A stretch of 31,972 nucleotides of DNA, taken from the IMG/VR virus record IMGVR_UViG_3300035661_000230, positions 1-31,972 of that record. One strand, 5' to 3'. Made by a program: the position numbers and the translations under genes. Position 1 is the stretch's first letter, and each line of letters begins with the position of its first letter. This DNA is from a virus. Of the stretch, positions 1 through 31,972 are shown in pieces. Under the pieces are notes generated by a model, which made no database searches, was not told the origin of the DNA, and saw only the letters and a program-made list of their open reading frames with translations.

Positions 1-127
1 ATAATACGGCAGAAAAATTACTTGGACCGGCACGATACAATCTATATAAAACTGGTAAGTATAATATTAACGATTTTATTAATGATGAAGGTGTATTTTT
101 TACACTGGATCAACTAAAGAAAGAGTT
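1..127. repeat. Terminal direct repeat, left copy (identical to 31846-31972)
   Basis: Bases 1-127 match 31846-31972 exactly. A gene reads through the junction without a break, so the repeat marks a circular or circularly permuted molecule. A length of exactly 127 is also a common assembler k-mer size, so it is more likely an assembly overlap than a biological terminal redundancy. Confidence 0.95.
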
Positions 128-134
128 TACATAA
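1..134 (+). CDS. 3' end of SPP1 gp7/Mu gpF-like head morphogenesis protein (continues from 31008)
   Basis: The open frame enters at base 3 and stops at the TAA at 132-134. It is the carboxyl end of the gene that starts at 31008 and leaves the window at its right edge. Because 1-127 repeats 31846-31972, joining the two ends gives one uninterrupted gene of 972 nt (323 residues). The segment here encodes the last ~43 residues, beyond the conserved SPP1 gp7/Mu F core, and I recognise no motif in it. The following scaffold and capsid genes on the same strand fit a head-module position. Confidence 0.9.
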   Translation, partial: NTAEKLLGPARYNLYKTGKYNINDFINDEGVFFTLDQLKKEFT

Positions 135-144
135 GTGAATTGAG

Positions 145-163
145 TTGGGTCCAGAGGACCTAA
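145..163. terminator. Hairpin between the convergent F-like gene and 51-codon ORF
   Basis: TTGGGTCC (145-152) pairs with GGACCTAA (156-163) across the loop AGA, with one G·T wobble. It begins 11 bases after the stop of the F-like gene and overlaps the stop of the convergent leftward ORF. That is a typical place for a bidirectional terminator, but there is no good T-run on either strand. Confidence 0.4.
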
Positions 164-315
164 GCTTTAATAGTAAGAAACTTTCTACTAAACAAAACTA
201 ATATAACACCTAATATTAAAGCTAATACCTTTTTTGGATCACCAATTAAAATTAGAGAACTTGTAGTTGAATACGACAATATGAACCATATTGTTAGGAT
301 TGTGAATTTTTGCAT
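160..315 (-). CDS. Small two-helix membrane protein, 51 aa
   Basis: I recognise no family. A longer frame begins at 384, but the ATG at 315 is chosen because AAAGGCGGTT lies just upstream of it, like the AAAGAGGT sites of the other genes. The product starts MQKFTILTIW and has two hydrophobic segments, roughly residues 3-22 and 31-45, separated by a short GDPKK turn, so it is predicted to be an inner-membrane hairpin. It is the only leftward gene among the head genes. Its upstream region shares the GAGTAAATGT motif and following leader with the leftward gene at 26525, which supports its being real and co-regulated with the early block. A lysis, superinfection or host-interaction role is possible but not shown. 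Confidence 0.6.
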   Translation of the reverse strand: MQKFTILTIWFILSYSTTSSLILIGDPKKVLALILGVILVLFSRKFLTIKA

Positions 316-340
316 TTTAGAACCGCCTTTTGTTTTAGTT

Positions 341-357
341 ACATTTACTCGAAATGT
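341..357 (-). promoter_or_regulatory. Operator-like inverted repeat upstream of the 51-aa gene
   Basis: ACATTT-ACTCG-AAATGT is a perfect 6-bp dyad. Read leftward it gives ACATTTCGAGTAAATGT, followed by ACTAAAAC and the ribosome site. Nearly the same arrangement is present at 26550-26572 in front of the other first leftward gene, so a shared regulator-binding site is plausible. Confidence 0.45.
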
Positions 358-395
358 GTACTGTGTAATAAGAACATATTTCAAAAAAATATGAT

Positions 396-489
396 ATATT
401 GATGAATTCTTTAAAATAATTATTGAATATTGATGAATTCTTTAAAATAATTATTGAATATTGATGAATTCTTTAAAAGAATTTATGTA
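396..489. repeat. Three tandem 31-bp repeats plus a partial fourth
   Basis: Units start at 396, 427 and 458 with exact 31-base spacing, each beginning ATATTGATGAATTC. A fragment ATATTGA at 490 begins a fourth. The first two units are identical. The third diverges after TTTAAAA and forms a perfect palindrome, AATTCTTT-A-AAAGAATT. The array lies directly upstream of the scaffold gene, followed by a T-run and a possible -10 (TACAAT near 515). It could be a set of operator sites, iterons or a promoter-upstream element. There are no unique spacers, so it is not a CRISPR array. Confidence 0.8.
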
Positions 490-546
490 ATATTGATTTT
501 TTTTTTAAAAAACAGTACAATAATAAAAAATAAAGAGGTATAAAAA

Positions 547-1284
547 ATGTTTGGAACATTAAGATCACTATTAGTAGGAAATGATGCAGCACTTGCTGAA
601 CTTGGAAATGTTGAAGCGGCTTATAATAAAGTAGCTGGTGAGATTACAGTTATTGAAGGTAAACTTACAGATGCAATTACAAAGAGAGATAAATACAAAG
701 GATTTGCAAAATCTGTTAAGGATCAGTTAGGAATTGAAGAAGGAGAAGAATTAAGTTCTGAAACATTATCATCTAAAATTAGTGTTTTAACATCAAGCAA
801 AGATGCAACAATTCAAGAAAAAGAAAGATTATTTAAACTCGAAATGACAAAACTTGAAGATGTAATTAAACAAAAAGACGAAGCAATCGTAAATGTAAGC
901 AATGATGCAAATACAAAGGCCCTTAATACAGCTATCGAACTTGAATTATATAAGACTACTGCCGGTATATCTGCTGTTAATGAAAGAGCTCATGCAATGA
1001 TTATTCAGGAATTAAAATCTGGAGCAACAATTGAGGATGGTGTAATTGTATTCAAGAATGCAGATGGTACAACTAATAGAACTAATGGTATCCCAACTAC
1101 TTTGGCCGGTAAGCTTGAAGCTATTAAAACAAGTGAGGATATGAGCTTTCTATTTAAAGCATCTGTAAATTCTGGATCTGGAACACAAACTACTTCTGGT
1201 AAGACAACTATGCCTGGTGTATCAGACTTTGCATCTAAAAAGATAGCTGAAGCGAAGCTTAAAGGAATTAATATTTCTTTGTAA
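547..1284 (+). CDS. Capsid scaffolding protein (GP20-like), 245 aa
   Basis: Scaffolding proteins guide assembly of capsid subunits into the procapsid and then leave. The call rests on position (directly upstream of the major capsid gene) and composition. Residues ~20-125 are rich in E, K, D, Q and A with heptad-like spacing, predicting a long coiled coil. The carboxyl end is Ser/Thr/Gly-rich and ends in a basic helix (ASKKIAEAKLKG), as in scaffolds that contact capsid through a basic tail. Ribosome site AAAGAGGTA lies at 532-540. I see no serine-protease motif, so cleavage of the scaffold is not suggested. The gene follows the 31-bp repeat array. Confidence 0.8.
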   Translation: MFGTLRSLLVGNDAALAELGNVEAAYNKVAGEITVIEGKLTDAITKRDKYKGFAKSVKDQLGIEEGEELSSETLSSKISVLTSSKDATIQEKERLFKLEMTKLEDVIKQKDEAIVNVSNDANTKALNTAIELELYKTTAGISAVNERAHAMIIQELKSGATIEDGVIVFKNADGTTNRTNGIPTTLAGKLEAIKTSEDMSFLFKASVNSGSGTQTTSGKTTMPGVSDFASKKIAEAKLKGINISL

Positions 1285-1288
1285 GCTA

Positions 1289-1317
1289 TTGACAAAGTAT
1301 ACGGAAAACTGTATAAT
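1289..1317 (+). promoter_or_regulatory. Consensus sigma-70 promoter
   Basis: TTGACA (1289-1294) and TATAAT (1312-1317) are separated by exactly 17 bases, a perfect consensus promoter and the strongest in the window. Transcription would start near 1324 and meet a terminator at 1390-1425. An inverted pair AAACTG (1306-1311) / CAGTTT (1330-1335) brackets the -10 and start region and could be an operator or early RNA stem. Confidence 0.85.
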
Positions 1318-1323
1318 TCATAA

Positions 1324-1425
1324 GTTTTTCAGTTTACCGCATTTTACTGTTAAACTTCTTGTTTTAGTTTCTTTACTCTCTCCCAATTTAAGCCATTATT
1401 TTTCTCATATATATAATGGCTTTTT
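1324..1425 (+). ncRNA. Candidate ~100-nt small RNA or capsid leader/attenuator
   Basis: A perfect promoter lies immediately upstream and an intrinsic terminator closes the segment, while no ORF of useful size lies inside. The predicted transcript is pyrimidine-rich and weakly structured except for its terminator hairpin. It could be a trans-acting small RNA or an attenuated leader that limits capsid mRNA until read-through. A second promoter after the terminator (1443-1471) can serve the capsid gene independently, which favours a separate small RNA. The transcript itself is inferred. Confidence 0.5.
1390..1425 (+). terminator. Intrinsic terminator between scaffold and capsid genes
   Basis: AAGCCATTAT (1390-1399) pairs perfectly with ATAATGGCTT (1413-1422), and the T-run ends at 1425. 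It is a convincing rho-independent terminator that stops both scaffold transcription and the transcript from the 1289 promoter. Confidence 0.85.
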
Positions 1426-1442
1426 ATATTAAAATTTAACAT

Positions 1443-1471
1443 TTTACATTTTATTTTTTTTGTGATATAAT
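1443..1471 (+). promoter_or_regulatory. Promoter of the major capsid gene
   Basis: TTTACA (1443-1448), a 17-base spacer and TATAAT (1466-1471) lie after the terminator and ~120 bases before the capsid ATG. The long 5' leader contains the palindrome GTCCATGGAC near 1490. A further TATAAT near 1542 lacks a good -35. Confidence 0.75.
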
Positions 1472-1594
1472 TTTCACAATTAAAAAACAGTCCATGGACT
1501 TGGTACCGTTTTGAGATATATTGTTGGCCTTGTAGTAGGTTATAATATCAATCTAAAAAAAAACAAAACAAAACACATCCTGGAGGATAAAATT

Positions 1595-2569
1595 ATGAAC
1601 ACACTCGAAAACACATTTCAAAGAGTTTTATGGACGACTGAAGATATTAGATCTTCATCTGAAGTATCAGGCCTTGTTGATTCTATGATCGTAACAAAAG
1701 CAGACCCTGCTGTTGCAAAAATAGTTAATGCTATTGATTCTGGATCAAAAATCCAAATCCCATATGTTCAAGATCAATTGTACTCAGAACCAAATGTTTC
1801 AGATGACTCAGATGTTTTAGGTTCAGTATCTACAATAGTAAAAGCAAAAGTTGATGCCTTCGTTGGTTTCTATAATAAGATTTTTGGTGAAAAACAAATC
1901 GCAAAAGAAATCGGTTCTGGTATTTCAGCAATTGATGCAGCTCGTTCTTTACTTGGTACATTTTGGAAAAAAGATATTAAAGCAAGAATGCTTTCTATAT
2001 TGTCAGGTGCTATAGCATCTAATAAAGCTCACAATGGTGGTGATTCAGTTCACACTGATGCTGTTAATGGTTTCTCTTTTGATCTTGCAGTTGATACACT
2101 TGTAAAAGCTGGTGAACAAATGGATAACTTCAAAGCTATTGTTGTTACATCTGGAACAAAAGCAAAAATTTTGAAACAAAACGCATTATCTATAACAAAA
2201 GCTGCTGATGAAATCGGAATTGTTAGAGAATACTACAATGGTCTTGAATTAATTCTTGATGATTCTTTACCTGTTGCAGGTGGACTTACAACTACTGTTT
2301 TCTTGAGAGAAGGTGCTTTCACATTCCAAGAAGTAACAGTTGAAATGCCTATCGCATTAGTTAAAAATGAACTATCTGGTAATGGTGGTGGTGAAACTAA
2401 ATTGGTTAGCCGATTTGCTTACTTATTACACCTTAATGGTTATACTTTCAATGATGCTTCTGTTGCTGGTGTAAGCCCAACTGTTGCTGAACTTGCTAAC
2501 CCAGCTAACTGGACACGTGTAGTTGACTACAAACAGACTCCATTCGTTGCTCTTGAATCAAAAAGTTAA
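1595..2569 (+). CDS. Major capsid protein, 324 aa
   Basis: This is the shell subunit, presumed HK97 fold. The carboxyl half has the pattern of a widespread capsid family: a VVTSGTKAKILKQ-type segment, then a strand leading to LILDDSLPVAGG and a following TTVFLREGAF, and near the end VSPTVAELANPANW. The frame is open from 1511, but the ATG at 1595 is chosen because TCCTGGAGGATAAAATT precedes it, the best ribosome site in the region. The gene has its own promoter and is followed by two hairpins, so it is expressed as a separate, probably very abundant, transcript. Codon use is smoother and G+C slightly higher than in its neighbours, as expected of a highly expressed gene. Confidence 0.93.
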   Translation: MNTLENTFQRVLWTTEDIRSSSEVSGLVDSMIVTKADPAVAKIVNAIDSGSKIQIPYVQDQLYSEPNVSDDSDVLGSVSTIVKAKVDAFVGFYNKIFGEKQIAKEIGSGISAIDAARSLLGTFWKKDIKARMLSILSGAIASNKAHNGGDSVHTDAVNGFSFDLAVDTLVKAGEQMDNFKAIVVTSGTKAKILKQNALSITKAADEIGIVREYYNGLELILDDSLPVAGGLTTTVFLREGAFTFQEVTVEMPIALVKNELSGNGGGETKLVSRFAYLLHLNGYTFNDASVAGVSPTVAELANPANWTRVVDYKQTPFVALESKS

Positions 2570-2574
2570 TCTCT

Positions 2575-2586
2575 CCCCGAAAGGGG
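2575..2586 (+). terminator. GNRA hairpin after capsid gene
   Basis: CCCC-GAAA-GGGG starts 5 bases after the capsid stop. The stable tetraloop lacks a T-run, so it may protect the mRNA 3' end or assist the larger hairpin at 2624-2657. Confidence 0.5.
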
Positions 2587-2623
2587 TCTGATCTAACAAG
2601 GATAATAATCCGACTATACATAA

Positions 2624-2668
2624 CATCTGCAATATTTCTTTAAAGAATATTGCAGATTTCTTCTTCTT
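2624..2668 (+). terminator. Long terminator hairpin after capsid gene
   Basis: ATCTGCAATATT (2624-2635) pairs with AATATTGCAGAT (2646-2657), one bulged T, then CTTT/AAAG at the tip. A TTCTTCTTCTT tract follows. It isolates the capsid transcript. Its right arm (TTTAAAGAATATTGCAGA) resembles the start of the two large structured elements. Confidence 0.75.
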
Positions 2669-2734
2669 AACTCCCAAAAAAACACTATCTATAAAAACTA
2701 TGTCAAAATGCTTCAAATAAAAAGAGGTACTACT

Positions 2735-3256
2735 ATGGCGTTCGTAAAAAACAATAATTCAGATATAAATACTGAAAAGCTAATAATGGGTGTTGATCAA
2801 TCTTTCAGTTCAACTGGTATATGTATAACTAATTTAAGTAATGAGATATTATTTGCTGCATCTGTAAAAACAGACTCAAAAGATTTTCTTGAAGATAGAA
2901 TAGCTTTTATTGCAAAGAATATAATAGCTATTGCAAAGCTATATGAGGTTAAACAAGTAGTTATTGAGGGATTAAGCTATTCAAGCATATATAGTAGCGC
3001 CAGACAGCTTGCTGGACTATTCTATGTAATTTGTCATGAACTAAAAAGGAATAAGATCAAATATAGCATTATTCCTCCAAATTCTTTAAAATTAAAAAGT
3101 CAAGGATCCGGGAAAGCAACTAAACCAGATATGAAAAACTGTATTGATGATGAAATCATAAAAGAATTATCTAAAGTTTCAGGAATAAAAGATATAGCAA
3201 AACGATTCGAAGATATTGTAGATGCTTATCATTTATCAATGTATTATAAAATTTGA
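2735..3256 (+). CDS. RuvC-like Holliday junction resolvase/nuclease, 173 aa
   Basis: Predicted RNase H-fold endonuclease of the RuvC type, which cuts branched DNA. D21 lies in MGVDQSFSSTG (first strand), E78 in VVIEGLS, and D160/D163 in FEDIVDAYHL, matching the acidic set of the family. SGKATKPDM (126-134) corresponds to the RuvC G-x-A-x-K segment. The length is typical. The ATG at 2735, not the one at 2708, follows AAAGAGGT and is chosen. It lies between the capsid and connector genes rather than with replication genes, so it may act late, resolving branches before packaging as phage resolvases do. That role is inferred. Confidence 0.85.
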   Translation: MAFVKNNNSDINTEKLIMGVDQSFSSTGICITNLSNEILFAASVKTDSKDFLEDRIAFIAKNIIAIAKLYEVKQVVIEGLSYSSIYSSARQLAGLFYVICHELKRNKIKYSIIPPNSLKLKSQGSGKATKPDMKNCIDDEIIKELSKVSGIKDIAKRFEDIVDAYHLSMYYKI

Positions 3257-3263
3257 TTTTAAA

Positions 3264-3292
3264 TTTCAATTCTGATATACTTCTGATATAAT
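3264..3292 (+). promoter_or_regulatory. Probable promoter for connector operon
   Basis: TTTCAA (3264-3269), 17 bases, TATAAT (3287-3292) sit directly before the HeH-like gene. The -35 is weak and the -10 perfect. Confidence 0.55.
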
Positions 3293-3317
3293 AATAAAAT
3301 AAAAGAGGTATAAAATT

Positions 3318-3632
3318 ATGACAAAAAGTGAAGCTAAAACTAAATTAACAGATCTCGGAATTGAATTTGATCCAAAAGCAACTGTTACAGATCTATTAAA
3401 ACTAATTAATGGTTCAGGTGAAGAAGTCGGAGATATTACTGATGATGAAGTTGTTAATGATAATATTATCAATGATGAATCTATTAATAATGAAAATACT
3501 AATGATGATGTTATTAATACTGGACATAATCCTGACTATTCAGGAATTAAAATTGTTTCTGGTAGATTTATTACAAAAGATGGATCTATGTTTGATGATG
3601 TTAATAGTGCAGCAGAATATAATGGTAAATAA
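3318..3632 (+). CDS. Small head protein with HeH/LEM-like N-terminus, 104 aa
   Basis: Residues 1-31 (KSEAKTKLTDLGIEFD, then a second short helix LLKLI) have the length and spacing of HeH/LEM helix-extended-helix motifs found in small phage head proteins. Residues ~33-70 are a low-complexity Asp/Asn/Glu/Ile stretch made of repeated (I)N(D/N)(D/E) units, almost certainly a flexible acidic linker. The last ~35 residues (SGIKIVSGRFITKDG) look like a small beta domain. The position just before the head-tail adaptor suggests a minor head or decoration protein. The role is not established. Confidence 0.6.
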   Translation: MTKSEAKTKLTDLGIEFDPKATVTDLLKLINGSGEEVGDITDDEVVNDNIINDESINNENTNDDVINTGHNPDYSGIKIVSGRFITKDGSMFDDVNSAAEYNGK

Positions 3633-3634
3633 CA

Positions 3635-4123
3635 ATGTTTGATTTTATTCCATTAACAGATCTAACAACTGAAACAGCAACAAGTTATTTAACTGTTGAG
3701 GAAATGCAACTTATTGCTGATAATAATTATTTTGTTAATTTTCCAAATTGTAGTATTGATCCAGATATTGAAAAAATATTAATCAATGCTACTGATATAC
3801 TAAATATGTTATTTTCATATTCTGGTGATAAATTAGTAGCAACTCAATCTTTGGAATTCCCACGATCATATCAGACAACAGTTCCAAATAACATATTGAA
3901 AGCTACTGCATATATTGCAGCTCAAATTAAGCTTGGTACTGTTGATACTGTTATGAAAACAAATTATCAAGCACAAGTAGCGTTAGTTAAGGCAGATGTT
4001 CTCGAAAAAAGTTATTTTGAAAATAAACAAGTAATATTTGAAGTATTTAACACACATCCATATTTGAAACAGACACTTAGTTCATATATTGGATCTATGT
4101 CAATAAAAGTATCAAGAGGTTAA
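3635..4123 (+). CDS. Head-tail adaptor, DnaT-like/gp6-like, 162 aa
   Basis: The N-terminal segment TSYLTVEEMQLIADNNYF (residues ~16-33) and the later QSLEFPRSY followed by a helix with ILKATAYIAAQ (~70-95) follow the pattern of phage proteins often annotated as DnaT-like ssDNA-binding proteins. These are in fact portal-proximal adaptors with a helical bundle like HK97 gp6. It begins two bases after the previous stop and ends one base before the next ATG, so it is translationally linked in the connector operon. The adaptor role rests on gene order plus this pattern; DNA binding is not indicated by any residue I can see. Confidence 0.7.
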   Translation: MFDFIPLTDLTTETATSYLTVEEMQLIADNNYFVNFPNCSIDPDIEKILINATDILNMLFSYSGDKLVATQSLEFPRSYQTTVPNNILKATAYIAAQIKLGTVDTVMKTNYQAQVALVKADVLEKSYFENKQVIFEVFNTHPYLKQTLSSYIGSMSIKVSRG

Positions 4124-4124
4124 A

Positions 4125-4520
4125 ATGTCTGGATTTAATATTATAGCTGATGATATACTAAAAGAACTTGGTGTTAAGTGTACTATAAAGATTTTTGATA
4201 CAGGTTCTTTTAATATTGAATTAGGAGAAACTGAAAAGATTCTATTAAGCTCATATGATTCTTTTTGTGCTATTGTTAAAAATGATATAGGATCAAATCA
4301 AAGTAATTCAGAGCAACTTCAATCAAGATCACAAAGTGGAAAAATGACTTATGTTAAATCTGATGTATCGTTAACAATATTACTATCTCCTTTTAATGAA
4401 ATTACAGAGGATTCAATTATAACAATTGATAACATAGATTATTGTGTTAATCCATTTAACGTAGTAATGGATAAATTAGATATTGCTCTATATAAAATTC
4501 CATTAAGTATAAAAAAATGA
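4125..4520 (+). CDS. Probable head-closure (stopper-like) protein, 131 aa
   Basis: No strong motif is visible. The protein is of stopper size, beta-rich by pattern, with alternating hydrophobic strands around CTIKIFDTGSFNIEL and SIITIDNIDYCVNP and a Ser/Gln-rich loop (~60-75) between them. Its place between the DnaT-like adaptor and the gp10-like protein is the usual slot for a SPP1 gp16- or lambda FII-type connector. The stop overlaps the next ATG by four bases (ATGA), indicating translational coupling. Function is assigned by position only. Confidence 0.5.
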   Translation: MSGFNIIADDILKELGVKCTIKIFDTGSFNIELGETEKILLSSYDSFCAIVKNDIGSNQSNSEQLQSRSQSGKMTYVKSDVSLTILLSPFNEITEDSIITIDNIDYCVNPFNVVMDKLDIALYKIPLSIKK

Positions 4521-4840
4521 GTAGTTTTGATTCGACAATAAGTAGTGAAATAAACGAATTAAGAAAAAATTTAATGGATAAATTTAAAAATTCAGTATTT
4601 CAACTACAATCTGAACTTGAAACTATGACGCCAGTAGATACAGGATTTTTAAGAAGTAGTTGGAATGAACCTATCCAAACGTCAAACTACTCATTTCATT
4701 TAAGTAATGATGCGTCATATGCATACTACTTACTCGTACTTGGACGTCATTTTGACGGAAATAAATTTGTAGGAAGTAATCAACTTCCTGATGGTGTGCT
4801 GCCTCACATTAGAAACTGGGCAAAAGAAATAGGAGGTTAA
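4517..4840 (+). CDS. Neck/tail-completion protein, HK97 gp10-like, 107 aa
   Basis: The hallmark of this family, TPVDTGFLRSSW, is at residues ~38-49, preceded by an amphipathic helix (~10-36) and followed by a beta region with ASYAYYLLVLGRHFDG and a final LPHIRNWAKE helix. Gp10-like proteins act in the neck between head completion and tail attachment. Overlap with the upstream stop (ATGA) fits coupled translation. The length is slightly shorter than typical (110-150), but both ends look complete. Confidence 0.8.
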   Translation: MSSFDSTISSEINELRKNLMDKFKNSVFQLQSELETMTPVDTGFLRSSWNEPIQTSNYSFHLSNDASYAYYLLVLGRHFDGNKFVGSNQLPDGVLPHIRNWAKEIGG

Positions 4841-4844
4841 TATT

Positions 4845-5234
4845 ATGAAACACGGAAAAATAATTAAAAAAATAAATGAATACTTTTTAAGTTTTACATT
4901 ATCAAAAGTACATTTTGATTCATCAGATGAGGTAAAACATAATGATTCTTACATTTCATTATCATATATACCTAATGGACCTAAAAGAGTGTTTTTAAGT
5001 GATGATGATGCAGCTTTTGATAATACTGGTACATTACGTATATTTGTATTTGAGAAGAACCCTACAAGGTCTATGATACTTCTTGATGATGTTTATTTCT
5101 TTATTAGATCTTTGCCAAGAGATAAATTAAGATTCACATCACTTGATGTTATGGGATCACCTATACGTAATGATGCCGGGAACTTATTCATTTCATTTAT
5201 TGATTTTGAAGTATGTGCATCACTTGATTTGTAA
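4845..5234 (+). CDS. Probable tail terminator protein, 129 aa
   Basis: A small alpha/beta protein following the neck gene and preceding the tail tube, the normal place of the tail terminator (lambda gpU/SPP1 gp17 type, DUF4128-like). The visible pattern fits: an N-terminal helix, beta strands with YISLSYIPNGPKRVFLSD, a central GTLRIFVFEKN strand, and a final strand pair ending FISFIDFEVCASLDL. No catalytic motif. It would cap the tail tube when the right length is reached. Assignment is by order and general shape. Confidence 0.6.
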   Translation: MKHGKIIKKINEYFLSFTLSKVHFDSSDEVKHNDSYISLSYIPNGPKRVFLSDDDAAFDNTGTLRIFVFEKNPTRSMILLDDVYFFIRSLPRDKLRFTSLDVMGSPIRNDAGNLFISFIDFEVCASLDL

Positions 5235-5257
5235 TAATAAAAAATAGTTGGTATAAT
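5229..5257 (+). promoter_or_regulatory. Promoter of the tail tube gene
   Basis: TTGTAA (5229-5234) overlaps the preceding stop codon. A 17-base spacer leads to TATAAT (5252-5257). Together with the terminator at 6681-6706 it makes the tube gene a separately transcribed unit. Confidence 0.7.
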
Positions 5258-5293
5258 GTTAAAATAAAATAAAAAAAAGCGAGGATATATAAA

Positions 5294-6682
5294 ATGGCAA
5301 CATGTAATGGACTTCAAGGATCAAACCTTATCGTTAAAGTTAAAAATGAAACAAATTTTGGGTTAACTGAACTTAATGGTTTCAAGACTATTTTTGTTAA
5401 AACAAATACAATTAAATACGCTCAAAACTCTGTGGCGTCTCAATTGTTAACAGCTGGTAGATCACCTTCAAAACCTGGAATGGGTAATATCGATGTAACA
5501 GGTGCTATTGAATTTGCTATTGACAACTTACAAACTGGTTTTTGGTTAAAAAATATTCTTGGTGCATATACATATGCTGCTGCGGCTGTTGGTACTAAAA
5601 ATAAACATACTTTCAAGATTACTGATACTTGTTTACCATCTTTTCAAGTTGAAAAAACTTTGAATGGTTCAGATGTTAACTATAAATCTGTTGGTTTAAA
5701 AGCGAAATCTTTTAATATGTCAATGGGTGGAGAAGGTGAACTTTTAGGTACATGTGATATCATAGGTACAAACGAATATTTTTCAACAATTCAAACTGAC
5801 TCTACTGCTGGTGCAATAACAGCAAACGTGGCAGCTGGTGTGTCTGCTATAACATTAGCATCTGTTACAGGATTTAATGATGGAGATGTTATTACATTGG
5901 TTAGAAAAGTAGGATCTACTTTTTCTATTGCTTATGCTGGAAACTCTGTTATTGAATTAAATTCAGGTGAAGGTTTAGCTGTAGCTACTGGTGATTTACT
6001 ATATATTGGATCTGTTGTTTATCAAGTTAAGGCTGTTTCTGGTGATAAAGTTTATTTATCAAGACCTCTTGAAACTACTATTGCAATTGCTACAAAAATT
6101 AGCAATGTATCTGAAACAAATATGATTAGTACTGTTGATACTGTAGGTAAAATTCTAAATCTTGTTAAAGTTACATCTAATGCACTTTCATTTTCAAATT
6201 CTGATAAAGTGAATGGAGAATCAAAAGATACTTTATGGAATGGTAATACTTTCCAAAACGTTGAGCTTGCTATTTCTTCTGCTACTGGTGGTGTTATTAC
6301 AGCTGCAATTGAAACATTAAAATTCACATTAAATAACAACTCTGAAGGTAAAAGACTTTTATCTAATAAAGGTATGATTGGTCGTATAGCTGATGGAAGT
6401 GTTGCGATTTCTTGTGATCTTGCTATCGTTCTTGATACTGATAACGTAAGATTTATTGAAGCATCAAAACTTGGTACTGCATTTGATATTACTATTCAAG
6501 CTACTGCTTCTAATGGTGATTACTTGAAGATTACTATGCCAACAGGTACATTAACTCCAACAACTCCTGAGATCTCTACTCCCGGGTCTATTTCAGTATC
6601 TGTTATTTATTCTCCTTTTAAAAATGGAGCTGGCGCTGATGCTATTGTTTTCGAACTTGTAAACGACGCTACATCATATTAA
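5294..6682 (+). CDS. Major tail tube protein, 462 aa
   Basis: The N-terminal third (residues 1-160) has the look of large siphovirus tube subunits: a segment on altered-subunit recognition (SPSKPGMGNIDVTGAIEFAI) and later PSFQVEKTLNGSD and KSFNMSMGGEGELLGTCDI, resembling the phage tail tube family. The middle (~180-290) is Val/Ala/Gly/Thr-rich with an all-beta look and may be an inserted surface domain. The tube-like pattern returns at ~300-410. The Gly/Thr/Ser-rich composition and its own promoter and terminator fit an abundant structural protein. At 462 residues it is longer than usual tube proteins (150-350), consistent with the insertion. Confidence 0.82.
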   Translation: MATCNGLQGSNLIVKVKNETNFGLTELNGFKTIFVKTNTIKYAQNSVASQLLTAGRSPSKPGMGNIDVTGAIEFAIDNLQTGFWLKNILGAYTYAAAAVGTKNKHTFKITDTCLPSFQVEKTLNGSDVNYKSVGLKAKSFNMSMGGEGELLGTCDIIGTNEYFSTIQTDSTAGAITANVAAGVSAITLASVTGFNDGDVITLVRKVGSTFSIAYAGNSVIELNSGEGLAVATGDLLYIGSVVYQVKAVSGDKVYLSRPLETTIAIATKISNVSETNMISTVDTVGKILNLVKVTSNALSFSNSDKVNGESKDTLWNGNTFQNVELAISSATGGVITAAIETLKFTLNNNSEGKRLLSNKGMIGRIADGSVAISCDLAIVLDTDNVRFIEASKLGTAFDITIQATASNGDYLKITMPTGTLTPTTPEISTPGSISVSVIYSPFKNGAGADAIVFELVNDATSY

Positions 6683-6706
6683 TATTTGGCCCCTGCGGCC
6701 AATATT
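6681..6706 (+). terminator. Terminator after tail tube gene
   Basis: AATATT-(T)-GGCC (6681-6691) pairs with GGCC-AATATT (6697-6706) around CCTGC, overlapping the stop codon by two bases. CCTTCTC and, further on, a run of eight or more T follow. Confidence 0.75.
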
Positions 6707-6765
6707 CCTTCTCTATAACTTTCTTTTTTTTATCACTTTATTACTTCTAAAAACTATATCTAATC

Positions 6766-7132
6766 AATCATTAAATATTTAAAGCATGTTGCAGATTTCA
6801 GTTACTATAATTATTACGGTAACAGTACGGTAACACTTACGGTAACACCTTAAAATCCCAAGATATAGGGATTTGCTATTAAAAATATACTCTATGTTAC
6901 TCTATTACTCTAAAATATATATATAGGATGATAATACATAGTGATATGATGTATATGTTTCCATCCGGACTTGGAAAATTACGGTAACAGTAACAGACAC
7001 CTTATAAAGCCCAATATTCAGGGATTTGGTCTGTTACCGTAAGCTATTGATTTACGGTAACAGATGACCAAGTCTACCACATTCTTTAAATATTTAATGA
7101 TTTATTAGATATTTACGGTAACAAAGAAAATA
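6766..7132 (+). ncRNA. Structured duplicated non-coding element, copy 1
   Basis: The gene-free region between the tube terminator and 7203 holds this element. Outer arms AATCATTAAATATTTAAAG (6766-6784) and CTTTAAATATTTAATGATT (7084-7102) are perfect 19-bp inverted repeats, extended imperfectly inward. Inside are three direct ACGGTAACA boxes (6815-6846), the hairpin AAATCCC/GGGATTT (6853-6874), a GACTTGG (6968-6974)/CCAAGTC (7068-7074) stem, and within it TCTGTTACCGTAA/TTACGGTAACAGA (7030-7042/7052-7064). Another ACGGTAACA lies at 6981 and one at 7114. Bases 6967-7132 match 16453-16618 at 161 of 166 positions without gaps. The type 'ncRNA' is a best guess; an operator array or origin is equally possible. 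Confidence 0.6.
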
Positions 7133-7161
7133 AATCAAAACATTATATATTATGTAAAAAA

Positions 7162-7194
7162 CCTCTTATAACAATACATAAAATAAAAAAGAGG
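7162..7194 (+). promoter_or_regulatory. Hairpin that could mask the ribosome site of the 60-aa gene
   Basis: CCTCTT (7162-7167) is complementary to AAGAGG (7189-7194), the ribosome-binding site of the gene at 7203. Pairing across a 21-base A-rich loop would block initiation. The complement occurs just downstream of the structured element and has no counterpart after copy 2. Confidence 0.35.
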
Positions 7195-7202
7195 ATAAAA
7201 AG

Positions 7203-7385
7203 ATGGAAGATTTAATTTTAAGTATATTGGAGTCAATAAAAACAAAGTTTATGTCACTTGGACATTCAGATGATAAAGAGTTAACACTTTTAACAATGGA
7301 CTTTTTCGATAATAATATTAGAGCAGACTCTGTATCAATTATGCTAAAATCATATGAAGAGTCAATCTCTCTTATAATAGGTTAA
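7203..7385 (+). CDS. Small protein of unknown function, 60 aa
   Basis: Not recognised. It follows AAAGAGGATAAAA and starts MEDLILSILESIK; mostly helical and acidic, no membrane segment, no cysteines. It is the first gene after structured element copy 1 and is followed after four bases by another small gene, then by the tail chaperones, so it may be a tail-assembly accessory or a regulator of this late operon. The ribosome site supports its being translated. Confidence 0.6.
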   Translation: MEDLILSILESIKTKFMSLGHSDDKELTLLTMDFFDNNIRADSVSIMLKSYEESISLIIG

Positions 7386-7389
7386 CATA

Positions 7390-7590
7390 ATGAGATACCA
7401 ATATCCAAGCAGTGAATATATGCTAAAATTACTTGATAAAGATAATGTTTCAAACCTTGAATTATATATGATGTCACAGTCAAGTGATTTAGATGTATCA
7501 GTTAAGGCAATAAAACATAAAAAGTCACCAACATTATGTTTAGGTAATAAAATAACAATTTCAGGTAGTTATTTACTTGATTTATTATAA
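7390..7590 (+). CDS. Small protein of unknown function, 66 aa
   Basis: Not recognised. It starts MRYQYPSSEYMLKLL shortly after the previous stop. A short helical N-terminus leads to a basic middle (VKAIKHKKSPT) and a hydrophobic end. There is only a weak ribosome site (ATAGGTTAAC inside the previous gene's end), so it is probably translated by coupling. Its position directly ahead of the tail chaperones suggests a tail role, without direct evidence. Confidence 0.55.
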   Translation: MRYQYPSSEYMLKLLDKDNVSNLELYMMSQSSDLDVSVKAIKHKKSPTLCLGNKITISGSYLLDLL

Positions 7591-7605
7591 AAAAAGTTGT
7601 ACAAT
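7577..7605 (+). promoter_or_regulatory. Promoter before tail chaperone gene
   Basis: TTGATT (7577-7582), 17 bases, TACAAT (7600-7605). The -35 lies inside the end of the preceding ORF, and AATGAGGTATAAAA, the next gene's ribosome site, follows. Confidence 0.6.
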
Positions 7606-7633
7606 AATGTTAATTATAAAATGAGGTATAAAA

Positions 7634-7999
7634 ATGAAATTACGATCAACAGCAAAAATAGTAACAGTTAATGAAAAAGATCTTGGAATGAAGGGAGAAA
7701 AGTTTTCTTTCACTGTAAAAGTTTTAACATTCAAAGAATCAATGAGTATAATGAATCAAACGACTAATGATGACGGTAAAGAGGATGTTATGCAATTCGC
7801 AGAGGAAGTATTCACTCAATCAGTAATTGCATGGGATAATATTATTGGAGAGTCATATGCTGAAGATGGATCAGATATAGAACAAATTCTTGATTGTACA
7901 GATGAAAACAAAAGAATTATATTTAATTTTAATCCAGATTTCTGTAAGGAAGTTATAAATAAAGCTTCAGAGAAGATATCAAAGGATAAAAAAAAATAG
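7634..7999 (+). CDS. Tail assembly chaperone, short form (G-like), 121 aa
   Basis: Tail chaperones of the lambda G/GT type coat the tape measure protein before tube polymerisation. The start MKLRSTAKIVTVNEKD and the following FTVKVLTFKESMSIMNQ match the general N-terminal pattern of such proteins. The gene ends in nine A residues and an in-frame TAG, and an open frame continues in -1, the arrangement of a programmed frameshift. It lies immediately upstream of the tape measure gene, as expected. Ribosome site ATGAGGTATAAAA. Confidence 0.82.
   Translation: MKLRSTAKIVTVNEKDLGMKGEKFSFTVKVLTFKESMSIMNQTTNDDGKEDVMQFAEEVFTQSVIAWDNIIGESYAEDGSDIEQILDCTDENKRIIFNFNPDFCKEVINKASEKISKDKKK
7990..7996 (+). 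other. -1 ribosomal frameshift slip site A AAA AAA
   Basis: The heptamer is in the correct phase (zero-frame codons 7991-7993 and 7994-7996 are both AAA), followed at once by TAG at 7997. Slipping back one base lets reading continue ATA GCA AAA into the 122-codon frame ending at 8364. Two Lys tRNAs on AAA AAA are the classic bacterial slip context. Confidence 0.8.
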
Positions 8000-8364
8000 C
8001 AAAATATGTTAACTGGCTTGCATTCTCAAGTGATGTATGCAAAGCTTGTAGGTTAGCCCCTCTACACAAAAAAAATGGCACTCCTTGTGAAGTTGCCTAT
8101 GATAAAATAAAAGACTCTAATAGAGACCTTTATGAGCTCGTAGGTGATAACTTATACGAGTGCATACACAAAATCCCCGACATATCAAAACCTCAATATA
8201 TGATAATCTCATTAATAGTTAAATGTATTAGTTTTAAGGACATGAATGGAAATGTTGACATAACAGCTACACTTTCTTATTTAAGCTTATATTTAGATGA
8301 AGCGGAAACAGAGATGGCAATTGAAATAATAATAGATATTAATAATAAAATGAGAAAATCATAA
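7996..8364 (+). CDS. T extension of the tail chaperone (GT form by -1 frameshift)
   Basis: The -1 frame is open from the slip site to TAA at 8362-8364 and lacks a convincing start codon near its beginning, so it is best read as the T part of a fusion of about 243 residues. The translated start is IAKYVNWLAFSSDVCKACR. Four Cys lie in its first half (CKAC, PCE, YEC) and its carboxyl half is helical and acidic. T domains bind the tape measure or tube subunits and keep it soluble. The frame has no stop over 122 codons in an A+T-rich genome, which by itself supports coding. Confidence 0.8.
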   Translation: MAKYVNWLAFSSDVCKACRLAPLHKKNGTPCEVAYDKIKDSNRDLYELVGDNLYECIHKIPDISKPQYMIISLIVKCISFKDMNGNVDITATLSYLSLYLDEAETEMAIEIIIDINNKMRKS

Positions 8365-8377
8365 AAAATATCTATGA

Positions 8378-8383
8378 TATAAT
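8378..8383 (+). promoter_or_regulatory. Possible -10 element before tape measure gene
   Basis: TATAAT preceded by TATGA with no good -35. The next gene's ribosome site CTCGAGGTATAA follows. An extra promoter for the tape measure gene is possible. Confidence 0.4.
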
Positions 8384-8412
8384 ATGAAAAAATATAGCTC
8401 GAGGTATAATTT

Positions 8413-11400
8413 ATGAAATTTGGAATCGATATTGAACTTAATGAGAAAGGTAGAAGATTATCTGACGTTGAATCAAACTTAAAATCACTTGGAAATAATG
8501 TTGATATTGCTAATAAGAATTTAGCTATTGCTACCGAAAATTTCAATAAATTAAGCGAAGCTGCAGCAATTGCTGGTGAGAAAGCTAAACAAATGGGTTC
8601 ATCAGGAGCGGAAGGAGCAAATGATGCAGCTATAGCCTATGAGAAAGCTGCAGATGAAGCTACAAAAGCTGGTCAGGCTATGGCTGAAGCTGGTGTAAAA
8701 GCAAAAAAGGCGGCCGCTGATCATGAGTTATTAGGTGTAGCTAACGATAAAAACAGAGAATCTATGGGATCATTAATTTCTGTAATAGGACAAGCCGCAT
8801 CTGCTTATATTGGTTTTAGTGTAATATTAGGACAATTCAAATCATCAATAACATCTGCCGGTAATATGGAAGGTATGAAAATAGGTATTTCGGCGCTTAT
8901 AGCATCAAACTCTGCAAATGTTGACTCACTTGGTAATTCTATAAGTGCAATGGAAAAGTTTAATATGGCCCAAAATGATGCTACAAGGGTTATGGGTTTG
9001 CTTAGAAAAGCAAATATTGAAACTGCGGCTACTTTACCACAATTAGCTGAAGGTTTCCAAAGTGCTCTTGGACCTGCACAAAGGGTTGGGTTTACACTTG
9101 ACCAGACAGTTAAATATGTTACTGGTATGACACAAGCTGCGGCTGCTTTAAATATACCTATGAATCAACTTAGCCAGGAAATGAGATCTGTTTTTGAGGG
9201 TGATATGTCTAAGGACTCTCGAATAAATAGTACCATTACAAAAATGACAACAGCAACGATTGAACAACATAGAGTTGCTGGTGATTTATTTAAATTTCTT
9301 ATGGATAAATTAAAAGACTTTGACGCTGCTGGTAAAGCTACAATGAAAAGCTGGGCTGGTGTTACGTCTGATTTATCAGATAGTTGGACTGAGTTTAAGG
9401 TTAATTTAGTTGAGACATCAGGAGTATTTCAATTAATAAAAGATGGATTATCAGGTATATCAGATGTAATAAAAAATAATAATAATGAATATGCAGTAAC
9501 TAATGAAATAGTAAAAACAATTGTAGTTGCATTAGGAACATTAGCAACAGCTATAACAGTAGCTAAATTAGCACAATTAGGATTTAATTCTGCTGTTTTA
9601 AAAAATCCATATATTCTTGGAATAACTGCAGCTGTTGCTGGATTTACTGCAATGAGTTCAGTTATTGACTCAGTAAGAAAGAAAAAAGATGATTTTTTTG
9701 CTACTAATTCAAATAAGGAATCTGCTAATTTTATAGGAAAATTTAAAAATTCATTAGATGGTAAAGATGCTACACAACAAGTATCTTTAATAAATGAAAG
9801 AATGAAAGCTTTAAAATCTGAACAATTATTGGTTGCTCAAAAATATAAAGACTCTTCATTTTTTAATAAATCACAAAATGATCAGCTTGGACAACAAAAC
9901 GCAACTATTAAAAAAACATATGATGAATTATCAAAACTAAAATCAGCATATAAAGAAACAGCCAAAGGATCAGGTGTTTTTGTTAAAACTGGTGTATTAG
10001 TTACAGATACTAAAGATAGTGATTATGCTAATAAACAATCAAAACTTAAAACAGACGCACAATATTTAGAAGATATTGGTAAGAAATATGAGTCTGAAAG
10101 ACTTCTTTTAAGTCATAAGATAAATGAGATGAGAAAAAATGGAATTGAGGAACTTAGAATTGCCGAAGTTTCAAAATATGGTTTTAAAAAGATAGATGAT
10201 GAAGAATTAGAAGATAAAAAAAGTCATATTGATAAAATAAAATCTGCACGAGATAAAGCAAATAGAGATGCTTTAAAAGATAAAAAGGAATCATTACAAT
10301 CAAAAATAGAGTACTATACTAAAACTGGAGATTTAAGGAAAGCTGATGAATACAAACTTAAATTAAATTATCTTGAACTTTTAAATACTCATAAATTAAA
10401 AGGAGCTGAACTCGCAAATTATCTTAAATCTGGAAATGCTGAGATAGATAAAAAAGAAGAAGAAAGAAATAAGAAAAAAATAAAAGATTTAGCAAAAGCT
10501 GAAGATGACAAATTAAAACTTCAATTGAAATATGCAGAAGATACAGCAGATATTGAAAAAGCATCATCTATTAAAAAGAGTATTGCCGCAAATGATATAA
10601 ATTCAAAGGATTACTCTCCTGATGAAAAAATACGTATGATCGCAGCTGCTAATAATAAAATTGACGAGGAAACATCAAAATCTATTGCAAAAATATCAGC
10701 ATCTTATGCTCAAGCTCTAACAGTATATGAAGATTTCTATAAAAGTGTAAAAGATTATGAAAACCTATTGATAGTAGGAACAGCGAAAATAAATAATGAA
10801 GTAGACTCACTGGATCTACTCGATGAACAAAAAATAGCTTTAAAAACAATTCGTATCGATGAATTTAGCAAAGCAGTCAAAAACCTTGAGTCAGAAGATG
10901 TTAATAAGACATTAAATTCTCAATTAAAATATTTTGAAGAAATAAAAGATTTCGCAAGTGAAGCAACAGTTAAAATTAAACTTTATTATGAATCATTAAA
11001 AAATGCTGGATATGATAAATCAAGTAATACAGGATATAGCGACTCTCAAAAAGCAGAGATGGTAAATGCTGAAATAATTAGAATTAATGCAGAGGCACAA
11101 GATAAAATAGATGAGAAGTCTTTAGCTACACTTAAGGATAAGATAAAATATCTTGAATTAACAAAACAATATAGTGAGGCTTTACTATTAGATGCTCAAG
11201 TATTTGATATAGAAAATAGAAAGTCTACTTTGAATCAAAAGGAACTTACTGAAATAAAACTTAATGATCAAGAAAAAATTGCAGATGGTTATAACAAAAT
11301 CAAGATAGCTGAATTAGAAGCAAGCCAATCATTTTCAGATGTCTTTAAAGCATTTATGATAAAACAAAAGTCAGAGTTAGAAAATTATGCAAGCTATGCA

Positions 11401-13020
11401 AAAGAAATTCTCGGATCAGTTGAAAGCGCATTAAATAAAGGATATACAGATTTTTTTGATTCAACAAGTAAAAAATTCAAAGACCTAAAAGAACTTGGAA
11501 AAAGTGTTTTACAAGATGTATTAAAAGATATTCAAGCAATGGCTATAAAAGCATTATCAAAACAAACAATGCAATTATTTTCAGGAATAACTGGACAAGC
11601 AGATAAACCAGTTTCTATTGACTCATCTATTGTAGCTTTAGACAATGCTTCAGTAGCCGCAACAAAAGCCGCAGCAGCAGCAACAGACGCAGCAACTGCA
11701 GCGACTAATGTAGTAGCAAAAGTAGCTGAAAAAGGTGGTGTTGTAGCTCCATTGAATACTAATAATACAGATGTAAAAGCTAATAATGAAGTATTATCGG
11801 CAGCAACAGATGTAGCAACATCAGCTAATAAAGCAGCGACAGCCGCAACAGATGCCGCAACAGCAGCTACAAAATTATCAATTTCTAAAAGTGATGTATT
11901 AACAAATGATACCGGTGCAAAAATAGTACCTATTACTTCTAATGATTTAGATATACAAGAAACAAAAGCGGCTAACTTGAATGCTAATTTAATAACAACT
12001 ACAATTGATAGTAGTAGTTTAAGTTTAGGTGAAAAGCTTAGTGCAGCTTTTAAAGAAGCAATAGATGATCTCAAAAAAACTATGATGATGATTGTATCTA
12101 AAATGGGATCAGGGAAAAGTAAAAATTTATGGGATGTATCTTCAAAACAAACATCTAATGCTTGGGATTACTCATCTAAAGATATTGGCCAAACCTCAAC
12201 AACAGGAGAAAGTCAATCTAATGCATCTGATCAGTCAACGACTACGTTCCAAGATGCAGCAAATAACGCAAATGTAGCTGATTACGCTTTTAATAATGCT
12301 ACACAGGATAATACATCAGCAATAGAAAAAAATACAACAGAGGTATTATCAAGTACAGATGCATCGTCAAGTTGGACAGAAAGTGTTAGTCAATGGTCAT
12401 CTGGATTAGGAGGATGGGCATCTGGGCTTATGTCTACAGTATCAGGATGGTTGGGTTCTTTTACATCATATGTAGGTCAAGGATTTAGTCAATTGATTAG
12501 TTCATTAGCAGGAAAACTATCAGAATGGGCTACTAATATTATGACAAAAATAACAGGATCTTCAAAAGCTGGTGGTATGCTTGGACAAGTAGTACAAATG
12601 GGAATTCAGTATATAACAGGAGGAGGAGCATTTGCAAATGGAGGTGTTTTTCAAGGAGGATCATTACAAAAATTCGCTACTGGAACTGTAATAACATCTC
12701 CAACATATTTTGGTATGTCTTCAAATCAGACTGGTTTAATGGGTGAAGCTGGCCCGGAAGCTATTATGCCTCTACAAAGAGGTAGTAATGGAAAATTGGG
12801 TATTACTATGCATAGTAGTGATTCAATTGCACGTCAAATTGGAAGTATAATAAATATCCATAATTATACTGGGCATAATATCAATACAACAAAAAATCCT
12901 GACGGATCTACTGATATTGATATTGGTAAGATAGATAAGATGTTAGCAGCTCGTATTACATCTGGTCGTTCAATAATGGATAAAGTTACAGCAAACAAAT
13001 ATGCAATAAATAAGAGGTAA
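8413..13020 (+). CDS. Tail tape measure protein, 1535 aa
   Basis: The longest gene in the window, placed after the G/GT pair. It sets tail length and is ejected at infection. The N-terminus is a coiled coil. Hydrophobic helices occur at ~120-142 and ~370-392, the second within an Ala-rich patch (VALGTLATAITVAKLAQ). The centre (~430-1030) is Lys/Glu-rich helix with four similar helical-hairpin units starting near residues 629, 702, 836 and 907 (K-I/L-x-Y...A pattern). Two Ala/Thr runs (~1076-1102 and ~1130-1155) repeat TAATDAATAAT. A Trp-rich stretch (~1235-1380) precedes the typical carboxyl end GLMGEAGPEAIMPLQRG (~1442). At ~0.15 nm per residue a tail near 230 nm is expected. Confidence 0.95.
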   Translation: MKFGIDIELNEKGRRLSDVESNLKSLGNNVDIANKNLAIATENFNKLSEAAAIAGEKAKQMGSSGAEGANDAAIAYEKAADEATKAGQAMAEAGVKAKKAAADHELLGVANDKNRESMGSLISVIGQAASAYIGFSVILGQFKSSITSAGNMEGMKIGISALIASNSANVDSLGNSISAMEKFNMAQNDATRVMGLLRKANIETAATLPQLAEGFQSALGPAQRVGFTLDQTVKYVTGMTQAAAALNIPMNQLSQEMRSVFEGDMSKDSRINSTITKMTTATIEQHRVAGDLFKFLMDKLKDFDAAGKATMKSWAGVTSDLSDSWTEFKVNLVETSGVFQLIKDGLSGISDVIKNNNNEYAVTNEIVKTIVVALGTLATAITVAKLAQLGFNSAVLKNPYILGITAAVAGFTAMSSVIDSVRKKKDDFFATNSNKESANFIGKFKNSLDGKDATQQVSLINERMKALKSEQLLVAQKYKDSSFFNKSQNDQLGQQNATIKKTYDELSKLKSAYKETAKGSGVFVKTGVLVTDTKDSDYANKQSKLKTDAQYLEDIGKKYESERLLLSHKINEMRKNGIEELRIAEVSKYGFKKIDDEELEDKKSHIDKIKSARDKANRDALKDKKESLQSKIEYYTKTGDLRKADEYKLKLNYLELLNTHKLKGAELANYLKSGNAEIDKKEEERNKKKIKDLAKAEDDKLKLQLKYAEDTADIEKASSIKKSIAANDINSKDYSPDEKIRMIAAANNKIDEETSKSIAKISASYAQALTVYEDFYKSVKDYENLLIVGTAKINNEVDSLDLLDEQKIALKTIRIDEFSKAVKNLESEDVNKTLNSQLKYFEEIKDFASEATVKIKLYYESLKNAGYDKSSNTGYSDSQKAEMVNAEIIRINAEAQDKIDEKSLATLKDKIKYLELTKQYSEALLLDAQVFDIENRKSTLNQKELTEIKLNDQEKIADGYNKIKIAELEASQSFSDVFKAFMIKQKSELENYASYAKEILGSVESALNKGYTDFFDSTSKKFKDLKELGKSVLQDVLKDIQAMAIKALSKQTMQLFSGITGQADKPVSIDSSIVALDNASVAATKAAAAATDAATAATNVVAKVAEKGGVVAPLNTNNTDVKANNEVLSAATDVATSANKAATAATDAATAATKLSISKSDVLTNDTGAKIVPITSNDLDIQETKAANLNANLITTTIDSSSLSLGEKLSAAFKEAIDDLKKTMMMIVSKMGSGKSKNLWDVSSKQTSNAWDYSSKDIGQTSTTGESQSNASDQSTTTFQDAANNANVADYAFNNATQDNTSAIEKNTTEVLSSTDASSSWTESVSQWSSGLGGWASGLMSTVSGWLGSFTSYVGQGFSQLISSLAGKLSEWATNIMTKITGSSKAGGMLGQVVQMGIQYITGGGAFANGGVFQGGSLQKFATGTVITSPTYFGMSSNQTGLMGEAGPEAIMPLQRGSNGKLGITMHSSDSIARQIGSIINIHNYTGHNINTTKNPDGSTDIDIGKIDKMLAARITSGRSIMDKVTANKYAINKR

Positions 13021-13024
13021 TTAA

Positions 13025-13519
13025 ATGTTAAGTGAAGAATTAAAAAAGAATTTTTTAGGATCAAGCAGAGAGAGATTAATTGAAACATTAGAAATAAGTC
13101 ACTCAAGTGGTTTACATTACTATTTGTGTAAATTTCCTGAAAATTTAAATTTAAAAATTGAAGACGGAACAACTCAATTGTTTACTCCGTCTAATTTTAT
13201 TGTTGATCTCCCGGAATATTCAGAAAACGGAATCTTATCTATGAATATTGGTTTTGCAACTGTAGGCTTTCAATATACAAAGGAAATAGAAAATATTATT
13301 AGAACATCAAACGAAAAGATACAGGTTAAGTATAGATTTTATATGGAAGGCGCATATGGATACCCACAAACTGAAAGTCCATTTTTAATACATGTTAGCG
13401 GGATAAATATTTCTAATAAAACTTTATCAATTACCGGGACACTACTTACATCTATTCAGAAAAAAGTCCCAAATAAATTATATTCAATCGAAAGATTTAG
13501 ATCATTAAAGTACCTATGA
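13025..13519 (+). CDS. Minor tail protein, DUF1833-like, 164 aa
   Basis: Starts five bases after the tape measure stop with the ribosome site AAGAGGTAATTAA inside the end of that gene. The arrangement tape measure, DUF1833-like, NlpC/P60, J-like hub is standard in many siphoviruses, and the beta-rich sequence (GLHYYLCKFPENL, then VKYRFYMEGAY) fits the DUF1833 pattern, a distal tail or tail-tip scaffold. No catalytic motif. Its end overlaps the next gene by four bases. Identification is chiefly by context. Confidence 0.6.
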   Translation: MLSEELKKNFLGSSRERLIETLEISHSSGLHYYLCKFPENLNLKIEDGTTQLFTPSNFIVDLPEYSENGILSMNIGFATVGFQYTKEIENIIRTSNEKIQVKYRFYMEGAYGYPQTESPFLIHVSGINISNKTLSITGTLLTSIQKKVPNKLYSIERFRSLKYL

Positions 13520-13923
13520 TAGACTTTAATGATTATATCGGTATAGAATATGCAGATGATGCCTTTATTAAGAATGATAGAGGAGCTGTAAATTGTAATG
13601 GTTTAATATGTGAGCTATCAGATACATATAGAGAAACAATATCTACTATGAAGTCAATGCTTAATTTAAGATCAACAATAAAAGGATTAAAAAGTTTTTA
13701 TGAATTAATAGAGGAAGGGTTAGAACAATCAGGTGATATAATAATCTTTGTAAGGAGAACAAGCAAGATATATAGTCATATTGGAATGATAACAGATAAA
13801 GGATCGTTTATACATGCAGATACTGGACCATATGGAGTAGTAATCGATCGTATAGCTAAAATGTCTTTTTTTAGTTATAATTACTTAATTTTTAGAGAGG
13901 TTGATATACATCATGAAATATAA
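13516..13923 (+). CDS. NlpC/P60-like tail peptidase, 135 aa
   Basis: Tail-tip cysteine peptidase that may open peptidoglycan on DNA entry. A Cys in a VNCNGLICEL context (C27) matches the catalytic Cys of NlpC/P60 proteins (usually DCwGL). SHIGMIT (His ~93) matches the catalytic His strand, and SFIHAD (~103-108) follows at the usual distance for the third polar position. The product is short for the family, and the Asp before Cys is replaced by Asn, so activity is uncertain. Coupled to the upstream gene by ATGA overlap and overlapping the hub gene by 11 bases. Confidence 0.72.
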   Translation: MIDFNDYIGIEYADDAFIKNDRGAVNCNGLICELSDTYRETISTMKSMLNLRSTIKGLKSFYELIEEGLEQSGDIIIFVRRTSKIYSHIGMITDKGSFIHADTGPYGVVIDRIAKMSFFSYNYLIFREVDIHHEI

Positions 13924-16240
13924 GGAAATTGATATACTCGGAACTGAATTAGATTATAAAATAGGAAATTTTTCTGTAAATATAGCAGAAGATAATAGTG
14001 ATTATGATACATATAACATAGAGCCACAGCCTCTATATATTTTTTTAACTTCAAAATTTCCTATTGGATTTGATAAAGACAAAGTTGTATTATTAAATAA
14101 AACTGAAATAAAACTGGATGATTTCGATACTTTTATAACTAATGATGATGTAGTTACAGTTTTATCTCTACCAAAGGAGCCTTTTAGTTCGTTTTTAATA
14201 GGGATGGTAATTAGCCTTGTAGTTGCATATTTGATTAAAATATTATTCCCTCCTCATAAGCCAGATACACTTCCTAATAGTCACTCTGTATATAATGCAA
14301 ATATAAACCAAATTCAGGCAAATATAGGAGAGCCAATAGGAATACAATATGGCCAAATTAGAAGTTATACAAAATTAATAGCTCCTATTTATAAAATATT
14401 AATAGAAGAGCAAGAATATACCATAATTCATACATGTTTAGGTGTTGGTGACTATGATATAGTGAATGCGTTTATTGGAGATACAAATATCAATATGTTT
14501 GAGGCTCCGGCATTATCTTACTATAAACAAGGTACTGGATCTAAATCAGGATATCTTGACTCATTTAGAAATATAGCGTCTACAAATTATGGATTGGATA
14601 CAAGAATGATATCACTCATAACACATACAATACCAGAAGCTGCAGGTACTATTCCAAAAGTTGGAAAATTAACATATAACCAAAGAATTCCTGTAAGCCA
14701 ATATACTTATGTAGATGGTGCAACAAATATAACTATATACGGTGTTGTATATAATTTTCAAGCAATAACGTTCTCAATTCCTAATACTGGAATGGGTGAT
14801 ATTGAGCCAATGGTTACAATAAAAATGTATGACGGAGCGGGATCGTCAGGTTATTATGTTGTGAACCCAGTTAATACCATCGTTGATAGAATAATGGTTA
14901 ATTATGCGTTCAATGGAGGAATTTTTAGCGTAGATGATAAGGGAAATGAGGAGTCAGATACAGCAAAATTCCAATTCAATATATCTGAAATAGATGATAA
15001 CGATGTATTAACAGGTTATAGCTATACAGAAAATCATAACTTCCAACGAGCAACAAAGAGCAAATTTTCAAGTTCAGTTTTAGTACCTGTTAAACCAGGT
15101 CGCTATAAAGTTAAAATTGTTAGGTTGGATACTCCAAGTGCGAGAGGTACAAAAGAGGGAACTATCGATGGTATTTTTGGATTTGAATCAGATCAGGGAC
15201 TTACTGATGTTGACAGTTTTACATTAATTTCTTATATTGTTAAAACAAATGGACAAATAAGCGGACAATCAGGTACTGCTGTTAATATTGATACTATACG
15301 TGTTGGAGGTAATTATTCTACATTAAGAGATTTAGTATTAGATCTATGGACAAATATTGACTATGGAATGGGAATGAGCCTTGAATACCTCGAAATAAGA
15401 GGACAGCTTAACAATGAAATTTCTTATGTTATAGATAAAAGAGAAAATGTTTTTGATACAATAAATTCAGTTTTAAAATCATTTGGATATGTAATATATC
15501 CTTACTTAAATAAATTTATAATTAAGCTGGAAACATTAATGCCTTATAGATCTATGGTCTTTTCAAGTAAGAACACAAAGGAAATAACTTTTACTTATAA
15601 TTTGCAAGCAGATGATGATTTAGTGAAAGGAGTTAAGGGTAAATACCTTCCAAAAGGAGAAGCAAACCTATCAACTTTTTACTTTCCAGATGATCCGTCA
15701 ATAACTGATTTTGATGAGACAATTTTGCCAGGTGTTAATAATATAGTAGATGCACAAAAAATATGTCAATTTCTTTATAATAAGAAAACAAAAATATTAA
15801 AAACTTGTTCTATTAAAACAGATATAGAGGGGTTAATTCCTGAATTATATTCAAGGGTTGGTGTGGCTACTGAATATTTAGAAAACTATATTACATGTGA
15901 GGGTTATCAGTTAACTACTACTACAATTCAATTAAGCCAGTATGTTACAATAGATCCTTCCGAGGATAACTCAATTGTTATATACTCATCAGATGGAGTG
16001 GCATATGATAAAATGCAAGTTATATCGTCTGTACCATATACCAATACATTAACAATAATTGGTGGTGATACTATAAACTTCACAAATTCTTTTTATGTGA
16101 ATATTGGACTTACAACAAAGGTAATTGAAGATTATGTTATTACATCTATTGCTCCGGGAAAAAATGATGATGATATAAATCGTTCTATGGAAGTTGCTAT
16201 CACTTTGATGGAATACGACGAGTCTGTGTATGTTTATTAG
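13913..16240 (+). CDS. Central tail hub/tip protein, lambda J-like, 775 aa
   Basis: The frame is open from 13901, where only a TTG is available. The ATG at 13913 is preferred, with AGAGAGG at 13893-13899. A hydrophobic helix at about residues 93-113 (SSFLIGMVISLVVAYLIKIL) precedes a segment typical of J-like hubs, with NQIQANIGEPIGIQYGQIR near 135. The middle is beta-rich with cell-puncturing-like modules (GRYKVKIVRLDTPSARGTKEG). The end lacks the long FN3-repeat tail of lambda J, so receptor binding is probably done by other proteins (see 27687-29618). Last gene of the tail operon. Confidence 0.82.
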   Translation: MKYKEIDILGTELDYKIGNFSVNIAEDNSDYDTYNIEPQPLYIFLTSKFPIGFDKDKVVLLNKTEIKLDDFDTFITNDDVVTVLSLPKEPFSSFLIGMVISLVVAYLIKILFPPHKPDTLPNSHSVYNANINQIQANIGEPIGIQYGQIRSYTKLIAPIYKILIEEQEYTIIHTCLGVGDYDIVNAFIGDTNINMFEAPALSYYKQGTGSKSGYLDSFRNIASTNYGLDTRMISLITHTIPEAAGTIPKVGKLTYNQRIPVSQYTYVDGATNITIYGVVYNFQAITFSIPNTGMGDIEPMVTIKMYDGAGSSGYYVVNPVNTIVDRIMVNYAFNGGIFSVDDKGNEESDTAKFQFNISEIDDNDVLTGYSYTENHNFQRATKSKFSSSVLVPVKPGRYKVKIVRLDTPSARGTKEGTIDGIFGFESDQGLTDVDSFTLISYIVKTNGQISGQSGTAVNIDTIRVGGNYSTLRDLVLDLWTNIDYGMGMSLEYLEIRGQLNNEISYVIDKRENVFDTINSVLKSFGYVIYPYLNKFIIKLETLMPYRSMVFSSKNTKEITFTYNLQADDDLVKGVKGKYLPKGEANLSTFYFPDDPSITDFDETILPGVNNIVDAQKICQFLYNKKTKILKTCSIKTDIEGLIPELYSRVGVATEYLENYITCEGYQLTTTTIQLSQYVTIDPSEDNSIVIYSSDGVAYDKMQVISSVPYTNTLTIIGGDTINFTNSFYVNIGLTTKVIEDYVITSIAPGKNDDDINRSMEVAITLMEYDESVYVY

Positions 16241-16270
16241 TTTATTACTAAAAGAGTATTAGTATCCATT

Positions 16271-16618
16271 TTAATTTTTAAAGCATGTTGCAGAATTAAA
16301 TTACAGTAACATTACGGTAACATTAGAGTAACACTCTCAAAGCCCAAGATATAGGGCTTTTATATACTAAATATACTATATGTTACTCTATTACTCTAAT
16401 ATTTATATATTAGATGATAACACATAGTAATATGATATATATGTTTTCATCAGGACTTGGAAAATTACGGTAACAGTAACAGACACCTTATAAAGCCCAA
16501 TATTCAGGGATTTGCTCTGTTACCGTAAGCTATTGATTTACGGTAACAGATGACCAAGTCTACAACATACTTTAAATATTTAATGATTTATTGGATTTTT
16601 ACGGTAACAAAGAAAATA
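16271..16618 (+). ncRNA. Structured duplicated non-coding element, copy 2
   Basis: The 440-base gap between the hub gene and 16682 holds the second copy, same orientation as copy 1. It has the GCATGTTGCAGA left arm (16283-16294), degenerate TAAC boxes (16302-16334), the hairpin AAAGCCC/GGGCTTT (16339-16360), TCTAATAT/ATATTAGA (16395-16414), GACTTGG/CCAAGTC (16454-16460/16554-16560), TCTGTTACCGTAA/TTACGGTAACAGA (16516-16528/16538-16550), and a last ACGGTAACA at 16600. The right half is 161/166 identical to copy 1 with no gaps; the left half has drifted, keeping stems. The remainder of the gap holds only a promoter. Confidence 0.6.
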
Positions 16619-16647
16619 ATAGATATATGTTTTTTTTAACCATTAGA

Positions 16648-16656
16648 TGCTATAAT
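16648..16656 (+). promoter_or_regulatory. Extended -10 promoter of lysis/packaging operon
   Basis: TGCTATAAT (TGn plus TATAAT) with a T-run upstream and no clear -35, 25 bases before the gene at 16682, which carries AAAGAGGTTCTAATA. Confidence 0.6.
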
Positions 16657-16681
16657 TTTAAAAATAAAAGAGGTTCTAATA

Positions 16682-17206
16682 ATGGACAAATACTCAAACA
16701 TATCATGTTTATTAAATGGTGATAGAAACTGTGATTTAGATATTAAATATTTTGACTCAAGAAATAGTGACGGATCATTTATAACTGAAATACTTAACTT
16801 AAAACTTGATTATATAAGAAAAAATATATATAAGAATATTGATTTTCATATTTTAGTTGCTGTTTCATCACTGTATGGATTTTATACAAATGAAGATGTT
16901 ATCATTAAAACAAAAAATGAAATAGTTAAGATTGTTAAGAAATTCTTAAGTGATAATAATGAGAATTATGAGCAAGGACTTATAAGATCTTTACAATATA
17001 TTCTATCAAAGAATATATCAAAGTTTAATGATGAAGAAAATGAGTTATTAATAAGTGATTTTATTACATTTAAAGATAATTTTTTTATTGAAGAGATTTA
17101 TATGTTGCTTGACCTTAACTTTGGCATAAAGATCCCAGTAGAAAATAAAATAAATACTTACTATTTAAATCTAAAAAATAGAGATGGAGATAGTTTTTTT
17201 AAATAA
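16682..17206 (+). CDS. Protein of unknown function, 174 aa
   Basis: Not recognised. Starts MDKYSNISCLLNGDRN after a strong ribosome site. Mostly helical and acidic, with a Tyr/Ile/Asn-rich composition; two Cys near the start (C9, C17), no membrane segment or signal peptide. First gene after structured element copy 2, in the same relative place as the 60-aa gene after copy 1, and followed by spanin genes with a separate -10. It may be part of the lysis operon or a morphogenetic factor. Nothing in the sequence decides. Confidence 0.55.
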   Translation: MDKYSNISCLLNGDRNCDLDIKYFDSRNSDGSFITEILNLKLDYIRKNIYKNIDFHILVAVSSLYGFYTNEDVIIKTKNEIVKIVKKFLSDNNENYEQGLIRSLQYILSKNISKFNDEENELLISDFITFKDNFFIEEIYMLLDLNFGIKIPVENKINTYYLNLKNRDGDSFFK

Positions 17207-17244
17207 AAAGTGATATAATATTCTAAAACATGAGGTAAAAAAAA

Positions 17245-17613
17245 ATGAACGTAATAAAAACATTCTTAGCTCCGTATATAAATTATATATACTTGACAAT
17301 TGCTGTATCATTGTCTATGGCTTTCATAATAATGTGGCTCAATATAAATAGATTAACAAATGAGTTAAAAACTTCTAATGATAATCTGATATCAGCAAAA
17401 ACAGAAAATGTATCACTTAAAAATGATATTAAAAATATAAAGCAAAATTCAGAAGATCAACAAAAGATTATTGCATCTGCATGTGATGATACAATATCAG
17501 CAATGAAGAGAAATCAAACAAAAACTAAAAAGGTTTTAGATAACGCTTTATCATCTGAAGACATAAGTGATCTATTCGTTGTTTTAAGAGCTCAGGAGGC
17601 ATCAAATGATTAA
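17245..17613 (+). CDS. Inner-membrane spanin (Rz-like), 122 aa
   Basis: Spanins fuse the inner and outer membranes in the last step of Gram-negative lysis. A single N-terminal membrane segment (residues ~15-33, LTIAVSLSMAFIIMWLNI) is followed by a coiled coil (~37-75, NRLTNELKTSNDNLISAK onward) and a periplasmic tail, the organisation of an i-spanin. It overlaps the lipoprotein gene by eight bases, the usual spanin arrangement. Ribosome site ATGAGGTAAAAAAA. Confidence 0.8.
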   Translation: MNVIKTFLAPYINYIYLTIAVSLSMAFIIMWLNINRLTNELKTSNDNLISAKTENVSLKNDIKNIKQNSEDQQKIIASACDDTISAMKRNQTKTKKVLDNALSSEDISDLFVVLRAQEASND

Positions 17614-17908
17614 GCTAATACTTTCTATGGCATTAATGTTATCTTTGTCAGGATGTGCTCCAAAAGAGCCTACACCACTACCTAATACAATAATAAAAAA
17701 TAAAATATATATTCCTGAAGTATTAACACAAAAAAAGGATAAGCCAGAGATTCCAATTGTTAATAAAATTCTTACAAAAGATGATCTAACAAAAATTAAG
17801 AATTATATTGCCTTACTATATACTCAAAATTTGGAACATGAATCTGATAAAATTCAGATAAGAGAGTTAATAAATAAATTTAATGGTGATAGTAATGAGT
17901 CCAAATAA
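17606..17908 (+). CDS. Outer-membrane spanin lipoprotein (Rz1-like), 100 aa
   Basis: The signal peptide MIKLILSMALMLSLSGC ends in a lipobox (LSGC, Cys17), after which the chain is Pro-rich (APKEPTPLPN), as in Rz1 proteins. The protein is a predicted outer-membrane lipoprotein partner of the i-spanin encoded just upstream and overlapping it. Presence of this pair is the strongest evidence in the window for a Gram-negative host. Ribosome site CAGGAGGCATCAA. Confidence 0.85.
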   Translation: MIKLILSMALMLSLSGCAPKEPTPLPNTIIKNKIYIPEVLTQKKDKPEIPIVNKILTKDDLTKIKNYIALLYTQNLEHESDKIQIRELINKFNGDSNESK

Positions 17909-18284
17909 AGAATTACTGTCTGAATGTTTAGAAATATATAATGATGATATCGATGCATTAACACTGCATCTGTACTCGCTACATATAAAATTTAACAAAA
18001 CTACTTCAAAGACAGTTATTTATGATGACCTTCTCGATGGAGGTATTAAGTTAGATAAATATAGACTTTTTTTTCTTAAGGTTTGTGAGTCCCTTCAATC
18101 TGAAATAGAATCATACAAAAAGATGGTAAAATTTGATATTCAAGCATGCCATGCTCCCTTATTGTATTGTTATGATAATATAGACTTTGTAAATGAGTTG
18201 GATACACACAAAAAGAATAAACTTAAAAGAGAACTTATACAGATTTCTTTTTATGCAGAAAGACTACTTAACGAGGTTATATAA
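17895..18284 (+). CDS. Protein of unknown function, 129 aa
   Basis: Two in-frame ATGs (17883 and 17895) exist. The second, MSPNKELLSECLEI, has GGTGAT at a good distance and is preferred; it overlaps the spanin gene end by 14 bases. The product is helical, with Cys/Lys-rich patches and no membrane segment. It ends ATAATGG, its TAA overlapping the start of the small terminase gene (shared A), so it is co-translated with packaging genes. A packaging accessory role is only suggested by position. Confidence 0.55.
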   Translation: MSPNKELLSECLEIYNDDIDALTLHLYSLHIKFNKTTSKTVIYDDLLDGGIKLDKYRLFFLKVCESLQSEIESYKKMVKFDIQACHAPLLYCYDNIDFVNELDTHKKNKLKRELIQISFYAERLLNEVI

Positions 18285-18742
18285 TGGCTACAAAAAAACA
18301 ACCACAACCAAAGACTATACCTAAACCAACAACTACACCTAAAATACCGGTAATGTCTAAAAAAGAGAAAATAGCACGTGAAAGTGAATATTGGGAATTT
18401 GTAGACCAAAAACTAATAAATATTGATCACTGTGTTTTTCTAAAATTTTTCTCTGAAAATCTTGGTAATATATCGGCAGCGTTAAGATCAATGGGTGTAC
18501 TATCAAGAAAGACATTTTATAATTGGTATTCAGCAAATGAAGTTTTTAAAGAACTCGCAGATGATATACGTGACTCTAAAATTGATATTGTAGAGTCTAT
18601 GTTACAAAAGAATATTATGAGTGGAAATGTTATTGCTCAAATTTTCTATCTTAAAACAATTGGAAAATCAAGAGGTTATGTAGAACGTACAGAAGTTGAC
18701 TCTAAAATTGAAGTAGTAGACTTCGAATTTGAAGAGGTATAA
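18284..18742 (+). CDS. Small terminase subunit, 152 aa
   Basis: Recognises phage DNA for packaging. A Pro/Lys-rich N-terminal arm (~1-25) precedes a helix-turn-helix with NISAALRSMGVLSRKTFYNW (~61-80), then a helical dimerisation segment (SKIDIVESMLQKNIMSGNVIA) and TIGKSRGYVERTE (~127-139), the typical small terminase carboxyl pattern. It is acidic at the end (EFEEV). The lysozyme gene and a promoter lie between it and the large subunit, which is unusual. Confidence 0.8.
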   Translation: MATKKQPQPKTIPKPTTTPKIPVMSKKEKIARESEYWEFVDQKLINIDHCVFLKFFSENLGNISAALRSMGVLSRKTFYNWYSANEVFKELADDIRDSKIDIVESMLQKNIMSGNVIAQIFYLKTIGKSRGYVERTEVDSKIEVVDFEFEEV

Positions 18743-18744
18743 AT

Positions 18745-19152
18745 ATGACTAATTTAGAAACACAACTAATGATAGATGAAGGTTTTAGATCAAATCCATA
18801 TAAAGACACTGTAGGCGTCTTAACAGTTGGGTATGGTCGTAACCTTGACAATGTAGGTATATCAAAGGATGAGGCCTATTACATGCTACAGAATGATATT
18901 AAAAAAGTTAGATTAGAATTAAGTACAAAGCTATCTTTCTTTAAAAATATAAATGAAGTTAGACAAGAAGCATTAATTAATATTGCTTTTAATCTTGGTA
19001 CAAATGGACTACTAAAATTTGTTAATACTTTGAGACTTCTAAATCAGTCAAAATATACAGAAGCAGCTCAAGAATTACTAAAATCTGATTGGGCATCACA
19101 AGTAGGTGATCGAGCAGTACGTATTTCAAATCAAATAAAATATGGTATTTAG
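18745..19152 (+). CDS. T4-type lysozyme endolysin (GH24), 135 aa
   Basis: Cleaves the glycan strand of peptidoglycan. E12 (in DEGFR), D21 (in YKDTVG) and T27 (in LTVGYGR) have exactly the spacing of the E11-D20-T26 catalytic triad of T4 lysozyme, and NIAFNLG and WASQVGDRAVRIS follow at the family positions. There is no signal peptide, so release would need the holin. A complete short-form lysozyme. Its location between the terminase genes is odd. Confidence 0.92.
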   Translation: MTNLETQLMIDEGFRSNPYKDTVGVLTVGYGRNLDNVGISKDEAYYMLQNDIKKVRLELSTKLSFFKNINEVRQEALINIAFNLGTNGLLKFVNTLRLLNQSKYTEAAQELLKSDWASQVGDRAVRISNQIKYGI

Positions 19153-19191
19153 ATCAAAAAAAATCATACAAAAAAAAGTATAAATATTTTG

Positions 19192-19197
19192 TATAAT
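19192..19197 (+). promoter_or_regulatory. Possible promoter for large terminase
   Basis: TATAAT with an A+T-rich upstream stretch and no clear -35, ~65 bases before the terminase ATG, which is preceded by AAAAGAGGATTTTTAGA. Confidence 0.45.
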
Positions 19198-19260
19198 GGA
19201 CATAGTACATTATGCAAATAAAAACAACAAATTTTATAAATAAAAAAGAGGATTTTTAGA

Positions 19261-20553
19261 ATGAAAGTTAAAGCAAAATTAAAAGTCCTCAAACACCAAT
19301 TAGAGTTTTTAAACTGTAGAGCACAGTATCCGGCTTTAGTAGCAGGATATGGATCTGGTAAAACTGAGGCCGGGATAATAAAAACAATTAATATGTTAAA
19401 AACATATGGACTATCTTTTAAACTTAACCAACTTGGTATTTATAACTTCGGAATTTATGAACCAACATATGATCTTATTAAGGTTATTCTATTTGCTCGT
19501 TTTGAACAAATACTTTCTTCAATGCAAATTAAATATATCTTAAATAAAACAGATAAGACATTATATATACCACAATTTAATGCTAAGATAATATTTAGAT
19601 CACTTGAAAATGACGATAGAATAATTGGTTATGAACATGGAGACTTTTGGATAGATGAACTTGATACTTTAAAAAAGGATAAAGCTAAATCAGCTTTTGA
19701 AAAGATAGTAGCTCGTAATCGTCAAAAAAAACCATACTCAGAAATAAACACTGGATGTATTACAACAACCCCGGAAGGATTTAAATTTGTGTATGAGAAG
19801 TGGGCAAAGTGTGATATATTAGATGCAGAAAAATTTGTAATAATTAAGGGTAAAACTGAAAATAATATTTTCCTACCTCCAAGTTATATAGAAGATCTTA
19901 TGCGTCAATATCCTGCTAACTTAATTTCAGCTTATCTAAATGGAGAATTTGTAAACTTAAACAATGCAAACGTTTACTCAAATTTTAATAGGGATATAAA
20001 CTCTACTGAATTACTTTTAAAGCATACTGCAGACAAAAAGGAACTGCATATAGGAATGGACTTCAACGTAGACCACATGGCCGCTGTAATAGCTATACAC
20101 AATGAAGAGGATAATGAGTTAATAGTAGTTGAAGAATTTGTAGACCTTTTTGACACTAACGCTATGATTGATGCCTTAAAAGATAATTATGAAGACTATA
20201 TTATTAATATTTATCCTGACGCTGCCGGTAATCAAAGAAAGACTAATAATGCCTCAACATCTGATATTCACTTATTACGTTCAGCTGGATTTAGGATCCA
20301 TGTTAATAAAACAAATCCAAGAATAAAAGATCGTGTAATGGCAGTTAACTCTTTATTTTTGAATGGTCAAGGAGAGTCAAGATTATTTATAAATATAAAA
20401 AAATGTCCAAAGTTAACTGAAAATATAGAGCAGCAATCATATGATCCAAAAACTGGTCAACCTGATAAAACACAAGGCCAGGATCACGTTATAGACGCTC
20501 TCGGATATATGGTAGAAAAGTTATACCCTATAAAAAGACAATTACACTTATAA
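19261..20553 (+). CDS. Large terminase subunit (packaging ATPase-nuclease), 430 aa
   Basis: Powers DNA translocation into the procapsid and cuts the concatemer. Walker A AGYGSGKTEAG (~28-38); Walker B FWIDELDTL (~129-137) with the catalytic E after D; coupling motif TTTPEGF (~168-174). The RNase H-like nuclease half has GMDFNVDH (~265), NIYPDAAGN (~317) and GQDHVIDALGYM (~404-415) supplying the three acidic residues. The length is complete, of the Terminase_6 type. Headful or cos cutting cannot be told from sequence, although the circularly permuted assembly favours headful. Confidence 0.95.
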   Translation: MKVKAKLKVLKHQLEFLNCRAQYPALVAGYGSGKTEAGIIKTINMLKTYGLSFKLNQLGIYNFGIYEPTYDLIKVILFARFEQILSSMQIKYILNKTDKTLYIPQFNAKIIFRSLENDDRIIGYEHGDFWIDELDTLKKDKAKSAFEKIVARNRQKKPYSEINTGCITTTPEGFKFVYEKWAKCDILDAEKFVIIKGKTENNIFLPPSYIEDLMRQYPANLISAYLNGEFVNLNNANVYSNFNRDINSTELLLKHTADKKELHIGMDFNVDHMAAVIAIHNEEDNELIVVEEFVDLFDTNAMIDALKDNYEDYIINIYPDAAGNQRKTNNASTSDIHLLRSAGFRIHVNKTNPRIKDRVMAVNSLFLNGQGESRLFINIKKCPKLTENIEQQSYDPKTGQPDKTQGQDHVIDALGYMVEKLYPIKRQLHL

Positions 20554-20620
20554 AATTACTTATTGTTTTATGTTTTTTATGATAAAATGCGATATAAAAT
20601 AAAAAAAGAGGTAAAATAAA

Positions 20621-20992
20621 ATGACCATAGCAACAATTATAGATGGAAATGTTTGTAGAACATGTTTAGCACCAGGAATAGACGAAGATGAATTTATTTC
20701 TCAAAATCCAGAATACTTTAAAACAGATACTATTATAGATCCAAGTAAAATGTATAAGCTTGACTCAAAAGGATTAGTAATTGAGGATATTGAGAAAACA
20801 CTATCTAATGTATCAATAGCAAATAAAAACTTGGCATTAAGATATTTAAGTAATACTGACTATCTTTTATTACTTGATAATCCAGCTAATTTAACACCTG
20901 ATCAAATAGATGAACTAACAAATTTTAGAAAAGAGCTTAGAGCAGTTGATAGTACTTTTCCAATTGTTCCTTCATTTATTAAGAGTATATAA
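20621..20992 (+). CDS. Possible tail fibre assembly/chaperone-like protein, 123 aa
   Basis: The carboxyl half has ALRYLSNTDYLLLLD and LTPDQIDELTNFRKELRA, a pattern seen in phage tail-fibre assembly (APC-like) proteins, where a D-[WY]-x-L-x-D segment is followed by a short helix and a YRxxLR element. Here F replaces Y. The N-terminus (TIIDGNVCRTCLA) is a short beta segment. No fibre gene is adjacent, and the next genes are lysis-related, so the assignment is tentative. Ribosome site AAAAGAGGTAAAAT. Confidence 0.5.
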   Translation: MTIATIIDGNVCRTCLAPGIDEDEFISQNPEYFKTDTIIDPSKMYKLDSKGLVIEDIEKTLSNVSIANKNLALRYLSNTDYLLLLDNPANLTPDQIDELTNFRKELRAVDSTFPIVPSFIKSI

Positions 20993-20994
20993 AA

Positions 20995-21453
20995 ATGAAT
21001 GAGTTCTCACAATATTGTTCATTTGAAGAATTAACAAATAGCGCATCACATAAAGATTTAGTAGCACAAAATAGAATTGATGCAATGAAGTTTTTAATTG
21101 ATGGAGTTAAGCTATCAAAACTTGTAGAGGTAATTAGAGGTATTTTTGGAAATAAACCGTTAAATATAAACTCAGGGTTTAGAAATTCAGTATTAAATAA
21201 AGCGGTAGGATCTAAATTTCCTAATTCAGCACATACAATATTTCAGGCGGCAGATGTAACACCTGACAATATGTCTGTTGAGGATGCATTTAACGTACTT
21301 ATGATAGCTCATAAAAAAGGGTTAATACCAAATTTAAGGAAAGTACTTCATGAGGGTACATGGCTCCATATAGAGGTAAGTACAAAACCTGGTGATTACA
21401 GAGGATTTTTTAAATCATTAGATGGTAATAAAACTTTCATAAAGGTAGCATAG
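20995..21453 (+). CDS. M15-family peptidase (D-Ala-D-Ala type), 152 aa
   Basis: Zinc peptidase acting on peptidoglycan peptides. The zinc-binding set H80 (SAHTIFQAADV), D87 and H125 (WLHIEVST) fits the SxHxxGxAxD...WxH pattern of M15 enzymes; the usual Gly is Phe here. E119 could be the catalytic acid. The N-terminal FSQYCSFEELTNSAS is the typical M15_3 opening. It has no signal peptide. With the lysozyme at 18745 it gives the phage two different peptidoglycan hydrolases; this one may be a second endolysin or tail-associated. Confidence 0.82.
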   Translation: MNEFSQYCSFEELTNSASHKDLVAQNRIDAMKFLIDGVKLSKLVEVIRGIFGNKPLNINSGFRNSVLNKAVGSKFPNSAHTIFQAADVTPDNMSVEDAFNVLMIAHKKGLIPNLRKVLHEGTWLHIEVSTKPGDYRGFFKSLDGNKTFIKVA

Positions 21454-21738
21454 ATGAAAAATATATTATTAGAATTTCTATCGTCTAAATCTGAAAAATC
21501 ATCTGGAAGGTTAATTGCATTAATAATAGGATTAATTCTATCAATTTGTTTTATTGTTGATATGATAATAAACAAACATGCTAATGTTAATTATGCCGGG
21601 GTGCTCGCTGGTTATGGAATTACTCTTTATGGATCTTCAAAAGGTTTAGATATTCTAAATAAACAACAACAAGACCAACAAGACCAATCACAACCACAAC
21701 CACAACCACAACAAGACCAACCACAACAAAATAACTAA
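21454..21738 (+). CDS. Holin-like membrane protein with Gln/Pro-rich tail, 94 aa
   Basis: Two predicted membrane helices (~19-40, RLIALIIGLILSICFIVDMI, and ~46-64, YAGVLAGYGITLYG) separated by a short INKHANVN loop, with a charged N-terminus, fit a class II-like holin or small phage membrane protein. The last ~25 residues are a Gln/Asp/Pro repeat from a CAACAA/GACCAA-type microsatellite. Starts immediately after the M15 gene stop, making a lysis pair. Confidence 0.6.
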   Translation: MKNILLEFLSSKSEKSSGRLIALIIGLILSICFIVDMIINKHANVNYAGVLAGYGITLYGSSKGLDILNKQQQDQQDQSQPQPQPQQDQPQQNN

Positions 21739-21821
21739 AATAACTTAAATTTAGATTTTAAAAAATCTTTATTTTAAGATATAATTCTTTTTACTTAAAA
21801 TAAAAATAATGAGGATATATT

Positions 21822-22121
21822 ATGACAGAAACATTAATTAACGGAGCCGTTGTTTCACTAAAAGAAGATATCAAAGAAATCAAAGGTGAATTAAGAATCA
21901 TAGTTGAAATCCTCGGATCACAACGAGTTCAGGCAAAACAGATAGAAACTATTGAGAAGGGTCTTATAGAATTAAATAAGATGGTAGTAACCGTACCGGC
22001 ATTTAATGAAAAAATACTTACAAACGAAAAAGAGATATTAAATATAAAATCAAATCTAACTAAAATTTATTTTTCAATTTTCGGAACAATTATAACAATA
22101 GCAGCTTCATTCTTCAAGTAA
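21822..22121 (+). CDS. XhlA-like tail-anchored protein, 99 aa
   Basis: An N-terminal coiled coil (~8-70, with EDIKEIKGELRI and IEKGLIELNKM) and one carboxyl-terminal hydrophobic helix (~80-97, YFSIFGTIITIAASFF) match the layout of phage XhlA/hemolysin-type proteins that aid holins. It is also similar in shape to antiholins. Own ribosome site ATGAGGATATATT and a TATAAT at 21780. Last rightward gene before the leftward early block. Confidence 0.6.
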   Translation: MTETLINGAVVSLKEDIKEIKGELRIIVEILGSQRVQAKQIETIEKGLIELNKMVVTVPAFNEKILTNEKEILNIKSNLTKIYFSIFGTIITIAASFFK

Positions 22122-22190
22122 AAAGCACATCTACATCTTATACACTTTATAAAAAGAACAAAATTCGTTCAATAAAGAGTATTTTTTTGT

Positions 22191-22213
22191 GCCGGCCACT
22201 ACTTCCGGCTTTT
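22191..22213 (+). terminator. Terminator after rightward lysis operon
   Basis: GCCGG (22191-22195) / CCGGC (22205-22209) then TTTT. It ends the rightward operon facing the tnpB gene. On the opposite strand the same hairpin falls in the candidate guide-RNA region and lacks a T-run. Confidence 0.6.
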
Positions 22214-22332
22214 ACATTCTAAGATTATTAAGGTAATCACCCTGCACCCGAATTATTAAACGGTTTACAATTAAAATTATACAGCAAATATTAAAACCAC
22301 CTTAAAAAATGGAGTTAATATGCAAAAGAATT
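22191..22332 (-). ncRNA. Candidate TnpB guide RNA (reRNA/omega RNA) region
   Basis: Immediately 3' of tnpB. TTAAGGT (22305-22299) pairs with ACCTTAA (22234-22228). GGTTT (22298-22294), continuous with it, pairs with AAACC (22266-22262), so two stems can stack. A third hairpin GCCGG/CCGGC (22209-22191) follows, then A-rich DNA. Structured RNA at the 3' end of tnpB is what the family predicts, with the guide after the last hairpin. The end of the RNA and the guide are not identifiable from one sequence. Confidence 0.35.
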
Positions 22333-23655
22333 TTAGTTTAAGTGTTTATAGTCTATTTTCCTTGTTTTAATATTATAAAAATATTGAACCTTGATACCCT
22401 GTCTCGTATGAGCATTGAAAGATAAATATTTATCTAATTTGAAATCATTAAAGCATATTGCAGACAATACTTCTTTCCTTTTTTTATCTGTTTTATATTC
22501 AGAAAAAATGAAGTCTTTTATCCTACTTTTAACTTTACATTGTTCCTTAACCAAATCAATATAAAAAGGTTTTGACATTGCATTTGTTCGATCCTTAACA
22601 TAATAACGTTTAGATAGAATTTGAGATGCACCGTTAACATCAGCGTGAATTTTATATCCCTTTGATGAAACAAAAAGTCCACGCTCTAATCGTATACCTT
22701 CAAAAACGTTTTGATTATTTGGAGCTTCAAAATCTAAAAATGAAGTTTTTGACGTATATGACTCATTAATAAACGAGCACTTAATTCCAAATTTATTAGC
22801 ATATGCGGCTATCTTTCTTTTCAAAGTATGGTACGGTATCATATAGAAGTTATTACAAACACCTTTATCTTTTACCCCATGGAAATCTCCTACAAAAATC
22901 TCTCCAACATTTGAATAGTTGAGATATGAAAATAGACGAGATAGTGCGTTATGGAATACTGTCTTATCAAAATTATTCTTTTTCATTTTTAAAGACTTCA
23001 TTTTAAGAGTATCGTTTTGTAATTGAGCTTTGATATAATCATTATTAAACTTATAATTACTGAACTTCAAAAACTTACCAGATATTATTAATGGCCGAGC
23101 TGACTCTGAATAACATGCTATTAATGTATCAACGCCTAAATCAATACCAGCCTTAAATTGTTTAGTATTCTTTGTTATAATAACATCTTCATATTCATAT
23201 ATAAGATAGAAAGATCCATCGAGTGCATTATGTAGTCTAACCATACGAACACTCTTATTTTTATTAACGAAATTATCAGGGATAATAAACTTCTCAATCC
23301 CATGCTTTAAATTTAATGATAGTATATTCCAGGATATTTCAAAAGATGATCCAAAAAATGCTATGAAGAATAACGAGTCATCGTAGCGACATGATGGTCT
23401 TCTATATGAAGCATCCTTTGCTTGATTTTTACAATAGTTTGTCATATTTATATTGTAGTTACCAACTATTGATCGAGTTATTGATAATCCGAGTTTTAAT
23501 GCATGCTCTGACGTTAAACACACCTTATCTGTATCCTTGAACCTTAAATTGATATCATTACGTCCTGCGTGCCATATCTGGTTGTATAGCTTACGTGCAC
23601 TAACGAATAACTCTGTGAAATTTTTACCTTTTATATTTTGTTTAAAGTAGAACAT
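22333..23655 (-). CDS. tnpB: TnpB-like RNA-guided nuclease, 440 aa
   Basis: IS200/IS605 OrfB/TnpB-type RuvC nuclease. RuvC-I FKAGIDLGVDTL (D172), RuvC-II IFVGDFHGVKDKG (D257; Gly stands where canonical TnpB has Glu, as in the GDL-type subgroup), then ESYTSKTSFLD (298-308) and RuvC-III IHADVNGA (D339). The zinc-ribbon cysteines are absent. An added tail of ~90 residues follows 350. Starts at ATG 23655 after AAGAGGTTCTAAA, the same ribosome site as phage genes. No tnpA is present and no transposon ends were found. It sits last in the leftward early block under the block's own promoter type, so it looks like a phage-resident rather than freshly inserted gene. Confidence 0.88.
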   Translation of the reverse strand: MFYFKQNIKGKNFTELFVSARKLYNQIWHAGRNDINLRFKDTDKVCLTSEHALKLGLSITRSIVGNYNINMTNYCKNQAKDASYRRPSCRYDDSLFFIAFFGSSFEISWNILSLNLKHGIEKFIIPDNFVNKNKSVRMVRLHNALDGSFYLIYEYEDVIITKNTKQFKAGIDLGVDTLIACYSESARPLIISGKFLKFSNYKFNNDYIKAQLQNDTLKMKSLKMKKNNFDKTVFHNALSRLFSYLNYSNVGEIFVGDFHGVKDKGVCNNFYMIPYHTLKRKIAAYANKFGIKCSFINESYTSKTSFLDFEAPNNQNVFEGIRLERGLFVSSKGYKIHADVNGASQILSKRYYVKDRTNAMSKPFYIDLVKEQCKVKSRIKDFIFSEYKTDKKRKEVLSAICFNDFKLDKYLSFNAHTRQGIKVQYFYNIKTRKIDYKHLN

Positions 23656-23682
23656 TTTAGAACCTCTTAATTGTTTTATAAC

Positions 23683-23715
23683 ATACTATGTAAGTAGAAG
23701 TTGTTTTTAGGGACT
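23683..23715 (-). promoter_or_regulatory. Leftward promoter of tnpB (AGTCCC-21-TAGTAT)
   Basis: Read leftward: AGTCCC (23715-23710), exactly 21 bases, TAGTAT (23688-23683), ending 27 bases before the ATG. Shares box sequence and spacing with the promoters at 25443 and 26030. Confidence 0.65.
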
Positions 23716-23755
23716 TTTTAATGAAAGAATTTTAAAGAATTTGAAAGTTTATGAA

Positions 23756-23779
23756 TTAGGTTAAAATTAATTAACCTAA
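23756..23779 (-). terminator. Hairpin after helicase gene
   Basis: TTAGGTTAA (23756-23764) and TTAACCTAA (23771-23779) form a perfect 9-bp stem with an AATTAA loop just after the helicase stop. The sequence after it leftward is T-containing but not a clean T-run, so a weak terminator or processing site. Confidence 0.5.
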
Positions 23780-23787
23780 AACATTAA

Positions 23788-25311
23788 TTATAAAGTTTTG
23801 ATTGTAGCGATAACCTTAACTTTTAGAAGTTCTCCGCTTATTCTTTTTGAGATAGACTCACCAAATTTTGAAGCGAAAATCTTGGCGATTACTCTGTCAG
23901 TTTTTGAATTATTATCATCAACGAGTAATGTATAAAGACGTCTAAGAGTTTTAATTGATACACAGTCTTGTGCAAATTCGTCAGTTAAACTATCTCTTAT
24001 AACTGAAATGTTTTCAGGTATTGAAAGAATATATGAGTCAGTATATTTTCTTCTATCGTTAATATTTGTTTCGTAGAAAAAATCCATTATTTCTAAAACT
24101 TTATCACATAAAACATCTACATTTTTTGTTTTTATTAACTCAAATAATTTTTCAGATGGGTTTGAAGTTGCTTCTTGTGATCTTATTTTTGCGTCAGTTA
24201 AGAATATTTGCTGTGCTCTCTTTCTATCGTATTCATAAAGAGAAAGAAAATTAATAAACTTATCTAACTCAGCATATACGTTATTACAAAAAGTTGTCTC
24301 ATCTATTGAGAAGTCCTCTGCTGCCATTGCTTTTAATGTTCTACTTTGTGAGAATAAATTAAAACGTCGCTCTGTTGAACTCATTTTTACTGAATCCTCA
24401 TGGTTTGTAGACATTAAAATCATAAAATAATTGTCCTGAGAATAGCTCTTTTTACCTTTTGGGTTTAATAAAAAAGAATTATCAGTTATATACATCTTTA
24501 GTTTTTGCATTGCGCTATCTTTCTTTTTAAAATCACTTGACACTTCATTAAATGATAATAGTAATTTTGATTCTACAATATCATCAAATGTTGATTCGAG
24601 AGTTGATGCCACAGCCTGAACTGAGTATTGCTTACCTATAATCATTTCAAGTAAAGTATATGTAACACCTTTACCAGTACCCTCAATTGAACCAGCATAT
24701 AAGAATGCGGTTGGAATTTTCTTACGAGTTAAAAAGAATGCAGATACATAGTTTATAAAATGGTCTACGGCTAAATCATTATACTCATGAGTATTTTTTA
24801 ACAAACCATAGGTATAAGGACAATCTCTTTTTAACATATCAATTCCAATATAACGTTCTTCAGTTTGTGATCTTATTTCTCTCATCTCAATCAATCTTGA
24901 ATTTTTTCTATTGAATAAATTATAGAAGTGCCCAAAATTATTTGTATATTCTTCTTCATCACTTGATACATTAAAAACAATATTAGTTTTCTTTACATTT
25001 TTAAGTGCAGCCGCAGGATTTTTAAGTTCAATTCCTACATTTTTGAACGCTTCAAAAATTTTATGGGTTGCTCCTTCTTTATTTAGATAGTCAATCTTAT
25101 CTACGCCTTCTCCTGATGATATAGTTACATATGATCCTTGAATATAATCATAAAATAATTTAGTATTAGTAGATATTCTACCATCTCTCATTATTGTTGC
25201 CAAGTTCAAATTAAAAGCATCTCCATGTGTTGTTGTTGGTGTTGCTATCACTGTCTCTGTTGCTATCACTGTTGCTATCTCTGTTTCTACTGTTGTTGTT
25301 GTGTTTTGCAT
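23788..25311 (-). CDS. SF3-type replicative helicase (DUF5906-like), 507 aa
   Basis: Probable replication initiator helicase of the D5-like superfamily 3. ATG 25311 is chosen since AAAGAGGATACAAAA precedes it; the frame extends to 25347. Walker A AGSIEGTGKGVTY (~206-218), Walker B LLLSFNEVSSD (~250-260), motif C FMILMSTNHED (~296-306) and the arginine finger ERRFNLF (~314-320) occur in SF3 order and spacing. The N-terminal 30 residues are Thr/Ala/Val/Glu repeats from a GTTGCTATCACT-type repeat and look like a disordered linker. No primase or polymerase motif is visible, so host enzymes must supply synthesis. Confidence 0.88.
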   Translation of the reverse strand: MQNTTTTVETEIATVIATETVIATPTTTHGDAFNLNLATIMRDGRISTNTKLFYDYIQGSYVTISSGEGVDKIDYLNKEGATHKIFEAFKNVGIELKNPAAALKNVKKTNIVFNVSSDEEEYTNNFGHFYNLFNRKNSRLIEMREIRSQTEERYIGIDMLKRDCPYTYGLLKNTHEYNDLAVDHFINYVSAFFLTRKKIPTAFLYAGSIEGTGKGVTYTLLEMIIGKQYSVQAVASTLESTFDDIVESKLLLSFNEVSSDFKKKDSAMQKLKMYITDNSFLLNPKGKKSYSQDNYFMILMSTNHEDSVKMSSTERRFNLFSQSRTLKAMAAEDFSIDETTFCNNVYAELDKFINFLSLYEYDRKRAQQIFLTDAKIRSQEATSNPSEKLFELIKTKNVDVLCDKVLEIMDFFYETNINDRRKYTDSYILSIPENISVIRDSLTDEFAQDCVSIKTLRRLYTLLVDDNNSKTDRVIAKIFASKFGESISKRISGELLKVKVIATIKTL

Positions 25312-25410
25312 TTTTGTATCCTCTTTTTTTGTTTTAGTTCCTATCAATTACTCAATAAAAACTTTATCAGATCCTTTTTTAAAGCATCCGGTAAAATTTT
25401 CATTCTTAAC

Positions 25411-25443
25411 ATACTATGTACCCATAAATACATTTTGGGGACT
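25411..25443 (-). promoter_or_regulatory. Leftward promoter of helicase (AGTCCC-21-TAGTAT)
   Basis: AGTCCC (25443-25438), 21 bases, TAGTAT (25416-25411) read leftward, ~100 bases before the helicase ATG. A second AGTCCC box at 25495-25490 lies 52 bases upstream of the first without a matching TAGTAT. Confidence 0.65.
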
Positions 25444-25540
25444 TTATATTGATAATTTTATCAATAAAAGATTAATTTATATCATTTTTGGGACTTTTTT
25501 AAAAGAAATCTTAAATAGGTTAAGACTTCTTTTATATTTA

Positions 25541-25966
25541 CTACTTTTTAAAGGAATTTGATAGGCTTATTAAAACCATATCATTTACTATTAAATTTGA
25601 AAGGATCATGATCAACATATCTGATGACTTAATAGTATCTGTTTCATTAATCATTGCTTTTTTCTTAAAGATATTTGAAATATTTTCACAATCAGTTTTA
25701 CTCATTCCAAATATAAAACCATAATCTCTAATTGCATTTCTAATCGATAAATCATTTAAAGCATAGTTAAAAGATTCTTCTTCAACCATTAAACCTGAAC
25801 AATTATTTAGTAATGCGTTTTTAATCTTTACAGATAACTTAATCTTTGCAATCTCAATAAAACCACTTAAAGTAGTTTGTCTGTTTTTTAATAACTCAGC
25901 ATCTAAGTCAAAGTTAATTTTAGCGTTTGCGAACCAGTTAGTGAATGTGTTGTTTAATGTTTCCAT
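25541..25966 (-). CDS. Unknown early protein, 141 aa (paralogue of 26097-26525 product)
   Basis: Not recognised. Residues ~60-100 (EEESFNYALND, then IRDYGFIFGMSKTD) align with LEQLNKALEE and ISNYGQVFGFDQKT in the product of 26525, so the two are distant paralogues of nearly equal length. Mainly helical, no membrane segment or zinc-binding cluster. Located upstream of the helicase in the leftward block with ribosome site AAGAGGTAAAAAAA. A DNA-binding or replication accessory role would fit the place, but no motif shows it. Confidence 0.6.
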   Translation of the reverse strand: METLNNTFTNWFANAKINFDLDAELLKNRQTTLSGFIEIAKIKLSVKIKNALLNNCSGLMVEEESFNYALNDLSIRNAIRDYGFIFGMSKTDCENISNIFKKKAMINETDTIKSSDMLIMILSNLIVNDMVLISLSNSFKK

Positions 25967-25997
25967 TTTTTTTACCTCTTTTTTATTTTGTTACAAT

Positions 25998-26030
25998 ATA
26001 CTATGAAACTTCAAATACGTTTCAGGGACT
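25998..26030 (-). promoter_or_regulatory. Leftward promoter of 141-aa gene (AGTCCC-21-TAGTAT)
   Basis: AGTCCC (26030-26025), 21 bases, TAGTAT (26003-25998) read leftward. The spacer contains the inverted pair GAAAC/GTTTC (26005-26009/26019-26023). Confidence 0.65.
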
Positions 26031-26053
26031 TTTTTGTTAAATTCTTTTTACAA

Positions 26054-26080
26054 TCTCTTAAAACATCATATTTTAAGAGA
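26054..26080 (-). terminator. Perfect 10-bp hairpin after the 142-aa gene
   Basis: TCTCTTAAAA (26054-26063) pairs with TTTTAAGAGA (26071-26080) across CATCATA, 16 bases past the stop at 26097. There is no long T-run. It also lies just upstream of the next AGTCCC promoter, so transcription may be cut and restarted here. Confidence 0.55.
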
Positions 26081-26096
26081 GATAAAATAAATAGTT

Positions 26097-26525
26097 TCAA
26101 TCTTTTAATATAAACTCAATACACTTTTTACAATGTTTCATCTTATATAATACTGATTGGTTAGCGAGTATTACTACTATATCATTAATAGGTGAAGATG
26201 ATAGTTTAACATCAAGATCCATTATTTTTAGTACAGCTATATATTCGCTTATTGTTTTTTGATCAAATCCAAAAACTTGTCCATAATTACTAATAGATTC
26301 AATAAGTGTTTTTTCTTCTAATGCTTTGTTTAGCTGTTCAAGTGAAACATCGTACCAATTCAAGTTATCAATTACTAATTGATTTATATTAGTTATTAAT
26401 ATTTCCTTGAACTCATCGATAAAATCAAAATATGATGTTTTTTTAGTATACATTACAGATCCAATAGCTGTAATACTAATTCCGTTATTTTTTATCCAGT
26501 TTTTAAAATCAAAAACTTTTAACAT
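26097..26525 (-). CDS. Unknown early protein, 142 aa
   Basis: Not recognised. ATG 26525 is chosen over the one at 26555 because CAAAGAGGTACAAATAA precedes it. Starts MLKVFDFKNWIKNNG; the middle (LEQLNKALEEKTLIES, YGQVFGFDQKTIS) matches the product of 25966, and two Cys near the end (KMKHCKKCIEF) form a CxxC pair. It is the first leftward gene, divergent from the 26745 operon, and lies behind an inverted repeat, so it could be an autoregulator or an early host-takeover protein; this is inference. Confidence 0.6.
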   Translation of the reverse strand: MLKVFDFKNWIKNNGISITAIGSVMYTKKTSYFDFIDEFKEILITNINQLVIDNLNWYDVSLEQLNKALEEKTLIESISNYGQVFGFDQKTISEYIAVLKIMDLDVKLSSSPINDIVVILANQSVLYKMKHCKKCIEFILKD

Positions 26526-26549
26526 TTTATTTGTACCTCTTTGTTTAGT

Positions 26550-26572
26550 AAACATTTACTCTAAAAATGTTT
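26550..26572 (-). promoter_or_regulatory. Operator-like inverted repeat upstream of the first leftward gene
   Basis: AAACATTT (26550-26557) and AAATGTTT (26565-26572) form a perfect 8-bp dyad. Read leftward the sequence continues ACTAAAC AAAGAGGT, very close to the leader of the 51-aa gene at 315. A TATAAT at 26584-26579 (leftward) could be the -10. Confidence 0.5.
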
Positions 26573-26690
26573 CTGTCTAATTATAAGGTAATATTAGATG
26601 AATGCTTTAAAAGTGGAAATAAGAATGTCATTATTATTTAAAAATCTTAATTAGTTTAAGAATACTTTTATATTTGCTTTAAAAATAATA

Positions 26691-26719
26691 TTGCATGATA
26701 ATACAACATATGATATAAT
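26691..26719 (+). promoter_or_regulatory. Rightward promoter of the 26745 operon
   Basis: TTGCAT (26691-26696), 17 bases, TATAAT (26714-26719), 26 bases before the ATG, which is preceded by ATTGAGGTACAAAT. It is divergent from the leftward early block. Confidence 0.7.
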
Positions 26720-26744
26720 AACAAACAAAAATTGAGGTACAAAT

Positions 26745-27305
26745 ATGCAGCTACTAACTGAATTAAATAACTGTATCGTATCAGTAGGATTTGAAGTTGA
26801 CTTCGGTTTCTCTCTTAATGATGAGTTCACATCAAATTATAAAAAAAGATTTCATAATTCAGGATATACAAAATATAGTGTAAGTTTTCATATTGATAGT
26901 AATGGATTACAATTATTCGATCTATTTTATAACCAAACATTAAACTATGGAGTATTGCCAGTAGAGATGGATCTATTCCTTGGAGATGGAATAACTACTT
27001 ATATAATCACTGAAAATCCTATCTATTCACAAGTTGAGGCAGATTTATATTCTATTGAATTAAGAATATTAAAGAAAAAGACACCGTCAACAATTGAATG
27101 TAGATCTATTGCTTCTACCATTAATGAAATGTTTCTTGACTTTTCAGGAATTAATACATCAGTTACAGGATATATATCAGCAACAGATAGTAAAAAGAAA
27201 TTAACATTAGCACTATATAATATGTATAGCTTAATTAGTTTAAGTATAGCAGATATAAATACTTATGAAGAAACATATATACTAACTAATAACGAGGTGA
27301 ATTAA
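26745..27305 (+). CDS. Probable minor tail protein, 186 aa
   Basis: Not firmly recognised. The segment YSVSFHIDSNGLQLFDLFY and the following YGVLPVEMDLFLGDG resemble small siphovirus tail subunits in which a helix with F-x-x-F-Y and a strand pair with G-x-x-P precede a long strand. It is the first gene of a five-gene operon that ends with adsorption-like proteins, so a tail-tip or fibre-base role is reasonable. Mixed alpha/beta, no membrane segment. Confidence 0.5.
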   Translation: MQLLTELNNCIVSVGFEVDFGFSLNDEFTSNYKKRFHNSGYTKYSVSFHIDSNGLQLFDLFYNQTLNYGVLPVEMDLFLGDGITTYIITENPIYSQVEADLYSIELRILKKKTPSTIECRSIASTINEMFLDFSGINTSVTGYISATDSKKKLTLALYNMYSLISLSIADINTYEETYILTNNEVN

Positions 27306-27306
27306 G

Positions 27307-27684
27307 ATGGCAATTGTTACATCATCCCCAGATATAAAAATAGCATCGGATGAGTTCCCTTTTATTCTCAATGAGAACTCATTTGAAGAACAACATCTAT
27401 TTGATACCAATGAGGATTTAAAAATAAGTTTCGCTAAAAAATCAATAAGTCAAAATAAAAGACGATCGAATATAACCATATCTGTATGTAAACAGGATTT
27501 CGATACATTAATGACTTTCTTTTTTATTACAATTGATTCAGCAAAAAATCTATTTGTTATTAGTTTATCTATTGCCGGAGCTTATAAAAAGTATCTTTGT
27601 GATATAATATCTAACTTACAGGTATCAGCAACAGCAACGGAATATACTGTTACTTTTGAAGTGATAATTATACAGGAGGTTTAA
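27307..27684 (+). CDS. Probable minor tail protein, 125 aa
   Basis: Not recognised. Its ribosome site GAGGTGAAT lies in the preceding gene's end, so the pair is translated in tandem. Visible pattern: a beta-rich protein with ITISVCKQDFDTLMTFFF, recalling the DLFY helix of its neighbour, and ending with a strand pair TVTFEVIIIQEV. Probably a partner of the upstream product in the tail. Confidence 0.5.
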   Translation: MAIVTSSPDIKIASDEFPFILNENSFEEQHLFDTNEDLKISFAKKSISQNKRRSNITISVCKQDFDTLMTFFFITIDSAKNLFVISLSIAGAYKKYLCDIISNLQVSATATEYTVTFEVIIIQEV

Positions 27685-27686
27685 AG

Positions 27687-28337
27687 ATGGCAGTATTATG
27701 TACTACGGCAGTAGCAAATTTTATCAATGATTACAACGCTTTTATTCAAGGCGGACCAACAGCAAACGTAACATTAAGTGATGGCTTTGTAATGCCATCT
27801 TATCAAAAGTATATGTTAAGTCAAATCGTATCTAACGCCGCAACTTGGACAGCAGCGACTACATATATTATTGACGATATGATAAGTTGGAATGGTGCAC
27901 TATATGTTTCGTTAACAAACAATGTAGGTAAACAGCCGGATGTTAGTACAATAGATTGGAAGTTAATTTCGTTCACTGGTACAAAATCTGGACGAGGAAT
28001 TATTGGATTCGTTTCATTTCAGCTTAAAAGTGGAAACATTATCACATCTAAAAATGTATTGGCAGTTAATGTTCTTAATTCAAATGAGTTTTCAGTAGTT
28101 GTTAATGATAGTATTAGAGCAGGAGCTGGTAAAAAGTTAGTATATGCAATAAGTTATGATTCAGTTGAGATATCAAGCTGGAGTAGAATTGCAGGTGCAT
28201 CTATTTATACAGACCTACATTATGACTACTTTATAAGTGGTAGAACAGAGTTAAATTTAGATAATACAATCCAAATATTAATAAATGGAGCATATGTAAA
28301 TTGGAATTCTCGAATAGACATTATATTCGCAGCATAA
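27687..28337 (+). CDS. Adsorption/receptor-binding protein with CBM5/12-like motif, paralogue 1, 216 aa
   Basis: Residues W54-W91 carry the pattern W-x-A-x-x-x-Y...D-x-I-x-W/Y-N-x-x-x-Y-x-S...P-D...W, the small aromatic module of the carbohydrate-binding family 5/12 often found on phage tail fibres. An N-terminal helical part (1-50) and a beta-rich carboxyl half (100-216, GRGIIGFVSFQLKSG and SRIDIIFAA) complete the layout. Same architecture as the next two genes. Strong ribosome site AGGAGGTTTAAAG. It probably binds cell-surface glycans; the carbohydrate is unknown. Confidence 0.6.
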   Translation: MAVLCTTAVANFINDYNAFIQGGPTANVTLSDGFVMPSYQKYMLSQIVSNAATWTAATTYIIDDMISWNGALYVSLTNNVGKQPDVSTIDWKLISFTGTKSGRGIIGFVSFQLKSGNIITSKNVLAVNVLNSNEFSVVVNDSIRAGAGKKLVYAISYDSVEISSWSRIAGASIYTDLHYDYFISGRTELNLDNTIQILINGAYVNWNSRIDIIFAA

Positions 28338-28350
28338 GGAGGAATAAAAG

Positions 28351-28986
28351 ATGACAGATCAGCAATTAGTAGATGGAGCAGTAGCAGTTCAATCAAGATT
28401 TAATGAGCTACTATTTCAATTAGCAGGTAACCAATCAGATACAATACCTAATCTATCAGATTTGGCCATATCAAATTCAAGCGGAACCGGTGACTCTTGG
28501 GTAAGTACTACATCTTTTAAATCAGGAGATATCGTATCATATAATAATAACATATATATTTCAAAAGTAGCGTCTAATTTAGGATATGTACCAGATGTAC
28601 AGCCTACATACTGGGGGTTAGTTTCAACAAGTGATCTATTAAATGGATCAGTATATGCAGGAGCGTGTTGCTGGATAAAAAATGGATCACAGTATTACGA
28701 TGGGGCTCAATATTTTGTTATTAGTGATGGTTGGAATATGACAAGTTTGACTGTTTTAGACCAAACTAATGGTGTATTTCGTTTACAATTCGATCCAGCC
28801 GCAGCAGGGGTTGTTGATACTAACTATCTTGTTATTTGTGCTGGCCATAATGCTTATAATGGATCAAAATCTATATTTAATGTAATAAATATCCTTGAAA
28901 GAGCATCAGCTTATATAACTTTTAAAATGCCTTCTTTGATAAGAGGTCAATTAGGTTTCATTACAATAATACCAAATCAAAAATAG
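28351..28986 (+). CDS. Adsorption/receptor-binding protein with CBM5/12-like motif, paralogue 2, 211 aa
   Basis: The same three-part plan as its neighbours: N-terminal helices, the aromatic module W50-W88 (SFKSGDIVSYNNNIYISK, YVPDVQPTYWG) and a beta domain (SGQ/FITIIPNQ at the end). Unlike paralogue 1, its carboxyl part has a Cys pair (AGACCW) and two Trp. Ribosome site AAGGAGGAATAAAAG. Confidence 0.6.
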   Translation: MTDQQLVDGAVAVQSRFNELLFQLAGNQSDTIPNLSDLAISNSSGTGDSWVSTTSFKSGDIVSYNNNIYISKVASNLGYVPDVQPTYWGLVSTSDLLNGSVYAGACCWIKNGSQYYDGAQYFVISDGWNMTSLTVLDQTNGVFRLQFDPAAAGVVDTNYLVICAGHNAYNGSKSIFNVINILERASAYITFKMPSLIRGQLGFITIIPNQK

Positions 28987-28997
28987 AGGACAAAAAA

Positions 28998-29618
28998 ATG
29001 ACAGAATTATCATGTGATCAGTACGTTTGCGACAAATCAGCATTACTTAACAAATTATTAAGAGCGAGTGATACAGATATTGTTAATGGAACAAAATCTG
29101 TATTGTCCCTATTCAATCAAGGACAGAAGGCTAAAGGTCGTAAATGGCTAAATACTAATCAATATAGTGTAGGCGATATCGTCACTCTAAACTCATTCGT
29201 TTATATTGCATTATCAGGAAATACAAATAAGGATCCTTCAGTAGAGAAAACAATTTGGAAGTCATTAGTATTACAAAATGCACAAAATATGGGAAAAATT
29301 AAAGCTTATGCAGTAATAATGACAGATTTAACAATATTGAAATCTTATAATATTTCATCTTTGACTCAATTAACGAATACAGGTATACAATTTAATTTTA
29401 CTACTGCGATCGGAACAGCAGCGATAGCATGTGTAGGTTTTCCAGAGGCGCCTCTCGCTTATACATATGTTACAGATACTCTACAACCAACAACTACTTA
29501 TATAAGATGTACTGCCAAATATATTGATTCAGTTCAAAAATCTATAAATGATTTTACAGATACAAATAACATATATATGACATTAATAGTTTATTCAAAT
29601 GGTGCGACGATTGCGTAA
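28998..29618 (+). CDS. Adsorption/receptor-binding protein with CBM5/12-like motif, paralogue 3, 206 aa
   Basis: Third of the set: the N-terminus has Cys6/Cys11, then a helix, the aromatic module W50-W87 (YSVGDIVTLNSFVYIAL, DPSVEKTIWKSL) and a beta-rich end. Ribosome site AGAGGACAAAAAA. The portal gene with its own -10-like element (near 29632) follows, so this closes the adsorption operon. Confidence 0.6.
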   Translation: MTELSCDQYVCDKSALLNKLLRASDTDIVNGTKSVLSLFNQGQKAKGRKWLNTNQYSVGDIVTLNSFVYIALSGNTNKDPSVEKTIWKSLVLQNAQNMGKIKAYAVIMTDLTILKSYNISSLTQLTNTGIQFNFTTAIGTAAIACVGFPEAPLAYTYVTDTLQPTTTYIRCTAKYIDSVQKSINDFTDTNNIYMTLIVYSNGATIA

Positions 29619-29671
29619 ATTTTCAATGTATGATAAAATGCTAAATAAATATAAAAAAAGAGGTTAAATGT

Positions 29672-31015
29672 ATGTTTGAAAATATAGATTTTAAAGATAA
29701 TGAGTACACTAACAATATAAATTTTCTTAATTTTGTTAATGACCTTTATGAGGGAACACGAACAATAAAATTATCAGGTCAAAGATACCTTAATAAGTAT
29801 TCAATGGAGGAGGATCAAAACTATTTTGATAGACTTCAAACAGCTACTTTATATAATGTATTCAAAAAGTCTATTGATAACACAGCCTCTATGCTTTTAA
29901 GAAAGAAACCAAATATAACAGCTCCTGAACAAAATATGTCTTTATTAAAAAATGTTGACGGTACAGGAACAAGTATAGATTCTTTTATTAAAGAAATTGG
30001 AAAATTATCTATTTTGGATGGTCTATCTTATATCTGGGTAGATAGTCAAAACATAGATGGAACAGTTACAGAATTCTCAAAAAGTCAAATAAAACCTTTT
30101 TTTAAGATCATAAAACGAAGTGATGTAATAAATAAAAGTATAGTATTTAAAGATGGAGTAGCCGTATTAGATACTATTGTTTTCACACAGTTAATAGATG
30201 AGAAAATAGATAATTTCAAGACTATAAAGATTACAGCAACAATTGTACTTACAGCTGGAACTTGTTATATTCTTAAAGGAAAAGAGATTTTAGTACAATG
30301 GGAAAATACATTAGGTTATGTACCAATAATTCCTGTTTATTCGGCTAAAAAAGGTTTCTTATCAGCAGATATTCCATTTTTGGATCTGGCTTATATGAAC
30401 ATAAAACATTATAATTCACAATCTAACCTTGATTCTATATTAAAGGTAGCAGCATTACCTGTACCTATAATTTTCTCTGCAAATGAATATGACAAAAATT
30501 CTTTAAAGAAAGAAGGAGTAACAGTTGGTGTTAATAGAGCACTTTCATTTTCTGATAAATCATCAGAAGGTTTTGAGTGGGCCGAAATATCTGGATCATC
30601 AATATCAGCATTGGAGTCTAACCTTGAAAAGATAGAGGAGAAAATGGAGAAGATGTCCATCTCAATGGTTTTAAATTCAAGTTTCAATACAGCTACGGAA
30701 GCAAAGATATCAGACGCTAACTCTAATATCTTCTTACTTGAATTAGCATTTTCTATTGATTCAGCTATCAATAACGCTTTCTTAATAGCCGGTGAATATT
30801 CTGGTACTGATTATGGTATTAGTATAGAATTGTCAAAGGATTTCAGCGGTATTGCAATGGATGCTCAAACTATAGATAAAATTATAAATATGAAAGCACA
30901 AGGTTTGATATCACTTGACACCTTTTGGGATGCTATGATAAAGGGTGAAATAATTTCAATATTAAACTATGATGTTGAAAAACAAAAAATAATAGATGAG
31001 GCTAATAATGCTTAA
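29672..31015 (+). CDS. Portal protein (DUF4055-like), 447 aa
   Basis: Forms the dodecameric DNA gate at one capsid vertex. The N-terminus has DLYEGTRTIKLSGQRYLNK and MLLRKKP, typical of DUF4055 portals (LYEG-x-x-x-(I/M)K-x-x-G). It continues with a stem-like helix region (IEEKMEKMSISMVLN, ~325-345) and the following wing. A length near 450 is normal. The ATG at 29672 follows AAAGAGGTTAAATGT. Its end overlaps the F-like gene by eight bases, giving the portal-gpF pair of many siphoviruses. Confidence 0.85.
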   Translation: MFENIDFKDNEYTNNINFLNFVNDLYEGTRTIKLSGQRYLNKYSMEEDQNYFDRLQTATLYNVFKKSIDNTASMLLRKKPNITAPEQNMSLLKNVDGTGTSIDSFIKEIGKLSILDGLSYIWVDSQNIDGTVTEFSKSQIKPFFKIIKRSDVINKSIVFKDGVAVLDTIVFTQLIDEKIDNFKTIKITATIVLTAGTCYILKGKEILVQWENTLGYVPIIPVYSAKKGFLSADIPFLDLAYMNIKHYNSQSNLDSILKVAALPVPIIFSANEYDKNSLKKEGVTVGVNRALSFSDKSSEGFEWAEISGSSISALESNLEKIEEKMEKMSISMVLNSSFNTATEAKISDANSNIFLLELAFSIDSAINNAFLIAGEYSGTDYGISIELSKDFSGIAMDAQTIDKIINMKAQGLISLDTFWDAMIKGEIISILNYDVEKQKIIDEANNA

Positions 31016-31972
31016 AACTGATGCCCAAATAAAACTTGACTTATTCTTTGAAAAGTATAAGTATGCGAGCATGGATCAGTTCGATGTAGCAATTAAGAAA
31101 TTATTTGACTCATTAATTTCTGAAATAATACGTATTGATCCTTCAAGTTATAATAGACTTAGACTAAATAAGATGTTAAAAGATATAGCAACACAACAAT
31201 CAGATTTATTTAATGAGGCACAATTAAGTATGGTGGCAGAGTTATCAGCCGCATCTGTTGTATTTTTACATTCATACGCAAATTTATTAAATCAAAATCC
31301 TAATTTTGCTATTATTGATCAAGTTTACAATCCTGATAACGATAAGATATTAGGTTATACGTTTGAGGAGCTTTTTCAATCAGCAAGTGAAAGAACTACA
31401 AAGAATATTAAAGCATCGATAATAAACAATCTATTACAAGGGAACAATCCGAAGTCATTTAGTAATGAGATTTTTAAGCAACAAGTAACAAATAGCAAAA
31501 ATCAGATATTGACCGCAACTCGTACATATGCAAAGCAAATAAGAGAGTCTATAAAGGATGAAATGGATTCAAATACATCTGGTGTGCTTGGATGGATATC
31601 GTTGGCTACACTCGATAGTAGGACCTCTCCTATATGTATCAAATATAATGGACGTGTTTATCCTAAAACTGAATTCAAATCACGATCAGATATACCAAAT
31701 AAGCCTCCTCGTCATTTTAATTGTAGATCGTCACTGGTACTATATTATGGAGACTCTACAACAGGAACAAGGGCATCTAATGGAGATAATGGAGGGGCTC
31801 AAATACAGGCAGATACTACATTTGATGAATTCTTAAAAAGAAATAATAATACGGCAGAAAAATTACTTGGACCGGCACGATACAATCTATATAAAACTGG
31901 TAAGTATAATATTAACGATTTTATTAATGATGAAGGTGTATTTTTTACACTGGATCAACTAAAGAAAGAGTT
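31008..31972 (+). CDS. SPP1 gp7/Mu gpF-like head morphogenesis protein, 5' part (continues at 1-134)
   Basis: Minor head protein partnered with the portal. The ATG at 31008 overlaps the end of the portal gene; the frame is open to the window edge and completes in 1-134 for 323 residues in all. The conserved segment is at ~180-245: GVLGWISLATLDSRTSP, ICIKYNGRVYPK and PNKPPRHFNCRSS, the F-type motif with a Cys-Arg. The last ~40 residues lie across the junction. The N-terminal half is mostly helical. Confidence 0.9.
   Translation, partial: MLKTDAQIKLDLFFEKYKYASMDQFDVAIKKLFDSLISEIIRIDPSSYNRLRLNKMLKDIATQQSDLFNEAQLSMVAELSAASVVFLHSYANLLNQNPNFAIIDQVYNPDNDKILGYTFEELFQSASERTTKNIKASIINNLLQGNNPKSFSNEIFKQQVTNSKNQILTATRTYAKQIRESIKDEMDSNTSGVLGWISLATLDSRTSPICIKYNGRVYPKTEFKSRSDIPNKPPRHFNCRSSLVLYYGDSTTGTRASNGDNGGAQIQADTTFDEFLKRNNNTAEKLLGPARYNLYKTGKYNINDFINDEGVFFTLDQLKKE
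31846..31972. repeat. Terminal direct repeat, right copy (identical to 1-127)
   Basis: Exact copy of the first 127 bases, continuing the F-like gene. See the left copy for interpretation. Confidence 0.95.

Follow-up and report, generated by a model that had tools for sequence, protein, structure and literature searches.

Phage HK022 carries two related structured copies of the put site per genome, each about 70 nt long, which lie in early operons downstream of promoters and act as RNA. In P4, ori and crr are two separate cis sites with iterons of the same type and a single primase-helicase; P4 alpha combines a Toprim primase with a winged-helix origin-binding domain. Phage SPP1 has two origins located 12 kb apart and bound by one initiator; initiation occurs at one site and stalling at the other, with a switch to concatemers that involves recombination proteins (PMC3485210). 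In SaPIs, Rep binds iterons that lie immediately behind the rep gene, and Cch2 likewise binds repeats situated downstream of its gene (PMC7581432). The replicon pRN1 requires a downstream stem-loop that also works when displaced; similar stem-loops are found in phages, some of which, BIP-1 among them, have been suggested to use origins of this type (PMC4234260). For the polymerase of phage NrS-1, an 8-nt recognition site near the genome centre has been reported (PMC7102993).

The DNA analysed here (the window) is the whole 31,972-nt stretch of IMG/VR record IMGVR_UViG_3300035661_000230, a complete-looking circular phage record with ends that overlap by 127 nt. It carries two copies of an element that is probably a paired, displaced iteron/stem-loop replication origin, with boxes that would be bound by the phage's own SF3 helicase. 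Among the three options raised in a preliminary description of this DNA, a replication origin (in the form of an iteron-like array) has gained the most support, an operator array is possible, and a put-like antiterminator RNA is disfavoured. The same description knew of no such element; this is fair with respect to the two-copy layout, but iteron and stem-loop origins of SF3-helicase replicons are already known (PMC4234260, PMC7581432).

Architecture of the two copies

The element is about 370 nt long in the window and consists of the following parts.

6756..7133, plus strand: element copy A, whole (self-comparison, repeats, alignment of the copies)
16256..16620, plus strand: element copy B, whole (self-comparison, repeats, alignment of the copies)
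6967..7132, plus strand: near-identical 166-nt core of copy A (161/166 against 16453-16618)
16453..16618, plus strand: near-identical 166-nt core of copy B (161/166 against 6967-7132)
6814..6847, plus strand: three direct boxes TTACGGTAACA / GTACGGTAACA / TTACGGTAACA at 11-12 nt spacing, first half of copy A
16301..16333, plus strand: three direct boxes TTACAGTAACA, TTACGGTAACA, TTAGAGTAACA at 11 nt spacing, first half of copy B
6853..6874, no strand: hairpin AAATCCC-AAGATATA-GGGATTT, half 1 of copy A, with a T-A to G-C double change relative to copy B
16339..16360, no strand: hairpin AAAGCCC-AAGATATA-GGGCTTT, half 1 of copy B
6893..6966, no strand: inverted boxes (TGTTAC...) and AT-rich middle of copy A, 75% AT
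16379..16452, no strand: inverted boxes and AT-rich middle of copy B, 80% AT
6979..6996 in copy A and 16465-16482 in copy B, plus strand: two direct boxes TTACGGTAACA-GTAACAG, half 2
7030..7064 in copy A and 16516-16550 in copy B, no strand: facing boxes TCTGTTACCGTAA-N9-TTACGGTAACAGA, a perfect hairpin
7113..7123 in copy A and 16599-16609 in copy B, plus strand: last direct box, adjoining the downstream genes

The ungapped core match given in the preliminary description was recomputed and is exactly as stated. With gaps, 6729-7133 and 16233-16619 are 85% identical, and an ungapped comparison gives 91% over 297 nt. The upstream halves, described as more drifted yet retaining stems and boxes, have kept the boxes and the hairpin; most of their differences are substitutions and short indels. 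Copy A contains an outer inverted repeat (6756-6798 / 7070-7112; 43 nt, 88% complementary) that is eroded in copy B. The gene positions agree with the earlier statement that both copies point the same way, behind one structural operon and ahead of a new one: copy A lies between the tail tube gene (ending at 6682) and a late-strand ORF at 7203, and copy B between a tail protein gene (ending at 16240) and a late-strand ORF at 16682.

The repeated boxes and nested inverted repeats were likewise borne out. Allowing at most one mismatch, TTACGGTAACA has 13 matches in the window, all 13 inside copies A and B, compared to 0.48 expected by chance, and none of 100 shuffled sequences reaches 13. Each copy contains nine GTAACA cores, which follow the identical orientation order +++-++-++. 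DNA fold-back of both copies is far above that of shuffled sequences (z about -6.5, against -1.2 to +1.0 for five control stretches of the window), and so is RNA folding (z -8.4 and -6.6). The AT content of the middle is only slightly in excess of that of the genome (about 70%). Cumulative GC skew reflects the direction of the genes and gives no signal at the elements.

No true copy of the window's element turned up when phage records were searched at the DNA level, and searches with a longer core pattern and with the portal protein gave no match. The only hits to exact scans of IMG/VR with the window's boxes came from an unrelated phage pair of high GC content, in which TGTTACCGTAACA operators adjoin a repressor-like gene; these hits were set aside. 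A prophage search of bacterial genomes for the host found none.

Equivalent pairs in related phages

Four relatives, all metagenomic, were found through the terminase (58-66% TerL identity to the window phage): L026/G006 (33.8 kb, with end overlap), L009/G002 (35.2 kb), and the incomplete L025 (11.3 kb) and L008 (10.7 kb), both of which break at the element. A DNA search of these four for the window's element gave no convincing match. The preliminary description had made a functional role depend on the presence of the element in related phages, and self-comparison revealed that each of the four relatives carries an equivalent long direct-repeat pair of its own, with its own boxes in the same layout.

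7488-7836 and 17489-17859 of L026: pair of G006
8072-8348 and 20955-21230 of L009: pair of G002
394-730 and 11101-end: pair of L025
both contig ends: pair of L008

Thus, exactly one same-direction pair is present in each of the five phages, that is, the window phage and the four relatives, the only genomes from which the pair is known; in the case of L025 and L008, the count of two applies to the available part of the genome. The shorter distance between the copies is 9.5-12.9 kb, and the element spans about 300-380 bases. In all cases, one copy sits ahead of the spanin-TerS-TerL block, and the other lies behind the tail tube gene (window), the RuvC gene (G006, L025) or the tail chaperone gene (G002).

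The boxes are specific to each lineage (TTACGGTAACA in the window; GTGTAAGA, GTGTAATAG, GCGTTATT and GGGACA/TGTCCC in the relatives), and the plan is common. The first half comprises direct boxes, a hairpin of the AAAGCCC-N7/8-GGGCTTT type and inverted boxes, and is followed by an AT-rich middle; the second half comprises direct boxes, a loop, inverted boxes and, usually, one final direct box. The two copies of any one genome share 84-88% identity over the aligned length and more than this in the boxes; G006 has retained both halves, its middle having diverged. The likeness of the boxes within genomes, together with their lineage specificity, suggests that selection, or concerted change, has acted on boxes that would be read by a phage-private factor.

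The helicase and box arrays behind its gene in other phages

Two genes of the window are relevant to the proposed mechanism.

23788..25347, minus strand: stand-alone SF3-type helicase (DUF5906; homologue of the NrS-1 polymerase C-terminal region), proposed box-binding initiator
2708..3256, plus strand: RuvC-family resolvase (Pfam RuvC), possible partner in a theta-to-concatemer switch

The helicase matches the C-terminal region of the NrS-1 polymerase in sequence (PDB 6k9c/6k9e, E 8e-20) and in fold (E 1e-13, with SaPI5 PriRep1 next best), the model having a mean pLDDT of 54 and low confidence outside the core. No separate DNA-binding domain was identified in this protein. It is the sole recognised replication gene of the window phage. 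Because its sequence contains no recognisable prim-pol domain and no DNA polymerase gene was recognised in the window phage, host enzymes presumably must carry out most of the DNA synthesis. Among the window's early genes, only those for the helicase and a TnpB-like protein are kept in both complete relatives. The TnpB-like protein was considered as having a guide that matches the elements, and no informative shared 10-mer was found; its fold model was of too low confidence for use.

No box clusters were detected near the helicase gene of the window, both arrays being at least 7 kb away. In 8 of 17 cultured phages with this helicase family, the arrangement is different. NrS-1 (AB746912) has 11 AGTGTAAC boxes, which occur in both orientations and are confined to 17062-17377 (about 310 nt), in an array that starts 11 nt past the polymerase gene; a second copy was looked for in this genome and none was seen. 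The reported 8-nt recognition site of NrS-1 could not be placed on the genome, as none of the 8-mers in the published template occurs at the genome centre as a single plus-strand and a single minus-strand copy, and was hence left out of the evidence.

The surroundings of the helicase gene in 17 cultured phages, amounting to 225 kb, were searched blindly for 8-mers that cluster in mixed orientation. Of the ten clusters obtained, eight fall in the first 1 kb downstream of this gene, a region that makes up 7% of the bases (p = 2e-8, an overstated significance given that the phages, which include several Casjensviridae, are not independent, though their boxes differ). These eight arrays, each with its own, different box, belong to NrS-1, AXY1, SS2019XI, AhaSv, Chi, N137, Enc34 and the Moraxella phage Mcat6; the same search yielded no array in the other nine phages. 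Most arrays of this kind fold back strongly, and that of AXY1 nearly reproduces the window layout, with direct boxes, a hairpin and an inverted box followed by direct boxes, a loop and inverted boxes.

Comparison with described systems

The NrS-1 array shares with the window a homologous helicase domain, boxes in both orientations, fold-back and a CCC/GGG hairpin; however, it is a single array of putative role directly behind the polymerase gene, whereas the window has two, far from the helicase gene. SaPI origins likewise combine a replicon-encoded SF3 helicase with short replicon-specific repeated boxes, but there is one such origin, directly downstream of rep, as opposed to two element copies in the late region, far from the helicase gene. 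pRN1 resembles the window in having a large fold-back element in a primase/SF3-helicase replicon; it differs in possessing one stem-loop without iterons instead of box arrays arranged in two half-sites and two copies, and the window helicase, unlike the pRN1-type protein, has no recognisable prim-pol domain. The SPP1 origins oriL and oriR are two related sites about 12 kb apart in one siphophage genome, to which the putative initiator sites of the five phages, 9.5-12.9 kb apart, may be compared. However, the SPP1 initiator is G38P, not an SF3 helicase, and among the proteins that were scanned with Pfam and PHROGs none was recognised as an SPP1-like G38P-type initiator, loader or helicase. P4 ori and crr resemble the window pair as two separated cis sites and probably differ from it in iteron sequence and layout.

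Putative origin and alternative functions

An origin is favoured because the boxes are confined to the copies, because private boxes in the same layout recur in all five phages, and because the helicase is kept in both complete relatives and similar arrays adjoin its gene in other phages. The link between the helicase and the boxes is accordingly one of association, and the simplest account is that an initiator array has moved from behind the helicase gene and is now present twice. Counting against an origin are the nine comparison phages in which no array was found, the GC skew, the small AT excess of the middle, and a helicase with no separate DNA-binding domain identified and a model of low confidence outside the core. 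In this phage family, moreover, the arrays do not adjoin the helicase gene, and all five pairs are co-directional and situated amid late genes, with a promoter downstream of five of the eight copies, features that an origin would not require.

The latter features make control of late promoters the main rival, given the constant direction of the copies and the promoter at the downstream edge of the element. The boxes would then be operators through which a regulator silences or activates the downstream promoter, switching two late operons together, and the hairpins, which are terminator-like, would end the upstream transcript. All five pairs are direct repeats amid late genes, the copies nearly always precede late-strand genes, and a sigma70-type promoter (TTGAC-N17-TATAAT-like) starts 10-19 bp past the last box of the element in 5/8 scorable copies (P = 2e-4). 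All five promoter-bearing copies come from relatives, however, and the window's own two copies have no clear consensus sigma70 promoter just downstream. Equal or stronger late promoters, for example, those upstream of the capsid gene, lack the element; some nine boxes and two half-sites centred on hairpins are more than an operator would require; arrays of the same kind lie behind the primase-helicase gene in unrelated phages; and the obvious regulator candidates, two small early proteins of the window, are not conserved. We regard this explanation as unlikely, albeit with an appreciable chance of being correct. Less likely again is a dual role, in which the same helicase-box complex would start or stall replication and also time late transcription, on the assumption that concerted evolution has maintained the likeness of a duplicated array whose copies came to lie directly ahead of the promoters of two late operons.

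A structured regulatory RNA ahead of the late operons, either a put-like antiterminator or another cis RNA, would account for the strong folding and for the one compensatory T-A to G-C hairpin change between the copies, but inverted repeats of protein-binding sites fold equally well. Compensatory changes are few, with 3 double changes counted across the copy pairs of three genomes, box sequences are constant with or without a pairing partner, unpaired boxes included, and a search of Rfam with the element gave no credible family match. Moreover, the promoter lies downstream of the element in five copies from relatives and, therefore, the element would not be in the leader of that transcript, whereas HK022 put is an early-operon leader located past its promoter; an RNA function is thus improbable. 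A packaging or terminase-binding site (pac- or cosB-like), suggested by the copy ahead of the spanin-TerS-TerL block and by the position of the NrS-1 array ahead of TerS, is quite improbable, considering that the second copy, about 10 kb off in every phage, deprives the site of uniqueness and that, in Chi, some 10 kb separate the array from the terminase genes. The least probable explanation is a recently copied miniature mobile element (MITE) with long inverted termini. The outer inverted repeat of copy A and the differing places of the second copy among relatives would fit a MITE, but homology is bounded by boxes beyond the inverted repeat rather than by inverted termini, no target duplication was seen, all five phages have exactly two copies in one orientation, and the DNA search found none in other phage records.

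Proposed mechanism and implications

In the origin model, each copy would represent two half-sites (direct boxes, hairpin, inverted boxes) flanking the AT-rich middle, and the DUF5906 helicase would assemble on the boxes, melt the DNA and load the host replisome. The array would have been displaced into the late region and duplicated, in contrast to the arrays of other phages that encode a helicase of this family. On the model of SPP1 oriL/oriR, theta replication may start at one copy, and the initiator bound to the other copy may stall forks and favour recombination-dependent concatemers, with the RuvC-type resolvase as a candidate partner. Helicase binding to the boxes, the start of replication at the element and the division of labour between the copies are what we infer from the combined analyses.

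If the elements are origins, a private box array would mark the start of replication in phages with NrS-1-type helicases, and pairs of boxes and helicases with differing specificities could be compared to study initiator recognition. The two-copy lineage would then join SPP1, to which it is unrelated, as a second case of paired initiator sites in a phage.

Candidate replication-origin arrays

Arrays located 3' of the primase-helicase gene in seven cultured phages are candidate replication origins, none of which is annotated in the phage records examined:

Chi (L133), 5543-5793, candidate replication-origin array
N137 (L134), 5198-5423, the same
Enc34 (L136), 5148-5418, the same
AhaSv (L132), 5573-5895, the same
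Mcat6 (L138), 4680-4956, the same
AXY1 (L127), 9915-10190, the same
SS2019XI (L128), 10128-10266, the same

In phage NrS-1 (AB746912), the annotation of 'gene 29' (17055-17456, hypothetical protein BAN05338.1) spans the box array, and this is probably not a real gene.

The element shared by the window and its relatives is a break point of metagenomic contigs (the ends of L008; positions 11101-11308 of L025). The identical 119-nt ends of L008 consist of element sequence, so that the apparent circularity of this contig is likely an assembly artefact.

Genome order and other repeats

The late-module order is rearranged between the window and its 33.8 kb relative L026 (G006): with TerL and the tail genes taken as reference, the two genomes differ in the order of their fibre, lysis and early genes. 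Tandem 31-nt repeats (TTGATGAATTCTTTAAAATAATTATT) lie at 379-510 of the window, 5' of a scaffold-like gene. In an unrelated pair of high-GC phages (L006 and L007), TGTTACCGTAACA palindromes flank a repressor-like gene.

Most early genes of the window and L026 are preceded by a repeated leader, probably an early promoter or operator, with the minus-strand pattern AAAGTCCC ... CATAGTAT / TATATAGTA:

Window, 23679-23739, 25407-25467 and 25994-26054, leader
L026, 1805, 3686, 3987, 6609 and 6969, leader

TnpB/Cas12f-like gene

A gene encoding a TnpB/Cas12f-like protein adjoins the helicase gene and is kept in four phages:

Window, 22333-23655, minus strand, TnpB/Cas12f-like protein gene
L026, 296-1648, the same gene
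L112, 10754-11980, the same gene
L114, 4556-5905, the same gene

The second RuvC catalytic residue is apparently replaced, with IENL of Cas12f aligned with VGDF and G found at the expected position in all four proteins, and the zinc-finger cysteines are absent; the protein may therefore be nuclease-dead and TldR-like. Immediately 3' of the gene lies a short stretch containing a TATAAT box:

Window, ~22215-22290, minus strand, candidate small or guide RNA

A similar sequence occupies the equivalent position in L026, the two sharing TGTAAAC.G ... GTGATT ... CTTAA.
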